A stretch of DNA of 64,000 bases, taken from assembly GCF_009469605.1 (NCBI RefSeq), contig NZ_SSXU01000012.1, positions 62,001 to 126,000 on the forward strand. Direction: 5' to 3'. Below are positions 1 to 64,000 of this stretch, piece after piece. The DNA is from Zoogloea sp. 1C4. Lineage in GTDB: Bacteria; Pseudomonadota; Gammaproteobacteria; Burkholderiales; Rhodocyclaceae. How positions within the stretch are numbered: the first letter of the stretch is position 1; every line of letters begins with the position of its first letter. Position numbers and translations under genes: made by a program. The notes under the pieces were generated by a model. It searched no databases, was not told where the DNA came from, and saw only the letters and a program-made list of their open reading frames with translations.

Positions 1-741
1 GGCGGCGTCCCGGGCAATCGCCACGGTGCGGCCGGCCAGCAGCGGCGCGACAGGCGGCGGTTCGGCGGCCGGAAAGCTCACCGGCGGCGGCAGATCGGCC
101 GCGCCGGTGCGGGCGAGATGGTCGGCCAGGCGATCGAGGCGCTCGTCCAGATCGGCGATCTCGGCAGCCTGCAGAATGCCCAGGTGGCGCTCCGGCAGCG
201 CGGCGTCGGCGTCGCGGGGGATCGCGCCGTACCAGGCGATCTCGCCGGGCAGGCAGTCGCGCAGCAGCTTGGCGTGGCCCTCGCCACCCACGTGGTTGGC
301 GAGCACGCCCGAGAAGGGCAGATCCGGCTGCCAGGTGGCGAGGCCGTGGGCCACAGCGGCGAAGGTCTGGGCCATCGCCTTGGCGTCGATCACCGCCATC
401 ACCGGAATGCCGAAGCGGCGGGCGATGTCGGCGCCCGAAGGCTTGCCGTCGAAGAGGCCCATCACCCCTTCGACGAGGATCAGGTCGGCCTCCTGCGCCG
501 CGGCGTGCAGGCGCCAGGCGGCGTCCATCTCGCCGCACATGCCCAGGTCGAGGTTGTACACCGGCGCGCCGGTGGCGACCGTGTGGATCTGCGGATCGAG
601 GAAATCCGGCCCGCACTTGAACACCCGCACCCTGCGCCCCTGGCGCACGTGCAGGCGGGCGAGGGCGGCGGTGACGGTCGTCTTGCCCTGGCCGGAAGAC
701 GGCGCGGCGACGAACAGCGCGGGGCAGCGGGCCGCCGTCAT
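1..741 (-). CDS. cbiA: Cobyrinic acid a,c-diamide synthase, C-terminus cut by window edge
   Basis: This enzyme makes the ATP- and glutamine-dependent amidations at the a and c side chains of the corrin ring in the cytoplasm. Reading leftward from the ATG at 741, 247 codons stay open to base 1, so the gene runs off the window. The N-terminus has the dethiobiotin-synthetase-like P-loop [10 protein letters not shown] (residues 13-22), then KCGPDFLDP and [10 protein letters not shown], all typical of CbiA/CobB. The C-terminal glutamine amidotransferase domain lies outside. The start overlaps the cobA stop by 4 nt (ATGA), so the two are translationally coupled. CbiA and CobB are homologues; the anaerobic-type cob genes in the window favour the cbiA name. 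Confidence 0.9.
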
Positions 742-1529
742 TCGTCGCGCTCCGGGTGGAACCACGCCAGCCGCGGCTGCAGCGACACCACGTCGCCGAC
801 GATGGTGAGCGCCGGCGGGGTGATGCCGGCCGCCTTGACCGCGCCCGGCAGCGTCGCCAGATCGGCGGTCACGACGCGCTGGGCCTTCGTGGTGCCGCGC
901 CGCACGACGGCCGCCGGGGTGGTGGCGGGCAGGCCGTGGGCCACCAGCTTGTCGCAGATCGTCGCCAGCTGGGTGATGCCCATGTAGAACACCAGGGTCT
1001 GCTTGCCGCGGGCGAGCATGTCCCAGTCCAGGTCCACCGTGCCATCCTTCAGGTGGCCGGTGACGAACACGCAGGCCTGGGCGAAATCCCGGTGGGTGAG
1101 GGGGATGCCGGCGTAGGCGCCGATGCCCGCCGCGGCGGTGATGCCGGGGATCACCTCGAAGGACACGCCGGCCTTCACCAGCTCTTCCACCTCTTCGCCG
1201 CCGCGCCCGAAGATGAACGGGTCGCCGCCCTTCAGGCGCACCACGCGCTTGCCCTGGCGGGCCAGATCGACCAGCAGCAGATTGATGTCGCCCTGGGGCA
1301 GGGCGTGGTTGGAGGCCTTCTTGCCCACGTAGATGCGCTCGACCGCCGCCGGCACGCAGGCCAGCACCTCGGCGCTCACCAGGTTGTCGTAGACCAGCAC
1401 GTCGGCCTCCAGCAGCAGGCGGGCGGCGCGCAGGGTGAGGAGTTCCGGATCGCCCGGCCCGGAACCGACGAGATAGACCCAGCCCGGCTGGGCCGGACGA
1501 TGGCTGGCGGGAAAAACGGTATCAGGCAC
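738..1529 (-). CDS. cobA: Uroporphyrinogen-III C-methyltransferase (SUMT)
   Basis: It transfers two methyl groups from S-adenosylmethionine to uroporphyrinogen III to give precorrin-2, the branch point to cobalamin and sirohaem. The 263-residue protein is a single-domain SUMT without the CysG dehydrogenase part. Motifs seen: [12 protein letters not shown] (residues 22-33, SAM methylase signature), [16 protein letters not shown], and [20 protein letters not shown]. The start is GTG with AGGAG seven bases upstream. It lies 27 nt after the CobL-like gene and overlaps cbiA by 4 nt, so the three appear to be one leftward transcript. Sirohaem use is possible, but the neighbours indicate cobalamin. 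Confidence 0.95.
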
Positions 1530-1556
1530 GACGGTGCTCCTGGCGGACTCGACGAT

Positions 1557-3425
1557 TCAGTTTAGCGGCTTGCGCCACAGGGCGAGGCGGATCGGCGCGG
1601 CGGGCGCAAAACGCAGCCGGCCGGCCACCGTCTCGCCGCGGGCGAGGCTCAGCTCCTGCCAGGCCTCGGCGGGCACCTGGGCGGCAAAGGCGAGCAGGTC
1701 GGCGCGGGCGTGGTCGTCCTCGGCGGTGGCCACCAGCCGGCCGCCCGGGGCAAGGCGCGTCCAGGCAGCGGCGAGCCAGTCCGACAGACCGACGCCACCC
1801 CGCACGAACACCGCCTCGGGCATCGGCCACTCGCGGCTGCGCAGCGGCGAGGCGGACGGGATCGCGGCGAGGTTTTCACCCACCCCGGCGCGGGCCATCG
1901 CCACGCCCAGCAGGCTCGGCTCGACACCGACCGCACGCACGCGGGCCGTCGGCACCGCCCGGGCCCATTCGAGGGCCAGGCTGGCTTCGCCGTCGGAGAT
2001 CGCCCAGCCCTGCTCCCACGCCGCCGGCTGCAGCCACGCCAGCGCCAGCAGACGCGCGGCCAGGGGCAGGGCGGCCGGAGCGTCCTCGCCCAGCGCAGCG
2101 TCGGTGAGGCCGGGCAGTTCGGCAAACACGCCGGCCGACGGGCCGGTGGCGAGGATCAACACCGCGTGGGCGTCGAAGTTTTCGCGCAGCTCGGCCAACT
2201 CGGAAGCCAGCCACGCCCGCGAGCGCAGGCCGTCAGCGGTGAATTCGCACACCCACACCCGGGCGCCGGCAAAGCCGCTGTCCACCAGCAACCGGGCCAC
2301 CGCGCCGGGGGCGGCGGCATCGGCCACCGGCACCGCCAGCAGGCGATGGGCGCGCAGCTGGCCGCGCAGCGCCGCCATCGGCGCCCGACGCAGATCCACC
2401 AGCGACACGATCTCGCCCGACAGGCCCAGCGACGCACACGCCGCCTGAACCCGGCCGACGCCGGCCAGCAGGCACACGTTGCCGGGGCCCAGTTCGGCCA
2501 GCAGTTCGAGGCCGGGGCCGTCGCCGGCGCCGTCGCCCACCACCGCCAGCACGCTGCCGGCGTGACCAACCCGGCGGAGGTCGAGGTGGATGGAATCGGC
2601 GCCGCACAGCTCCTGGGGCACCTCCAGCGCGAGGCCGGCGAGGCGGTCCAGCGCTTCGGCGGTGCCGAGGATCACCCGGGCGCCACGCAGGGCGTCGAGG
2701 GCCGCGGCGGAGAGCACCGGCGGCTGCTCCAGGCCCAGGCTCACCACGGTGAGAGGCAGCGGCTCGGCGGGTTCGGGTTCCGGCGCGATGTCGGCCATGG
2801 GCTGCGCATCGGCGATGGCTTCGACGGCGGGCACATCCACGGGCGCCTCCACGGGCGCTTCGGCCACCGGGGCCTCGGCGACGAGGGCAAGCTCGGGCAG
2901 TTCGGCCTGGGCGTCGCTGTCGTCCGCCGGGCCGTTGGCGCTGCGCTCGCCCTTGCCGCGGCGACGCTTGCGCCGACGGCGGGGGCCGGCGGGGGATTCG
3001 GCGTCGTCGGCGGTGGTGGCTTCGTCGGCCGCGGTGTCGGATTCAGCTTCCGCGGCGAGGGCTTCGTCGGTGGCGGGCTCGATGGCCTGGGCGGCCACGT
3101 CGACAGGTGCTTCGGCCACGACTTCAGGCTCGGCAGCGACGGGCGAATCCTCGACCGGCGCGGCGACGGGTTCGGCCTCGGCTTCGACGGCGAACAGATC
3201 GGCGATCACTTCGGCCGCCGGGGCCTCGGCCTCCGGCTTGGCCTTGGGCTTGCGGGGGGCGCGCTTGGCGCGGGCGGGTTTGGCGGCGGCTGCCTCGGTC
3301 GGCGCGCCATCGGCGGGCGCTGCGTCGGCCTTCTTGCGGCTGCGGGCCGGCGCCTTGGCACGAGCGGCAGGCTTGGCGGCTTCGTCGGCGGCGGGCGCCG
3401 GCGTGATGAGTTGTTCGTCGTTCAT
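1557..3425 (-). CDS. Degenerate CobL (CbiE/CbiT-like) protein with low-complexity N-terminus
   Basis: This 622-residue protein has two unlike halves. Residues 1 to about 240 are Ala/Pro/Glu/Lys-rich with a basic tract, RRRRKRRRGKG. The rest follows the CobL layout: a CbiE-like segment (VVSLGLEQPPVLSAAALDAL), then a CbiT-like segment ending in VFVRGGVGLSDW and LAPGGRLVAT, which line up with VFIGGSGGELAG and LRPGGRLVMN of the true CobL encoded at 19955-21238. The glycine-rich SAM loop of CbiT (GAGSG in the true CobL) reads SDGEA here, and the GxGPG loop of CbiE is absent, so methyltransferase activity is doubtful. I chose ATG 3425 because the 42 codons upstream look non-coding. It lies directly upstream of cobA and cbiA. 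A structural or regulatory role is possible; function unknown. Confidence 0.75.
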   Translation of the reverse strand: MNDEQLITPAPAADEAAKPAARAKAPARSRKKADAAPADGAPTEAAAAKPARAKRAPRKPKAKPEAEAPAAEVIADLFAVEAEAEPVAAPVEDSPVAAEPEVVAEAPVDVAAQAIEPATDEALAAEAESDTAADEATTADDAESPAGPRRRRKRRRGKGERSANGPADDSDAQAELPELALVAEAPVAEAPVEAPVDVPAVEAIADAQPMADIAPEPEPAEPLPLTVVSLGLEQPPVLSAAALDALRGARVILGTAEALDRLAGLALEVPQELCGADSIHLDLRRVGHAGSVLAVVGDGAGDGPGLELLAELGPGNVCLLAGVGRVQAACASLGLSGEIVSLVDLRRAPMAALRGQLRAHRLLAVPVADAAAPGAVARLLVDSGFAGARVWVCEFTADGLRSRAWLASELAELRENFDAHAVLILATGPSAGVFAELPGLTDAALGEDAPAALPLAARLLALAWLQPAAWEQGWAISDGEASLALEWARAVPTARVRAVGVEPSLLGVAMARAGVGENLAAIPSASPLRSREWPMPEAVFVRGGVGLSDWLAAAWTRLAPGGRLVATAEDDHARADLLAFAAQVPAEAWQELSLARGETVAGRLRFAPAAPIRLALWRKPLN

Positions 3426-3649
3426 GGGGGACGGCCGCGCCCATGCGCGACCGGAAAAACGGGGGTCGCAGGATAGCACGAAGCCTTTTCCGGCCGAGTC
3501 CGGCATCGGCCGCCCACAGTGGGCAATCTGCCTGACCGAAATGGTGTTCATGCCATGCGTGTTGATCTTAAATTTTGCCCGCGCCGTGCCGTTGAATCAC
3601 GACTGCGCGGCCGCAATCCTGTGACACGCGATCCTCCAAGGGAGACACC

Positions 3650-4387
3650 ATGAAAAAAACACTGACCACCCGCTTCCTCACCCTCGGCCTGGCCACCCTG
3701 GCCGCCAGCAGCGTCGCCTTCGCGGCGGACGACCACGGCGGCCCGGTGGTGCCCAAGCCCTACACCACCGGCGCAACCCTCACCAAGTCGGTCCAGGCGA
3801 GCATCACGCCGGACAAGGCCATCGACATCCTGAAGGCCGGCAACGCGCGCTTCGCCGCCAACAAGCCGCTGCGCCGCAACCTGAAGGCCCAGGTCCAGAC
3901 CACCGCGCTGGGCCAGTTCCCGTTTGCCAGCGTGGTCGGCTGCATCGACTCCCGCGCCGCGCCGGAGCTGGTGTTCGACCAGGGCATCGGCGATCTCTTC
4001 GTGGCGCGGGTGGCGGGCAACACCGTCAATCCGGACATCCTGGGCAGCCTCGAGTACGCCGCCAAGGTGGCCGGCTCGCGGGTGATCGTGGTGCTGGGCC
4101 ACACCAGCTGCGGGGCCATCAAGGGCGCTTGCGACGACGTGAAGATGGGCAACCTCACCACCCTGCTCGAGAAGTTCAAGCCGGCCGTCGCCGCCGCCTC
4201 GACGCCGGGCGAGCGCAATTCCCACAACCACGCCTTCGTGGATGAGGTGACCGAGCTCAACGTGAAGCAGGTGGTGGCCCGCATCCGCACCGAAAGCCCG
4301 GTGCTGAAGGCGCTGGAAGACGAAGGCAAGATCCGCATCGTCGGCGCGCTGTACGACACCAGCAGCGGCAAGGTGGCGTGGTACTGA
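3650..4387 (+). CDS. Periplasmic beta-class carbonic anhydrase
   Basis: It interconverts CO2 and bicarbonate. The 245-residue protein starts with a Sec signal peptide (MKKTLTTRF, hydrophobic stretch, cleavage near AFA-AD, about residue 25), so it should act in the periplasm. The beta-carbonic anhydrase zinc ligands are present in CIDSRAAPE (Cys, Asp/Arg dyad) and GHTSCGAIKG (His-x-x-Cys). AGGGAGAC lies just upstream of the ATG. The gene stands alone, between two leftward units, and is followed by a strong terminator. Most beta-class enzymes are cytoplasmic; exported versions are known, and the signal peptide here is clear. Confidence 0.93.
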   Translation: MKKTLTTRFLTLGLATLAASSVAFAADDHGGPVVPKPYTTGATLTKSVQASITPDKAIDILKAGNARFAANKPLRRNLKAQVQTTALGQFPFASVVGCIDSRAAPELVFDQGIGDLFVARVAGNTVNPDILGSLEYAAKVAGSRVIVVLGHTSCGAIKGACDDVKMGNLTTLLEKFKPAVAAASTPGERNSHNHAFVDEVTELNVKQVVARIRTESPVLKALEDEGKIRIVGALYDTSSGKVAWY

Positions 4388-4409
4388 GCAACGCCTGACC
4401 CTTTGAAAC

Positions 4410-4442
4410 GACAAGGCCCGCTTTCGCGAGCCTTGTCTTTCT
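4410..4442 (+). terminator. Rho-independent terminator after carbonic anhydrase
   Basis: GACAAGGC and GCCTTGTC form an eight-base stem, with an inner CGC/GCG pairing around TTTC, followed by TTTCT. It lies 23 nt after the stop and separates the gene from the convergent oxidase gene ending at 4462. Confidence 0.8.
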
Positions 4443-4461
4443 GGTGCCGTGGAATGCCGGC

Positions 4462-7400
4462 TTACAGCAGCACGCGCTCGATGCCGCCGCTGTTGGCCTT
4501 GGCCACGTAGTCGGACATCCAGTTGTCGCCGAGGATGTGCTTGGCCATCTCGACCACGATGTAGTCCGCATCCACGCCACCGGCATCGCCGCTGTAGCGG
4601 GACAAGCCCTGCAGGCAGCTCGGGCAGGAGGTGAGGATCTTCACCGGGGTGGCGGCGTCGGCCCCGCGCAGCTTCTCAGCGCCCTTCTCGATCTCTTCCT
4701 GCTTGCGGAAGCGGACCTGGGTGGAGATGTCGGGGCGCGACACGGCCAGGGTGCCGGATTCGCCGCAGCAGCGGTCGGACAGATCAACCCGCGTGCCCAT
4801 CAGCTCGTTGGCCACCTTGATGCCGGAGTGCACCTTCATCGGGGTGTGGCAGGGCTCGTGGTACATGTAGCGGGCGCCGGTGATGCCGTCGAGCTTCAGG
4901 CCCTTTTCCATGAGGTATTCGTGGATGTCGAGCAGGCGGCAGCCGGGGAAGATCTTCTCGAACTGGTACTTCATCAGCTGGTCCATGCAGGTGCCGCAGG
5001 ACACGATGACCGTCTTGATGTCGAGGTAGTTGAGCGTGTTGGCGACCCGGTGGAACAGCACCCGGTTGTCGGTGGTGATCTGCTGGCCCTTGTCCTCTTC
5101 ACCGGCCGATGTCTGCGGGTAGCCGCAGCACAGGTAGCCCGGCGGCAGCACGGTGGTGGTGCCGACCTGGTAGAGCATCGCCTGGGTGGCGAGGCCGACC
5201 TGGCTGAACAGGCGCTCCGAGCCGCAGCCCGGGAAGTAGAACACCGCCTCGGATTCGTCGCGCTTCACCTTCGGGTTGCGGATCACCGGGACGATGGTGT
5301 CGTCCTCGATGTCCAGCAGCGCGCGGGATGTGCGCTTGGGCAGCCCGCCCGGCATCGGCTTGTTGATGAAGTGGATCACCTGGGCCTTGATGGGCGGCTT
5401 GCCGAGGGTTGCCGGCGGATGCTGGACCTGCCCCTGGATCAGCCCGAGGCTCTTGCCGATGCGGTGGCCGAGGCGCTGGGCCTTGTAGCCCCAGCCGATC
5501 ATCGTCGAGCGGATCAGCTTGATGGTGGCCGGGTCCTTGGCGGTCAGGAAGGCCATCGCCGCGGCCTTGCCGGGGTTGAAGGACTTCTTGCCCTGCTCGC
5601 GCAGCAGGTTGCGCATCTTGATCGACACGTCACCGAAGTCGATGTCCACCGGGCACGGCTTCTCGCACTTGTGGCACACCGTGCAGTGGTCGGCCACGTC
5701 CTCGAACTCGGCCCAGTGGGCCAGCGACACGCCGCGGCGGGTCTGCTCTTCGTAGAGGAAGGCTTCGATCAGGAGCGAGGTGCTGAGGATCTTGTTGCGC
5801 GGGCTGTAGAGCAGGTTGGCGCGGGGCACGTGGGTCGAGCACACCGGCTTGCACTTGCCGCAGCGCAGGCAGTTTTTAATGTCGTGGGCGATCTCGTCGA
5901 TCGCCGTCTGCTCCATGATGAGCGACTCGTGGCCCATCAGGTTGAAGCTGGGCGTGTAGGCGTTGTCGAGGTTGCCCTTGAGCGGGCCGCCGCGCATCAG
6001 CTTGCCGCGGTTGAAGCGGCCTTCCGGGTCGACCTTGGCCTTGTACTGCCAGAAGCCGGCCATCTCGGCGTCGGTGAGGTAGTCGATCTTGGTGATGCCG
6101 ATGCCGTGCTCGCCGGAGATCACGCCGTCGAGGCTCCGCGCCAGCTCCATGATGCGGTCCACGGCCTTGTTGGCCGTCTGCAGCATCTCGTAGTTGTCGG
6201 AGTTGACGGGGATGTTGGTGTGCACGTTGCCGTCGCCGGCGTGCATGTGCAGGGCCACGAAGACGCGGCCGCGCAGCACCTGCTTGTGCACCTTCTTGAT
6301 CTCTTCGCGCACGAGGCCGAACAGCACGCCGTCGAAGATCTTGTCGAGGCGGGCGCGGAGCTCAGTCTTCCACGACGTGCGGACCGAGTAGTCCTGCAGG
6401 CGGTGGAAGAGCTTCGGGTTGGCGGCGCGGTTGGACAGCTCGCCGGCCTGGATGCCGTATTCGGCAAACTGCGGCTCGGCCTCGGCCAGCGGCAGATCCA
6501 GGTTGTCGAGCAGCCACTGCCAGCGACGGCGCACTGCGGCCACGTGGTCGAGGGCGTCCTTGCGGCGCTCGCCGATGAGCTCGTCGCGGGAGATGGTGGC
6601 GTCGCCGGCATCCAGCGGCAGATCGCCCTGCAGGAACCCGGTGAGGGCGTCGCACAGGGCCAGCTTGTTCTGCGTCGAGAGCTCGATGTTGATGCGCTCG
6701 ATGCCGTCGCAGTAATCGCCCATCCGCGGCAACGGAATCACCACGTCTTCGTTCACCTTGAAGGCGTTGGTATGGCGCGAGATGGCGGCGGTGCGCGAGC
6801 GGTCGAGCCAGAACTTCTTGCGCTGCTCGGGGCTGACGGCGATGAAGCCTTCGGCGCCGCGGGTGTTGGTCATGCGGATCACGTCGGAGACGGCGGTCAT
6901 CACCGCCACCTCGTCGTGGCCCACCACGTCGCCGATCAGCACCATCTTGGGCCGGCCGTGGCGCTTGGCCTTGGTGGTGTAGCCCACCGCGCGCACGTAG
7001 CGCTCGTCCAGGTGCTCCAGGCCGGCGAGCTGGATGCCTGCCGCGTGGCCGGCGCCGCCCGGCTTGAAGTAGTCGGTGATCTCGACGATGGCCGGCACGG
7101 CCTCGCGCACCTGGCCGAAGAACTCCAGGCACACGGTGCGGGTGACCGGCGGCATCTTGTGGAGCACCCAGCGTGAGGCGACGATCAGGCCGTCGGTGCC
7201 TTCCTTCTGCACGCCGGGCACGCCACCCAGGAACTTGTCGGTGACGTCCTTGCCGAGGCCCTCTTTGCGGCAGGCCGCGCCCGGCATGCGCAGGATCTCT
7301 TCGGAGATCTGCTTGTAGCTGCGCGCGTCAAAGCGGCGCAGGCGGAACTCGACGGTTTCCTGCTCGTGGATCTTGCCGAAGTTGTGGTTGAGGCGCTCGA

Positions 7401-8367
7401 CCTCCAGCCAGTTGCCATCCGGCGTGACCATCTTCCACCAGGCCAGGTTGTCGAGCGCGGTGCCCCACAGCACGGCCTTCTTACCGCCGGCGTTCATGGC
7501 GATGTTGCCGCCGATGCACGAGGCGCTGGCGGAGGTCGGGTCCACGGCAAACACGCGGCCGGCCGACGACGCCGCTTCGGAAACACGCTCGGTGACGACA
7601 CCGGCACCCGTGCGGATGGTGGCGTAGGGCGCCAGCGTGCCAGCGCCACCCGGGCCCGGCAGGGCGACTTCCTCGACCGGGCCAATGGAAATCAGTTTTT
7701 CGGTGTTGATGACCACCGAGCGCGGGTCGAGCGGCACGGCGCCGCCGGTATAGCCGGTGCCGCCCCCACGCGGGATGATGGTGAGGCCGAGTTCGATGCA
7801 GCTCTTGACCAGCGGCGCCATCTCTTCTTCGGTGTCCGGATACAGGACCACGAAGGGGTACTCGACGCGCCAGTCGGTGGCGTCGGTCACGTGGGAGACG
7901 CGAGCATGGCCGTCGAAGCAGATGTTGTCCTTGCGGGTGTGGCGGGCCAGCTCGTGCCGGACGCGCTTCCGGAGGTCGTAGGTTTCTTCGAAGAAGGCCT
8001 TGAAGCGATCCACCGCCGCGTGGGCGGCCAGCACCAGGCTCGCCACCTTGGCGCTGCGCTCGGGATCTTCGCCGCTGGCTTCCTCGCGGCGCTTTTCGAC
8101 CTCATGGAGGCGGTGGCGCAGGGCGTCGATCAGCGCGGCGCGACGATCCTGGTTGGCGAGCAGGTCGTCCTGCAGGTAGGGGTTGCGCTGAACGACCCAC
8201 ACATCGCCCAGCACCTCGTAGAGCATCCGCGCGGATCGGCCGGTGACGCGCTCGGAACGCAGGGCGTCGAGCGTCTGCCAGGCGTCATGGCCGAGCAGGC
8301 GGATCACGATCTCGCGGTCGGAGAACGAAGTGTAGTTGTAGGGGATTTCGCGCAGGCGCTGAGTCAT
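4462..8367 (-). CDS. DUF3683-type FAD-linked oxidase/Fe-S protein (GlcD-GlcF-like fusion)
   Basis: This 1301-residue protein fuses a flavin oxidase of the GlcD/D-lactate dehydrogenase type to a GlcF/GlpC-type iron-sulphur module. In order: an N-terminal DUF3683-like region ([17 protein letters not shown]), the PCMH FAD-binding motif [12 protein letters not shown] near residue 195, and the FAD-oxidase C-terminal domain ([18 protein letters not shown]). Two 4Fe-4S clusters follow ([11 protein letters not shown] near 833; [12 protein letters not shown] near 894), then two cysteine-rich CCG domains (CCGYP near 1080, CCGESGTL near 1198). It probably oxidises a 2-hydroxy acid such as D-lactate or glycolate and passes electrons to the quinone pool; the substrate cannot be read from sequence. 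ATG 8367 was chosen because the protein family begins at this motif; the upstream codons look spurious. Confidence 0.9.
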
Positions 8368-8454
8368 TGCGTTACCTGGATTCGTACGGCGGAGAACTCT
8401 GCATTCTAGCGGAGCGGCCCGCCTTCTGTCGAAAAACAAAGCCTTACAGCGGGA

Positions 8455-8497
8455 AGGGAAAAGCAGAACGGCCCACCCCGGAAGGGGCAGGCCGTTC
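8455..8497 (-). terminator. Terminator downstream of the GDSL esterase
   Basis: GAACGGCC (8466-8473) pairs with GGCCGTTC (8490-8497), with an inner CCCC/GGGG extension. On the minus strand the hairpin is followed by TGCTTTTCCC. It ends the esterase transcript before the oxidase start at 8367. Confidence 0.8.
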
Positions 8498-8520
8498 GAC
8501 AACAGGGCTGCTGGAGAGGT

Positions 8521-9558
8521 TCAGCCGCGCATCTGGCGACGCCGCAGGAAGCCCATCATGCCCAGCCCGGCGAAGAGCAGCGAGAGGGTGGTGGGCTCGG
8601 GGACGGCCAGTGCATCGTAGGCCAGCAGGGCCAGCCGGTTGTGCAAGGCCTGGGACGGATGCATGTAGTCGAAGTACATGTAACCGCTGGCGTCGGCGCA
8701 GGTGGTCGGGGTGCCCCAGCCAGGCCGCGGCGCGCCGTCGGGATCGCCGGTGTAGCAGGCGTGGGTGGTGTCGGTGAAGCCGTAGGCGGCGGGGTCGTTG
8801 GTCACCTTGGTCTGCTCGGTGAAGACGTCGAACAGGGTGATGTCGAGCGCCGAAAAGGCTGCACTCCCCACCAGGCCCGCCAGGGCCGAGTTGAAGCCGA
8901 CGCTGGCCGACTGGGCGATGCTGCTCAGGAGCGGACTGCCGGCATAACGGATGACCGGGGTCTGGGAGAGGTCGGGCAGGTTGAGCACCAGGAAGTGCTG
9001 GGCGCCATTGAGCCCCAGCGCGCCGATGGCCGAACCGATGGCCGAGATCGAGGTGCCGATCTGGGTGCCGATGGCCGACGGGCTGCCGCCCATCGCCACG
9101 GTGGTGATGCCGTCGGAGACGTTGTTCGCACCGGCCCACAGCACGTAAAGCGCGTTGGGGTCGGCGGCGCCCGCGTGACTGCTCACGTAAGACGTCACCT
9201 GCTGGTTGAACGACAGACCACCCAGCGGCACCAGCGCCGGCGTGATGCCATCGACCCGCGCGCCGCCGTAGGCGTAGTTGGTGCCACCCGCCACCGAAGG
9301 CGTGACCGAGAGGCCCATGAAGCTGGCCATGTAGTCGATGTAGTTGTAGCCGTTGGTGAAGCGGCCGGAGGTGGTGCCGTTGGTGAAGATCGAGGTCCGG
9401 GGCACGGCGCCACCGGAGATCAGCGCGTCGTTGCCGACGTCGGAGAGGCTGTCGCCGAAGACGTACATGGCCGAGTAGGGCCCGGCCTGGGCGAGGGATG
9501 CCGAAAAGGCAAGGGCGATGCCGGCGGCACCAACAATAAAGCGCTGACGCAAAGTCAT
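8521..9558 (-). CDS. PEP-CTERM GDSL/SGNH-family esterase
   Basis: This is a predicted secreted SGNH hydrolase of 345 residues. It has a Sec signal peptide (cleavage near AQA-GP, residue 25), the GDSL block FGDSLSDVGN with the nucleophilic serine, an Asn block (WAGANNV), and a C-terminal Asp/His block, DYMHPS. The C-terminus is a PEP-CTERM sorting signal: VPEPTTL, a hydrophobic segment, then RRRQ. Such proteins are exported and processed by exosortase, usually in bacteria that make an extracellular polysaccharide matrix. The exosortase gene is not in this window. A strong SD (GGGAGGT) precedes the ATG. The substrate is unknown; lipase, esterase and acetyl-esterase activities all occur in the family. 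Confidence 0.93.
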   Translation of the reverse strand: MTLRQRFIVGAAGIALAFSASLAQAGPYSAMYVFGDSLSDVGNDALISGGAVPRTSIFTNGTTSGRFTNGYNYIDYMASFMGLSVTPSVAGGTNYAYGGARVDGITPALVPLGGLSFNQQVTSYVSSHAGAADPNALYVLWAGANNVSDGITTVAMGGSPSAIGTQIGTSISAIGSAIGALGLNGAQHFLVLNLPDLSQTPVIRYAGSPLLSSIAQSASVGFNSALAGLVGSAAFSALDITLFDVFTEQTKVTNDPAAYGFTDTTHACYTGDPDGAPRPGWGTPTTCADASGYMYFDYMHPSQALHNRLALLAYDALAVPEPTTLSLLFAGLGMMGFLRRRQMRG

Positions 9559-9585
9559 GACTACCTCCCGGGAGCAAGTTGGATG

Positions 9586-9601
9586 GCGGGCAAACGCCCG
9601 C
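9586..9601 (-). other. 5' UTR hairpin of the GDSL esterase mRNA
   Basis: GCGGGC and GCCCGC form a six-base stem around a four-base loop, about 30 nt upstream of the start codon. A second G/C-rich stem is possible further upstream (9605-9628). I could not match this leader to a known riboswitch class. Confidence 0.4.
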
Positions 9602-9647
9602 TCACCCCTCTTCGGGGGGCTTTCCCCTGCGACGCGCCCAATTCGAC

Positions 9648-9675
9648 ACTATAGGCAGGGGACGAAAGATGTAAA
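9648..9675 (-). promoter_or_regulatory. Sigma-70 promoter for the GDSL esterase
   Basis: On the minus strand, TTTACA and TATAGT are separated by 16 nt. The predicted transcript has a leader of about 80 nt before the ATG at 9558. Confidence 0.65.
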
Positions 9676-9740
9676 GGCAGCAAAAACCCAATATGGGCTA
9701 GCCATGCCGCCATGCTGACGGGAAGTGCCCGCCCGCGTCC

Positions 9741-10094
9741 TCAGCCCACCGCAGCCTGCACCGCCACCTCCACCCGCCAGCCGGGGTTCGCCAGGCGGAC
9801 CACCTGCACACAGGCGCGGCACGGCGCCGTGCCCGCCGGCACCCAGGCGTCCCACACGGCATTTACCGCGTCGTAGTCGGCCATGTCAACGAGATACAGC
9901 GTGGCCATCAGCAGGCGATCCTTGCCGCTGCCGGCGGCGACCAGGTAACGCTCGAGGCTGGCCAGCATCTGCGCCGTCTGGGTTGCCACGTCGGCGGTCT
10001 CGTCGGGGGGCACCTCGACGCAATGCACCACGCCGTTGTGCACGCAGAAATCGGAGTAGCGCCGGGTGGTGCCGGCCCGCTGGATGTCGCTCAT
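9741..10094 (-). CDS. RidA/YjgF-family enamine/imine deaminase (YoaB-like)
   Basis: RidA-family proteins hydrolyse reactive enamines and imines, notably those released by PLP enzymes such as threonine dehydratase. This 117-residue protein has the family's short alpha/beta fold. RRYSDFCVHNGVVHC, VWDAWVPAGTAPCRACVQ (with the conserved arginine) and the terminal VEVAVQA resemble E. coli YoaB more than RidA itself. It is divergent from ilvA across a 93-nt shared upstream region. The pairing makes sense because IlvA produces 2-aminocrotonate and 2-aminoacrylate. The family assignment is firm; the link to IlvA is inference from context. Confidence 0.85.
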   Translation of the reverse strand: MSDIQRAGTTRRYSDFCVHNGVVHCVEVPPDETADVATQTAQMLASLERYLVAAGSGKDRLLMATLYLVDMADYDAVNAVWDAWVPAGTAPCRACVQVVRLANPGWRVEVAVQAAVG

Positions 10095-10121
10095 GGATGC
10101 TCCCGGAGAAAAACCCGTATG

Positions 10122-10151
10122 TTGCAGTGCAGTTCGTCCGGCTGCTACCCT
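10122..10151 (+). promoter_or_regulatory. Possible ilvA promoter
   Basis: TTGCAG and TACCCT are spaced 18 nt apart, about 36 nt before the ilvA ATG. The match to consensus is moderate. Confidence 0.4.
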
Positions 10152-10187
10152 TTGATGCTTCCCCAGCCGACAAGCACAGGTTCAGCC

Positions 10188-11708
10188 ATGAGCGCGCAGC
10201 ACCCCGACTACCTCCAGAAGATCCTCACCGCCCAGGTGTACGACGCGGCGATCGAGACGCCCCTCGACCTGGCTCCGAACCTGTCGGCGCGCATCCACAA
10301 CAAGATTTGGTTCAAGCGCGAGGACATGCAGCCGGTGTTCAGCTTCAAGCTGCGCGGCGCCTACAACAAGATGGCCAGCCTCAGCCCGGCGGCCCTCAAG
10401 CGCGGGGTGATCTGCGCCTCCGCCGGCAACCACGCCCAGGGCGTCGCGCTGTCGGCCAAGAAGCTCGGCGTGCGCGCCGTGATCGTGATGCCCACCACCA
10501 CCCCGGCGATCAAGATCGACGCGGTCAAGCGCCACGGCGGCGAAGTCGTGCTGGCCGGCGAGAGCTACTCCGACGCCTACGGCCACGCCAAGGAACTCGA
10601 AAAGACCGAGAAGCTGACCTTCGTCCATCCCTACGACGACGTGGAAGTGATCGCCGGCCAGGGCACCATCGCGATGGAGATCCTGCGTCAGCATCCCAAG
10701 CCCATCCACGCGGTGTTCTGCTGCGTGGGCGGCGGCGGCCTGCTGGCGGGCGTCGCGGCCTACATCAAGCGCGTGCGCCCCGACATCAAGGTGATCGGCG
10801 TCGAGACCGTCGACGCCGACGCCATGACCCAGTCGCTGGCCGCCGGCAAGCGCATCGAGCTCGCCAACGTGGGCCTCTTTGCCGACGGCGCGGCGGTCAA
10901 GCTGGTGGGCGAGGAAACCTTCCGCCTGTGCCAGGAATACGTGGACGAGATGATCCTGGTGGATAACGACGCCATCTGCGCCGCCATCAAGGATGTGTTC
11001 GAGGACACCCGCTCGATCCTCGAGCCCGCCGGCGCACTGGCCGTGGCCGGCGCCAAGGAATACGCCAAGCGCCACGCCCTGAAGGACAAGACCCTGGTGG
11101 CCGTGGCCTCCGGCGCCAACATGAACTTCGACCGCCTGCGCTTCGTGGCCGAGCGCGCCGAAGTGGGCGAGCAGCGCGAAGCCGTGCTGGCCGTCACCAT
11201 CCCCGAGAAGCCCGGCTCCTTCAAGAAGTTCTGCAACCTGCTCGGCAACCGCAACATCACCGAGTTCAACTACCGCTACGCCGACGCCAACCGCGCCCAC
11301 ATCTTCGTCGGCGTGGGCGTGCACAACCGCGCCGAGGGCGTGCGCATCACCGAGCTGCTGCAGCGCCACGAGCTGCCGTGCCTGGATCTGACCGACGACG
11401 AGATGGCCAAGAGCCACATCCGCTACATGGTCGGCGGCCACGCGCCCCAGGCAGAAAACGAAGTGCTGTACCGCTTCGTCTTCCCCGAGCGCCCGGGTGC
11501 GCTGCTCAACTTCCTCGACACCCTGCGCTCCGACTGGAACATCAGCCTGTTCCACTACCGCAACCACGGCGCCGACTTCGGCCGCGTGCTGGTGGGCATG
11601 CAGGTGCCGGCAGCCGACCGGGACGCCTTCCAGGGTTTCCTCGACAAGCTGGGCTACGAATACGTCGACGAAACCGCCAACCCGGCCTACAAGATGTTCC
11701 TGGGCTGA
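10188..11708 (+). CDS. ilvA: Biosynthetic threonine ammonia-lyase (threonine dehydratase)
   Basis: It deaminates threonine to 2-oxobutanoate, the first committed step to isoleucine. The protein is 506 residues. The N-terminal PLP domain carries SFKLRGAYNKM with the Schiff-base lysine at residue 54 and the phosphate-binding glycine loop CVGGGGLLAG near residue 180. The C-terminal third holds two ACT-like regulatory repeats (VTIPEKPGSFKKFC and RFVFPERPGALLNF), the basis of isoleucine/valine control in this family. ATG 10188 (MSAQHPDYLQ) matches the usual N-terminus; upstream in-frame starts overlap the divergent ridA-like gene. AGG lies eight bases upstream. Confidence 0.96.
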   Translation: MSAQHPDYLQKILTAQVYDAAIETPLDLAPNLSARIHNKIWFKREDMQPVFSFKLRGAYNKMASLSPAALKRGVICASAGNHAQGVALSAKKLGVRAVIVMPTTTPAIKIDAVKRHGGEVVLAGESYSDAYGHAKELEKTEKLTFVHPYDDVEVIAGQGTIAMEILRQHPKPIHAVFCCVGGGGLLAGVAAYIKRVRPDIKVIGVETVDADAMTQSLAAGKRIELANVGLFADGAAVKLVGEETFRLCQEYVDEMILVDNDAICAAIKDVFEDTRSILEPAGALAVAGAKEYAKRHALKDKTLVAVASGANMNFDRLRFVAERAEVGEQREAVLAVTIPEKPGSFKKFCNLLGNRNITEFNYRYADANRAHIFVGVGVHNRAEGVRITELLQRHELPCLDLTDDEMAKSHIRYMVGGHAPQAENEVLYRFVFPERPGALLNFLDTLRSDWNISLFHYRNHGADFGRVLVGMQVPAADRDAFQGFLDKLGYEYVDETANPAYKMFLG

Positions 11709-11741
11709 AGGATCGGGATGAAGTTCCTTGGAGAGACATGA

Positions 11742-12620
11742 ATGGTCGGTTCGCGCATACCTGACAGCCTTTTGAATCCGGTTGAACAGCAAGGCTTCGA
11801 TTTCGGAATCTCGTCTCAAGCACCGTATGCCGTTCCGGGCCCGCTCGGCATCTATCAAGCCTCGCCCGGGAGCCCCCAGTTTCTCCCGCGGGCGCAAAAG
11901 GTGCTGCTCAGCCCGGCTTTCCGAGAGTCTGTCCAGATTACCAGCAGCATGACTGCGCCAATGGCATGGGATGCGTATTGGCGGTTAGCGTACGATCACG
12001 CCGACAAGGTATTGCAGGTGCAGGCCAATGAACTCCTTCGGCGCGGGAACATCACCAACATCGAGTTTGAGGAAATGGTCCGGGCGCGTAACACATTGGT
12101 CGAAGAGTTTCGAAAGCCGTTGACTCCTTTCGCCAAGCAGTATTCGGAAATTCTGAAACCGGGTTCCAAGCTCCCGCAGCCGAGCGATTTGCTGGCCCGA
12201 AAGGGCAGCATCGAAGCCGTGCTGGAAAGTGTCGGCAAATCACGTGCTACCGTTAATCGGTTGAGCATGGTGTTTCGCGTGGCGGGATCGACCCTGATTG
12301 TTCTGGACATCACAGTGACGACCATGGTCGTGATGCAGGTGCCTTCGGAACAGCGCGGTCGTACGGCTGCACGTGAATACACAGGCTTGGGCGTTGGTGC
12401 GGCAGGTGGTGTCGGCGGTGCGTGGGCCGGTTGCGTTTCCCTGGCGGCCCTGGGATCGCCAACCCTGGCTGTACCGGTCGTTGGTGAGGTGACCACGGGG
12501 ACGTTGTGTGTTGTCGGCGGTATTTTGGGCGGACTCGGAGGTGGCTGGATTGGGCGCGAGACCGGGAAAGCCGCGGGTGAAGCCGCTTACGATTTTGTGA
12601 CGACGTTCAGATGGGAATGA
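11742..12620 (+). CDS. Unknown protein with glycine-zipper membrane region, possible effector toxin
   Basis: I do not recognise this 292-residue protein by name. It has no signal peptide. Residues 1-170 are soluble and partly helical. Residues about 177-200 form a hydrophobic segment (FRVAGSTLIVLDITV). Residues 214-272 are a glycine-rich membrane-like zone with GVGAAGGVGGAWAG and GGILGGLGGGWIG. A C-terminal glycine-zipper region like this is common in pore-forming effector domains of polymorphic toxins. GGAGAG lies six bases before the ATG. The next gene overlaps it by 10 nt. G+C is visibly lower than in ilvA and the chemoreceptor genes, which suggests acquired DNA. The toxin role is inference only; no secretion gene or PAAR/VgrG/Rhs partner is nearby. 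Confidence 0.6.
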   Translation: MVGSRIPDSLLNPVEQQGFDFGISSQAPYAVPGPLGIYQASPGSPQFLPRAQKVLLSPAFRESVQITSSMTAPMAWDAYWRLAYDHADKVLQVQANELLRRGNITNIEFEEMVRARNTLVEEFRKPLTPFAKQYSEILKPGSKLPQPSDLLARKGSIEAVLESVGKSRATVNRLSMVFRVAGSTLIVLDITVTTMVVMQVPSEQRGRTAAREYTGLGVGAAGGVGGAWAGCVSLAALGSPTLAVPVVGEVTTGTLCVVGGILGGLGGGWIGRETGKAAGEAAYDFVTTFRWE

Positions 12621-13000
12621 TCGCGCGCTACCTCAAACGCCTGGCTGCCTTGATTCGGCGGGGGCGAGTCGAAGCGCTGGCGGTTTCGGCTGACGCCGCT
12701 GGCGTGTCGATGGGTAGCGAGCGGGTGTCGTGGTGTGACGTGCGTCGTCTGGATGCCTGCAAGCGCGACATCTACGCTGGCGAATTGCTTTGTCTGGTGA
12801 TCCTTGCCAAGGATGGGCGCGTGTATGAATTCAACGAGGAAATGCCAGGCTGGCAGGCGCTCGGCGAAGCGATCGAGCGTTACCTGCCAGAATCATTGTC
12901 CCGCGCCGAGTGGGCAATGAAGCTGATTGCCGCGCCGTCGGGCGAGGTGGTGGCGGTTTTTCCCGCGGCTCGAACGGAGTGGTTTCGGGTACGGTCGTGA
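12611..13000 (+). CDS. Small conserved protein, candidate immunity protein
   Basis: This is a 129-residue cytoplasmic protein starting 10 nt inside the end of the preceding gene, so the two are translationally coupled. The central pattern, VSWCDVRRLDACKRDIY, LLCLVILAKDGRVYEFNEEMPGW and EAIERYLPE, resembles a family of small proteins often found beside secreted toxin genes. I rely on memory of that pattern, not on a search. Its lower G+C matches its partner. If the partner is a membrane-active toxin, the lack of membrane segments here would make it an unusual, soluble inhibitor. An alternative start is ATG 12617. Confidence 0.55.
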   Translation: MGMIARYLKRLAALIRRGRVEALAVSADAAGVSMGSERVSWCDVRRLDACKRDIYAGELLCLVILAKDGRVYEFNEEMPGWQALGEAIERYLPESLSRAEWAMKLIAAPSGEVVAVFPAARTEWFRVRS

Positions 13001-13251
13001 TGCACGGCTTGACCCTGGGCTGACCACCGCCACGCAACGAGGCCGGCAACTCGGACAAACGCCGGCCGACTCGGACCCAACACCTTCCGGCTCAAGCCGC
13101 CGCCGGCAGGCATCTCGCCTCTGCGCTCAGGTGCTTCGACCACCGTCTCGAACTGCATGTGGCTCCCGGTTGATCGCGGGCCAGACGCACAAGCCTTGCT
13201 GCAGTTCCGCGAGCCCAGCACAACCCAGCCGACTACGGGGCTCCTGAACCT
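13001..13251. other. Intergenic region, no gene recognised
   Basis: These 251 bases lie between the convergent candidate immunity gene and chemoreceptor gene. I see no convincing reading frame, RNA gene or terminator with a T run. It may hold the right boundary of the lower-GC insertion. Confidence 0.4.
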
Positions 13252-14709
13252 TCAGGCCCGCCCGGCGTGCTTGTCGGCGACGAACTGGTCGAGCAGCTCC
13301 ATCACCTGGCGGCTACCGGTTTCCATGTTGTTGAGCTCGTCCACGATCTGCGACTGGATCGTGGCGTCGTTCTGCCAGTCCTTTTCGAGCAGCGCCAGCA
13401 CCCGGTGGGCACTGTCGTGCACCAGCGCGTGGGGCGCCTCCAGCTTGCCGTAGGCCGGCAGCTGCCCGAACAGAGCCTTCCCGTCGCCCCGGTACCAGCG
13501 GCCCAGGCGGCACTCCTCGTGGCCGACCGCCACCGGCGCACCGTGTTCGCAGTCACCGTCGCTGTTGAGCGACAGATAGGTGCGCTGCTTGTAGATCATG
13601 TGGTCGAGCTTCACCAGGGTCGCGAAGCTCTTGTCGTGTACCTCCGCGGCCTGGTGTTCGGTCTGGCTCGCCGCTGTCGCAAAGCGCCCGAAGGTGGCGG
13701 CCAGATCGCCCACCACCTGCTGCGAACACGCAGTCATCTCCTTCATCTCGCGGGCATTCGACTGCATCGCCTCGCTCTGGCCGATCAGGCCCTGCATCAC
13801 CTCGCCGATCGACTGGGATGCGCCGCGGGTCTTTTCGGCCAGCTTGCGCACCTCGTCCGCCACCACCGCAAAGCCGCGGCCCGATTCACCGGCCCGGGCC
13901 GCCTCGATCGCCGCGTTGAGGGCCAGCAGGTTGGTCTGGTCGGAGATCTCGTTGATCAGCGCCACCGACATCGCCACCTCGCGGCTGCGGGCGGTCATCT
14001 CGTCGATGGCCGACGCCACCTGCAGGATGCGCGTGCCGATGCCGTCGAGCTGCGACACCACCTCGGTCACGGTGCGCTGACTCTCGCCCGCCTCGCTGGC
14101 GGTGGCCGTGGCGGTCGCCGCGGCTTCGTGCATCTGAGCGGTGATCGCCAGCATGTCGGCCTGGTTGCCGGTGAGGTTGTTGATCAGGTTGCCGGCGTTG
14201 AGCATGCCGGCGTTGCTCAGCAGCAGGGTCTTCATCTGGCCGCGCAGATGGGCCGCCATCGACGCCAGCAGGGTGTTGTGGGCGGTCATCGCCGCCTGCA
14301 GCCCGCCGTGCAGGCCGGAGCGCTGGCCGATGCGCGCGTAGCGCCCGTCCATCTGCGCCCGGAAGGCGCTTTCGGACTCGCGGAAATACGCCTCCAGCTG
14401 GTCGAGCAGATCGTTCATCGCCCACCCCAGCCGGCCGATCTCGTCCTGATCGCCGATGCCGGTGATGCGCGACGAGAAATCCCCCTCGCCGACCTTCCCG
14501 GCCAGCGCCAGCAACCCGTCCAGCGGCGCCAGCGCCTGCCGCAGCCGGCGCAGCCCCCAGGCGGCAAGCGCGACGCCCGCCACCAGCCACATCAGCATCA
14601 GCGGGTGCGATCCGCCGACGAAGAACCCCGTCACCAGCGCCGCCAGCAGCAGCGCCGCCTGGCCCCACAGGAGCAGCGCCAGCCTAGAGCGCAAGGACGA
14701 ACTGTTCAT
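13252..14709 (-). CDS. Methyl-accepting chemotaxis protein with C-terminal CZB zinc domain
   Basis: This 485-residue chemoreceptor has two adjacent N-terminal transmembrane segments (residues about 8-50) with no periplasmic sensor domain, then HAMP-like sequence ([15 protein letters not shown]) and the signalling hairpin tip ([24 protein letters not shown], quoted in part). The tail is a CZB domain with zinc-ligand signatures [18 protein letters not shown] and [12 protein letters not shown] domains bind zinc and can sense hypochlorous acid or zinc. The gene overlaps the upstream PAS gene by 26 nt. With no periplasmic domain of its own, it probably takes its input from that PAS protein, a split version of Aer. 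Confidence 0.93.
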
Positions 14710-15196
14710 AGCCCCTCCCGTTGAGCGCCTTCATCAGCACCGCGGTGCCCGCCTCGATGGCCCGCGCGGCCCCGGCCGCCGCTTCGGCAGCGGCCATCTC
14801 CCGGTACAGCGCGCTGGCAGCGGCCACCGCCTCGCGTTGCGGCTTGCGGCGCACCGAGGTGTAACCGACGATGCCGCGCTCCCCGTCCCGGTCCGGCGTC
14901 ACGGTCGCCAGCACCCAGTAGAAGCTCCCATCCCTGGCCATGTTCTTCACGTAGCCGATGAACTCCTGCTCCGCCGCGATGTGATCCCACAGCAGCTTGA
15001 ACACCGCCCGCGGCATGTCCGGGTGGCGGATGATGTTGTGCTGGCTGCCCAGCAGCTCGGCCTCGGTGTAGCCCGATAGCGCGATGAAGATCCGGTTGGC
15101 GTAGAGGATGCGGCCCTTTGCGTCGGTCTTGGTGACGATGAAATCATCGTCACCCAGCGAACGCTCGACCGTCGTCGGCGAAACCCTCGGTTTCAT
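14684..15196 (-). CDS. Aer-type PAS domain protein, putative redox sensor
   Basis: This 170-residue soluble protein is essentially one PAS domain of the Aer class. The Aer-like pattern is strong: [20 protein letters not shown], then [33 protein letters not shown] and TPDRD. In E. coli Aer this domain binds FAD and reports cellular redox state. A C-terminal alanine-rich helix follows (about residues 128-170). The start ATG 15196 is preceded by GAGGGAC. The reading frame could extend upstream, but that part has no PAS homology and lies in intergenic DNA. It ends 26 nt inside the chemoreceptor gene, so the two are coupled. FAD binding is inferred from family resemblance. Confidence 0.88.
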
Positions 15197-15336
15197 GTTG
15201 TCCCTCTTCCTTTTTGCCCGCGCTGTCCGCGGTGTTTTGTCTGGCCTCGGTGATCGGACCTGTAGTGCGTTGTCGGCACTGCCCGAACCGGGCTGAAGGC
15301 AGGATTCATAAAAAGCCGGCCCATCGGCACGAAGGC

Positions 15337-15366
15337 TTGCCGCGTCGTAGCACATGCGGTTAGACT
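15337..15366 (+). promoter_or_regulatory. Promoter of the riboswitch-controlled cobalamin operon
   Basis: TTGCCG and TAGACT are 18 nt apart, placing the transcript start just upstream of the riboswitch aptamer at about 15372. Confidence 0.55.
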
Positions 15367-15371
15367 CCGCC

Positions 15372-15572
15372 CCGTTACGGGTGCCGAGCCTGCGTCTGCA
15401 GGCAAGGTGAAACGGGAAGTCCGGTGACGTCGGGAGCACGCGCTCCCTGGCCATTCCGGCGCAGCCCCCGCTGCTGTAAGCCTGACGAATCTGCTCAACG
15501 CCACTGTGCTCGCGCACGGGAAGGTCGGCAGAAGAGGATGAAGGCGAGCCAGAAGACCGGCCTGTGACGTTT
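15372..15572 (+). promoter_or_regulatory. Cobalamin (adenosylcobalamin-class) riboswitch
   Basis: This leader has the ordered conserved blocks of the class: GGTGCC near 15380, AGGTGAAACGGGAA near 15405, CCGGTG, GCGCAGCCCCCGCTGCTGTAAG (given in part), CACTGTG, GGGAAGGTCGGC, GATGAAGGCGAGCC, and the B12 box AGCCAGAAGACCGGCC at 15547-15562. It precedes cbiM and the whole ring-synthesis operon, so cobalamin should repress its own synthesis and cobalt uptake. Confidence 0.96.
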
Positions 15573-15794
15573 TGGTGTGGTATTGGCCCCGGGGTGTGGG
15601 CAGAGCCGACCGATGGGCTTGCCCGATCACTGTCCGTCCGTTCCCGTTCCATCCGCCTTTCCGGAACCACGTCCGCCATTGGTCTTCGCCTGCCCGGCCC
15701 GCCGGCCACCGGTCCGTCTTTTCGTCTTTCGCTGCTTCTGCGCGCCCCCTGATGCCTTGCCGCACTTCGTCCAATCGTCACGAAGGGAAGCAAG
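15573..15794 (+). other. Pyrimidine-rich leader between riboswitch and cbiM
   Basis: About 220 nt separate the aptamer from the first start codon. The stretch 15638-15740 is rich in C and T and poor in G, as in Rho-utilisation sites. I see no clean intrinsic terminator. The first gene has a good SD (AAGGGAAGC before ATG 15795). Confidence 0.45.
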
Positions 15795-16433
15795 ATGCAC
15801 ATCGAACCGGGGTACGTCGCCAGTGCCAAGATCCTCGCCGCCAACGCCGCCGCCGTCGCCCTGCTGGGCAGCCAGTCGGTCCACCTCCTCAAAGCGCCGC
15901 AGCTGATCGTCCGCAGCCTGATCGCGGCAGTCGCCTTCACCCTGTTCATGCAGGCCTTCCACCTGCCGGTGGGCCCGTCGGAGCTGCATTTCCTCGGTGC
16001 GATGCCGCTCTACCTGGCGCTGGGCTTCGTGCCGACGCTGTTCGGCTTCGCCCTCGGCCTGCTGGCCCAGGGGCTGATGTTCGCGCCGGCCGACCTGCTC
16101 CACCTGGGCGTCAATACCCTCTCGCTGGCCCTGCCGCTGGTGCTGGTGCATGCCACCCTCGGCCAGCGCCTGCGCGCCGCCGACACGCGGCCCACCCTGC
16201 GCAGCATCCTCAAGCTCGACGCGGCCTTCTACGGCGGCGTCACCCTGATGGTCGGCTTCTGGCTGGCCATCGGCGAGGTCGCCACACCGCTCAGCGCCTG
16301 GCTCTCCTTCGCCTCGTCCTACGCCGCCATCGTGGCCGTCGAGCCGATCCTCACGCTGCTGGCGGTGCATGCCATCGCCCGCCGCCAGCACAGCGCGGTG
16401 GTGCGGCTGTGCTTCCAGCATCAGGCAGCCTGA
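15795..16433 (+). CDS. cbiM: CbiM-like cobalt transporter membrane subunit
   Basis: This 212-residue integral membrane protein resembles CbiM, the substrate-specific component of cobalt ECF transporters. The N-terminus MHIEPGYVAS has the Met1-His2 used for cobalt binding in the family, and a second candidate ligand lies in SELHFLGAMPLY near residue 71. Six or so hydrophobic segments follow. No cbiN, cbiQ or cbiO is adjacent, so it is a lone CbiM-type permease. First gene after the cobalamin riboswitch, it should be repressed by cobalamin. The stop is 3 nt before cobM. Confidence 0.85.
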   Translation: MHIEPGYVASAKILAANAAAVALLGSQSVHLLKAPQLIVRSLIAAVAFTLFMQAFHLPVGPSELHFLGAMPLYLALGFVPTLFGFALGLLAQGLMFAPADLLHLGVNTLSLALPLVLVHATLGQRLRAADTRPTLRSILKLDAAFYGGVTLMVGFWLAIGEVATPLSAWLSFASSYAAIVAVEPILTLLAVHAIARRQHSAVVRLCFQHQAA

Positions 16434-16436
16434 GCC

Positions 16437-17237
16437 ATGACCGGCAAGGTCTGGTTCGTGGGCGCCGGCCCCGGCGACCCTGAACTCCTCACCGTGAAGG
16501 GGCGGCGCCTGCTCGAAAGCGCCGGCGCGATCCTCTACGCCGGCTCGCTGGTGGATCAGGCGGCCACCCTGTTCGCCCCGCAGGGCTGCGAGATCCGCGA
16601 CTCGAAGGACATGACCCTCGAGGAGATGACCGCCTGGCTGCTCGACCAGAGCGCCCGCCACGCCTGCGTGGTGCGCCTGCAGACCGGCGACCCCGGCCTC
16701 TACGGCGCGCTGGTCGAGATGACCCGCCCGCTCACCGCCGCCGGCGTCGAGTGGGCGGTGGTGCCCGGCGTGTCGTCGGCCTTCTCGTCGGCCGCCGCCG
16801 CCGGCGAGACCCTGACCCTGCCGGAAGTCACCCAGACGGTGATCCTCACCCGCGTGGCCGGGCGCACGCCCATGCCGCCGGGCGAGGAGCTCGAAGCCCT
16901 CGCCGCCCACCGCAGCACCCTGTGCATCTTCCTGTCGATCACCCTGCTGCATGAGGTCCAGCGCGCCCTGCGCGCCGCCGGCTGGGCCGAGGACGCGCCG
17001 ATCCTGGTCGTCCAGAAGGCCAGCTGGCCCGGCGACGAGAAGATCGTCCGCGGCACCCTCGCCGACATCAAGCAGCGCTGCCAGGCCGAGAAGATCGCCA
17101 GCCAGGCCATGATCATCGCCAGCCCCACCCTGGGCGCCGCCGACTGGCCGACCCTCGCCCGCTCCAAGCTCTACGACCCCGCCTTCGCGCACCGTTTCCG
17201 CAAGGCAACGCCCCGCGCCCCGGAGAACCCCGCATGA
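16437..17237 (+). CDS. cobM: Precorrin-4/cobalt-precorrin-4 C11-methyltransferase
   Basis: It methylates C11 of the corrin ring using SAM. The 266-residue tetrapyrrole methylase opens with [18 protein letters not shown] and has VVRLQTGDPGLYGALVEM and PGVSSAFSSAAAAG, the CobM/CbiF signature. It starts 3 nt after cbiM and its stop overlaps cbiX by 4 nt (ATGA). CobM and CbiF are orthologous; with CbiX and CbiD nearby the substrate is probably the cobalt form. Confidence 0.95.
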   Translation: MTGKVWFVGAGPGDPELLTVKGRRLLESAGAILYAGSLVDQAATLFAPQGCEIRDSKDMTLEEMTAWLLDQSARHACVVRLQTGDPGLYGALVEMTRPLTAAGVEWAVVPGVSSAFSSAAAAGETLTLPEVTQTVILTRVAGRTPMPPGEELEALAAHRSTLCIFLSITLLHEVQRALRAAGWAEDAPILVVQKASWPGDEKIVRGTLADIKQRCQAEKIASQAMIIASPTLGAADWPTLARSKLYDPAFAHRFRKATPRAPENPA

Positions 17238-18121
17238 ACGACACCACGATCCTCCTGGTGGGCCACGGCTCCCGCAACCGGGACGGCAACACCGAGATCC
17301 TCCACTTCGCCGCCCAGTGGCGCGAGCGTCACCCCGCCTGGCGCATCGAAACCTGCTTCATCGAGCACGCCGACGTGCTCCTCGACGACGGCCTCGACCG
17401 CGCCGCCGGCGACGCCCGCCACGTGCTGGTGATCCCCTTCATCCTCAACGCCGCCGGCCACGTGAAGATGGAGCTGCCCGCCGCCATCGAAGCCGCCCGC
17501 GCCCGCCACCCGGCCGTGCACTTCAGCTGCGCCCGCCACCTGGGCATGGGCCGCGAGATCCTCCAGGTGCTGCAAGGCCAGCTCGACCGCCTGATGAAGG
17601 CCCTCGACATGCCCGACCCGCAGACCACCGGCGTGATCCTCCTCGGCCGCGGCTCATCCGACGCCGGCGCCAACGGCGAGCTCGCCAAGATGGCCCGCTG
17701 GCTGTTCGAGGACAACGACTTCGAGCTGGTGGATCTGGCCTTCACCGGCGTCACCTGGCCGCGCCTCGAAAGCGTCGTCCAGCGCCAGGTGCGTCTGGGC
17801 ATGACCCAGCTGGCGATCGTCCCGGTGTACCTCTTCACCGGCGTGCTGATGGAGCGCATCAAGGCCCAGGTGGCGCGCCTGCACGCCCAGTACCCGCAGA
17901 TCGCCTTCGCGCTGGGCACCCACTTCGGGTTCGACAAGGGCGTCTTCGACCTCCTCGACGCCAAGGTTGCCGGCCACGCCCTGCCCGAAGGCGGGCTGCT
18001 CGAATGCGACGGCTGCAAATATCGCCAGGCCGCCGAAGCCGAACACCTCCACGACCACAGCCACACCCACCTCCCGGGCCACGACCACGCGCACGTCCAC
18101 CCCGTCGCCGTCCATGCCTGA
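17234..18121 (+). CDS. cbiX: Sirohydrochlorin cobaltochelatase with His-rich tail
   Basis: It inserts cobalt into sirohydrochlorin, the early-cobalt step of the anaerobic route. The 295-residue protein is the long, two-repeat CbiX form: repeat one ILLVGHGSRNRDGN with ILNAAGHVKMEL, repeat two ILLGRGSSDAGANGE with YLFTGVLMERI. The C-terminus holds CDGCKYR and then a histidine-rich tail (HLHDHSHTHLPGHDHAHVH) of about 25 residues, likely for metal storage or binding. Long CbiX proteins with a Cys motif and a His tail are known. It overlaps cobM upstream and cobH downstream. Confidence 0.95.
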   Translation: MNDTTILLVGHGSRNRDGNTEILHFAAQWRERHPAWRIETCFIEHADVLLDDGLDRAAGDARHVLVIPFILNAAGHVKMELPAAIEAARARHPAVHFSCARHLGMGREILQVLQGQLDRLMKALDMPDPQTTGVILLGRGSSDAGANGELAKMARWLFEDNDFELVDLAFTGVTWPRLESVVQRQVRLGMTQLAIVPVYLFTGVLMERIKAQVARLHAQYPQIAFALGTHFGFDKGVFDLLDAKVAGHALPEGGLLECDGCKYRQAAEAEHLHDHSHTHLPGHDHAHVHPVAVHA

Positions 18122-18806
18122 TCCCACCATGCGCACCGCCAACATCGTCACCGAACAGCTCACCGCCGCCGGCCGCGCCATCGAGCACGACTCCTTCGCC
18201 ATCATCGACGCCGAAACCGGCCCCCACGCCTACAGCGCCGACCAGTGGCCGCTGGTGCGCCGGATGATCCACGCCAACGCCGACTTCGAGTTCAACGGCC
18301 TCACCACCTTCCACCCCCGGGCGATGCAGGCCGGCCTCGCCCGCATCCTGGCCGGCGGCACGCCGGTGGTGGCCGACGTGGAGATGATCTGCGTCGGCCT
18401 CTCGCGGCCCCGCCTCGAACACTTCGGCATCACCACCCACCAGTTCATCTCCGACCCCGACGTGATCGACGCCGCCCGCCGCGAAGACACCACCCGCGCC
18501 GTCCAGGCCATGCGCAAGGCCCACCGCCTCGGCCTGCTCGACGGCGCCATCGTCGGCATCGGCAACGCCCCCACCGCGCTCATCGAGGTGGTGCGGCTCA
18601 TCCGCGAGGAAGGCGCGCGCCCCGCGCTGGTGGTCGGGATGCCGGTCGGCTTCGTGTCGGCCGCCGAATCCAAGGACCTGCTGATGACCGTCGACGACGT
18701 GCCGTGGGTGGCGATCCGCGGCCGCAAGGGCGGCTCGACCCTGGTCGTCGCGGCCATCCACGCCCTCCTCGGCCAGGCCGAGGAACACCAGCGCAATGGC
18801 CGCTGA
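18114..18806 (+). CDS. cobH: Precorrin-8X/cobalt-precorrin-8 methylmutase
   Basis: It moves the C11 methyl group to C12, giving (hydrogeno)cobyrinic acid. The 230-residue protein has the family's catalytic histidine in RRMIHANADFEF (residue 53) and the conserved IVGIGNAPTALIEV and MPVGFVSAAESK. I chose ATG 18114, which overlaps the cbiX stop by 8 nt; ATG 18129 is an alternative. Equivalent to CbiC. Next, cbiD overlaps its end by 11 nt. Confidence 0.95.
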   Translation: MPDPTMRTANIVTEQLTAAGRAIEHDSFAIIDAETGPHAYSADQWPLVRRMIHANADFEFNGLTTFHPRAMQAGLARILAGGTPVVADVEMICVGLSRPRLEHFGITTHQFISDPDVIDAARREDTTRAVQAMRKAHRLGLLDGAIVGIGNAPTALIEVVRLIREEGARPALVVGMPVGFVSAAESKDLLMTVDDVPWVAIRGRKGGSTLVVAAIHALLGQAEEHQRNGR

Positions 18807-19962
18807 GATCGCCATGACCGGCCACGCAGCCCCCGAAAAAATCCGCAAGGGCGACCCGAAACGGGATCGCGGCAACCGCACGGGCTTCTCCACCGGCGCC
18901 AATTCGGCCGCCGCCGCCGCCGCCGCCGCCCTCGGGCTGGTGCATGGCCGGGTGCCGGATTTTGTGGACTGCGTGCTCCCCAACACCCAGCGGGTGCGCT
19001 TCCCGATCTGCGACGGCTGGACCGACGGCCAACGCGCCCGGGCGGTCAGCATCAAGGACGCCGGCGACGACCCCGACGCCACCAACGGCGCCCACCTCAC
19101 CGTCGAAGTCGAGCGCCTGCCCGGCGCCTCCGGGCAGATCGTGCTGCGCGGCGGGCCGGGGGTCGGCATCGTCACCAAGCCCGGCCTCGGCCTCGACGTG
19201 GGCGGCCCGGCCATCAACCCCGTCCCCCGCCGCAACATCGGCGACAACGTGCGCGCCGCCGGCAGCCCCATCCTCGACGCCGGCGACGGGCTCGCCGTGA
19301 CCATCTCGGTGCCCGGCGGCGACGAGATGGCCAAGAAGACCCTCAACGCCCGCCTCGGCATCCTGGGCGGCATCTCCATCCTCGGCACCACCGGCATCGT
19401 CCGGCCGTATTCCACCGCCGCCTTCCGGGCCAGCGTGGTGCAGGCCGTGGACGTGGCCGCCAACCAGGGCCACACCAGCGTCGTCTTCACCACCGGCGGA
19501 CGCACCGAAAAATGCGCCATGCGCTGTTACCCGGCCCTCGACGAAGCCTGCTTCGTGCAGATGGGCGACTTCGTCAAGGCCGCCTTCCAGACCGCGGTGA
19601 AGCAGCGCATGCAGCACATCATCGTCGGCGCCATGGTCGGCAAGCTCACCAAGATCGCCCAGGGCCTGTCGGTCACCCACGCCTGGCGCGAAGAGATCGA
19701 CCGCGAGCTGATCGCCTCCGCCGCCGCCGAAGTGGGCGCCCCACCCGATCTGGTCGCCGAGATCCGCGCCGCCGAAACCGCCCGCTTCGCCGCCGAAAGG
19801 CTGGCCGAACTGGATCTGGCGGTGGCCTTCCACCGGGCGCTCGCCGAGCGGGCCATCCGCAGCCTGCGCCAGCGCTACCCCGGCCCCCACCGCCTCACCG
19901 TGCTCGCCTGCAATTTCGAGGGCGTCCCCATCGTCACCGTGGAGGAACACGAACTTGTCTGA
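18796..19962 (+). CDS. cbiD: Cobalt-precorrin-5B C1-methyltransferase
   Basis: It adds the C1 methyl group in the anaerobic pathway; CbiD has no counterpart in the aerobic route, so this gene is strong evidence for the cobalt-early branch. The 388-residue protein has the N-terminal GFSTGANSAAAA motif and GPGVGIVTKPGLGL, both typical of CbiD. Its stop overlaps the cobL start by 8 nt. Confidence 0.95.
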   Translation: MAAEIAMTGHAAPEKIRKGDPKRDRGNRTGFSTGANSAAAAAAAALGLVHGRVPDFVDCVLPNTQRVRFPICDGWTDGQRARAVSIKDAGDDPDATNGAHLTVEVERLPGASGQIVLRGGPGVGIVTKPGLGLDVGGPAINPVPRRNIGDNVRAAGSPILDAGDGLAVTISVPGGDEMAKKTLNARLGILGGISILGTTGIVRPYSTAAFRASVVQAVDVAANQGHTSVVFTTGGRTEKCAMRCYPALDEACFVQMGDFVKAAFQTAVKQRMQHIIVGAMVGKLTKIAQGLSVTHAWREEIDRELIASAAAEVGAPPDLVAEIRAAETARFAAERLAELDLAVAFHRALAERAIRSLRQRYPGPHRLTVLACNFEGVPIVTVEEHELV

Positions 19963-21238
19963 ACCCTGTGCCCTCATCGGCATCCTCGACGACGGCTGGG
20001 CCGGGCTGGGCGAAACCGCCCGCAACCGCCTGCGCTCAGCCCAACTGCTGATCGGCGCCCGCCGCACGCTTGAACTCGTTGCCCCCCACCTCCCCTCCCG
20101 GGTGAAACAACGGGCGATGGACGGCCAGCTCGGCCGTGTCCCCGAATGGGTCCGTGCGGCGCTGGCTGCCGGTCAGCCCAGCGTGGTGCTCGCCACCGGC
20201 GACCCCCTGTGCCACGGCATCGGCGCTTTCCTCATCGGCCGGCTCGGCGCCGACGGGGTCGAGGTGCTGCCCGCCGCCTCCACCCTGCAGCTCGCCTTTG
20301 CCCGCCTCAAGCGGCCCTGGCAAGCGGCGCGGATCGTCTCGGTGCACAGCCGCGACGCCGGTGAATGGACACCCGGCGCCACGCCCGACCACGGGCTCTA
20401 CCCCCTCGTGCGCGCCGCCGCCGACGCCACCCTGATCGGCGCCTTCACCAGCCCCGAGAACAGCCCCGACCGCATCGCCCGGGCCCTGATCGCCGCCGGC
20501 CACGGCGCCGACTTCCAGCTCTCGGTGGCCGCCAGGCTGGGTCTGCCGGACGAAAGCGTAGAGGCCGACCTGCCGCTGGCCGACGCCGCCGCGCGCCGCT
20601 TCCCCGACCCCAACATCGTCGTGCTCACCCGCATCACGCCGCCCGAGCCCCGCGCCGTGTTCGGCTTCGACGACGCCGACTACATCCAGCGCACGCCCGA
20701 GAAAGGCCTCATCACCAAGCAGGAAGCCCGCGCCCTGTCCCTCGCCAAACTGGGCCTGCGGCCCGACAGCCGGGTGTGGGACATCGGTGCTGGCTCCGGC
20801 TCGGTGGGCCTCGAAGCCGCGCGCATCGCCCACGCCGGCCACGTGTGGGCAATCGAAAAGAACACCGCCGACGCCGCCAACGCCCGCGACAACGCCCGCC
20901 GCCTCAAGGCCAGCAACTACACGCTGGTCGAAGGCCGGGCGCCGGACGGCCTCGACACCTGGCCCGACCCCGACGCCGTGTTCATCGGCGGCTCCGGCGG
21001 CGAGCTCGCCGGGCTCATCCGCCTCATCCTCACCCGCCTGCGCCCCGGCGGCCGGCTGGTGATGAACTTCGTCACCCTCGAAAACCTCGCCACCGCCACC
21101 GCCGCCCTCAGCGACGCCGGCGCGACGTGGGACGTGGTCCAGCTGCAAGCCTCCCGCAGCCAGCCCATCCTCGACATGCACCGCCTCGCCGCCCACAACC
21201 CGGTGTGGATAGTCTCCACCCGCAAGGACGCTCCATGA
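19955..21238 (+). CDS. cobL: Precorrin-6Y C5,15-methyltransferase (decarboxylating), CbiE-CbiT fusion
   Basis: It methylates C5 and C15 and decarboxylates the C12 acetate. This 427-residue fusion has a CbiE domain (IGILDDGWAGLGETARN, VVLATGDPLCHGIGAFL) and a CbiT domain from about residue 235, with the SAM motif WDIGAGSGSVGLEAARI and VFIGGSGGELAGL. The start codon is TTG at 19955, chosen because GGAGGA lies eight bases upstream and the frame then gives the normal CobL N-terminus. It overlaps cbiD and, by ATGA, cobI. Compare the degenerate paralogue at 1557-3425. Confidence 0.94.
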   Translation: MSEPCALIGILDDGWAGLGETARNRLRSAQLLIGARRTLELVAPHLPSRVKQRAMDGQLGRVPEWVRAALAAGQPSVVLATGDPLCHGIGAFLIGRLGADGVEVLPAASTLQLAFARLKRPWQAARIVSVHSRDAGEWTPGATPDHGLYPLVRAAADATLIGAFTSPENSPDRIARALIAAGHGADFQLSVAARLGLPDESVEADLPLADAAARRFPDPNIVVLTRITPPEPRAVFGFDDADYIQRTPEKGLITKQEARALSLAKLGLRPDSRVWDIGAGSGSVGLEAARIAHAGHVWAIEKNTADAANARDNARRLKASNYTLVEGRAPDGLDTWPDPDAVFIGGSGGELAGLIRLILTRLRPGGRLVMNFVTLENLATATAALSDAGATWDVVQLQASRSQPILDMHRLAAHNPVWIVSTRKDAP

Positions 21239-22011
21239 CTACACCCACCTGCGGCCGCCTGATCGGCGCCTCCCTCGGCCCCGGCGATCCGGCACTCATC
21301 ACCCGCCGCGCCTGGGCCTGCCTCAGCGGCGAGGCCCGCTGGCTCTACCCGGTCAAGAAGGCCGAGGAATCCTCCTACGCCCTCGGCATCGTCGAGCGCG
21401 GCGGCCTCGCCATCCCCGCCGACGCCGAAGCCCTGGTCTTCCCGATGACCCGCGACCCGGTGGCCCTCGCCAAGGCGTGGAGCCGCGCCGCCACCCGCAC
21501 CGTCGCGCTGCTGCGCGAAGGGCGCGACCTGGTCTTCCTGGTCGAGGGCGACGCCTCCACCTTCTCCACCTTCGGCCACCTCGCCCGGGTGGTGCGCGAG
21601 CTCGCCCCCGAGGTGGAGGTGGAGACCATCCCCGGCGTGTCGTCCTTCGCCGCCGCAGCGGCCGGCACCGGGCTGACCCTCGCCGAAGAGGACGAAACCT
21701 TCGCCGTCATCCCCGCCGCCTACGGCGTGCCGGTGATCGAGCGCCTCCTCGACGAGTTCGACACCCTCGTGCTGCTCAAGGTCAAGCCGCTGCTCGACGA
21801 GGTGCTGGCCCTGCTGGCCCGCCGCGGGCTCCTCGCCACCAGCTGCTTCATCGAGAAGGTTGGCTCACCCGACGAACGCATCGTCCGGGACGTGGCAAGC
21901 CTGGCCGGCGAAAAGGTCAACTACCTTTCCCTATTGCTCGTCCAGAACCCCAAGCGGGTGCGCGGCGAGCTGCGCCGCGGCTGCCGCAAGCGCGCCACCG
22001 AAACGGCCTGA
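21235..22011 (+). CDS. cobI: Precorrin-2/cobalt-precorrin-2 C20-methyltransferase
   Basis: It methylates C20, the first ring-contraction-priming step. The 258-residue protein has GRLIGASLGPGDPALITRRA, YPVKKAEESSYALGI, LVEGDASTFSTFGHL and PGVSSFAAAAAGTGL, as in CobI/CbiL. The ATG overlaps the cobL stop (ATGA). A 31-nt gap follows before cbiG. Confidence 0.95.
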   Translation: MTTPTCGRLIGASLGPGDPALITRRAWACLSGEARWLYPVKKAEESSYALGIVERGGLAIPADAEALVFPMTRDPVALAKAWSRAATRTVALLREGRDLVFLVEGDASTFSTFGHLARVVRELAPEVEVETIPGVSSFAAAAAGTGLTLAEEDETFAVIPAAYGVPVIERLLDEFDTLVLLKVKPLLDEVLALLARRGLLATSCFIEKVGSPDERIVRDVASLAGEKVNYLSLLLVQNPKRVRGELRRGCRKRATETA

Positions 22012-22042
22012 TTCCCCACCCACCTTTTCCCGCCGCCCCGCC

Positions 22043-22819
22043 ATGACACCCCACCTGCCCTTCCCCCACGACCGCATCGCCGTCGTCTCGATCACCCGCC
22101 ACGGCATCGCCGTGGCCGGCCACGTGGTCACCGCGCTGCCCGGCGCGCGCCTCTTCGCCCCCGAGAAATTCGCCGCCGAAGCCCACGCCGCCGCCCCGGG
22201 CGCCGCCAGCTGCTACGCCGGCAAGACCGCCGAGCAGATCCCCATCCTGTTCTCCAACTTCGACGGCATCGTCGCCATCGTGTCGCTGGGCGCGATGGTG
22301 CGGCTCGTCGCCCCGCATCTGGGCCGCAAGGAATCCGACCCCGGCGTGGTCGTCATCGACGAGGCCGGGCGCTTCGTCATCCCGATGCTCTCCGGCCACC
22401 TGGGCGGCGCCAACGCCCTGGCCGGCCAGATCGCCCACGCCCTCGACGCCACCGTCGTGCTCACCACCGCCTCCGACGCCCGCCAGACGCTCGCCGTGGA
22501 TCTCCTCGGCCGCGAGCTGGGCTGGACTTTCGAGGCCAGCCACGACGAGATCGTCCGCGCCAGCGCCGCGGTGGTGAACGACGAACCCGTCGCCCTCGTC
22601 CAGGAAAGCGGCAGCGACGACTGGTGGCGCGGCCACGCCAACGGCCGCAGCGGCCCCCTGCCGGCCAACCTGCAGCGCTTCGCCCGCCTCGAGGACGTGG
22701 ACATCGCCCGCTTCGGCGCCGTGCTGTGGATCAGCCACCGGCCCCTCCCGGCCGCCCTCGCCGCGCCCCTCGCCGGCAAGCGCGTGATCTACCGCCCCAG
22801 CGGGGCGCACTGCGGGTGA
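22043..22819 (+). CDS. cbiG: CbiG N-terminal/central domains (cobalt-precorrin-5A hydrolase part)
   Basis: CbiG opens the ring lactone and releases the C20 fragment as acetaldehyde in the anaerobic route. This 258-residue protein covers the N-terminal and central regions: VVSITRHGIAVAGHV, GIVAIVSLGAMVRLVAPHL and the family motif SGHLGGANALAG. The C-terminal domain is encoded separately by the next gene, 4 nt downstream. Split cbiG genes are known. There is no cobG, consistent with the oxygen-independent pathway. Confidence 0.9.
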   Translation: MTPHLPFPHDRIAVVSITRHGIAVAGHVVTALPGARLFAPEKFAAEAHAAAPGAASCYAGKTAEQIPILFSNFDGIVAIVSLGAMVRLVAPHLGRKESDPGVVVIDEAGRFVIPMLSGHLGGANALAGQIAHALDATVVLTTASDARQTLAVDLLGRELGWTFEASHDEIVRASAAVVNDEPVALVQESGSDDWWRGHANGRSGPLPANLQRFARLEDVDIARFGAVLWISHRPLPAALAAPLAGKRVIYRPSGAHCG

Positions 22820-22823
22820 TCCG

Positions 22824-23225
22824 GTGAGCAGCCCGATCGCCCTCGGCCTCGGCTGCGACCGGGGCACGCCGGCCACCACCCTCGTGTGGGCGGTGGTGGA
22901 TGCCCTCGCCCGCTGCGGCGCCAGCCTCGCCGACGTGGCCGCGGTGGCCAGCATCGACCTCAAGGCCGATGAGCCCGGCCTGCACGCCCTGGCCGACTGG
23001 CAGGGCTGGACGATCCGCTTCTACCCCGCCGCCGCGCTGGCCGCCGTGACCGTACCCCACCCCTCCGAAACCGTCCGCAAATACACCGGCACGCCCTCGG
23101 TCTCCGAAGCCGCGGCGCTGCTCGCGGCCGGCGCCGGCATGGATCAGCTGATCGTCGAAAAACTCAAGTTCCGCGGCCCCGACGGCCGCAACGCCACCGT
23201 CTCCATCGCAAGGATTCCCCAATGA
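22824..23225 (+). CDS. cobE: CbiG C-terminal domain / CobE-like protein
   Basis: This 133-residue protein matches the C-terminal domain of CbiG, also found alone as CobE: IALGLGCDRGTPATTL, ASIDLKADEPGLHALADW, YTGTPSVSEAAALLAAG. Its exact catalytic role is not established. The GTG start lies 4 nt after the preceding stop and the stop overlaps cobJ by 4 nt, so it is made with both. Confidence 0.88.
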   Translation: MSSPIALGLGCDRGTPATTLVWAVVDALARCGASLADVAAVASIDLKADEPGLHALADWQGWTIRFYPAAALAAVTVPHPSETVRKYTGTPSVSEAAALLAAGAGMDQLIVEKLKFRGPDGRNATVSIARIPQ

Positions 23226-24205
23226 GCGACACCTCCACCCCGTCCGGCGGCCGGATCATGCTGGTGGGCCTCGGCCCCGGCAGCCACGCCCACCTCACCG
23301 CCCGCGCCCGGGCGGCCATTGCCGAAGCCGACACCGTCATCGGCTACGTCACCTACATCCGCCTGGTGGCCGACCTGCTCGAGGGCAAGGAAGTCATCAA
23401 GAAGTCGATGACCGAAGAGCTCGACCGGGCCATCGAAGCCTTCGAGCGCGCCCGCGCCGGCAAGAAGGTCGCGCTGATCTCCTCCGGCGACGCCGGCGTG
23501 TACGGCATGGCCGGGCCCACCTTCGAGGTGCTGTTCCAGGCCGGCTGGACGCCCGACAGCGGCATCGACGTGGAGATCATCCCCGGCGCCTCGGCGCTCA
23601 ACACCTGCGCCGCGCTGGTCGGCGCGCCGCTCACCCACGACTTCTGCGCCATCAGCCTGTCGGACCTGCTCACCCCGTGGCCGACCATCGCCCGCCGGCT
23701 CGACGCCGTCGCCCACGCCGATTTCGTCGTCGCCCTCTACAACCCCAAGAGCGGCCGCCGCACCCGCCAGATCGTCGAAGCGCGCCGCCTCTTCCTGCGC
23801 CACCGCCGCCCCGACACACCCGTCGCCATCGTCAAGTCGGCCTACCGCCCCAAGCAGCGCATCGAATTCACCACCCTCGAGAAGATGACCGAGTGCGACA
23901 TCGGCATGCTCTCCACGGTGCTCATCGGCAACTCCAACACCTTCATCCGCCACGGGCTGATGGTCACGCCGCGGGGCTACAGCAACAAGTACGACGTGGA
24001 CAGCGGCACCACCCACGCCGGCGAACAGGCCGGGCGATCGCTGTCCACGGGCCTCGACGGCTGGCTCGCCGGCCTCTTCGCCAGCGGCCTCGGCGCCGCC
24101 GAGCTGGCCGCCCTCCACCGGCTGCCCGAGGACTACATCGCCGCCCTGCTGGCCGAACCCCTCGCCTCCGAGCCCGCCGACGAACCCACCGGAGCCGACG
24201 CATGA
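23222..24205 (+). CDS. cobJ: Precorrin-3B/cobalt-factor III C17-methyltransferase
   Basis: It methylates C17 and drives ring contraction. The 327-residue protein has a CobJ/CbiH core (IMLVGLGPGSHAHLT, VALISSGDAGVYGMAG, YNPKSGRRTRQI, VTPRGYSNKYDV). The core ends near residue 260. A tail of about 65 residues follows that is longer than the basic enzyme, ending in LPEDYIAALLAEP and an acidic stretch. Some CbiH proteins have an Fe-S C-terminal extension; this tail has no cysteines. It overlaps the neighbours on both sides by 4 nt. Confidence 0.94.
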   Translation: MSDTSTPSGGRIMLVGLGPGSHAHLTARARAAIAEADTVIGYVTYIRLVADLLEGKEVIKKSMTEELDRAIEAFERARAGKKVALISSGDAGVYGMAGPTFEVLFQAGWTPDSGIDVEIIPGASALNTCAALVGAPLTHDFCAISLSDLLTPWPTIARRLDAVAHADFVVALYNPKSGRRTRQIVEARRLFLRHRRPDTPVAIVKSAYRPKQRIEFTTLEKMTECDIGMLSTVLIGNSNTFIRHGLMVTPRGYSNKYDVDSGTTHAGEQAGRSLSTGLDGWLAGLFASGLGAAELAALHRLPEDYIAALLAEPLASEPADEPTGADA

Positions 24206-24546
24206 GCGAACCCGTCAAACCCCGCATCGGCGCCTACCGCCGCCACCTGCTGGTGTGCACCGGCCCCCGCTGCACCACCGACGGCCAGGCCCAGGCCCTC
24301 TTCGACGGCCTCGGGCCCCGGCTCAAGGCCGCCGGGCTCGATGCCGGCGAGGTCCGCGTCAAACGCACCCGCACCGCCTGCTTCGCCGCCTGCAAGGGCG
24401 GCCCGATCCTGTGCGTGCAGCCCGACGGCACCTGGTACTACGGCGTCACCGACGCGGTGATGGAGCGCATCATCCACGAGCACCTCGTCGGCGGCCGGCC
24501 GGTGGATGAACACGTCTTCCACCAGAGCGACCACGACGGCGCCTGA
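24202..24546 (+). CDS. Thioredoxin-fold [2Fe-2S] ferredoxin of the cobalamin operon
   Basis: This 114-residue protein resembles the (2Fe-2S) ferredoxins often encoded in cobalamin operons (CbiW-like). Cysteines are at 19, 24, 60, 64 and 71 (LLVCTGPRC, TACFAACKGGPILC), and the conserved DGTWYYGVT follows. It is the last gene of the operon and overlaps cobJ by 4 nt. A role as electron donor in corrin synthesis is plausible but not shown. Confidence 0.85.
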   Translation: MSEPVKPRIGAYRRHLLVCTGPRCTTDGQAQALFDGLGPRLKAAGLDAGEVRVKRTRTACFAACKGGPILCVQPDGTWYYGVTDAVMERIIHEHLVGGRPVDEHVFHQSDHDGA

Positions 24547-24557
24547 CGCAGCGCCAT

Positions 24558-24593
24558 CCGCCGGATCGAGCCGGGCAGGGCACGATCCGGCGG
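24558..24593 (+). terminator. Hairpin ending the cobalamin operon
   Basis: CCGCCGGATCG and CGATCCGGCGG form a perfect 11-bp stem 12 nt after the ferredoxin stop. No T run follows, so termination may need Rho, or the hairpin may protect the 3' end. Confidence 0.6.
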
Positions 24594-24683
24594 ACCCCCG
24601 GCGCATAAGCCATGCAGGAATCGGCGGCAGCACGGATAATCCCGTCCCCGAGCGGGCTACCCGCACCGCATCCAGTCCTGCCC

Positions 24684-25940
24684 ATGAGAACGCCCACCGC
24701 CCTGCTACTGGTCGCCATCGCCGTTTCGGCGCCGGCCTCTGCCGTCGACTACTCCACCGCCGTGTTCGGCACGCTGGGCTACGCCCGCTCCGATCATCCC
24801 TTCGCCTATCAGCGCAGCATCGACGACAACGGCACCTTCCTGCGCGACAGCGTGCTCGGCGCACAGCTCGACATCCGCGTCTCACCCGAATGGAGCGCCA
24901 CGCTGCAGGGCCGGCTGGCCCCGGCCAACTTCACCGACGACCGCCTCGACGCAACCCTCGCCTGGGCCTTCGTATCGTGGCGGCCCAGCAACGACTGGCA
25001 GCTGCGGGCCGGCAAGCTGCGCATCCCCGGCTACCTCCACGCCGAGAACATGGAGGTCGGCGCCACCTTCGACTACGCCCGGCTCCCCGCCGAAGTGTAT
25101 TTCCTGTCGTCCATCGTCGATTTCATCGGCGGGTCGGCCTTGAAGACCTGGGCGACCGACAGCGGCGACCTCAGCCTCGAGGCCTACTGGGGCCGCAACA
25201 ACGGCTACTGGCGCCAGTACTTCCGCACCAGCTACCTGGGCATGAGCCCGGCCGGCGATTACTACCTGCCCATCACGCTGGAGGTCCGCGGGCTGTCGCT
25301 CGCCTTCCACCGGGACGAGGACGTCTACAAGTTCACCTACTACCAGATACGCGACCGGCAGCGCTCCGGTTACCGGTGGGTGGTGCCGACCCTCGAGACA
25401 CCGGCACCCGGCGTGAGCTACTACAACCTTGTCCCCGGCGGCCCCGAAGAGATGCGCCTCAGCGTGCTCGCCCTGGGCGCCGACGTCGGCATCGGCAACG
25501 GCTTCCGCCTGGCGGGCGAGGCCGTCCAGTGCAAGACCTTCGACATCCCCAGCGTCTTCAACATGACCGGCGGCTACCTTGCCCTGCGCAAGCGGATCGG
25601 CCAGTGGACGCCCTACGTCTATCACGCGCGCCTGCGCTCCAGCGGCGCCCAGCTGGATCTCCACCGGGCCCTCGACAACCCCACCATACCGGCCGCCGCC
25701 GACCCCACCGGCTTCATCACCGCCATGCAGAAATCCGGCGCCGACGCCTTCGGCGCCTACGACCAATACACCTGGAGCATCGGCACCGCCTACGCCCTCA
25801 CCCCCACCAGCAAGCTCAAGGCCGAATGGAGCCAGACCCACGTGGGCGCCGCCTCCAGCCTGGTGGATACCCCGGCCGGCGAGCGCGCGAGCCACCAGCG
25901 CTTCAACGTACTGTCCCTCTCCTACAGCTTCGTCTTCTGA
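24684..25940 (+). CDS. Outer-membrane beta-barrel (porin-like) protein
   Basis: This 418-residue protein has a Sec signal peptide (cleavage near ASA-VD, residue 20) and a barrel-like pattern of alternating aromatic and polar residues. It ends in LSLSYSFVF, with the terminal phenylalanine of outer-membrane proteins. RAGKLRIPGYLHAENMEVG resembles phosphate/anion-porin-like proteins found beside small periplasmic binding proteins. The next gene, 11 nt downstream, is such a protein, so they may act together. The substrate is not evident. Confidence 0.8.
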   Translation: MRTPTALLLVAIAVSAPASAVDYSTAVFGTLGYARSDHPFAYQRSIDDNGTFLRDSVLGAQLDIRVSPEWSATLQGRLAPANFTDDRLDATLAWAFVSWRPSNDWQLRAGKLRIPGYLHAENMEVGATFDYARLPAEVYFLSSIVDFIGGSALKTWATDSGDLSLEAYWGRNNGYWRQYFRTSYLGMSPAGDYYLPITLEVRGLSLAFHRDEDVYKFTYYQIRDRQRSGYRWVVPTLETPAPGVSYYNLVPGGPEEMRLSVLALGADVGIGNGFRLAGEAVQCKTFDIPSVFNMTGGYLALRKRIGQWTPYVYHARLRSSGAQLDLHRALDNPTIPAAADPTGFITAMQKSGADAFGAYDQYTWSIGTAYALTPTSKLKAEWSQTHVGAASSLVDTPAGERASHQRFNVLSLSYSFVF

Positions 25941-25951
25941 AGGTGCCGAAC

Positions 25952-26377
25952 ATGATCCGGCACACCATCCTGTTGCGGCCCCTGCTGCCCCTCCTGCTCC
26001 TGCTGATCGCCCCGGTGGCGGGCGCCGAGGGCATCGCCATCATCAGCCACGACCCCCTGCCCCGGGTCGACACCACCGTCATCCGGCGCCTCTTCACCGG
26101 CAAGGTGGTCGAGATCCGCGGCGTATCGGTGAGCCCCATCAACCTGCCCGCCGGCCACCCGCTGCGCACCCGCTTCCTCGCCACCTTCCTGGGGCAGGAC
26201 GAAGATCACTACACCAGCTACTGGACGGTGCGCCGCTTCGTCGGGCTCGGCTCGCCCCCGGTCGAGCTGCGCACCAGCGCCGAAGTCATCGCCTACGTCC
26301 GCACCAATCCCGGCGCGGTGGCCTACATCGACGCCGACGAGGTGCCGGCGGGCATGAACATCCTGCAGCAGAAGTAA
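25952..26377 (+). CDS. Small periplasmic PBP-like (PstS-related) protein
   Basis: This 141-residue protein has a signal peptide (hydrophobic to about residue 24, AGA-EG) and a short domain like one lobe of phosphate-binding PstS proteins: IAIISHDPLPRVDTTVIRRLF, then a C-terminal VIAYVRTNPGAVAYID. It is far shorter than PstS (about 320), so it is a stand-alone PBP-like domain. Eleven nt separate it from the barrel protein gene, suggesting an operon. The ligand is unknown. Confidence 0.75.
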   Translation: MIRHTILLRPLLPLLLLLIAPVAGAEGIAIISHDPLPRVDTTVIRRLFTGKVVEIRGVSVSPINLPAGHPLRTRFLATFLGQDEDHYTSYWTVRRFVGLGSPPVELRTSAEVIAYVRTNPGAVAYIDADEVPAGMNILQQK

Positions 26378-26382
26378 GCCGG

Positions 26383-26414
26383 CGTCGCCAGGGGCGACGG
26401 CCCCCGCATTTTTG
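26383..26414 (+). terminator. Probable terminator after the PBP-like gene
   Basis: CGTCGCC and GGCGACG pair around AGG, followed after nine bases by ATTTTTG. The gap before the T run makes it imperfect. Confidence 0.55.
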
Positions 26415-26488
26415 CTATCCTGCCGCCTTCCCGCCGGCCGGCACCGCAGCCCGCGCCGGCCAACTTCATCTCACGGGGTGGCGCACAC

Positions 26489-27025
26489 ATGGCCTCTTTG
26501 CAGGAACAATTTTTGAAAGCCGGCCTGGTCGACAAGAACAAGGTCAAGCAGACCAACCAGGACAAGGCCCGGCAGAAGAAGATCGAACGCCGCACCGGCA
26601 CCGAGAGCGTCGACGAGGCCCGCCTCGCCGCCCTCGAAACCCAGCGCAAGAACGCCGAGCGCGCCCGCGAGCTCAACGCCCAGCGCGACGCCGCCGCGCT
26701 GCAGAAGGCCATCGCCGCCCAGATCATCCAGATGGTCAGGCAGAACCGCCAGGACAAGGGCCGCGGCGACATCGCCTACAACTACACCCACGACGGCAAG
26801 ATCAAGCGGATGTACGTCTCCGCCGCCGTTCAGGCCCACATCGTCGCCGGGCATCTGGTGATCGTCTGCCAGGGCGAGAGCGCCGAGCTGGTGCCCAAGG
26901 TCATCGCCGACAAGATCGCCGAACGCGACCCGAACATCGTCGTCCGCGTGAAGAAAGCCAGCACCGAAGTGGACGAAGACGACCCCTACGCCGCCTTCCA
27001 GGTGCCGGACGACCTGATGTGGTGA
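26489..27025 (+). CDS. yaiL: YaiL/DUF2058 family protein
   Basis: This 178-residue protein belongs to the DUF2058 (YaiL) family, annotated as nucleoprotein or polynucleotide-associated, with no established biochemical role. Visible features: the conserved N-terminus MASLQEQFLKAGLVDKNK, a charged coiled-coil-like middle (residues 20-90, many Lys/Arg/Glu), then IAYNYTHDGKIKRMYV and an acidic C-terminus. It stands alone and is followed by a tandem-repeat region. Confidence 0.88.
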   Translation: MASLQEQFLKAGLVDKNKVKQTNQDKARQKKIERRTGTESVDEARLAALETQRKNAERARELNAQRDAAALQKAIAAQIIQMVRQNRQDKGRGDIAYNYTHDGKIKRMYVSAAVQAHIVAGHLVIVCQGESAELVPKVIADKIAERDPNIVVRVKKASTEVDEDDPYAAFQVPDDLMW

Positions 27026-27043
27026 GCGACCGGCAGACGGTGG

Positions 27044-27337
27044 CGGGCCACCCCCTGCCACCCCTGCACCTCAGACTGCCAGCGCTGCATCTCGAACATC
27101 CGACCCTGCATGTCCGACCCGCAAACGCGGACCTCAGACCGGCAACCATGCCCCTTTCTGGTGCACGGTCGGACCTCCGACCTGCATGCATGGACCTCTG
27201 AGGTCCGGCGTTGCACCTCCGAGGTCCACGCGTGCGCCTCAAACCCGCAACCCTGCACCTGAAACTGCCACGCCTGCACTTCGAACTGCCAGCGTTGGCA
27301 GTCTGACTGCCAACCCCGGCGGTCACAGGTCCGACCC
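27044..27337. repeat. Degenerate 21-nt tandem repeat, about 14 units
   Basis: Units begin at 27065 and every 21 nt to 27317 without any slip: 27065, 27086, 27107, 27128, 27149, 27170, 27191, 27212, 27233, 27254, 27275, 27296, 27317. One more decayed unit lies before them. A typical unit reads TGCACTTCGAACTGCCAGCG plus one base. Units differ at many positions. On the minus strand the frame gives a seven-residue pattern (WQFEVQA, WQFQVQG, WQSEVQG), but there is no good start, and I do not call it a gene. It fills the gap between yaiL and the convergent gene ending at 27365. Confidence 0.85.
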
Positions 27338-27364
27338 CGCCGCAACGGGGCCGGGCATTCCCCC

Positions 27365-27835
27365 TCAGGACGCCGCCGGCCCCCCTGCGCCGCGCCCGCC
27401 CTTGCCAAAACGCACCGCCGCGTGGGCCCGCAGCTCGTCCAGCGCCGTGCCCTTGCCCGCCGACTTGGCAAAACGGTAGCCATCCAGCGCCGCGTTCATG
27501 ATGTCGCTGCCCAGGGCCATCTCGGTATCCTCCGCCCGCACCGCCAGCGCCGTGATCCGCAGGAACACCGGCCGCAGCTGGTCCAGCGCCCGGATGTCGG
27601 CCCCAAACTCCTCCACCGAGAACGAGCGCGGCAGGATGTCCGGGCTCTGCACCAGCACATCGTGGGCCTTACGCGCAAAGGTCTCGGATTTCGGACCCAT
27701 CTTCACCAGCTCGCCGCGCTCCGCCACCGACAGGGAGATCAGCCCGTCGAGGTGTTTCTCGAGCGAGGCCAGGGCGGCCTCGATCTCCTTCATCGCTTCG
27801 TCGGATACGGACAGGGAAACCAGATTCTGGGACAT
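27365..27835 (-). CDS. Conserved protein of unknown function
   Basis: I recognise no named family in this 156-residue soluble protein. It is largely helical and acidic in the first two thirds (SDEAMKEIEAALASLEKHLDG, KMGPKSETFARKAHDVL, DIRALDQLRPVFLRITAL), with ALGSDIMNAALDGYRFAK and a glycine-rich, basic C-terminus. The composition suggests a helical bundle. The SD is strong (GAGGAGGCG). It has its own promoter with an overlapping palindrome (27896-27936), so it is probably regulated. Role unknown. Confidence 0.75.
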   Translation of the reverse strand: MSQNLVSLSVSDEAMKEIEAALASLEKHLDGLISLSVAERGELVKMGPKSETFARKAHDVLVQSPDILPRSFSVEEFGADIRALDQLRPVFLRITALAVRAEDTEMALGSDIMNAALDGYRFAKSAGKGTALDELRAHAAVRFGKGGRGAGGPAAS

Positions 27836-27895
27836 GGGAAAACGCCTCCTCGCGGTTGTCGATATATGTCAAATGCACGCCATGGTGCGGCCGGC

Positions 27896-27936
27896 ATTCT
27901 AGTGGCGAGGGGGACATGCTGGCAATTCAATTGCCA
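27896..27936 (-). promoter_or_regulatory. Promoter with overlapping palindromic operator
   Basis: On the minus strand, TTGCCA (27925-27920) and TAGAAT (27901-27896) are 18 nt apart, a good sigma-70 promoter. A perfect palindrome, TGGCAATT-C-AATTGCCA (27920-27936), covers the -35 box. A repressor bound there would block the promoter of the gene at 27365-27835. Confidence 0.65.
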
Positions 27937-28089
27937 TAAATGGATGATCCGGACGCCCCCCGCGCGGCCGAGGGAGGCGGCCACGCACCGACGATGGGAG
28001 CTTCGGCCGTGGACCTCGCAGGCCGGCGGCATGGCCATGCCCGGCGGGCCGCCCAAGCCCGGCCCGGGCTCAGCTGCCGCAGCCTTCCG
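27937..28089. other. Intergenic region, nothing recognised
   Basis: This is GC-rich sequence downstream of the SDR gene and upstream of the operator region. I see no gene and no clear terminator. Confidence 0.35.
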
Positions 28090-28773
28090 CTAGCGCGGGA
28101 CCCACCCGCCGCACACCGGAAACACCTGCCCCACGAAGCAGTTGGCGGCGTCGCTGCACAGGTAGGCGGCAAACTCGGCGTCCTCGTTGGCGCCCACCAG
28201 CCGGCCCAGGGGCACCTCGCGCTTCAGGCGTTCCTGGAAACGCGGGTTGGCCTGCACTTCGGGCGGGAAGTAGGTGGGGTTATCGACGAAGTTCTGGGCG
28301 ATGGCATTGACCTGCACGTTGTGGGGCGCCACTTCCACGCCCACCGCCTGCACATAGGCAAGCTGGGCGCCCCGGGCGGCGCTGTAGCTGGACGCGCGCT
28401 TCATGCCGCGCAGGGCCGAGGCGCTGCCCATCACCAGGATCTTGCCGGCACGCCGCTCGATCATCGCCGACAGCACCGCCCGGCACAGGGTGGCCAGCGG
28501 ATGCACCAGCGCGGCGAAACAGTCCTGCCACTCGTCGTCGGTCACATCCGTCACCGCGGTGGTGGGCGCGGTGATCGCCAGATTGGCCACCAGCGCGTCG
28601 ATCTGCCCGGCCCTGGCCACCAAGGCCTCGACGGCACCGGGCGCCCGCAGGGGATCGGTATCGCGGATCACCACGGCGCCGTGGCGCTCGAACACGTCGC
28701 ACAGCACCGGCCCCATGAACTGGTCGGCGTGGGTGATGAGCACCCGTTTTCCCGTCAGCATCGGATTCGACAT
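28090..28773 (-). CDS. SDR-family oxidoreductase with YxxxR in place of YxxxK
   Basis: This 227-residue protein has the Rossmann fold order of short-chain dehydrogenases: KRVLITHADQFMGPV (a variant of TGxxxGxG lacking most glycines), LVANLAITAP (NAG-like motif), GSASALRG (catalytic serine) and SSYSAARGA, where the usual catalytic lysine is arginine. The altered cofactor loop and Lys-to-Arg change suggest a diverged or weakly active member. It ends FVGQVFPVCGGWVPR, as in the family. It lies 45 nt downstream of ubiB on the same strand. Substrate unknown. Confidence 0.85.
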   Translation of the reverse strand: MSNPMLTGKRVLITHADQFMGPVLCDVFERHGAVVIRDTDPLRAPGAVEALVARAGQIDALVANLAITAPTTAVTDVTDDEWQDCFAALVHPLATLCRAVLSAMIERRAGKILVMGSASALRGMKRASSYSAARGAQLAYVQAVGVEVAPHNVQVNAIAQNFVDNPTYFPPEVQANPRFQERLKREVPLGRLVGANEDAEFAAYLCSDAANCFVGQVFPVCGGWVPR

Positions 28774-28818
28774 TGCCGCTCCTCCTGTCTTCGGTCAGAA
28801 AAACCTTGCCGGGCCGGA

Positions 28819-30483
28819 TCAGCGCCCGCCGCGCCACACCGACACCAGCACCCACAAGCCGCCCAGCATCGCGCCCACAAAGCCCAACAGGCCGATCAGC
28901 GACACCGAATCGCTGCGATTGACGGTGAGGGCGATGGACGAGCCGACGATCAGCGCGGCGGTGACGATGCCCATCGTCAGCCGGCTGGCGGCCCGGTCGA
29001 GCTGGTCGCCGAAGGCCTTGAGGGGCGGCACGTCCACCTCCAGCTTCAGGCTGCCCCGGCGGGCGATGCGCAGCAGGCGGGCCAGATCGTGGGGCAGCCC
29101 GGCCAGCAGATCGGCCACTGACACCAGCCCGCGCCAGCCGCGCCGGGCGATGGCGTCCGGCGCGTGGTGGGCGAGGATCACCTCGCGCAGATAGGGCGCG
29201 GCCTCGCCGGCGATGTCGAAATCCGGGTCGAGCTGGCGGCCGAGGCCTTCGAGGGTGATGAAGGCCTTGATCATCAGCGCCAGATCCGGCGGCAGGGCGA
29301 GGCCGTGCTCCCGCAGGATGCCCACCACGTCGCCCAGCATGGCGCCGAAATCCAGCTGCCGGAGGGGCACGCCGTGGTACTCATCCACAAAGCGGTCGAT
29401 GTCGGCGCGCAGGGATACGCTGTCGGCCTCGGCCGCGTCGCTCCAGCCCAGCAGCACCTGGGTGACCAGCCCGCCGTCCCGGTCCACCAGCCCGTGGAGC
29501 AGCTCGGCCACCTCGTAGCGCCGGGCCTCGGGCAGCCGCCCGACCATCCCGAAGTCGATGAAGGCGAGGCGGTTGTCGGGCAGGTAGAACACGTTGCCCT
29601 GGTGCGGATCGGCGTGGAAGAAACCGTCCTCCAGCACCATCTTGAGCACCGCGCGGGCACCCCGCCGGGCCAGCAGGCGCCGGTCATAGCCTTCGGGCAA
29701 CGCCGTCACCGCACGCCCGGGCACGCCCTCGATGAAGTCCTGCACGTTGAGCCGTTCGCCCGACCATTGCCAGTGGATGCGCGGCACGACGATCTCCGGC
29801 TGATCCACGAAGCTCGCCGCGATGCGTTCGGCGTTGCGCCCTTCGGCCGAGAAATCCAGCTCCCGGCGCAGCGAATGGGCAAACTGGCGCACCACCTCGC
29901 GGGGGCGATAGCGGCGCAGGTCCGGCGCCTCGGCCTCGACGATCTCGGCCAGCCGGGCCAGCAGCCGCAGGTCGGCCTCGATCACCGGGCGGATGCCGGG
30001 CCGGCGCACCTTGAGGGCAACCGGCGTGCCGTCCGCCAATTTCGCCCGATGCACCTGGGCCAGGCTGGCCGCCGCCAGGGGCGTGGTGTCGAGTTCGGTG
30101 AAGATGTTTTCGGGGAGATCGCCCAGGTCTTCGGCGAGCTGGGCGCGGATGGCCTCGAAGGGCACCGCCGGCGCCGCGTCCTGCAGCTTGCCGAACTCGG
30201 CGATCCATTCCGGCGGAAAGAGATCGGCCCGGGTGGCGAGGATCTGCCCGAGCTTCACGAAGGTGGGGCCGAGCTCCTCCAGCGCGCGGCGCACCCGGGC
30301 AGCCGGTTCGAGCCGGGCAATGTCGTCCTGCCCGCGCAGATGCAGCACCTTGCCGGCCCGCTCCAGCGCCCGCGCCATGCCCAGGCGCTGGACGAGATCA
30401 CCGAAGCCGTAGCGGATCAGCACCGCGGCGATGTCATGGACGCGCCCGAGATCGCGGGCGGCACCGAGGGCTTCCCACAGCAT
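28819..30483 (-). CDS. ubiB: UbiB/ABC1/AarF-family protein-kinase-like protein
   Basis: UbiB-family ATPases support ubiquinone synthesis at the inner membrane. The 554-residue protein has the family's KxGQ motif in TFVKLGQILATR, the Ala-rich nucleotide loop PLAAASLAQVHRAKL, the lysine in VALKVRRPG, FFHADPHQGNVFY and FIDFGMVG. Two C-terminal transmembrane helices follow (ALIVGSSIALTV and LLGFVGAMLGGLWVLV). ATG 30483 was chosen with GGAG seven bases upstream. The gene follows the PhnE-type permeases by 98 nt. It could be a paralogue with another lipid role; no other ubi gene is present. Confidence 0.88.
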   Translation of the reverse strand: MLWEALGAARDLGRVHDIAAVLIRYGFGDLVQRLGMARALERAGKVLHLRGQDDIARLEPAARVRRALEELGPTFVKLGQILATRADLFPPEWIAEFGKLQDAAPAVPFEAIRAQLAEDLGDLPENIFTELDTTPLAAASLAQVHRAKLADGTPVALKVRRPGIRPVIEADLRLLARLAEIVEAEAPDLRRYRPREVVRQFAHSLRRELDFSAEGRNAERIAASFVDQPEIVVPRIHWQWSGERLNVQDFIEGVPGRAVTALPEGYDRRLLARRGARAVLKMVLEDGFFHADPHQGNVFYLPDNRLAFIDFGMVGRLPEARRYEVAELLHGLVDRDGGLVTQVLLGWSDAAEADSVSLRADIDRFVDEYHGVPLRQLDFGAMLGDVVGILREHGLALPPDLALMIKAFITLEGLGRQLDPDFDIAGEAAPYLREVILAHHAPDAIARRGWRGLVSVADLLAGLPHDLARLLRIARRGSLKLEVDVPPLKAFGDQLDRAASRLTMGIVTAALIVGSSIALTVNRSDSVSLIGLLGFVGAMLGGLWVLVSVWRGGR

Positions 30484-30581
30484 CAGCGGCGGCTCCGGCG
30501 TGAGGGGTAAGAAGGCGGATGGAGGCGACTCATCGCCCAAGGGTAATCCAGATCGAAAGCCCCCGGGAGGGGTATGCGCGA

Positions 30582-31349
30582 TCAGGCCTTGCGGCGCAGC
30601 CAGGCGCTGGCGCCATCCACCGCGATGGCCATCGCCAGCATGGCGAGGATCACGGTGCTGGCCTCGGCCTCGTGGAACAGGGACAGGCTGTAGTACAGCA
30701 ACCCGCCCAAGCCCCCGGCGCCCACAAAGCCGAGGATCGCCGCCATCCGGATGTTCATCTCCCAGCGGTACAGGCTGTAGGCCAGCCATTGGGGGGCGAC
30801 CAGCGGCAGCGTGCCGTAGAGGAAGGCCGCGACCGCCGGCGTGCCGCTGCCGGCAAGCGCCTCGGCCGGGGTCGGCGGGGCGTTCTCCAGCGCCTCGGCA
30901 AACAGCCGGCCGAGCACGCCGGTGGTGTGGAGCGCCAGCGCCAGGGTGCCCGCAAACGGCCCGAGGCCCGCCGCCAGCACCATCAGCGTGGCCCACACCA
31001 GCTCGGGCACCGAACGCAGCAGATTGAGCACGAAACGCGCGACGCGACGCACCGCCCGCCCCTGCCGTCCGGCCGCCGGCATCGCCAGCAGCGCCCCGGC
31101 AACGGCCGCCAGCAGCGTGCTGACCAGCGAGATCGCCAGCGTCTCCAGCGCCGCGCCGCCCACCTTGGCGAGGAAATCCGCCGACAGATCCGGCGGGAAG
31201 AAGCGCTGCACGAAAGCCACCGCCTCGCCCACCGCGGCGCCCGTGAACAGCGCGCCCAGCGGCATGTCCAGGTAGGCGAAGCTACCCGCCACCGCCGCCA
31301 GCACCAGCACGATCGCGGCGAGGCCGCCGAAGGTGACGCCGGGTTTCAT
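30582..31349 (-). CDS. phnE: PhnE-type ABC transporter permease (second permease)
   Basis: This 255-residue inner-membrane permease has about six hydrophobic segments and the permease coupling loop (LALHTTGVLGRLFAEALE; PLVAPQWLAYSLYRWEMNIR), typical of PhnE/PtxC. It pairs with the homologous permease at 31462-32283 to form a heterodimer with PhnC and PhnD. ATG 31349 is preferred to the start six codons upstream. A REPIN-like palindrome lies between the two permease genes. Confidence 0.87.
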   Translation of the reverse strand: MKPGVTFGGLAAIVLVLAAVAGSFAYLDMPLGALFTGAAVGEAVAFVQRFFPPDLSADFLAKVGGAALETLAISLVSTLLAAVAGALLAMPAAGRQGRAVRRVARFVLNLLRSVPELVWATLMVLAAGLGPFAGTLALALHTTGVLGRLFAEALENAPPTPAEALAGSGTPAVAAFLYGTLPLVAPQWLAYSLYRWEMNIRMAAILGFVGAGGLGGLLYYSLSLFHEAEASTVILAMLAMAIAVDGASAWLRRKA

Positions 31350-31378
31350 CGCGGCCCCCCGGCGCAAAGTGGATGACC

Positions 31379-31449
31379 TGTAGGTCGGACTTCAGTCCGA
31401 CAGCACGCGTTGATCAGGCAGGGGTTTGTCGGACTGAAGTCCGACCTAC
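31379..31449. repeat. REPIN-like paired palindrome, copy 1
   Basis: The left arm begins TGTAGGTCGGACTTCAGTCC (31379) and the right arm is its near-exact inverse ending at 31449, with about 24 nt between. Each arm is itself palindromic (GTCGGACT/AGTCCGAC). The second copy is at 32305-32376. No transposase (RAYT) gene is in the window. Confidence 0.88.
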
Positions 31450-31461
31450 GGAAGCCCACGC

Positions 31462-32283
31462 TCATGCCAGCCTCCGCCGCAGCAGCTCGGAGATGGCGTC
31501 GGCCGCCACCACCAGCGCCAGAAAGGTGGCCAGGATGGTCGCCGCCTCGCCGCCGTTGAGCATCTTCATGGACTGGTCCATCAGCTGACCAAGCCCGCCG
31601 GCGCCCACGAAGCCCATCACCACCGAGGCGCGCACCGCGCACTCCCAGCGATACACGGTGTAGGAGACCAGCTCCTGCCCGGCGTTGGGCAGCAGGCCGT
31701 AGCAGAAGGCCGCGAGGCGTCCGCTGCCGGCTTCGAGCAGGGCGCGGGTGGGCTGGTCGTCGGTGGATTCGAGGATCTCGCCATACACCTTGCCGAGCAT
31801 GCCGCCGTAGGTGATGCCCAGCGCCAGCACGCCGGCCGCCGCGCCCAGGCCGAAGACGCGCACGAAAAGCAGCGCCCACACCAGCTCCGGCACCCCGCGC
31901 AGCACCGCCAGCACGGCCCGCACCAGCGCCCGCAGCAACTGGCCGATCCAGCCGCCGCGCCCCGGCCCGAGGCGCGACACCGACAGGCTGCGGGTCATCG
32001 CGAGGCCCAGCGGCACCGCCAGCACGAAAGCCACCGCCACGCCGGCGGTAGCCATCGCCAGGGTCTCGATGGTCGCCTTGCCGAGCAGGGCGAGGAAATC
32101 TGGTGAAGTCTCCATCGGCAGGAACCCGCCGACGAAATGCCCCATCGCATTGAGGTTGCCGTCGTCGAACAGCGCCGCCGGACGGAAATCGGTGAGCCGC
32201 AGGAGCGGCCACAGCAGCACCAGCGCCACGAGCGTCCAGCCCAAGCGGGGCAGGGCGGCAGGATCGCGGACGGAGGCGCTCAT
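31462..32283 (-). CDS. phnE: PhnE-type ABC transporter permease (first permease)
   Basis: This 273-residue inner-membrane permease has an N-terminal segment (WTLVALVLLWPLLRL), several further hydrophobic helices and the coupling region LPNAGQELVSYTVYRWECAVR, closely matching the sister permease. It lies between phnC and the second permease in one leftward operon. REPIN-like elements sit on both sides of the gene. Confidence 0.9.
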   Translation of the reverse strand: MSASVRDPAALPRLGWTLVALVLLWPLLRLTDFRPAALFDDGNLNAMGHFVGGFLPMETSPDFLALLGKATIETLAMATAGVAVAFVLAVPLGLAMTRSLSVSRLGPGRGGWIGQLLRALVRAVLAVLRGVPELVWALLFVRVFGLGAAAGVLALGITYGGMLGKVYGEILESTDDQPTRALLEAGSGRLAAFCYGLLPNAGQELVSYTVYRWECAVRASVVMGFVGAGGLGQLMDQSMKMLNGGEAATILATFLALVVAADAISELLRRRLA

Positions 32284-32304
32284 CGCCCCTGGCTCCGCCG
32301 ATCC

Positions 32305-32376
32305 TGTAGGTCGGACTTCAGTCCGACATCACGCGTCGAGCATGCAGGGAATTGTCGGACTGAAGTCCGACCTACA
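32305..32376. repeat. REPIN-like paired palindrome, copy 2
   Basis: Arms at 32305-32328 and 32353-32376 are exact inverted copies, 24 nt apart. They match copy 1 at 31379-31449 almost base for base, and the middles share the short block CACGCGT. Located between phnC and phnE. Confidence 0.88.
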
Positions 32377-32404
32377 GCCGGATTCACGAAAAACAGCATC
32401 CCGC

Positions 32405-33211
32405 TCATGAGCAACGCAGCGGCGAAAGGTCGACGATTGCCGAGGCCGGTGCCCCGGCGATCGGCAGCCCGCCCTCGGCGGCGTAGAGCTCGCGCAGCTG
32501 GCCCTCGGTCACCTGACTCGCCGGCAGGTCGAACAGCACGCCGCTATCCTTCACGCCCACCACCCGCGGAAAGTGCCGCAGGGCCAGATCCACCGCGTGC
32601 AGGCTCGCCACCAGGGTCACGCGGCGGCGGCTGGCTTCTTCGTTCAGCAGGGCCACGGTGAGTTCGGACAGCGCCGGGTCCATCGCCGACACCGGCTCGT
32701 CGGCCAGCAGCAGGTCGGGCTGCTGGTAAAGCACGCGGGCCAGGGCCACCCGCTGCAGTTGGCCGCCGGAGAGGCGGTCGCAACGCTCGAAGAGCTTGTC
32801 GGCCAGATCGAGGCGGGCGAGTTCGCGCCGCGCGCCTTCGGCGTCCGCCGGCAGCACCAGCGAGGCGAGGGATTTCCACAGCGGCCACTGACCCAGCCGG
32901 CCGGCCAGCACGGCCGTCACCACCCGCTGGCGGGGCGGGATCGGCGGGGCCTGATGGACGAGGCCGATGCGCGCGCGCAGCTGGCGGAGCACAGCCGGCG
33001 ACGCCGCCCACGGGTCGCCACCTTCCATCCGCAGCCGCCCCCCGCTCGGGCGCAGGGCCGCGGCGAGCACCCGCAGCAGGGTGGTCTTGCCGGCACCGGA
33101 CGCGCCGATCAGCGCGACCCGCTCGCCGGCCTCGACATGCAGGTCGATCCAGCGCAGGGCCTGGTGGCCGTTGGCATGGACGAGGCCCACGCCTTCGAGG
33201 GAGAGGTTCAT
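32405..33211 (-). CDS. phnC: PhnC-type ABC transporter ATPase
   Basis: This 268-residue ATPase energises the import system. Walker A is [13 protein letters not shown], the Q-loop is [15 protein letters not shown], the ABC signature is [15 protein letters not shown], Walker B is [13 protein letters not shown] and the switch histidine is in [21 protein letters not shown] at 33211 is the likely start, with AGGATC upstream; the earlier in-frame start has no homology. The C-terminus carries about 25 extra residues. The gene order phnD-phnC-phnE-phnE is the usual one. Confidence 0.9.
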
Positions 33212-33262
33212 GGTGATCCTTGGGCGGCCCGGCGGGGAAAGCCTCATGCCGGGCGGCGCGCC

Positions 33263-34144
33263 TTACTTCAGCAGGCCGGCGGCCTGGGCGGCGCTTTCGA
33301 TGCCCTTGTAGTTCTCCGCCTTGGTGGGGATGAACTTGCTGGCGCGCTGCAGGGCCATGATTTCCTTGTGGGCCGGGTTGGCCGGGTCGAGCTTCAGGAA
33401 GGCCTGCTTGAGCTTTTCCTGGATCTTCGGGTCGAGATCGCCGCGCACCGTCCAGTTGTAGTCGAAGTAGGGCGGCGTGGTGGCGAAGACGCGGACCTTG
33501 CTGGTATCCACCTTCTTCTGCTCGACCAGCTTGTCCCACACCGAGGTGTTGAGCACGCCGGCATCCACCTTGCCGCCCTGCACGAAGGCCACGGTGGCGT
33601 CGTGGGCGCCGGAGAAGGCGACCGTCTTGAAATCCTTGTCCGGGTTGATGCCTTCCTGGCCCAGGAAGTAGCGCGGCATCAGGTGGCCGGAGGTGGACGA
33701 GGGCGCGCCGAAGGCGAAGGTCTTGCCCTTCAGGTCGGCGAAGGTCTTGATGCTGTCGCTGGCGGTGATGAAGCGCGAGGTGAACTTCGCGTCCTCGGCC
33801 CGCTGGACCAGCGGCACGGCGGTGCCGCCGGTGCGGATCCTGGCCTGCACGAAGGTGAAACCGCCCAGCCAGGCCATGTCGAGCTTGCGGGTAGCGAGGG
33901 CTTCGACCACCGCGGCGTAGTCGGTCACCGGCACGAAGACGACCTTCATCCCGGTTTCCGCTTCGAGGTACGCGCCCAGCGGGGCGAACTTGCGCTGCAG
34001 CTCGGTGGGCGCTTCGTCGGGGATCGCGGAGACGCGCAGCACGTCCTCGGCCTGGGCGGCGAAGGGCACGCCAGCAGCGGCAGCCAGGGCGGAAACGGCA
34101 AAGGCACGCAGCAGCGCGCGCCGGGCAAAGGGCACGGAAGTCAT
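33263..34144 (-). CDS. phnD: PhnD-family periplasmic substrate-binding protein
   Basis: This 293-residue binding protein has an N-terminal signal with two arginines (FARRALLRAF), cleaved near AQA-ED, so Tat or Sec export is possible. The mature part fits the phosphonate/phosphite-binding PhnD family: VSAIPDEAPTELQRKFAPLG, MAWLGGFTFVQAR, FGAPSSTSGHLMPRYFL. The IPDEAPTELQRKFAPL pattern recalls proteins annotated as putative selenate ABC binding proteins. No C-P lyase or phosphite dehydrogenase gene is present. The ligand could be a phosphonate, phosphite or another oxyanion. The SD is GAGGAG. Confidence 0.9.
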   Translation of the reverse strand: MTSVPFARRALLRAFAVSALAAAAGVPFAAQAEDVLRVSAIPDEAPTELQRKFAPLGAYLEAETGMKVVFVPVTDYAAVVEALATRKLDMAWLGGFTFVQARIRTGGTAVPLVQRAEDAKFTSRFITASDSIKTFADLKGKTFAFGAPSSTSGHLMPRYFLGQEGINPDKDFKTVAFSGAHDATVAFVQGGKVDAGVLNTSVWDKLVEQKKVDTSKVRVFATTPPYFDYNWTVRGDLDPKIQEKLKQAFLKLDPANPAHKEIMALQRASKFIPTKAENYKGIESAAQAAGLLK

Positions 34145-34201
34145 CGACAGCTCCTCGAAACGGCATCGCAACACGACGCCAGCCGCCGGGACGGGGGAGA
34201 A

Positions 34202-34228
34202 CGGCCCCGGCTTAAGTTTCCGGGGCCG
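34202..34228 (-). other. Hairpin in the phnD leader
   Basis: CGGCCCCGG and CCGGGGCCG form a perfect nine-base stem around CTTAAGTTT. It lies about 60 nt upstream of the phnD start and 132 nt past the permease stop at 34361. It may end that gene's transcript or act in the phnD leader. Confidence 0.5.
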
Positions 34229-34282
34229 GCACATGGCAGCCCCGCTCGTCACACATCAGGCGGTACACAGACCGCGGGGCGG

Positions 34283-34311
34283 ACTATAGCGACGGACACC
34301 GCCGGAGTGAA
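34283..34311 (-). promoter_or_regulatory. Promoter of the phnDCE operon
   Basis: On the minus strand, TTCACT and TATAGT are exactly 17 nt apart, about 140 nt upstream of the phnD start. The hairpin at 34202-34228 falls in the resulting leader. Confidence 0.6.
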
Positions 34312-34360
34312 CAGGCCAGACGCACCCCGACCGAAAACATCGCCCTCCGGGGCGGGCGGT

Positions 34361-35266
34361 TCAGGTCCTCGCCGCCTGCCGGCTGGCCAGCCAGCCGAAC
34401 AGCGACAACAGCGCCAGCCCGCCGCCGATCAGCACGATGCCGGCCACCTCGCTGGCCGCAAAGGCCTCGCCCAGCGTTAGCCGCGACGACAGGATCGCCA
34501 CCACCGGCGTTCCGAGCACCGACAAGCTCGCCTCCCACGCCGGCACCCGGTCGAGGATCCACACCCACAGCCACCAGCACAGGGCCACGCTCGCCACTGA
34601 CAGGAAGGTGAGGATCAGCACGTAGTCCATCGTCCAGTGGGTCGGCTCACCGGGCAGCACCGCGGCGATGATCGCCAGCGGGATCGAGCCGAAGATCATC
34701 TGCCACATGGTGAGCACCAGCAGATCCACAGGACGCGCCTGACGCAGCCGCTTGATGAGGATGGTACCCACGGCCCAGCACAGGGCCGCGCCGAGCCCCA
34801 GCGCCTTGCTGAGCAGGCTGGTGTGCATGTTCCAGGGCTCGATGATCAGCATCAGCCCGCCCAGGGTGCTGGCGGCCGCCAGCCACTGCTTGCCGCGCAC
34901 CCGCTCGCCCAGCAGCGGCCAGCCCAGCAGCAGCGTCCAGATCGGCATCGTGAAGATCAGCACCGCGGTCTTGCCCGGGCCGCCTTCCACCAGCGCGGAG
35001 GTCTGCAGCAGCGTGAAGCCGGCCACCTGCACCAGCCCGATCAGCACCGTCGCCCCCGGCGCCGCCAGCCGCATCGACTTGCCCGACAGGCGCACCGCGA
35101 GGATCAGCGCCAGGGTGCCGCCCACGCAGCGCTGGGCCGCCACCGCAAAGGGTGACGCGTAAGTCAGCGCCTGCTTGATGAGCACCCAGGTGTAGCCCCA
35201 GGTACAGGACAGCACGATCAGCGCGATCGCCGGCAGGAAACGGCTCAACGGGGAAGACGAAGGCAT
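34361..35266 (-). CDS. EamA/DMT-family transporter
   Basis: This 301-residue membrane protein has about ten hydrophobic segments and two EamA repeats: IVLSCTWGYTWVLIKQAL in the first and ALGLGAALCWAVGTILIKRL in the second. Such proteins usually export metabolites or amino acids; the substrate here is unknown. ATG 35266 is chosen over an upstream TTG at 35287. A terminator upstream separates it from the AEC transporter gene. Confidence 0.87.
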   Translation of the reverse strand: MPSSSPLSRFLPAIALIVLSCTWGYTWVLIKQALTYASPFAVAAQRCVGGTLALILAVRLSGKSMRLAAPGATVLIGLVQVAGFTLLQTSALVEGGPGKTAVLIFTMPIWTLLLGWPLLGERVRGKQWLAAASTLGGLMLIIEPWNMHTSLLSKALGLGAALCWAVGTILIKRLRQARPVDLLVLTMWQMIFGSIPLAIIAAVLPGEPTHWTMDYVLILTFLSVASVALCWWLWVWILDRVPAWEASLSVLGTPVVAILSSRLTLGEAFAASEVAGIVLIGGGLALLSLFGWLASRQAART

Positions 35267-35289
35267 CGGCGACTCACGGAAAGGCAAAG

Positions 35290-35314
35290 CGGAAAGACCG
35301 CCTGCAGCAGGCGG
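35290..35314 (-). terminator. Terminator after the AEC transporter gene
   Basis: CCGCCTG and CAGGCGG pair around CAG. On the minus strand TCTTTCC follows. It ends the AEC transcript before the EamA gene. Confidence 0.65.
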
Positions 35315-35335
35315 AGTTCGCGGCGGCGGGCCGAA

Positions 35336-36283
35336 TCACGGAGGCGTCGCGCCCATCAGGGCCAGCGCCAGGGGCGTGGTCACCGACGACAGGGCGGTGG
35401 ACAGGATCAGGCTGCCCGCCACCGGCCCCTCGATCAGCTTGAACTGGCGGGCCATCAGATACACGTTGGCGCCCACCGCCAGGGACGCCAGCATCACCAC
35501 CACCTGGGTCTCCATGGTTGGCAGGCCGAGCGCCCGGGCCAGCAGCCAGACGATGGCCGGCTGTACCACCAGCTTCAACGCGCTGATCGCGGTGCTGATC
35601 CGCCAGCCTTCGCGCACGCCGTATTCGGCCAGCCCCATGCCCAGCACGATCATCGCCATCGGCGCGGCGGCCTGGCCGATCATCGCCAGCGGCCGGTCGA
35701 TCAGATCCGGCACCGCGAGCCCCGACACCCCGAACAGGCTGCCCGACAGGATGCTCGCCACGATGGGGTTGGTGAGCACGCCGCGCAGGGTCTTGGCGAA
35801 GCCCTTCACCGAGAAGCTGCCGTGGCGAGCCCACTCGATGTTGATCGTCACCAGCGTCCACAGGATCAGCGAGTTGAACACCAGCACCAGCGCCACCGAC
35901 GGCATCGCCGCATCGCCCAGCGCCACCTTGGCGAGGGGAATCCCCAGAAACACGTTGTTCGAGAACACCCCGCCCATCGCGAAGATCGACTGGGCCTGAC
36001 CATCCAGGCCGAACAGCTTCCAGCTCACCACCCGGCCGATCGCGAAGACGATCACGCAGCTGCCGAAGAAGGCGATCAGCAGGCGCGCATCCACCGGCGG
36101 CAGGCGCGACAGGTCGCTCATCATGTGAAACAGCATCGCCGGCATCGCCACCGAGAACACGAAGCGCGAGAGGTTCTCGGACATCGCCTTCGGCCAGCCG
36201 GAAAAACGCATCAGCCCATAGCCGATGAAGACCAGCGCGAAGAAGGGCGCAGCCAGATTGAGCTGGTGGAGAAAACCGGACAT
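35336..36283 (-). CDS. AEC-family transporter (auxin efflux carrier type)
   Basis: This 315-residue inner-membrane protein has about ten hydrophobic helices and the AEC pattern, with repeats such as FFALVFIGYGLMRF, GGVFSNNVFLGIPLAKVALG and VLGMGLAEYG. Bacterial members often move malonate, malate or other dicarboxylates; the substrate is unknown. It lies 80 nt after the PilB/GspE gene on the same strand, but the functional link is unclear. Confidence 0.87.
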   Translation of the reverse strand: MSGFLHQLNLAAPFFALVFIGYGLMRFSGWPKAMSENLSRFVFSVAMPAMLFHMMSDLSRLPPVDARLLIAFFGSCVIVFAIGRVVSWKLFGLDGQAQSIFAMGGVFSNNVFLGIPLAKVALGDAAMPSVALVLVFNSLILWTLVTINIEWARHGSFSVKGFAKTLRGVLTNPIVASILSGSLFGVSGLAVPDLIDRPLAMIGQAAAPMAMIVLGMGLAEYGVREGWRISTAISALKLVVQPAIVWLLARALGLPTMETQVVVMLASLAVGANVYLMARQFKLIEGPVAGSLILSTALSSVTTPLALALMGATPP

Positions 36284-36363
36284 CGGAGGCGCAAGCGCAG
36301 ATCGAAACCGCGCAGCCTAACCGATCTTGCTGCGCTGCGTCAGTTGCGGTTTGCCCGAGGGCC

Positions 36364-38175
<1,812 letters not shown>

Positions 38176-38262
38176 CGGCGGGGGACGATCGGGATTCAGG
38201 GCGAAAGATAACCCCGAACCCGCCTCCGCCGGCGGAAATTTGCCCAGCTTTACGCCAGCGGC

Positions 38263-38466
38263 TTACCAGCGCCGGCCGTAGTCTCCGCCCCGGTCACGAT
38301 CCCAGCCGTGGCGCGGGCCACCGTGACCGGGGTAGGGCGGCACCACCACCACCGGTGGCTCCACGTAGCGCGGATGGCGATGGCCGTAGTAGCCCGGGGC
38401 CGGCGGCGCAACGATGCAGCCGCCAAGGGAAGCGGCGAGGAGAACAGTGGCGATCAGGCGTTTCAT
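38263..38466 (-). CDS. Small lipoprotein, Pro/Gly/His-rich
   Basis: This 67-residue protein has a lipoprotein signal (MKRLIATVLLAASLGGC, lipobox LGGC) followed by a Pro/Tyr/Gly/His-rich mature part (APGYYGHRHPRYVEPP, GPRHGWDRDRGG). It would be anchored in a membrane by an N-terminal lipid. No function is known. It stands alone, between the leftward ATPase gene and a divergent ComEA-like gene. Confidence 0.7.
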   Translation of the reverse strand: MKRLIATVLLAASLGGCIVAPPAPGYYGHRHPRYVEPPVVVVPPYPGHGGPRHGWDRDRGGDYGRRW

Positions 38467-38587
38467 GGAGCGCTCCAGCGAGGATGTCCCCCTTCAACGC
38501 GCGAACCTGCCATCGGTTATGGCGAAAACAGTCTCCAAATGTTGCCGGACGTGCAGGCGACAACGAAATCAGTCATGAAAATTCCGC

Positions 38588-38618
38588 TTGCATTTAGTGT
38601 TATTTCTTACAGTAAAAT
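38588..38618 (+). promoter_or_regulatory. Possible promoter of the ComEA-like gene
   Basis: TTGCAT and TAAAAT are 19 nt apart in an AT-rich stretch, about 28 nt before the ATG. The spacing is one or two bases long. Confidence 0.4.
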
Positions 38619-38645
38619 ACAAAGGTCATTTAACCGGAGAGCATC

Positions 38646-38930
38646 ATGAAAAACATCCTGTCCCGCCTTGTGTGCGCCCTCGGTCTCGGCCTTGCCGGCA
38701 TCAACCTCGCCTTCGCGGCGGTCAACATCAACACCGCCACCCCGGCCGACCTCGACGGCGTGAAGGGCATCGGCCCGTCCAAGGCCCAGGCCATCGTCGA
38801 TTACCGCAGCAAGCACGGCCCGTTCAAGAGCCTGGACGACCTGAAGAACGTGAAGGGCTTTGGCGAAAAGAGCATCGCCAAGCTGAAGGGCGAACTGAGC
38901 GTGGCTGGCGGCGAAGGCGCAAAGAAGTAA
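38646..38930 (+). CDS. ComEA-like helix-hairpin-helix DNA-binding protein
   Basis: This 94-residue exported protein has a signal peptide (cleavage near AFA-AV, residue 24) and two helix-hairpin-helix motifs: VNINTATPADLDGVKGIGPSKA and LKNVKGFGEKSIAKLKG (first given in part below 20 residues: NINTATPADL). ComEA-type proteins bind incoming DNA in the periplasm during natural transformation. No other com gene is near, so transformation is only a suggestion. The SD (CCGGAGAGC) is good. Confidence 0.85.
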   Translation: MKNILSRLVCALGLGLAGINLAFAAVNINTATPADLDGVKGIGPSKAQAIVDYRSKHGPFKSLDDLKNVKGFGEKSIAKLKGELSVAGGEGAKK

Positions 38931-39054
38931 GGCCTTCCGCCCCCGATGACGGTGGCTGCCGGCATGGCGCCACCGTCACCTCCCGGTAACCACCCCGAAC
39001 CCGCTCCGGACGGCGCAGAATGGCCGCTGGCCTGCCTTTTTTCCGGAGAAAACC

Positions 39055-39321
39055 ATGCCAACCAGACCACAAGATCCGCAATCCGGCCGTCGCTTTCCAT
39101 CCCGCGCCCTGCCGGGCAGCGTGGTGTCCGTCGCCGCCTCCTTGCTGCTGTGCGCCTGCGGCCTTGGCGATGTCGGCAGCAGCGCCGCCACCGCCGCGAA
39201 GCTCAAGGCCCAGGAGGCCGAACAGGCCAAGGCCGCCCAGGTCCAGATCACCAACCAGCTCGACGCTGCCCAGCAACAGGCCGAGCAGCGCCGGAAAGAA
39301 ATCGAGGCAGCCACCCGCTAG
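39055..39321 (+). CDS. Small coiled-coil lipoprotein
   Basis: This 88-residue protein has a basic N-terminus of about 18 residues, a hydrophobic stretch and a lipobox (LLCAC). The mature part is an Ala/Gln/Glu/Lys-rich coiled coil (AKLKAQEAEQAKAAQVQ, QQQAEQRRKEIEAA). The function is unknown. It faces the convergent aminotransferase gene 36 nt away. Confidence 0.65.
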   Translation: MPTRPQDPQSGRRFPSRALPGSVVSVAASLLLCACGLGDVGSSAATAAKLKAQEAEQAKAAQVQITNQLDAAQQQAEQRRKEIEAATR

Positions 39322-39357
39322 GGCCGACTGCCTCGCTGGCACATCCGGAGGCTGGAA

Positions 39358-40491
39358 TCAGCCGCGGATCACCGTCTCCAGCGCCGCCAGGCACAGGGCG
39401 ATGTTGGATGCGCGGCTCGAGTGGCCCATCAGGCCGATGCGCCACACCTTGCCGGCCAGGGCGCCGAGGCCGGCACCGATCTCCAGCCCGAATTCGTTCA
39501 GCAGACGGGCCCGACAGGCGGCCTCATCCACGCCCTGCGGCACCCACACCGTGTTGAGCTGCGGCAGACGCGCGTCTTCCCGCACCACAAAATCCAGCCC
39601 CAGCTTCTGCAGACCCGCCGCCAGACGCAGGTGATTGTCGCGATGGCGCTGCCAGGCCGCCTCCAGGCCTTCCTCGGCGAGGATCACCAGGGATTCGTGC
39701 AGGCCGTACAGCGGATTGACCGGCGCGGTGTGGTGGTAGGTGCGCTTGGCGCCGCTCCAGTAGCCCAACACCAGGCCCAGATCCTGGAACCAGCTCGGGC
39801 AGGGCGTCGTGCGGGCGCGGATGCGCGCCACCGCGGCTTCCGAAAAACTCACCGGCGACAGGCCCGGAGTGCACGACAGGCACTTCTGGCTGCCCGAATA
39901 GGCCGCGTCGATGCCCCACTCGTCCAGCAGCACCGGCACGCCGCCCAGGGACGTGACGCAGTCCATGATCGTCAGCGCGTCGTGGCGACGGGCGATGGCC
40001 GCCAGGGTTGCCGCATCCGACAGGGCGCCGGTGGACGTCTCGGCGTGCACGAAGGCAAACAGCCGGGCATCCGGATTGGCCTTGAAGGCGTCCTCGACCT
40101 TGGCCGGATCCACCGGCGAGCCCCACGCATCCTCGACGATCACCGGCGTGCCGCCCAAGCGCCGCACGTTTTCCACCATCCGGCCGCCGAACACGCCGTT
40201 CACGCACACGATGACCTTGTCACCCGGGGTCACCAGATTGACGAAACAGGTCTCCATGCCCAGCGAACCCGGCCCGGAAACCGGGAAAGTCAGGTCGTTG
40301 CGGGTCTGGAAGGCATAGCGCAGCAGCGTCTTCACCTCGTCCATCATGCCGACGAAGCTCGGATCCAGATGGCCGACGGTGGGCCGGGCAAGGGCGGAAA
40401 GCACCCGCGGCGGCACGTCGGAAGGCCCCGGGCCCATCAGGGTGCGCACCGGCGGCTGGAAGGATTGGATCGCGGGTCGTTCGATAGTCAT
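39358..40491 (-). CDS. Class V aminotransferase, alanine/serine-glyoxylate type
   Basis: This 377-residue PLP enzyme resembles serine-glyoxylate and alanine-glyoxylate aminotransferases. Markers: [16 protein letters not shown] at the N-terminus, [41 protein letters not shown] and the PLP lysine in [15 protein letters not shown]. It would transfer an amino group to glyoxylate in photorespiratory-like C2 or serine-cycle metabolism. The neighbours give no pathway hint. Exact substrates are not predictable from sequence alone. Confidence 0.88.
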
Positions 40492-40534
40492 GGGATCTCC
40501 TGCTGTTCTTGTCTTTTCGTGATCTGGCGGGCGC

Positions 40535-41008
40535 CTACTGGGGCCGGCCGTTGGCGGCGATCATCCGGATGATGCGAACGGTGTCCACGTCCGATTCCCG
40601 GTAGGCGGACTTGACGAACTCCGACACCTGCAGGAATTCGCCCGGTTCCATGCCCTCGGGCAGCGTGGTTTCGTAGGTGAAACGCAGGAACAGCCGCCCG
40701 GGCTCGGGCTGACCGAGGCTGATCGTCAGCCTGCCGCCGGCGTGTTCGGCGTTCGCAGCGGATTCGAAGCACACCCAGTCGTGCAGCGCGAAGGTCACCG
40801 TGTCGCGGATGCGGACCTGGCCGAAATACAGTTCCCGTTCGACCCGGTCGGCGCTGCGGGACAGGATCACACAGCGTTCCAGTCCGGGCAGGAAGACCGT
40901 GGGTTCGTCGACCCGGTACATCAGGCCGTCCCACACCTGTTCGCGGCTGAGGGGTTCGATGAGCGGATTGAGAGGGTCGTTGATCTCGATGAGGTGTTCG
41001 AAACGCAA
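40535..41008 (-). CDS. AtaL-like SRPBCC-fold protein (DUF1857)
   Basis: This 157-residue protein resembles the AtaL/DUF1857 group of START-like proteins, which have a hydrophobic pocket. Markers: FEHLIEINDPLNPLIEPLSREQVWDGL, given here as LIEINDPLNPLIEPLSREQ, and LYFGQVRIRDTVTF, FTYETTLP. The C-terminus contains a patch typical of the family (EFVKSAYRESDVDTV). The function is unknown. It lies 43 nt upstream of the aminotransferase gene on the same strand, so the two probably share a transcript. Confidence 0.8.
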   Translation of the reverse strand: MRFEHLIEINDPLNPLIEPLSREQVWDGLMYRVDEPTVFLPGLERCVILSRSADRVERELYFGQVRIRDTVTFALHDWVCFESAANAEHAGGRLTISLGQPEPGRLFLRFTYETTLPEGMEPGEFLQVSEFVKSAYRESDVDTVRIIRMIAANGRPQ

Positions 41009-41394
41009 GGCTCGCTCCGGAAGTCAGCTGCGCAGTGTATCGGTTCCGGTATCGCGCCGTCAGCCTGATCAGGGCTGAATTTAACGCCTCACACCAAAAA
41101 AGTTTTGAACGCCCATTTTGGGCTCAGGTTTGGCGAGCTGGCTGCAGAACTGGGTTTTATAAGTTTTCTATTTATATAAAAGATACTGTTAACTATGCTC
41201 GGGCTGTTTCTGTGGATAACCCGATAAAACCGTTTTAGCTCAAACCTTTGTTCACTTGAAAAAGCTCTGGAAAGGGCGCCTGTTAACGCTTGGACGAATT
41301 GGGGAGGGTTTTTCAGCCTGGTGCTGAATCACTGCTTGCCCACAGTTTGTACCCGCCCTGTCCGCCGCTTTGTGCACAGTTTGGCTGCCGGAAC
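41009..41394. other. AT-rich intergenic region with DnaA-box-like motifs
   Basis: I see no gene in these 386 bases. The stretch 41090-41240 is the most AT-rich in the window. It contains a perfect DnaA box on the minus strand (TGTGGATAA, 41211-41219) and a near match, TTGTGCACA (41370-41378), as well as TTAACGCTT (41283-41291), which recurs at 41771. The same motifs appear on the other side of the small gene. Confidence 0.6.
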
Positions 41395-41664
41395 TCACAG
41401 CATCCGGGGCATCGGGTACTTGCGGGCAAAGTAGGTGTAGGCCTTGCGCAGGTCCCGCTCCCGGAAGATGTCGTGGCTCTCGGCCGCCTGGGCGATCTGA
41501 TCCCGGAACATCTCGTGCAGTGTGTGGATGCCCCGTTCGGTGCGAAGCAGCTCGCGCGCCAGGGCGGTGGCCTGGGCGTCGGAAAGCTGGGTGGTTTCGT
41601 TGACGATCTGGACGGTTTCGTTGTCCAGGTCGATGAAATCCCTGAGATCGATGATCGACAGCAT
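41395..41664 (-). CDS. Small conserved protein of unknown function
   Basis: This 89-residue acidic, helical protein starts at ATG 41664 with a strong SD (AGAGAGGT). Sequence: MLSIIDLRDFIDLDNETVQ, then a helical segment with TERGIHTLHEMFRDQIAQ and a basic end (RKAYTYFARKYPMPRML). I recognise no family. It is flanked on both sides by AT-rich DNA containing DnaA-box-like motifs, and faces away from earP. Confidence 0.7.
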   Translation of the reverse strand: MLSIIDLRDFIDLDNETVQIVNETTQLSDAQATALARELLRTERGIHTLHEMFRDQIAQAAESHDIFRERDLRKAYTYFARKYPMPRML

Positions 41665-41960
41665 TGCGGTTACCTCTCTTGTTTCTGACTCCGGCCAGCG
41701 CCGTACTGGCCCCTGTGGTCTCCGCAACAGGGTGTTGTTAGTTTTTATTTATATGTAAACACTGTTTACGTTAACGCTTTCCGGTTTTCTGTGGAAAACC
41801 CCCTTTAGTCTAACGCATTCAGCCACTTGGGCAGTTCATAAGTCTGTCGACACGGCAGGGCACGAAGTGTGTGCGGATTGTTGAGGAATTTCAGCCTCGC
41901 GCCGTTTACCCGGTTTGTGCACAATCTGTCAGTCCACCTTTCCCCGGTTTGTCCCCAGCC
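41665..41960. other. Regulatory region between the small gene and earP
   Basis: This AT-rich region has a palindrome GTAAACACTGTTTAC (41755-41769), a second TTAACGCTT (41771-41779), TGTGGAAAA (41790-41798, one mismatch from a DnaA box) and TTTGTGCACA (41914-41923). A -10-like TATAAA lies next to the palindrome on the minus strand, suiting the 89-residue gene. I could not assign a promoter to earP. Confidence 0.5.
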
Positions 41961-43106
41961 TTGACCCTCTCCCATTCTCCAGCGCCCTGCTGGGACATCT
42001 TTTGCGCCGTTGTGGATAACTTTGGTGACGTAGGTGTCTGCTGGCGGCTTGCCCGTCAACTGGCGGCCGAACACGGCATCGCTGTCCGCCTGTGGATCGA
42101 CGACCTGAAAAGCGCCTGCCGCCTGGTGCCGTCGGTGCTTCCGGGGCTGGATGTGCAGCAGGTCGAAGGGGTGGAGATCCGCCACTGGACCGCGCCCTTT
42201 CCGGACGTGGAACCCGGCGCGGTGGTGGTCGCGGCCTTTGCGTGCGGCCTGCCCGATGGCTTTGTCGACGCGATGGCCCGGCGCGATCCGAAACCGGTGT
42301 GGATCAATCTCGAATACCTGAGCGCGGAAGACTGGGTGGCCGGCTGCCATCGCCTGCCGTCGCCCCATCCGCGCCTGCCCTTGCGGCAGCACTTCTTCTT
42401 TCCCGGGCTGGATCGGCAGACCGGCGGCCTGCTCCGCGAGGCAGACTACGACGCCCGCCGGGCGCGCTTCTCGCCAGCCGATTTCTGGCGTGGCCTGGAT
42501 CTGCTGCCGCCCGCTCCCGACGAGCTGCGGGTGTCGCTGTTCTGCTACGAAACGCCGGCTCTGGGCGAGCTGCTCGAACTCTGGCGCCAGGGGCCGACGC
42601 CGGTCACCTGCCTGGTGCCGGAAGGGCGGGCGCTGCCTTGCGTGGCACCGATCTTCGGCCTCACCGACCTGCGTGCCGGCGACCGCCTGGTGCGCGATGC
42701 CCTGACCGTGCAGATCCTGCCCTTCGTCGCCCAGCCCCGGTACGACGAGCTGCTGTGGGCCTGCGATCTCAATTTCGTGCGCGGTGAGGATTCGTTCGTT
42801 CGCGCCCAGTGGGCGGCGCATCCCTTCGTTTGGCACATCTACGTGCAGGACGAGGATGCCCACCTCGAAAAACTGGATGCCTTCCTGGCCCGCTTCCGGC
42901 CGGGGCTGGAACCGGCCGCCGCCGAGGCCGTCACCGCCTTCTGGCAGGCATGGAACCGGGGACAGGGCGTTGCCGGAGCCTGGCTGGCTTTCCGGCAGGC
43001 GCTGCCCGCGCTGGCCGCCCAAGGCAAGGCATGGTCGAGCGGTCTGCGCGAGGCGGGCGAGCTCGCCCAAAACCTGGTGCAGTTCTGTAAAGATAAGATA
43101 GAATAA
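41961..43106 (+). CDS. earP: EF-P arginine rhamnosyltransferase
   Basis: EarP transfers rhamnose from dTDP-rhamnose to the tip arginine of EF-P, activating it to relieve ribosome stalling at polyproline. The 381-residue protein carries the EarP N-terminal signature [20 protein letters not shown] (20 residues) and the GT-B-type C-terminal [21 protein letters not shown], given as [16 protein letters not shown]. The neighbouring efp has the matching arginine. The start is uncertain: there is no ATG near the domain start, so I use TTG 41961; GTG 41871 is in frame but its codons lie in the AT-rich regulatory region. Confidence 0.92.
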
Positions 43107-43162
43107 TAAGTTACCTTTTATCCGTGGCACGTGCCGCGATCAACAGCACAGCAGGAAACAGC

Positions 43163-43723
43163 ATGAAAACCGCAATGGAACTCCGCTCCGGCAACGTGAT
43201 CATGGTGGGCAGCGACGCCCTCGTGGTTCAGAAGGCCGAATACAACAAGTCTGGCCGTAACGCCGCTGTTGTGAAGATGAAGCTCAAGAACCTGCTCACC
43301 GGCGCCCCGTCCGAGTCGGTTTACAAGGCTGACGACAAGTTCGAGATCGTCGTCCTCGATCGCAAGGAAGTGACCTACTCCTACTTCGCCGATCCGATGT
43401 ACGTCTTCATGGATGCCGAGTACGAACAGTACGAAGTCGAAGCCGAGAACATGACCGACGCGCTCAAGTACCTGGTCGACGGCATGCCCTGCGAAGTGGT
43501 GTTCTACAACGGCAAGGCCATCTCCGTGGAACTGCCGACCACCGTCGTCCGCGAAGTCGAATACACCGAACCCGCCGTCAAGGGCGACACCTCCGGCAAG
43601 GTCCTGAAGCCCGCCCGCATCGCCCCCAGCGGCTTCGAGCTGTCGGTTCCGGCCTTCGTGGAAATCGGTGACAAGATCGAAATCGACACCCGCACCGACG
43701 AATACCGCAACCGCGTGAAGTAA
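43163..43723 (+). CDS. efp: Elongation factor P (arginine type)
   Basis: EF-P binds ribosomes stalled at proline runs and stimulates peptide-bond formation. The 186-residue protein has the three-domain EF-P layout. The domain-I tip loop reads [11 protein letters not shown], with arginine where other types have lysine, so the modification is by EarP, encoded just upstream. ATG 43163 is preceded by AGGAAACAGC. The last part ends [22 protein letters not shown] strong terminator follows. Translation genes of this kind are usually expressed constitutively. Confidence 0.97.
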
Positions 43724-43744
43724 TCCTGGTGCAGCTGTCCGTCG

Positions 43745-43771
43745 AAAGAGGCCCGTCAGGGCCTTTTTCTT
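43745..43771 (+). terminator. Terminator after efp
   Basis: AGGCCC and GGGCCT pair around GTCA and are followed by TTTTTCTTT, a classic intrinsic terminator. Confidence 0.9.
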
Positions 43772-43897
43772 TGTCGGCCGATGTCATCCAATCGGCGGGT
43801 TCATGCGTTACGATGTCGCGTGCATTTGCAGTCGGGCACCCTGCCCCGACCCCGCTCACCCGAGCACCCCCTCAACATCCTGTTGGAGACTCATCCG

Positions 43898-44296
43898 ATG
43901 AATACCCGTTCCGTTCTTCTCGCCGCCCTCCTCGCCATTGGCCTTGCCGCCTGTTCCAAGAAGGAAGAGCCCGCGCCCGCCCCGGCTCCGGCCCCCGCCG
44001 TTGCCGACGCCGCCAAGGAAGCTGCCCAGAAGGCTGAAGAAGCCGCCAAGCAGGCCGCCGAAGCTGCCAAGAGCGCTGCCGGCTCCGCCACCGATGCAGC
44101 CAAGGACGCCGCTGGCGCTGCGAAGGAAGCTGGCAAGGAAGCCGTCGACGCCAGCAAGGAAGCTGCGAAGGATGCCGTTGCTGCCGCCAAGGACGCAGCC
44201 AGCTCCGCCAAGGAAGCTGGCAAGGAAGCGGCCGCCGCGACCGCTGACGCTGCCAAGGAAGCCGCCGACAAGGCCAAGGCTGCCGTCGGCAAGTAA
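43898..44296 (+). CDS. Alanine/lysine-rich lipoprotein with repeat helices
   Basis: This 132-residue protein has a lipobox (GLAAC, residue 20) and then an Ala/Lys/Glu-rich, apparently fully helical mature part with near-regular 11-residue units such as AAKEAGKEAVD, AAKDAVAAAKD, AAKEAADKAKA, as in LEA-like and coiled-coil proteins. It is probably a membrane-anchored rod with no enzymatic motif. GGAGA lies eight bases before the ATG. A terminator follows. Function unknown. Confidence 0.8.
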   Translation: MNTRSVLLAALLAIGLAACSKKEEPAPAPAPAPAVADAAKEAAQKAEEAAKQAAEAAKSAAGSATDAAKDAAGAAKEAGKEAVDASKEAAKDAVAAAKDAASSAKEAGKEAAAATADAAKEAADKAKAAVGK

Positions 44297-44315
44297 GCCG
44301 TCCGTCCAGCAGTCG

Positions 44316-44345
44316 AAACCGGGCCTTGTGCCCGGTTTTTCTTTT
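44316..44345 (+). terminator. Terminator after the Ala/Lys-rich lipoprotein
   Basis: ACCGGGC and GCCCGGT pair around CTTGT, followed by TTTTTCTTTTT. Confidence 0.9.
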
Positions 44346-44365
44346 TCTGACCGAGTATTCCGTTC

Positions 44366-44908
44366 ATGGCCCTCAAGTCCACCATCTTCCGCGCCACCCT
44401 CAACGTCTCCGACCTCGATCGTGGCTACTACGCCGAGCACGGGCTCACCATCGCCCGGCATCCCTCCGAGACCGACGAACGGATGATGGTGCGCATCCTC
44501 GCTTTCGCCCTCAATGCCGACGAGCGCCTGCAGTTCGGACGGGGCATCTCCACCGACGACGAACCGGCCCTGTGGCTGAAGGACGACACCGGCCGGATCC
44601 TCAAATGGATCGAGGTCGGTCTGCCTGACGAACGCCTGCTGCGCCGCGCCGCAGGACGGGCCGATGAAGTCATCGTACTGGCCTACGGTGGCCGCACCGT
44701 CGATATCTGGTGGCAAAAGGAAAGCGCGACTCTCAGCCGCCTTCAGAACCTGAAGATTTTTTCGCTGAATGTGGAAAGTTCCCGCGCACTCGCCGGATTG
44801 GCCGAGCGCTCCATGGAATTAGGCTGCACCATTCAAGATGGGGAAGTCTGGTTTTCAGCCGGGGAAAAAACCCTGTCGATTATTCCGGAATCTATTTTCG
44901 CGAATTGA
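44366..44908 (+). CDS. yaeQ: YaeQ family protein
   Basis: This 180-residue protein matches YaeQ, a PD-(D/E)XK-fold-like family of uncertain role, reported in enterobacteria to influence hemolysin expression. Markers: MALKSTIFRATLNVSDLDRG, then HPSETDERMMVRILAFALN, GISTDDEPALW and WIEVGLPDERLLRRAAGRAD (20 residues). It lies 70 nt after the Ala/Lys-rich lipoprotein gene, behind its terminator. Confidence 0.92.
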   Translation: MALKSTIFRATLNVSDLDRGYYAEHGLTIARHPSETDERMMVRILAFALNADERLQFGRGISTDDEPALWLKDDTGRILKWIEVGLPDERLLRRAAGRADEVIVLAYGGRTVDIWWQKESATLSRLQNLKIFSLNVESSRALAGLAERSMELGCTIQDGEVWFSAGEKTLSIIPESIFAN

Positions 44909-45151
44909 TTGGTTTTAATGAATTATTGACATGTTTTGAATTAACCCAATTTGGTTCAATTCATCGGAATGTCGGTCGTGATTTCCGTCACATAGATCGA
45001 AGGTTATAGAAGGGAATTCCGTTCGCCTCTTTGCATAATTTGACAATCATTTGTCAGATTGTGATTCATGGACCGCCACGAAGTCGAAACGCACCTTGTC
45101 GGTGATTTTCATGACATCTCGCTTCATGAACTTGCGAACCGGGAATTCCCC

Positions 45152-45760
45152 ATGTCGACAGCTGTTCTGTTTGTTACCACCGATGCCAGGGTCGTTCCGC
45201 CGGGCCTCGTGAAGGTCGCGAAGATCACCGATTCCGTCGAGGACGCGCTCAGGATGTGCGCATCCGCGAGCTTCGGTGCGGTCTTCTGCGACGCAGCGTC
45301 CCTGGCCAATGGCGGCAGCGGGTTCCGCCTCGGAAGGCAGATGCGCCGCAATGGCATCGCGACGCCGCTATTCCTCATGACGAATTCGCTGCTTTCCGGC
45401 ATGGAAGGCATGGCCGTCGCTTCTGGTGCGACGGGATTCATCAGCCGCACGGCAGCGGCAATTCTCGATGCGCTCAAGTCGGTTGCGATGGGGGTCGTCC
45501 CATCCGCCGAGCCCGCCCCGAAAGCGGTGGCGAGAATCGATCAGCCTCTTCCCGAAATTGACGTCGTGATAGAAGGCGCGCGAATCCTGCTCAGGAAATA
45601 CGCGGGTCCGGTCGCCAGCATGATGGTCGATGACGTTCTCGACGAGCTCTATTCAAAACATCCCGATGGTGTTCCTGTCGGTGTCTTTGCCGAAGCTGTT
45701 GCCGCCCATGTGAATAGCGGCAAGGCGCGGTCCGATTTTCTCCGTGAATTGCTGGCCTGA
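45152..45760 (+). CDS. Pseudo-receiver domain protein with C-terminal domain
   Basis: This 202-residue protein begins with a response-regulator-like receiver fold (VLFVTTDARVVPPGLVKVAK, then FGAVFCDAASL, with an aspartate in the phosphoacceptor position). The switch lysine near the end of the domain is replaced by arginine (FISRTAAAI). A C-terminal segment (IEGARILLRKYAGPVASMM, DDVLDELYSKHPDGVPVGVF) has no effector DNA-binding signature. ATG 45152 is chosen, with GGGAA upstream; ATG 45068 in the same frame lacks a ribosome site. It lies 11 nt upstream of the haem sensor gene, suggesting it takes input from it. Confidence 0.7.
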   Translation: MSTAVLFVTTDARVVPPGLVKVAKITDSVEDALRMCASASFGAVFCDAASLANGGSGFRLGRQMRRNGIATPLFLMTNSLLSGMEGMAVASGATGFISRTAAAILDALKSVAMGVVPSAEPAPKAVARIDQPLPEIDVVIEGARILLRKYAGPVASMMVDDVLDELYSKHPDGVPVGVFAEAVAAHVNSGKARSDFLRELLA

Positions 45761-45771
45761 CCGAAATCTCC

Positions 45772-46737
45772 ATGAACGTCTTCAAGAAACTCTCCCTTTC
45801 CTATCAATTCACGCTGATCCTGATCGTGCTGGCGCTCGTGGCGGCAATGGCCAGCTATCTCATCGGCTCATCCGTTTATGTGAGCGAGATCCGCAACCAG
45901 GCCCGCACCGTGGCGGACATGGTGGATAACTTTGGCCAATGGGCCACCCGTTACCGCGGCGTGTGGGTGAAGGACGATCCCCGCGATCCCAAACTGCAGG
46001 TGGGCAGCTTCCTGGAGCGCGAGGCGTCTTCGACGGCGGCTGGCGGCGATTCGACCATGTCGAACCTGGCTGCCTTCCATCGCAAGAACCCCGCGCTGGT
46101 GCAGCGCGAGCTGTCGGACATCACGATGGCTTCGCCGGCGAAGGCCAAGTTCCGGATGACGTCCGACCGGTTCATGAACCCCAACAATGCGCCGTCCGAA
46201 TTCGACAAGGTGGCGATGAACGCGATCCGCGAATCCGGGGCAACCGAGTACAGCGAAGTCCGCGACGGCCAGCTGCTGTATGCCCGCCGCCTGGTGGCGG
46301 AAAAGGGCTGTCTGCGCTGCCACGGGGTGCCCGCCGAGGCGCCGCCCGCGGTTGCTGCGCTCTACCCTGGGCCCCAGGGCTACGGCTATGAGGAAGGCAA
46401 GCTCGCCGGCGTGATCAGCGTGGCGATTCCCCTGGAATTCAGCTTTGCCGGCTTCGTTCAGCGCTTCGACCGCCAGGTGTGGCTGGCGCTGGGGGCGATC
46501 GCTGTCGGCGTGGCCGGTCTGCTGCTCTTCATCCGTCAGCAGGTGATCGTGCCGGTCCGTAAGGTGCGGGAGTTTGCCCTCGCGGCGTCCAACTCCGAGC
46601 CCGGAGCCAAGCTCGACAAGGTGGAGTTCGTCGAGGGTGAGCACGCCTCGGCCAACGAAATCCACGAACTCAATACGGCGGTCAAGGCGATGCACACCTC
46701 GATCGAATATCTCTACCGCAAGATGACTAAGCGCTGA
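45772..46737 (+). CDS. Membrane sensor with c-type haem domain (DUF3365-like)
   Basis: This 321-residue protein has a transmembrane segment near residue 14-34 (FTLILIVLALVAAMASYLIG, 20 residues), a periplasmic region with one covalent haem motif, CLRCH, flanked by sequence typical of DUF3365 sensors (RYRGVWVKDDP, MNPNNAPSEFDK, LYPGPQGYGYEEG), a second transmembrane helix (residues about 241-259) and HAMP-like sequence with a short cytoplasmic tail. No kinase or cyclase follows within the protein. It may sense redox or a haem ligand and signal through the adjacent pseudo-receiver. Confidence 0.83.
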   Translation: MNVFKKLSLSYQFTLILIVLALVAAMASYLIGSSVYVSEIRNQARTVADMVDNFGQWATRYRGVWVKDDPRDPKLQVGSFLEREASSTAAGGDSTMSNLAAFHRKNPALVQRELSDITMASPAKAKFRMTSDRFMNPNNAPSEFDKVAMNAIRESGATEYSEVRDGQLLYARRLVAEKGCLRCHGVPAEAPPAVAALYPGPQGYGYEEGKLAGVISVAIPLEFSFAGFVQRFDRQVWLALGAIAVGVAGLLLFIRQQVIVPVRKVREFALAASNSEPGAKLDKVEFVEGEHASANEIHELNTAVKAMHTSIEYLYRKMTKR

Positions 46738-46742
46738 TAACC

Positions 46743-47339
46743 ATGGAACTCACCATCGATCCCGTGGCAACGTCCCGGATGTTCATGATCTACCTTCACC
46801 TGCTCGCCCTGGCGGGTGCAGCCTCGGCCGTGGCCATTGGTGATTACGCGATCTTCGGGCGCGAGCGCATTGATTCGGGCCTGCTCCAGCGGGCAGCTGT
46901 TTTTGCAACGATTGCCCTTGCCGTGCTGTGGGCTACCGGCGTGGCGATCGTCGTTCTTGATCTTGGTCTCGATTTTGACGCGCTGCTCGGCAAGCCCAAG
47001 TTGCTGGCCAAGCTCACCGTTGTGGCGGTGCTCACCATCAACAGCCTGGCCCTGCATCTGGTGGCGTTTCCGACCTTCAGGAGTAGCCATCATGACGCCC
47101 TGAAGGCCGCCACGCTGCCCTCGGTGTTTGGGGCGATCAGCGCCTCATCGTGGATCTACGCGGCGTTCATCGGGGTGGCCAAGCCGCTCACCAACGCCTT
47201 CGGCTACAGCGGCTTCATCGCGCTCTTCGTCGTGATCCTGGTGTGTGCGGTCACGATGGCGGTGGTGCTCGTCCGGCCCCGTCTGGCGTCGCGGCTGGGG
47301 GGCAACGTGCAACCGATCCGGGCCGTCATGGCGGCCTGA
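46743..47339 (+). CDS. Membrane protein of unknown function
   Basis: This 198-residue protein has about five hydrophobic segments. The first contains MIYLHLLALAGAASAVAIGD, and another histidine-rich stretch is LALHLVAFPTF. The histidines within helices would suit haem b binding, as in CopD/YedZ-like membrane proteins, but I could not assign a family. It lies 5 nt after the haem sensor gene and is probably the third gene of a redox-sensing operon. Convergent with the next gene, 8 nt away. Confidence 0.7.
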   Translation: MELTIDPVATSRMFMIYLHLLALAGAASAVAIGDYAIFGRERIDSGLLQRAAVFATIALAVLWATGVAIVVLDLGLDFDALLGKPKLLAKLTVVAVLTINSLALHLVAFPTFRSSHHDALKAATLPSVFGAISASSWIYAAFIGVAKPLTNAFGYSGFIALFVVILVCAVTMAVVLVRPRLASRLGGNVQPIRAVMAA

Positions 47340-47347
47340 GCGGCGTC

Positions 47348-49228
47348 TTACTTCCAGTCGCCGCGAAGCATCGCAACCTGCAGCTGAACCTGCGGCAGGC
47401 TGGCGGTTTCCGGCGGCAGGGCTGGCCCGGCCACCAGCTCGATGCGGCTGAACAGGCCGCGCCGGAAAGGGCGCGACAGGGCCGGGCCGTCCTTGCGCGA
47501 GAACATGCTGCCCCACAGCCCGCGCAGGGCCATCGGCACCACCGGCACCGGGTTGGCGTCAAGGATGCGCGCAAGCCCCGGACGGAACGGGCACAGCTCG
47601 CCATCGGCGGTGATCTTCCCTTCCGGAAACAGCCCGATCAGCTCGCCCTCGGCCAGCGCCTTCGACACTTCGGCGAAGGCCGCTTCCATCATCACCGCGT
47701 CTTCCTTGGCCGGTGCGATCGGGATAGCCCGGCTGTGGCGGAACACGAACGACAGCACCGGCCAGCGGAAGATCCGGTGGTCCATCACGAAGCGGATTGG
47801 CCGCCGGCACGCCGCCGCGATCACCAGCGCATCCACGAAGCTCACGTGGTTGCACACCAGCACCGCCGGCCCTTCGGCCGGAATGTGCTCGATGCCTTCG
47901 GTGCGCAGGCGATACACGCTATGCACCAGCAGCCACACGATGAAGCGCAGCAGGAACTCCGGCACCAGCCGGTAGATGTAGATCGCCACCGCCGCGTTCA
48001 TCAGCGCCGCCACGCCGAACAGCATCGGGATCGTCAGCCCGGCGCCCAGCAGCGCCCCGGCCGACAGGGCGCCAACCACCATGAACAGCGCGTTGAGGAT
48101 GTTGTTGGCGGCGATGATCCGCGCCCGTTGGGCCGGCGCCGAGCGGCTCTGCATCATCGCGTAGAGCGGCACGATGAAGAAGCCGCCGAACACCCCCAGC
48201 ATCAGCAGCGCCAGCAGCACCCGGAACATGCCCGGCTGGGCCAGCACCGCGCCGATCGCCAGTGGCGCCCCGGCTGGCACCACCGACGGCGAGGCCAGCG
48301 CGATGTCCAGCCCGAACAGGGTGAGCCCGATCGAACCGAAGGGCACCAGCCCGATCTCCACATGACCGCCGGAGAGCTTCTCGCACAGCAGCGAGCCCAG
48401 CCCGATGCCGATCGTGAAGGTGGCCAGCAGCAGCGTCACCGTGCCCTCGCCGCCGCCCAGCACGTTCTTCGCGTAGGCCGGAAACTGGGCCAGGAACAGC
48501 GCGCCGTACAGCCAGAACCACGAGATCCCCATGATCGCCAGAAACACCGGTCGATCCTTGCGGGCGAAGCCGATGTTGCGCCAGGTCTCGGAGATCGGGT
48601 TGGGATTGACCTTCAGCCCGGGTTCCGGTGCCGGGGCCGGCGGCACGCCACGGCTGGTGAGATAGCCCGCCACCGCCACCACCAGCCCGCCACCGGCAAT
48701 CCACAGGTCACCGTGGTCGGCCGCCGCCAACAGCCCGCCCACCAGTGTGCCGAGCAGGATCGCCACGAAGGTGCCCGCCTCGACCAGCGCATTGCCGCCG
48801 ACGAGCTCGTCTTCGTGCAGGTGCTGGGGTAGCAGCGCGTACTTCACCGGCCCGAACAGTGTGGAATGACAGCCGAGCAGGAACAGCGCGCCCAGCAGCA
48901 CCGTCAGGCTGTGGGCCAGGAAGCCCGCGAGCGCCACCGCCATGATGGCGATCTCCAGCACCTTCACCAGCCGGGTGAGGTACGCCTTGTCGTACTTGTC
49001 GGCGAGTTGGCCGGCGCTGGCCGAGAACAGGAAGAATGGCAGGATGAAGATCCCCGCCGCCAGGTTGGCCAGCAGCGCCGGGTCGATGGTCGTCCAGCTG
49101 GCCGCCTGGAAGGTGAGCAGCACCACCAGCGCGTTCTTGAACAGGTTGTCGTTGAACGCCCCGAGAAACTGGGTCAGGAAGAACGGGCGGAAGCGCTGCT
49201 CGCGGAGCAGGCGGAACTGGGAACTCAT
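47348..49228 (-). CDS. MFS transporter fused to a PlsC-type acyltransferase (LplT-like)
   Basis: This 626-residue inner-membrane protein begins with an MFS domain (residues 1 to about 430) similar to LplT, the lysophospholipid flippase, and ends in a PlsC acyltransferase domain with the HX4D motif NHVSFVD and FPEGKIT. In E. coli lplT and aas are separate genes; here an Aas homologue is in the same operon, and the MFS domain also carries an acyltransferase. It would import lysophospholipids and re-acylate them. The start overlaps the amidohydrolase stop (ATGA). It is the last gene of the operon. Confidence 0.9.
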   Translation of the reverse strand: MSSQFRLLREQRFRPFFLTQFLGAFNDNLFKNALVVLLTFQAASWTTIDPALLANLAAGIFILPFFLFSASAGQLADKYDKAYLTRLVKVLEIAIMAVALAGFLAHSLTVLLGALFLLGCHSTLFGPVKYALLPQHLHEDELVGGNALVEAGTFVAILLGTLVGGLLAAADHGDLWIAGGGLVVAVAGYLTSRGVPPAPAPEPGLKVNPNPISETWRNIGFARKDRPVFLAIMGISWFWLYGALFLAQFPAYAKNVLGGGEGTVTLLLATFTIGIGLGSLLCEKLSGGHVEIGLVPFGSIGLTLFGLDIALASPSVVPAGAPLAIGAVLAQPGMFRVLLALLMLGVFGGFFIVPLYAMMQSRSAPAQRARIIAANNILNALFMVVGALSAGALLGAGLTIPMLFGVAALMNAAVAIYIYRLVPEFLLRFIVWLLVHSVYRLRTEGIEHIPAEGPAVLVCNHVSFVDALVIAAACRRPIRFVMDHRIFRWPVLSFVFRHSRAIPIAPAKEDAVMMEAAFAEVSKALAEGELIGLFPEGKITADGELCPFRPGLARILDANPVPVVPMALRGLWGSMFSRKDGPALSRPFRRGLFSRIELVAGPALPPETASLPQVQLQVAMLRGDWK

Positions 49229-50457
49229 GGGGTTTTCCGGTCGAAGAAGGCCCGCGTCTCGAAGACGCCGGTGGCAAAACGTTGGGCCCCCGCGCGCAGC
49301 GTGCGCTTGAGGACGAAATCGAAAAGCAGCGGATTGTGCTCGCGAATGGTTTCAAGCACCGGCACGGCGTGGGCCGGCAGGAGTTTTTCGGCCGCCAGCT
49401 GGGCCGGCGAGACCAGCGGCAGGATGCCGGGCAGTGGATAGTCGGTGCCGAACAGCAGACGGGCATGCCAGTCGTCGCGCTCGACGAGCTGGCGGATCAC
49501 GTCGATGCGCCGGTTGCGCAGGGTGATCGCAGAGATGTCGCCAAAGAGCCGGCCCTCGGCGCGCGGTTCGGCCATCAGCCGGGCGAAGAGATCGAAGCTG
49601 GCGACCTTGCCGCCATGCAGGCGGTCTTCGTCGCGATCTTCGCCGAGGGTTGCGCAGTGGGCGACGACCACCCGCACGCCGTGATCCAGCGCCCGGCGCA
49701 GGCGCAGCGGGTTGCCCCATTCCGGCCGGCCGGCGCCGTGGACGGCCTTCTCCTCGCCGGCGTGGGTGATGAGCGGCAGGTCGAGCCGGGCCAGCGCCGT
49801 GTAGAAGCGGTCGCAGGCCGGCGAGGCCGGGTCGATGCCCATGGCTGGCGGCAGCCATTTCACCGCCCGGGCGCCATCGCGCGCGGCGGCTTCCAGCGCC
49901 TCGACGCAGTCTTCCCGCAGCGGGTGGATCGAGCAGGCCCACTCGAAGTAAGCCGGATGGGCGCGGGCCACGTCGCGGGCGTAGCGGTCGGGCACGTGGA
50001 AGGCGGTGAGATCGGGGCGTGGCCGGCCGCTGGCGTCGTGGGTCTGCTCGAAGGCGAAGAGCACCAGCTTGAAGCTCGGCCGCATGCCGTCGGCCAGGTT
50101 GTGCAGGCGTTCCACGTAGCTCTGGTCCACCCGGCCCTGCGCCTCGTGGGCGCAGCCGGCGTTGAGGTAGAACAGGCGCTGGATGTATTCGGTGGGGTGG
50201 AGCGGGCTCAGCATCCGCGGGTTCATCTGGATGCCTCCGCCGCTGTCGCCGGTGCCGGCGAGGTGGGCGTGGACGTCCCACAGCTTGCCCGCATCGATGC
50301 CGTCCCACGCAGCGCGGACGATGTCGTGCTCGAGGACGGCCGGTGGCAACGTGGCGCGGCACGGATTCCACACCCGCTGACGGGCGGCACTGGCCGCGCC
50401 GACGCCCAGCAGCGCCGAGGCGCCCAGCCCGGCCAGCAGAAAATGACGGCGATTCAT
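49225..50457 (-). CDS. Tat-exported amidohydrolase (metal-dependent hydrolase)
   Basis: This 410-residue protein begins with a twin-arginine signal (MNRRHFLLAGLG, cleaved near ASA-AR). The mature part is an amidohydrolase-2-type TIM barrel: HxH in DVHAHLAG, then KWLPPA, ITHAGEEK, VVVAHCAT and FGTDYPLP, which supply metal ligands and the catalytic aspartate. It acts outside the inner membrane. It lies between rhombosortase and the MFS/acyltransferase genes, overlapping both by about 4 nt. The substrate is unknown. Confidence 0.85.
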   Translation of the reverse strand: MNRRHFLLAGLGASALLGVGAASAARQRVWNPCRATLPPAVLEHDIVRAAWDGIDAGKLWDVHAHLAGTGDSGGGIQMNPRMLSPLHPTEYIQRLFYLNAGCAHEAQGRVDQSYVERLHNLADGMRPSFKLVLFAFEQTHDASGRPRPDLTAFHVPDRYARDVARAHPAYFEWACSIHPLREDCVEALEAAARDGARAVKWLPPAMGIDPASPACDRFYTALARLDLPLITHAGEEKAVHGAGRPEWGNPLRLRRALDHGVRVVVAHCATLGEDRDEDRLHGGKVASFDLFARLMAEPRAEGRLFGDISAITLRNRRIDVIRQLVERDDWHARLLFGTDYPLPGILPLVSPAQLAAEKLLPAHAVPVLETIREHNPLLFDFVLKRTLRAGAQRFATGVFETRAFFDRKTP

Positions 50458-50993
50458 CGTGGGTTTCGTCTCAAATGAAGCCAGCCGGCGGTGGCGAGGC
50501 CCAGCAACAATCCACCCAGATGGGCCGGCCAGGCGACGGCGATGCCTTCCGGCAGGAGCGCGGATTGACTGCCGGTGAAGGCATCGAAGCCGAGCTTGGC
50601 CAGGTAGGCCGCCGCCAGAATCCGCCCGACGAGCCCGCCTTCGATTGCCGCGCCCACCACCAGCATGGCCACCAACCCGGACAGACCGCGGTAGCGCTCC
50701 AGCCCTGGCACGGCCGCCAGCAGGAAGAGGGAAAGCAGCGGCGCCACCAGCGGCAGCGCGGCCAGCCACGGGCGGATCGGCCGGCCGGCGATCACGCAGA
50801 TCGCCACCGCCGCCGCCAGGTTGCCGGCCAGATGGAGCACCGACCAGTGGCAGAACTGGCCCGTCCATAGCCGCCAGAGCTGACCTTCGGCGACCGCCTG
50901 GCGGTTCAGCTCCATCGCCTCGCCCGGCAGCAGGCTGGCGACCAGCAGCAGCCCGGCGGGCAACCCCAGGCGCCAATGTTCAGCCAGCACGAC
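50454..50993 (-). CDS. rrtA: Rhombosortase (rhomboid-family processing protease)
   Basis: Rhombosortases are rhomboid-like membrane proteases that cleave the C-terminal GlyGly-CTERM signal of exported proteins. This about 179-residue protein has six hydrophobic segments, the WRLWTGQFCHWSVLHLAGN motif (CHxxxxHLxxN-like), the catalytic serine in YRGLSGLVAML and a catalytic histidine in AWPAHLGGLLLGL. The rhombosortase target-like lipoprotein is encoded directly upstream and overlaps it. The start is uncertain: GTG 50993 fits best, TTG 51026 is in frame. Short size and GLSG favour rhombosortase over a generic rhomboid. Confidence 0.85.
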   Translation of the reverse strand, partial: VVLAEHWRLGLPAGLLLVASLLPGEAMELNRQAVAEGQLWRLWTGQFCHWSVLHLAGNLAAAVAICVIAGRPIRPWLAALPLVAPLLSLFLLAAVPGLERYRGLSGLVAMLVVGAAIEGGLVGRILAAAYLAKLGFDAFTGSQSALLPEGIAVAWPAHLGGLLLGLATAGWLHLRRNPR

Positions 50994-51801
50994 GTCGGTA
51001 GATCGCCACGGCGGCCGTGACGCCAAACAGGCCCAGGCCGGCGAGCCCGCTGTCGCCGCCGGAGCTGCGCGAGGTGTGGATGATGCGGGCGGCGTTCTGC
51101 TCCTTTACCCGCTGCCGGAAGGCTTCCAGTTGGGCGTCGAGTTGCGGGATGAGCGAGTCCACCGCCTGGCGGTAGCCTTCGGTACGGGCCTCGCGGGATG
51201 CCTCGCCAAACTTGACCAGCGGCGAGCTGCCCTTGAGCTGGCTGGTGCCCGGGGCGCGGAACAGCAGCTGGCGGCTCGCCACGTCGAAAACCGACGCATC
51301 CACCAGCGTGCTCACGTCGTACTGGCTGCCGTTGACGAGATAGCCGCCGACGATGGTCCAGTAGAAGACCGACAGCCGGTTGTTGTCGCTGAACTGCATC
51401 TGGTCGTAGGACAGGAGGACGACCACATCCACGTTGAACATGCGGGCGGCCTGCTCCAGGTTGCCGAAGCCGCCGCCGCTACGCAGGTAGGTTGTCGGGA
51501 TCACCTGGATGCTGTCGATGTAGGGCCGGTTGGAGAAGGCGCTCTTGACGCGGTTGAGCAGGTTGTTGCGTTCGACTTCCGGCAGGTCTCCCCTGAGGTC
51601 GCCGGGCACGAAGGCGATGCCGACGCGCAGCGGCAGGTGCAGCTCTGGGACGGTGGGCTTGAGCGCGGGCCGCTCGTTCTGCGGGTACAGATAATCCACG
51701 ACGCTGGCGCGGTGGGTGCTCTCGGGGGGATTGAACCAGGTGGCGCAGCCGGTGGAAATCAGTGCTGAGGCGACGAGGGCGGCAAGGGTGCGATGACGCA
51801 T
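50980..51801 (-). CDS. Rhombotarget lipoprotein with GlyGly-CTERM-like tail
   Basis: This 273-residue protein has a lipobox (LISTGC, lipidated Cys near 19) and a C-terminal tail SSGGDSGLAGLGLFGVTAAV (20 residues) ending in IYRRRAG: a Gly/Ser motif, a hydrophobic segment and a basic end, as in GlyGly-CTERM sorting signals. The middle part (LRVGIAFVPGDLRGDLPEVE, VVVLLSYDQMQF) is an alpha/beta domain. Its closest match by architecture is the rhombotarget lipoprotein family, which occurs next to rhombosortase. Being lipidated at the N-terminus and cut at the C-terminus is unusual. The SD is GGAGAA. Confidence 0.83.
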   Translation of the reverse strand: MRHRTLAALVASALISTGCATWFNPPESTHRASVVDYLYPQNERPALKPTVPELHLPLRVGIAFVPGDLRGDLPEVERNNLLNRVKSAFSNRPYIDSIQVIPTTYLRSGGGFGNLEQAARMFNVDVVVLLSYDQMQFSDNNRLSVFYWTIVGGYLVNGSQYDVSTLVDASVFDVASRQLLFRAPGTSQLKGSSPLVKFGEASREARTEGYRQAVDSLIPQLDAQLEAFRQRVKEQNAARIIHTSRSSGGDSGLAGLGLFGVTAAVAIYRRRAG

Positions 51802-51816
51802 GGGTTCTCCGGGTTG

Positions 51817-53955
51817 TCAGGCCTTCTCGGCCCATTGTTTGAGGGTGACGTAGTCGATCTTGCCGGTGCCGAGCAGCGGCAGCGCATCAACCAGGACGAC
51901 CCGGCGTGGCACAGCGATCTCCGGCCAGCCGCCATCGCGGGCGGCGGCCTGGAGGCGGTCGCGGGTGAGCGTCGGATCGGTGGAAAACAGCAGGATGTTC
52001 TCGCCGCGGCTGGCGTCGGGCTGGGTCGAGGCAGCGTGAGCCGCGCCGGGCGCGGCGGCGGCGGCGAGCTTCTCGACCGCTTCGAGGGACACCATCTCGC
52101 CGGCGACCTTGGCGAAGCGCTTCACCCGGCCGACGATCTTCACGAAACCGTCGTCGTCGATCTCCACCACGTCGCCGGTTTCGTACCAGCCTTCGCCGGC
52201 GGGCGAGACGGGCGGCTGCAGCACGCCGGGCTGCTCGAAGCGGAGGTAGCCGGACATCAGGTTGGGGCCCTTCACGTGGAGCATGCCGCCGGACGGGATG
52301 CCGGGCACCGGCACCAGCTGGTGCTGGATGCCTGGCAGGAACTGCCCGACCGTGCCGCTGCGGAAGGCCATCGGCGTATTGACGGCCAGCACCGGCGCGG
52401 TTTCGGTGGCGCCGTAGCCTTCGAAGATGCGGATGCCGAACTTCTCGAACCACAGGTCGCGCACCGGCGTGGTGAGCTTCTCGGCGCCGGCGATCACGTA
52501 GCGCAGGCGGTAGAAATCGTAGGGGTGGGCAAACTTGGCGTAGTTGCCCAGGAAGGTGCTGGTGCCCAGCAGCACCGTGCAGTTGCGGTCGTAGGCGAGC
52601 TCGGGGATCACCCGGTAATGCAGCGGCGACGGGTAGAGGAAGACCTTGGCTCCAGCCAGCACCGGCAGCAGCCCACCGGCGGTGAGGCCAAAGGAGTGGA
52701 ACAGCGGCAGCGCGTTGAGGATCTTGTCGTCGATGGAGAAATCCACTACCGCGCGGATCTGGGCGATGTTGGCGAGGAGCGCCCGGTGCGACAGCACCAC
52801 GCCCTTCGGCTTGCCTTCGGAGCCGGAGGTGAACAGCACCACCGCGGCGTCTTCCGGCGAGCCGGCGGGCAGCGCGGCGCGGGGGAAGGGTAGCGCCCAG
52901 GCCATCAACCAGAGCTTGTCGCCGAGGGTCATCCGGTCGCGCAGATCTTCCAGCCACACCAGACGCACATCGGTGAGCGCCGCCAGCTTGTCGCCCAGCT
53001 TGGCCTGCTCGACGAACGCGCGGGAGGTGAGGATGGTGCGGATCTGCCCGGCGGTGCAGGCGGCCTGCATGCCATCGACGCCGGCGGTGTAGTTGAGCAT
53101 CGCCGCCACGCGTCGGTGGGCGGTGAGGCCGAAGACCAGCCCGAGGGTGGGCGCCAGGTTGGGCAGCAGCAGGCCGACCCGCTCGCCAGGCGTGCTCTCG
53201 CGGGCCACCAGGCGGCCGAGGGCGAGGGACATCTTGATGAGATCCCGGTAGGTGTATTCGATCTGCTTCAGATCCTCGACCAGCGTGTGGCCGTGGCCCT
53301 GGATGTCGGCGGCATCGAGGATCGCCTCGAACAGGGTTTGCGTGGGGCGGGTGGCGAAGATCATGTCCTGCATCAGCCGCCGCATCGCCTCGCCAGCCTT
53401 GCGGCGACGCTGGCGGGCGGTGGACGCCACCGGCATCGGGATCGTCGTGGTGGGGCGCAGGAACAGGCTGATCTGGGGGAACAGGCGCTTCGGCACATGG
53501 GCCGCGAGCCGCGAGAAGTAGCTGCGCGCCGCGCCGTCGATGCGCACCGGGAGGATGGTCGCACCGGTCTTGGCGGCGACGAAGGCCGGGCCGTCGTAGG
53601 TCTTCATCAGGCTGCCGGTGGTCGTGATGCGCCCCTCCGGAAAGATCACCACCGGTCTTCCCTCTTCTATAAGACGGATGACCTTCTTCATGGCCATCGG
53701 GCTGGTGGGGTCGACGGCGAGGTAATCCACCAGGCTCAGCATCAGCCTGAAGAGCGGATTGCGCACCACGCCGGTGTGCACCACGAACACCGGGTCCAGG
53801 GGCAGGAACAGCCCGAGGAGCAGGCCGTCGAGGAAGGATTCGTGATTGGCCACCACCAGCAGGCGCGAGCGGACATCGGGCAGCGCTCCGGCGACCCGCA
53901 CACGGAACAGCAGGCCGGCCACCCGGCGCAGAACGGACTTGACGAGATTTCGCAT
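51817..53955 (-). CDS. aas: Bifunctional acyl-[ACP]--phospholipid O-acyltransferase/acyl-ACP synthetase
   Basis: Aas re-acylates lysophosphatidylethanolamine at the inner membrane using acyl-ACP that it activates itself. The 712-residue protein is near the E. coli length (719) and follows it throughout: a PlsC domain (NHESFLDGLLLGLFLP, FPEGRITTTGSLMKTYDG) and an AMP-binding domain (LFTSGSEGKPKGVVLSHRAL, ALPLFHSFGLTAGG, GYGATETAPVLAVN, YETGDVVEIDDDGF). It starts 17 nt after the arsR gene and is followed 15 nt later by the lipoprotein gene, so all are one transcript. Confidence 0.95.
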   Translation of the reverse strand: MRNLVKSVLRRVAGLLFRVRVAGALPDVRSRLLVVANHESFLDGLLLGLFLPLDPVFVVHTGVVRNPLFRLMLSLVDYLAVDPTSPMAMKKVIRLIEEGRPVVIFPEGRITTTGSLMKTYDGPAFVAAKTGATILPVRIDGAARSYFSRLAAHVPKRLFPQISLFLRPTTTIPMPVASTARQRRRKAGEAMRRLMQDMIFATRPTQTLFEAILDAADIQGHGHTLVEDLKQIEYTYRDLIKMSLALGRLVARESTPGERVGLLLPNLAPTLGLVFGLTAHRRVAAMLNYTAGVDGMQAACTAGQIRTILTSRAFVEQAKLGDKLAALTDVRLVWLEDLRDRMTLGDKLWLMAWALPFPRAALPAGSPEDAAVVLFTSGSEGKPKGVVLSHRALLANIAQIRAVVDFSIDDKILNALPLFHSFGLTAGGLLPVLAGAKVFLYPSPLHYRVIPELAYDRNCTVLLGTSTFLGNYAKFAHPYDFYRLRYVIAGAEKLTTPVRDLWFEKFGIRIFEGYGATETAPVLAVNTPMAFRSGTVGQFLPGIQHQLVPVPGIPSGGMLHVKGPNLMSGYLRFEQPGVLQPPVSPAGEGWYETGDVVEIDDDGFVKIVGRVKRFAKVAGEMVSLEAVEKLAAAAAPGAAHAASTQPDASRGENILLFSTDPTLTRDRLQAAARDGGWPEIAVPRRVVLVDALPLLGTGKIDYVTLKQWAEKA

Positions 53956-53972
53956 GATTCGTGCGGAGTGGA

Positions 53973-54284
53973 TCAGAGATCGGTGTCGAGGTAAGTCGTC
54001 ACCTTGCCGAAGGCGTCTTGCAGGAAAGGCTTGTTTACATGGAAGTAAATCTCCTTGCCCTGCCGCTCGGCGATCAGCACGCCAGCCTCGCGGAGCACCT
54101 TGAGGTGGTGGGAAACCGTGGAGCGGGCGAGGGTCGAGACCTCTGCGATCTGCCCCACGTTGAGGCGCTCACCCGGCTCGAAGGTGAGCAGGATGCGCTG
54201 GCGATGTTCATCGCCCAGCGCGGCAAAGATGGCGGAGATATCACGCCATGTTTCGGGGATCGACCGGGAGTAGTTCTTGTTCAT
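53973..54284 (-). CDS. ArsR-family transcriptional regulator
   Basis: This 103-residue winged-helix regulator has the ArsR fold: IFAALGDEHRQRILLTFEPG, then LNVGQIAEVSTLARSTVSHH (recognition helix, 20 residues) and LREAGVLIAERQGKEIYFHV. There are no CxC-type metal ligands in the usual place, so it is not an arsenite sensor of the classic kind. It is the first gene of the aas-rhombosortase operon and a dyad over its start codon suggests autoregulation. The start may be 54284 or 54296. Confidence 0.88.
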   Translation of the reverse strand: MNKNYSRSIPETWRDISAIFAALGDEHRQRILLTFEPGERLNVGQIAEVSTLARSTVSHHLKVLREAGVLIAERQGKEIYFHVNKPFLQDAFGKVTTYLDTDL

Positions 54285-54303
54285 GTCGATAATCATCGAT
54301 ATG
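54282..54303. promoter_or_regulatory. Dyad operator candidate over the arsR start
   Basis: The 22-base stretch 54282-54303 matches its own reverse complement at 18 positions and includes two ATCGA-type half sites. It covers the arsR start codon region, so it could be the site of autoregulation. Confidence 0.5.
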
Positions 54304-54384
54304 TTTTTCGGGCATGTCAAGCGCCCCCTTGTGGCGAACTGCGGAATTTCAAGCCCCTGATGCGATGTTGCGGTGCGTCAGTAA

Positions 54385-54413
54385 TTGACTTTGTCACGGT
54401 TAACCCGTAGGAT
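54385..54413 (+). promoter_or_regulatory. Promoter of the atp operon
   Basis: TTGACT and TAGGAT are exactly 17 nt apart, about 56 nt before the atpI start. Confidence 0.75.
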
Positions 54414-54469
54414 CCGCGTGTTTTTCGTACGGCGGACGGCGCAACACCCGGCGTGCCACGCAGAGAGCC

Positions 54470-54811
54470 ATGTTCAAAGCGGTATTCCTGCAGATAGGCG
54501 CGACAATTCTGACGGCATTGATCGTCGGAGCGATTACAGGGGTGCGCGGTGCGTTGTCGGCGGCGTTGGGAGGCGCAGCCTGTGTTCTTCCCAATTTGTT
54601 GTTCGCCCTGCGCCTGCACTTTGTTTCAAAGCGGCCGGCTGCGTCGTACCCGCTTGCGTTTTTTGTTGGCGAGTTTCTGAAGATCGCGTCAACCGTAGGA
54701 TTGTTGGCGACCGTTCAACTCGTGTATCCAGACGTCCATTGGTTGGCGTTGTTCATCGGGTTGGTCGTGGCGCTTAAGGCGAATTTGTTTGCATTTTTGG
54801 TGAAGACCTGA
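54470..54811 (+). CDS. atpI: ATP synthase assembly protein I
   Basis: AtpI is a small membrane protein thought to help assemble the c-ring or move magnesium. This 113-residue protein has four hydrophobic helices ([38 protein letters not shown]) and sits first in the operon, 2 nt before atpB. It is usually poorly conserved; the position supports the call. Confidence 0.85.
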
Positions 54812-54813
54812 CC

Positions 54814-55656
54814 ATGAGTACTGGCCACGAAGCCCACGCACCCACCGCTGGCGAATATATCGTCCACCACCTGACCCACCTGAACAGCACGGGTCATGCC
54901 CAGACTGCGATCATTGACTGGAGTGTCTGGAACCTTGACACCCTGTTCTTCTCGATCGGTCTCGGCATCGTCACGCTGCTGATCCTGATCAAGTGCGCGA
55001 GCAGCGCCACTTCCGGTGTTCCCGGCCGCTTCCAGGCCGCAATCGAAATTCTCGTCGAGATGGTCGCCGACCAGGCCAAGGGCATCGTGCATAGCGCCGA
55101 ATCCCGCAAGTTCGTCGCGCCCGTCGCTCTCACGGTGTTCTTCTGGATCTTCCTGATGAACTCCATGGACTTCCTGCCGGTCGATCTGCTTCCCAAGATC
55201 TGGGCGCTCATCTCCGGTGACGAGCACGCTTACCTCCGCGTCGTTCCCACCGCCGACCTGAACGGCACCCTCGGCATGTCCATTGGTGTCCTGCTGATCT
55301 GTCTGTACTACAACATCAAGATCAAGGGTTTTGGTGGCTGGGTGCATGAGCTCTTCACCGCGCCGTTCGGTTCCCACCCGCTCCTGTATCCGATCAACTT
55401 CCTGATGCAGATGATCGAATTCCTGGCCAAGACCGTCTCCCACGGCATGCGACTGTTCGGCAACATGTACGCTGGCGAACTGGTGTTCATGCTGATCGCG
55501 CTGATGGGCGGCACCGCCACTGTCTTCGGCTTCCTCGGTCATGTCGTTGCGGGCTCCATCTGGGCCGTCTTCCACATCCTGATCGTCGCCCTGCAGGCCT
55601 TCATCTTCATGATGCTGACCCTGGTGTACATTGGTCAGGCGCACGAAAGCCACTAA
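54814..55656 (+). CDS. atpB: ATP synthase Fo subunit a
   Basis: Subunit a forms the proton half-channels beside the c-ring. The 280-residue protein has several membrane helices and the conserved arginine in [19 protein letters not shown], essential for proton passage. It begins [15 protein letters not shown]. Gene order and sequence match the standard atpB. Confidence 0.97.
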
Positions 55657-55693
55657 GTTTCAGTTTCAAGCAGTCGTTTCGGTTTCTATTTAA

Positions 55694-55963
<270 letters not shown>

Positions 55964-55998
55964 GTTTCGCGGTTCAACCTGACTAAAGGAAGATTACC

Positions 55999-56472
55999 GT
56001 GAATCTGAACGCAACCCTGGTAGCCCAGCTCGTTGTGTTCTTCATTCTGGCGTGGGTCACGATGAAGTTCGTGTGGCCCCCCATTGTGAAGGCACTCGAT
56101 GAGCGCGCGAAGAAGATCGCTGACGGGCTGGCGGCTGCGGACAAGGCGAAGAGCGATCTCGCACATGCCGAGAAGAAAGTCGTCGAAGAAATGCGCAAGG
56201 CCCGCGAGTCCGCTACGGACGTCCGTGCCTCTGCTGAAAAGCAGGCCGCAGTATTCCTCGACGAAGCGCGCGCCGAAGCCGCCCGAATCATTGCCCAGGC
56301 CCGTGAAGCCGCCGAAGCCGAAGCCGGCGTCGCTGCTCAGCGTGCCAAGGAAGCCCTGCGCGATCAGGTCGCCCATCTGGCTGTCGCTGGTGCCGAGAAG
56401 ATCCTCCGCAAGGAGATCAACGCTCAGGCCCATGCTGACCTGCTGGCCAACCTGAAACAGGAACTTCAATAA
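55999..56472 (+). CDS. atpF: ATP synthase Fo subunit b
   Basis: Subunit b is the peripheral stalk: 157 residues, one N-terminal membrane helix ([20 protein letters not shown]) and a long charged helix rich in Ala, Lys and Glu ([20 protein letters not shown], 20 residues). GTG start, with AAAGGAAG upstream. Confidence 0.96.
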
Positions 56473-56475
56473 GCC

Positions 56476-57012
56476 ATGGCCGAGAACGTCACCATCGCAC
56501 GCCCCTATGCTGAAGCAGCCTTTCAGCTCGCTTCTGCGGGCAATGCGCTGGGGCCTTGGTCGGAAGCACTTGATCAGCTGTCGGCAATCGCCACTGATCC
56601 GCAAATGCGGGATTGCATCACCGATCCCAAGCTCCAGCCCGAGCAACTGGCTGGACTCTTCCTCGATGTGGCCGGTACCGGACTGACTGCCGAACAGCAG
56701 AACTATGTCCGCGTTCTTGTCGACAACGAGCGTCTGCAAGTGCTTCCCGAGATCCGTGACCTGTTCGTTGCTCTCAAGAACGAACACGAAGGTGTCAAGG
56801 AGGCGAGCATCGCCTCTGCCTTCCCGATGGACGATTCCACGCTGAAGACGTTGATCGCCGACCTTGAAGCCCGCTTCAAGGCCAAGCTCAACGTAACCGT
56901 CAGTGTCGACCCCGAGTTGATCGGTGGGGTCAAGATCGCCGTTGGGGATGAAGTCATCGACGCCTCGGTCCGCGGCAAGCTCGCGAACATGGCCGCCGCG
57001 CTAAAGAACTAG
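56476..57012 (+). CDS. atpH: ATP synthase F1 subunit delta
   Basis: Delta links the stalk to F1. The 178-residue protein has the N-terminal [12 protein letters not shown] motif and the C-terminal [20 protein letters not shown] (20 residues), with [10 protein letters not shown]. The start is 3 nt after atpF. Confidence 0.96.
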
Positions 57013-57023
57013 GAGCATAAGCT

Positions 57024-58562
<1,539 letters not shown>

Positions 58563-58583
58563 CGCGGGCATACGGAGAGCAAT

Positions 58584-59453
58584 ATGGCTAGCGGTAAAGA
58601 GATCCGTAACAAGATCAAGAGTGTCCAGAACACTAAAAAGATCACCAAAGCCATGGAGATGGTGGCAGCGTCCAAGATGCGGAAGGCTCAAGACCGCATG
58701 CGGGCTGCCCGTCCCTACGCCGAGAAGATCCGCCGTCTCGCCGCGAATCTGTCTGCAGCCAACATCACCGACTACAAGCATCCGTTCCTCGTCAAGAAGG
58801 ACAATGCCAAGCGTGTGGGGCTCATCGTCGTCACGACCGACAAGGGTCTGTGCGGTGGCCTCAACACCAACACCTTGCGTGTCGGGTTGAACGCGCTCAA
58901 GGATTGGGAAAGCAATGGAGTCACCGACATTCGCGTGACCGCCATCGGTAACAAGGGGCTGGGTTTCATGCAGCGTCTGGGTGCCAAGGTGGTCTCGCAT
59001 GTCACCCAGCTCGGGGACACTCCCCACCTGGAAAAGCTGATCGGACCCGTCAAGGTCATGATCGATGCGTTCCAGAATGGCGAGCTGGATGAAGTGCACA
59101 TTGTTTACTCCCGCTTCATCAATACGATGAAGCAGGAACCTCAGCTTGAGCAGCTTCTCCCGCTGACCGGCGAGCGTCTCGGTACCCCGGAAGGGAACTG
59201 GGACTACCTCTACGAGCCGGATGCGCAGGTGGTGATCGACGAACTCCTGGTGCGCTACGTCGAAGCGCTGGTGTACCAGGCCGTCGCCGAGAACATGGCG
59301 TCCGAACAGAGTGCCCGGATGGTGGCGATGAAGGCAGCCTCCGACAACGCAGGAAGCGTGATCGGCGAACTCCAACTGGTCTACAACAAGACCCGTCAGG
59401 CCGCGATCACCAAGGAACTGTCTGAAATTGTCGGCGGCGCAGCCGCGGTGTAA
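58584..59453 (+). CDS. atpG: ATP synthase F1 subunit gamma
   Basis: The central shaft: 289 residues, with N-terminal helix [20 protein letters not shown] (20 residues), [16 protein letters not shown] and the C-terminal [18 protein letters not shown]. It starts 21 nt after atpA. Confidence 0.97.
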
Positions 59454-60857
<1,404 letters not shown>

Positions 60858-60917
60858 TCAATGCGACCATCGCCCGGCGGCGCCTGATGGCACCGCCGGT
60901 TTGAGGAGGATATAGCT

Positions 60918-61343
60918 GTGGCAATGACCATCCATGTCGACATCGTCAGCGCAGAAGAGTTGATCTTCTCCGGTCTGGCTGAATTCGTGGCTCTCCCCGG
61001 TGAATCGGGCGAGCTGGGCATTCTGCCTGGCCACATGCCGCTGATGACCCGTGTCAAGCCGGGTGCTGTACGCGTCAAGGTTCAGAACCAACCGGAAGAA
61101 GAACTGATTTTCGTGGCCGGTGGGCTGCTGGAAGTTCAGCCGAATCTGGTTACCGTGCTGGCGGACACCGCCATCCGCGGTAAGGATCTGGACGAAGCGA
61201 AAGCCCTCGATGCCAAGCGGCTGGCGGAAGAGGCGCTGCAGAATCAGGGTTCCGCCCTCGAGTATGCAAAGGCTCAATCCGAACTGGCGTCTGCACTGGC
61301 GCAAATCGCTGCGATCAACCGCCTGAAGAAGCGCGGTCACTGA
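60918..61343 (+). CDS. atpC: ATP synthase F1 subunit epsilon
   Basis: Epsilon inhibits and couples F1: 141 residues with the beta-sandwich ([20 protein letters not shown], 20 residues; [19 protein letters not shown]) and two C-terminal helices ([15 protein letters not shown]-like; [20 protein letters not shown]). The start is GTG 60918, after GGAGGAT; ATG 60924 is two codons later. It ends the operon. Confidence 0.96.
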
Positions 61344-61367
61344 TAGCGACGAGTATCGGTAATGTGA

Positions 61368-61401
61368 AAGGGGCAGTCCGAAAGGGCTGCCCCTTTTTCT
61401 T
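61368..61401 (+). terminator. Terminator of the atp operon
   Basis: AAAGGGGCAG and CTGCCCCTTT form a ten-base stem, followed by TTCTTTTT. Confidence 0.92.
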
Positions 61402-62344
61402 TTTGTGCTGCATAACCCATCTTGCTCCCGAAAGGTCGCTCGCGTCCGAAGATGGCGAAGTGCTTGAAATCAGGTGACCGGTCGGCCTTGTCAAGCCTGT
61501 CCTGCGGGCTGAAATGCCTCGCAACGAGGTAGTTCCGTGCGATCGTGTCAGTCTTGGAGACTCCCGTCTGGATTCCAGCGTTCCGCTGCTAGCCGCCTGA
61601 TCGAGCACGGGGCCGATGTCGGCCTCGCCGGCTCTGACGAGGTGTAGGAGATTTGCCAGGACCCTGCTGGTGCTGATGTGTCAGCGACCGCGGGCGCCTT
61701 TCCCTCAACTTGAATCCGCTGACCGACCTCTAGCGGCGATTGCGTGGTCGAAGGTTTCATGCAGAGCGCCCCACGTTCAAGCGCCCCACATTCTCCGCAG
61801 CCGGTAGGTCGGTTCGTTTGGGACGCGTCGATGTCCAGAACCTCATCGGCGCTGTACGCGCCGCGCTCATCGCCACCGGAGCAAGTCCGGCAGATTGAGA
61901 CGAACACCAGCATGAGTGGCATCACTTCCCTTGCCTTCATTGACACCCCACAAGCCAGGGAAGGCCCTCGGTGGCTCGGGCGCGCCCTTTCGCCATGCGC
62001 AACAGCATGTGCAGGTTGTCCGGGACAGCTCGCCGGAACCAGCGCCTGAAGATGCTCTTGCATCAGCTGTTGAGGATCGTCGGAAAGAGTTCGTCATGCG
62101 CAACTCGCACGCAGCATGCGACGCAGGGCGTTGTGTGCCTCGCGCAAATCGTTCCTGTGCGGGCTTGCAGACAGGCGCCGGGGGTGTCTGGCATTGGAAA
62201 TGGCGGCCGTCGCGTCGATGTAGCCGAGGTTTCACGGGCTTTGGTCGATGCACGACAGGTGCTCGGACATCACCTGTGTAGAGCAAAAAGCCATCACCCG
62301 GTAATGCCTGATGGGCAATTCAATCTAATCAGGATAGCTGAAGC
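61402..62344. other. Long region without a convincing gene
   Basis: About 940 bases lie between the atp terminator and the tpsB promoter. Reading frames here are short and lack good starts; the best is a leftward one with start 61940 and end 61548 (131 residues, hydrophobic start MKAREVMPLMLVFVSIC), whose cysteine-rich and charged mix looks non-coding. The composition is uneven, suggesting decayed genes, possibly a lost partner of the secretion gene at 62449. I see no tRNA or insertion sequence ends. Confidence 0.45.
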
Positions 62345-62374
62345 TTGATTATTGGTATGTGTACTGAATATAAT
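62345..62374 (+). promoter_or_regulatory. Strong promoter of the TpsB-type gene
   Basis: TTGATT and a perfect TATAAT are 18 nt apart, about 75 nt before the ATG at 62449. The surrounding DNA is AT-rich. Confidence 0.75.
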
Positions 62375-62448
62375 GACAGGCAATGACATAAAAATTTCAA
62401 TAGTGCTTCTGAATCGCGATAAACATCGAGGTTTGCGCGTTGCCAGAG

Positions 62449-64000
62449 ATGCGGTTGGGTACATTCATGCCTTCATCAGTCCTTCAACGCTCAGGATTGG
62501 CTCTGCAACATTGGTGCCCCCTGATTCGATACGTCAGTGCTGTCGTCACGTGCAGTTTGGCGCTGGTCGGTGCTCATGCGCAGTCGCCGACGGACGAACT
62601 CTTGCGCCAGCAGGACCGCGAACGTCACCTCCGGGAGCTGCTGGAACGAGCGCCTGACGTCAGGCTTGAGCGGGCTGTTGGAGCCGATGACCAGCCACTG
62701 GTACAGGGTGAGACCCCGTGCTTTCTGATTCAGCGCATTGATCTGGTGGGTGGCGGCGCTGATTTTTCATGGGCACTTGCGGCGATCGACCGGCCAGAGG
62801 ATCCCGCTACGGGGCGGTGTCTGGGTTCCGGGGCGATCAATCAGCTTATGACTCGCTTGCAGAACCGCCTGATCTCCCGGGGCTTTGTGACGAGCCGGAT
62901 CGTTGCAGGGCCCCAGGATCTGAACTCAGGTGTGCTGACGCTTACGCTCGTTCCGGGCCGCATCCGGGAGATTCGCACGGCTGACGGCAAGGATATCTCT
63001 GTTGGTCTTCGCACAGCATTGCCGCTGAAAGCCGGCGATCTTCTCAACTTGCGCGACATCGAACAGGGGCTTGAAAACCTCAGGCGGGTGCCCACGGCCG
63101 ACGCAGACATCCAGATCTTGCCGCCCCGGGATGCTCAGGCCCGGCCCGGCGAGTCTGATCTTGTTCTGGACTGGCGTCAGGAGCGGTGGGCGCGTATCAA
63201 CCTCGGGCTGGATGACAGTGGTACCAAGGCCACGGGCAGGTTCATTGGTTCGTTCACCCTGTCGATCGACAACGGACTCGGTCTGAATGACCTTGCCTAT
63301 ATCAGCCTTAACCACGACCTGGGCGGTGGGGTCGCTGGTAGTCGGGGTACCCGGGGATACACGACGCATTACTCGGTACCGGTGGGCTACTGGCTACTCG
63401 GGGCGACGGCCAGCGGTACGACTTACCATCAGGCCGTTGCGGGCGCCACGCAAACGTATCGCTATGGGGGTGAGTCCGAGAACGGAGAACTTCGTCTGAC
63501 CCGACTCTTCCACCGCGATGCGGCGAGCAAGACGAGCGGCTACCTCAAGGCGTGGGTTCGGCAGTCAAACAACTACATTGATGACACGGAGATCCTCGTT
63601 CAACGTCGCCGTACGGCTGGCTGGGAGGCGGGACTCAGTCATCGTGCATTCCTTGGCAGCGCCTCCGTCGATCTCGATCTTGCCAATCGTCGCGGGACTG
63701 GTGCTTTCGGTGCATTGCCGTCGCCTGAAGAGCCGTTTGGGGAAGGTAGTGCACGTGCGGGCATCTGGACTTTCGGGGTACAACTCGGCGTGCCGTTTCG
63801 GCTGGGTGATCTGGGGTTCCGTTATCTCGCGGCGGGTCGGCTGCAACGCAGTGACGGCCCGCTCGTGCCGCAGGATCGCTTTGCCATCGGTGGGCGTTAC
63901 ACAGTGCGCGGCTTTGATGGCGAGATGCTCCTGACCGGCGATCGGGGCTGGCTGTGGCGCAACGATCTTGCACTTTCGCTGAGGGATACCGGCGCGGAGC
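62449..64000 (+). CDS. TpsB/ShlB-FhaC-type outer-membrane transporter, cut by window edge
   Basis: Such proteins export a partner exoprotein (TpsA) across the outer membrane. From ATG 62449 (alternative 62467) the frame stays open to base 64000, so at least 517 codons are present and the end is missing. Seen: a hydrophobic N-terminal signal (VSAVVTCSLALVGAHAQ, cleaved near AHA-QS), a POTRA-type region (LVPGRIREIRTADGKDIS, LRDIEQGLENLRRVPTADAD), barrel strands, and the family signature FAIGGRYTVRGFDGE near residue 480. The TpsA partner gene may lie downstream. An N-terminal QSPTDELLRQQDRERH stretch is typical of the group. Confidence 0.88.
   Translation, partial: MRLGTFMPSSVLQRSGLALQHWCPLIRYVSAVVTCSLALVGAHAQSPTDELLRQQDRERHLRELLERAPDVRLERAVGADDQPLVQGETPCFLIQRIDLVGGGADFSWALAAIDRPEDPATGRCLGSGAINQLMTRLQNRLISRGFVTSRIVAGPQDLNSGVLTLTLVPGRIREIRTADGKDISVGLRTALPLKAGDLLNLRDIEQGLENLRRVPTADADIQILPPRDAQARPGESDLVLDWRQERWARINLGLDDSGTKATGRFIGSFTLSIDNGLGLNDLAYISLNHDLGGGVAGSRGTRGYTTHYSVPVGYWLLGATASGTTYHQAVAGATQTYRYGGESENGELRLTRLFHRDAASKTSGYLKAWVRQSNNYIDDTEILVQRRRTAGWEAGLSHRAFLGSASVDLDLANRRGTGAFGALPSPEEPFGEGSARAGIWTFGVQLGVPFRLGDLGFRYLAAGRLQRSDGPLVPQDRFAIGGRYTVRGFDGEMLLTGDRGWLWRNDLALSLRDTGAE

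What the first reader, a model, noticed from the sequence alone, without database searches (positions are those of the whole stretch)
47348..54320. Rhombosortase locus built into a phospholipid-remodelling operon
Six leftward genes with 15-17-nt gaps or overlaps read arsR, aas, rhombotarget lipoprotein, rhombosortase, Tat amidohydrolase, MFS-PlsC (LplT-like). A processing protease and its likely lipoprotein substrate are thus co-transcribed with both halves of the lysophospholipid recycling system (Aas and an LplT-type flippase carrying its own acyltransferase). I recall reports that a rhombosortase substrate in Vibrio cholerae is left with a glycerophosphoethanolamine-containing C-terminus. 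If the transfer consumes phosphatidylethanolamine or lysophosphatidylethanolamine, Aas and LplT functions in the same operon would make sense, and the amidohydrolase could act on the modified product. Known: the families. Inference: the combined system.
Basis: partly seen in the sequence, partly recalled or inferred. Interest (0 to 1): 0.85.

Follow-up and report, generated by a model that had tools for sequence, protein, structure and literature searches.

The report
Rhombosortase pair in lysophospholipid-repair operon
In a Zoogloea-like bacterium, a membrane protease and the lipoprotein it probably trims sit inside an operon for repairing damaged membrane lipids; in several distant bacteria the lipoprotein also lies beside such repair genes, which suggests it is an unrecognised helper in that repair.

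Summary
The six-gene leftward operon is real: arsR, aas, rhombotarget lipoprotein (rtl), rhombosortase (rrt), Tat-type amidohydrolase (amh) and an LplT-like MFS fused to PlsC. Pairing of rhombosortase with an adjacent single target is known; I found no paper joining it to lysophospholipids. In the same family the operon occurs without rtl-rrt, and in 6 of 17 downstream regions of relatives it continues into Arc3A (DUF2339), a defence factor against a phospholipase toxin. So it looks like a lysophospholipid-repair operon that gained rtl-rrt in this genus. Outside the genus, rtl lies within 7 kb of aas/lplT-type genes in 6 of 91 loci. In 70 genomes, 5 of 62 Aas or MFS-PlsC copies are rtl-linked against 0.21 expected (P 3e-6; about 1e-5 to 2e-5 if omitted loci are allowed for). 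The link seems to follow rtl rather than rrt: one clade lacks rrt and the rtl tail yet keeps rtl in the operon, a gammaproteobacterium has fused Aas beside a tail-less rtl, and 0 of 19 stand-alone rrt loci have lipid genes nearby (weak alone). I favour rtl as an envelope lipoprotein of lysophospholipid repair and rrt as its maturation protease.

The parts
53973..54320 (-). arsR: ArsR/SmtB-type regulator (start codon uncertain; ATGs at 54296 and 54284)
   Evidence: NF033788 70 bits over cut-off 55; PF01022
51817..53955 (-). aas: acyl-ACP synthetase / 2-acyl-glycerophosphoethanolamine acyltransferase
   Evidence: NF005959 976 bits over 886; PF01553 + PF00501; only full-length match in the genome at E 1e-10
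50980..51801 (-). rtl: rhombotarget lipoprotein with lipobox Cys19 and a C-terminal Gly-Gly / hydrophobic / Arg-rich tail
   Evidence: TIGR04179 273.5 bits over 150; Cys19 invariant in 10 aligned, nearly so in 55; model pLDDT 87; weak PelC/GNA1162/HpaA-like fold matches
50454..50990 (-). rrt: rhombosortase (GTG start at 50990 by eye, overlapping the rtl stop)
   Evidence: TIGR03902 93.8 bits over 84; GxSG Ser and later His columns invariant in 59 of 59 aligned
49225..50457 (-). amh: amidohydrolase with a Tat-like signal (RRHFL near the N-terminus, motif recalled)
   Evidence: PF04909 43.8 bits over 26.4; ATGA overlap with rrt; 53% identical gene next to rrt in the distant L037
47348..49228 (-). 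LplT-like MFS transporter fused to a PlsC acyltransferase
   Evidence: PF07690 + PF01553; PRK06814 N-terminal half 558.5 bits, below its cut-off of 1349
54292..54320 (-). promoter-like site overlapping the longest arsR ORF
   Evidence: 10 of 12 consensus match; consensus match only

Best explanation
The operon recycles lysophospholipids, and probably protects against phospholipase damage. The LplT-like MFS-PlsC protein flips lysophospholipid from the periplasmic side and Aas re-acylates it. rtl is a periplasmic or outer-membrane lipoprotein of the same pathway, perhaps handling, sensing or delivering lysophospholipid or phospholipid between the membranes; this is inferred from repeated linkage and from its envelope-lipoprotein-like fold. 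rrt is the dedicated protease of rtl: it cuts the C-terminal membrane tail so that the N-terminally lipidated protein is freed from the inner membrane, perhaps leaving a PE remnant as on VesB. rrt is therefore a maturation step of one component, not the lipid consumer that explains Aas and LplT. Shown here: gene identities, operon structure, shared absence of tail and rrt in one clade, recurrence of rtl beside aas/lplT genes. Inferred: the pathway role of rtl, its location, the C-terminal product.
For: Gene identities. Same-family operons arsR-aas-amh-MFS-PlsC lack rtl-rrt (L183, L186; L189 without arsR at a contig end). DUF2339 (Arc3A) follows MFS-PlsC in 6 of 17 downstream regions of family/order relatives (Pfam on 3 of the 6), and DUF3999 (Arc3B) in 2 of those 6 (by Pfam, by similarity). 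Arc3A prevents lysophospholipid accumulation under phospholipase attack, and aas genes neighbour arc3 genes in many bacteria (PMC8926400 passages; see also PMC12663445 passages). rtl is linked to Aas/LplT/MFS-PlsC in 6 of 91 loci outside the genus, in different forms: L037 rtl-rrt-amh divergent from tetR-aas-lplT; L040 aas-lplT 3 kb away; L054 lplT directly upstream; L056 MFS-PlsC, DUF2339, rtl, rrt; L058 MFS-PlsC directly upstream; L124 fused LplT-PlsC-Aas directly upstream. The label needs 7 changes on the rtl tree. 5 of 62 copies linked, expected 0.21, P 3.0e-6; 1.1e-5 to 2.2e-5 if the 21 omitted loci are allowed for. An XRE/HTH_26 regulator, 39 copies in 34 of 70 genomes, sits by rtl in 8 (expected 0.13, found post hoc), 4 of them beside aas/MFS-PlsC genes too. 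Tail and rrt are both absent in one supported clade of four species.
Against: 85 of 91 rtl loci outside the genus show no lipid-recycling gene within 7 kb, although only 47 of 91 have both 7-kb flanks. 50 of 70 rtl genomes have no Aas match and 26 of 70 no MFS-PlsC match at the thresholds used (plain LplT not counted), so any partnership is not obligatory. The rtl body says nothing about lipid binding, and its Foldseek matches are weak in TM-score (0.23-0.34 by query length for the 18 with E up to 0.001). The tail/rrt absence is one event in one clade. The Poisson test assumes uniform gene placement and ignores relatedness, and the 70 genomes were picked after with every linked locus kept. On the tree, starred branches alone do not force more than one or two origins. 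L037 and Zoogloea keep rrt and amh beside rtl, so a role for rrt is not excluded.
Confidence: 0.5

Rival explanations
1. One reading: rhombosortase transfers the rtl C-terminus to PE or lyso-PE, and Aas and the LplT-type protein replace or recycle the lipid used; amh acts on the product.
For: VesB carries ethanolamine/glycerophosphoethanolamine after rhombosortase cleavage (PMC6219818 passages). rrt sits in the operon in 16 of 21 other genus loci, and rrt-amh adjacency recurs in the distant L037.
Against: rtl stays in the aas operon where rrt and tail are absent. Fused Aas neighbours a tail-less rtl in L124. 0 of 19 stand-alone rrt loci have Aas/LplT/MFS-PlsC (about one expected at the rtl rate, so weak). 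amh and MFS-PlsC occur without rrt in relatives. Whether rhombosortase is itself the transamidase is left open in PMC6219818.
Confidence: 0.15
2. Hitchhiking: the compact rtl-rrt pair is a travelling two-gene module that lands behind promoters of unrelated operons; the lipid setting in Zoogloea is chance.
For: rtl with an rrt-like gene close by is common (72 of 96 loci) among very different neighbours. The operon occurs without it. 85 of 91 loci outside the genus have no lipid gene within 7 kb.
Against: 5 linked copies where 0.21 are expected (P 3e-6) and 7 changes on the tree. Apart from rrt, six neighbour clusters need 6 or more changes; representatives of three are a branched-chain ABC permease, GGDEF and AcrB and one looks like a TonB receptor (by eye), families that are usually multi-copy (recalled), whereas Aas/LplT and HTH_26 have about one copy per genome that carries them.
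Confidence: 0.2
3. The link is through N-terminal lipidation: Lnt makes lyso-PE when it finishes lipoproteins, and Aas/LplT clear it; rtl is just one abundant lipoprotein.
For: Lnt by-product lyso-PE is recycled by LplT/Aas in E. coli (PMC11416262 passages). The lipobox Cys is kept in tail-less rtl too.
Against: Lnt acts on lipoproteins in general, so this does not explain why this one family is the recurrent neighbour; no lnt gene was recognised in the operon.
Confidence: 0.12

Closest known systems
Rhombosortase / GlyGly-CTERM dedicated pair (Haft and Varghese 2011, PMC3237569; VesB in V. cholerae, PMC6219818)
   Same: TIGR03902 protease beside a target with Gly-Gly, hydrophobic and Arg-rich tail; [quoted passage not shown]
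   Different: The target is also an N-terminal lipoprotein and lies in a lysophospholipid-recycling operon; a term search of that paper's text finds no 'lipoprotein', 'Aas', 'acyltransferase' or 'phospholipid'.
LplT-Aas lysophospholipid remodelling system (E. coli; PMC11416262)
   Same: Aas over the NF005959 cut-off, with an LplT-like MFS in the same operon.
   Different: The MFS is fused to its own PlsC domain and falls below the LplT cut-off (89.3 against 297); extra genes rtl, rrt, amh and arsR.
Arc3 (Arc3A DUF2339, Arc3B DUF3999) phospholipase-toxin defence of Pseudomonas aeruginosa (PMC8926400)
   Same: Operons of the same make-up in the family carry DUF2339, in two cases with DUF3999, after MFS-PlsC; L056 has MFS-PlsC, DUF2339, rtl, rrt in a row.
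   Different: No DUF2339 match in the window or in 3 downstream regions of genus members; rtl and rrt stand in the window's operon instead.

Membership tests
Rhombosortase (TIGR03902) | score over the curated cut-off | tested here: met
   93.8 against 84
Rhombosortase (TIGR03902) | catalytic Ser in GxSG and a later His | tested here: met
   both columns invariant in 59 of 59, window included; role of the residues recalled
Rhombosortase (TIGR03902) | proteolysis and C-terminal modification of the target | not testable with these tools
   needs protein chemistry
GlyGly-CTERM tail | Gly-rich motif, hydrophobic helix, basic end | tested here: met
   by eye: SSGGDSGLAGLGLFGVTAAVAIYRRRAG; C-terminal helix 252-272 in the model
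GlyGly-CTERM tail | hit by the 22-residue model TIGR03501 | tested here: not met
   no match at the rtl locus in the own genome at E up to 10; its one hit is on another contig. The model also rings in 11 of 14 control genomes, so it discriminates poorly in this search
Rhombotarget lipoprotein (TIGR04179) | score over cut-off, lipobox Cys | tested here: met
   273.5 against 150; Cys19 invariant in 10
Aas (NF005959) | score over cut-off, PlsC plus AMP-binding domains | tested here: met
   976 against 886; both Pfam domains
LplT (NF008397) | score over cut-off | tested here: not met
   89.3 against 297; an LplT-like MFS fused to PlsC, so 'works like LplT' is inference
Arc3 system | DUF2339 (Arc3A) present in the operon | tested here: not met
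   no window ORF matches the DUF2339 profile at E 1e-6; found in relatives' operons. The rest of the own genome was not searched for it

The most novel reading that the evidence does not exclude
The rhombotarget lipoprotein is an unrecognised third arm of lysophospholipid repair and phospholipase defence in Gram-negative bacteria, next to LplT/Aas and Arc3. It begins tethered at both ends (N-terminal lipid, C-terminal membrane helix), and rhombosortase cleavage, possibly with transfer to PE, releases it or re-anchors it. If the acceptor is PE itself, the protein's own maturation could report the PE/lyso-PE state of the inner membrane.
Probability: 0.3. Interest if true: 0.78.

Novelty: new variant of a known kind. 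Interest (0 to 1): 0.6.

Why it matters
Rhombosortase has been studied mainly for surface proteins of Vibrio cholerae, and I know of no assigned function for the rhombotarget lipoprotein family (8 papers hold the word 'rhombotarget', seen as a listing only). A repeated genetic link to lysophospholipid flipping and re-acylation gives the lipoprotein a directly testable role, ties it to a recently described defence against phospholipase toxins, and names a natural experiment (four rrt-less, tail-less species) for taking protease and lipoprotein apart.

Tried and rejected
Considered and rejected: a dedicated rhombosortase-lipid machine as the ancestral operon (relatives have the operon without rtl-rrt); a metal-responsive operon because of ArsR (no metal gene recognised among the six; sensor function not tested); an anti-phage system (5 of the 6 window proteins, arsR not given, and 2 others: 0 of 7 match PADLOC). 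Led nowhere: sequence search of the rtl profile against solved structures (best E 0.16); amh against solved structures (best E 0.054, a haloalkane dehalogenase); the GlyGly-CTERM model for other targets (too weak to call). Rows dropped: 4 duplicate loci from the neighbour count; 5 truncated or frameshifted loci from the rtl tree. Of 71 deduplicated named loci outside the genus, 21 were left out because of the 50-locus limit: 10 Duganella/Rugamonas-type and 11 others, mostly short contigs. I chose them; every locus with a lipid link was kept and none of the 21 has one, so the expectation is somewhat low; one search gives the figure with them allowed for. The HTH_26 association was found post hoc and carries no corrected P value.
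Full report
OBSERVATION. The six genes are present as described on the - strand and pass curated models for ArsR, Aas, rhombotarget lipoprotein and rhombosortase; the amidohydrolase and the MFS-PlsC protein are supported by Pfam. Intergenic distances are +17, +15, -11, -4 and -4 nt, with the rrt start taken as the GTG at 50990 (by eye). No terminator-like match lies in a gap between the genes, and one promoter-like match on this strand lies at the arsR start. The MFS protein is not an LplT by the curated cut-off; it resembles the N-terminal half of the fused acyl-ACP-phospholipid acyltransferase PRK06814. The genome holds one full-length aas match, one rrt over cut-off and one rtl. The nearest named relative is a Zoogloea MAG (L045, 93% over rtl); G528 and G522, classed as the same genus, have contigs of the same length as those of L045 and of the Zoogloea ramigera locus L046, so the window is taken as Zoogloea or close to it (inference).

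RHOMBOSORTASE PAIR. The GxSG Ser and later His columns are invariant in 59 of 59 aligned rhombosortases including the window's. rtl has a lipobox Cys (invariant in 10) and ends in Gly-Gly, a hydrophobic stretch and Arg residues. Against this, the short GlyGly-CTERM model TIGR03501 did not list it; that model also rang in 11 of 14 control genomes. In 96 deduplicated rtl loci, an rrt-like gene (home-made profile, E 1e-3) lies within 3 kb in 72. Of the other 24, 22 genomes were put, and 18 of these have an rrt over the curated cut-off elsewhere; 4 (G159, G452, G595, G623) do not. Adjacent pairing in one-target genomes is known (PMC3237569, outline, section 15 and a term search seen).

THE OPERON WITHOUT THE PAIR. 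MFS-PlsC matches in 61 of 100 relatives. Regions around it were fetched for 21 other genus genomes (one genus genome, G521, had no match) and for 19 loci of the same family or order. In the genus, rtl is found in 19 of 21 and rrt in 16 of 21 (G515 has rrt without rtl, in a 72% complete genome). Outside the genus, no rtl or rrt match is seen in any of the 19, some of which are cut by contig ends, yet the other genes are there: arsR-aas-amh-MFS-PlsC in L183 and L186, aas-amh-MFS-PlsC in L189, amh-MFS-PlsC in L187, L191, L194 and L198, aas near MFS-PlsC in L192 and L195; 9 or 10 show MFS-PlsC without these partners in the fetched stretch. atpI and atpB are next door in six of them. On the MFS-PlsC tree the genus loci form one supported group (SH-aLRT 99), and presence of rtl needs three changes. 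The simplest reading is a gain of rtl-rrt in or near the genus ancestor, with L179 (G527; aas followed by MFS-PlsC after about 5 nt) either before the gain or a loss.

A NATURAL EXPERIMENT. Four genus members (L175-L178; G535, G529, G534, G533, all at least 99% complete) keep rtl between aas and MFS-PlsC but show neither rrt nor amh there, nor an rrt match at E 1e-10 anywhere in the genome. Their rtl ends at the body, without Gly-Gly, hydrophobic stretch or Arg end, while the lipobox remains. About 136 nt separate its stop from MFS-PlsC. They are one supported clade (100), so this is one event: protease and tail are gone together, the lipoprotein stayed in the lipid operon. The divergent rtl of L039 also has no hydrophobic tail, and its genome no rrt over cut-off. 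L124 is tail-less although its genome has an rrt elsewhere, so the coupling is not perfect.

WHAT THE OPERON IS. DUF2339 follows MFS-PlsC in 6 of 17 downstream regions of family/order relatives (L320-L325; Pfam run on 3 of the 6), and DUF3999 comes next in L323 (358.9 bits) and, by similarity, L324. It is absent from 3 downstream regions of genus members and from the window. These are the families of Arc3A and Arc3B of P. aeruginosa: Arc3 prevents lysophospholipid build-up under attack by the phospholipase toxin Tle3, and aas genes neighbour arc3 genes in many bacteria (PMC8926400, passages). [quoted passage not shown] LplT and Aas act together on lyso-PE made by Lnt, PldA, PagP and foreign phospholipases (PMC11416262, passages), and lysophospholipids may signal envelope state (PMC13170283, abstract and outline). 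So the host operon is best read as lysophospholipid repair.

DOES rtl FOLLOW LIPID GENES? Outside the genus, 6 of 91 deduplicated rtl loci have Aas, LplT or MFS-PlsC within 7 kb: L037 (rtl, rrt, amh divergent from tetR, aas, lplT), L040 (aas, and LplT 371 bits over 297; rtl without adjacent rrt), L054 (LplT, 458.9 over 297, directly upstream of rtl), L056 (MFS-PlsC, DUF2339, rtl, rrt), L058 (MFS-PlsC directly upstream), L124 (fused LplT-PlsC-Aas, 1512 over 1221, directly upstream). Gene order, gene form and regulator differ, and the label needs 7 changes on the rtl tree, genus included, although starred branches alone force far fewer (L040 has a very long branch). In 70 rtl genomes, Aas-like matches (E 1e-50) occur in 20 and MFS-PlsC-like ones (E 1e-20) in 44; counting genes hit by both queries once there are 62 copies, of which 5 lie within 7 kb of rtl against 0.21 expected, Poisson P 3.0e-6. 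The 70 were picked after with all linked loci kept; allowing for the 21 omitted gives an expectation of 0.28-0.32 and P of 1.1e-5 to 2.2e-5. L054, with a plain LplT, is not among the 5. An XRE-type regulator (HTH_26), noticed post hoc, with 39 copies in 34 of 70 genomes, lies by rtl in 8, expected 0.13; in L040, L056, L058 and L124 it stands beside the lipid genes, in L062, L078, L082 and L116 beside rtl alone. L062, L078 and L082 are near kin. The tests assume uniform placement and independence. Most rtl loci (85 of 91) show no such neighbour, with only 47 of 91 having both 7-kb flanks.

rtl OR rrt? Nineteen rrt loci that lie away from rtl, from rtl-bearing genomes, have no match (E 1e-10) to Aas, LplT, MFS-PlsC, DUF2339 or the HTH_26 regulator in the fetched stretches of 3.6 to 16.5 kb (0 of 19). 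Alone this is weak, since about one would be expected at the rtl rate, but with the tail-less clade, L124 and L040 it points to rtl as the partner of the lipid genes.

FOLD. The AlphaFold model of rtl (pLDDT 87) has 18 PDB matches with E up to 0.001, among them HpaA, PelC, a DUF330 protein, GNA1162, FlgT and uncharacterised proteins (best E 8.5e-5; TM-scores by query length 0.23-0.34); CsgG and LptE follow with weaker E. Several of these are envelope lipoproteins, some of them parts of lipid or polymer export (recalled). That fits a periplasmic or outer-membrane lipoprotein but does not fix a function.

NOVELTY. Families and pair are known. No paper in the searched library holds both 'rhombosortase' and 'lysophospholipid' (0); the 4 with 'rhombosortase' and 'acyltransferase' hold rhombosortase once each (listing; for one of them, PMC12802150, that place is a reference); the 8 with 'rhombotarget' (listing only) do not by their titles treat this family's function. 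The library holds open-licence papers only. I rate this a new variant of a known kind: a dedicated rhombosortase pair lodged in a lysophospholipid-repair operon, with recurrent evidence that the lipoprotein belongs there.

Noticed in passing
L176 (G529), about 6860-13930: aas of one genus member is interrupted by an insert of about 7 kb with an Integrase_2 protein, a phage-integrase-family protein and a third small ORF, a Tn554-like trio (label recalled; Pfam).
   Followed up: partly
L040, L056, L058, L062, L078, L082, L116, L124 (for example L116:9105-9851:-): A low-copy XRE/HTH_26 regulator, with no NCBIfam match for the L116 copy, lies by rtl and in four cases also by aas/MFS-PlsC genes in 8 of 34 genomes that carry it; it may be a lipid-responsive regulator (speculation).
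   Followed up: partly
L056:3993-11405: Sapientia aquatica has MFS-PlsC, a DUF2339 (Arc3A-type) protein in a 1332-codon ORF, rtl and rrt in a row, the only one of 96 rtl loci here with a DUF2339 match within 7 kb.
   Followed up: partly
L166 (G526) and L167 (G515): Odd genus members: L166 (a MAG) shows no aas between arsR and rtl, and its rtl has an in-frame TAG; L167 (72% complete) has rrt directly after aas with no rtl. Assembly error is possible.
   Followed up: no
L163 and L174: Only a C-terminal remnant of the amidohydrolase is seen between rrt and MFS-PlsC, so amh looks dispensable in these species.
   Followed up: partly
window 54470-60857 (+): The operon is divergent from an ATP synthase gene cluster (atpI at 54470); this neighbourhood is kept in several family members that lack rtl-rrt.
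   Followed up: partly
window 45772-46737 (+): A Tll0287-like protein (PF11845, 80.8 bits) next to a gene at 45068-45760 with a sub-threshold response-regulator match (20.5 bits against 30.2).
   Followed up: no
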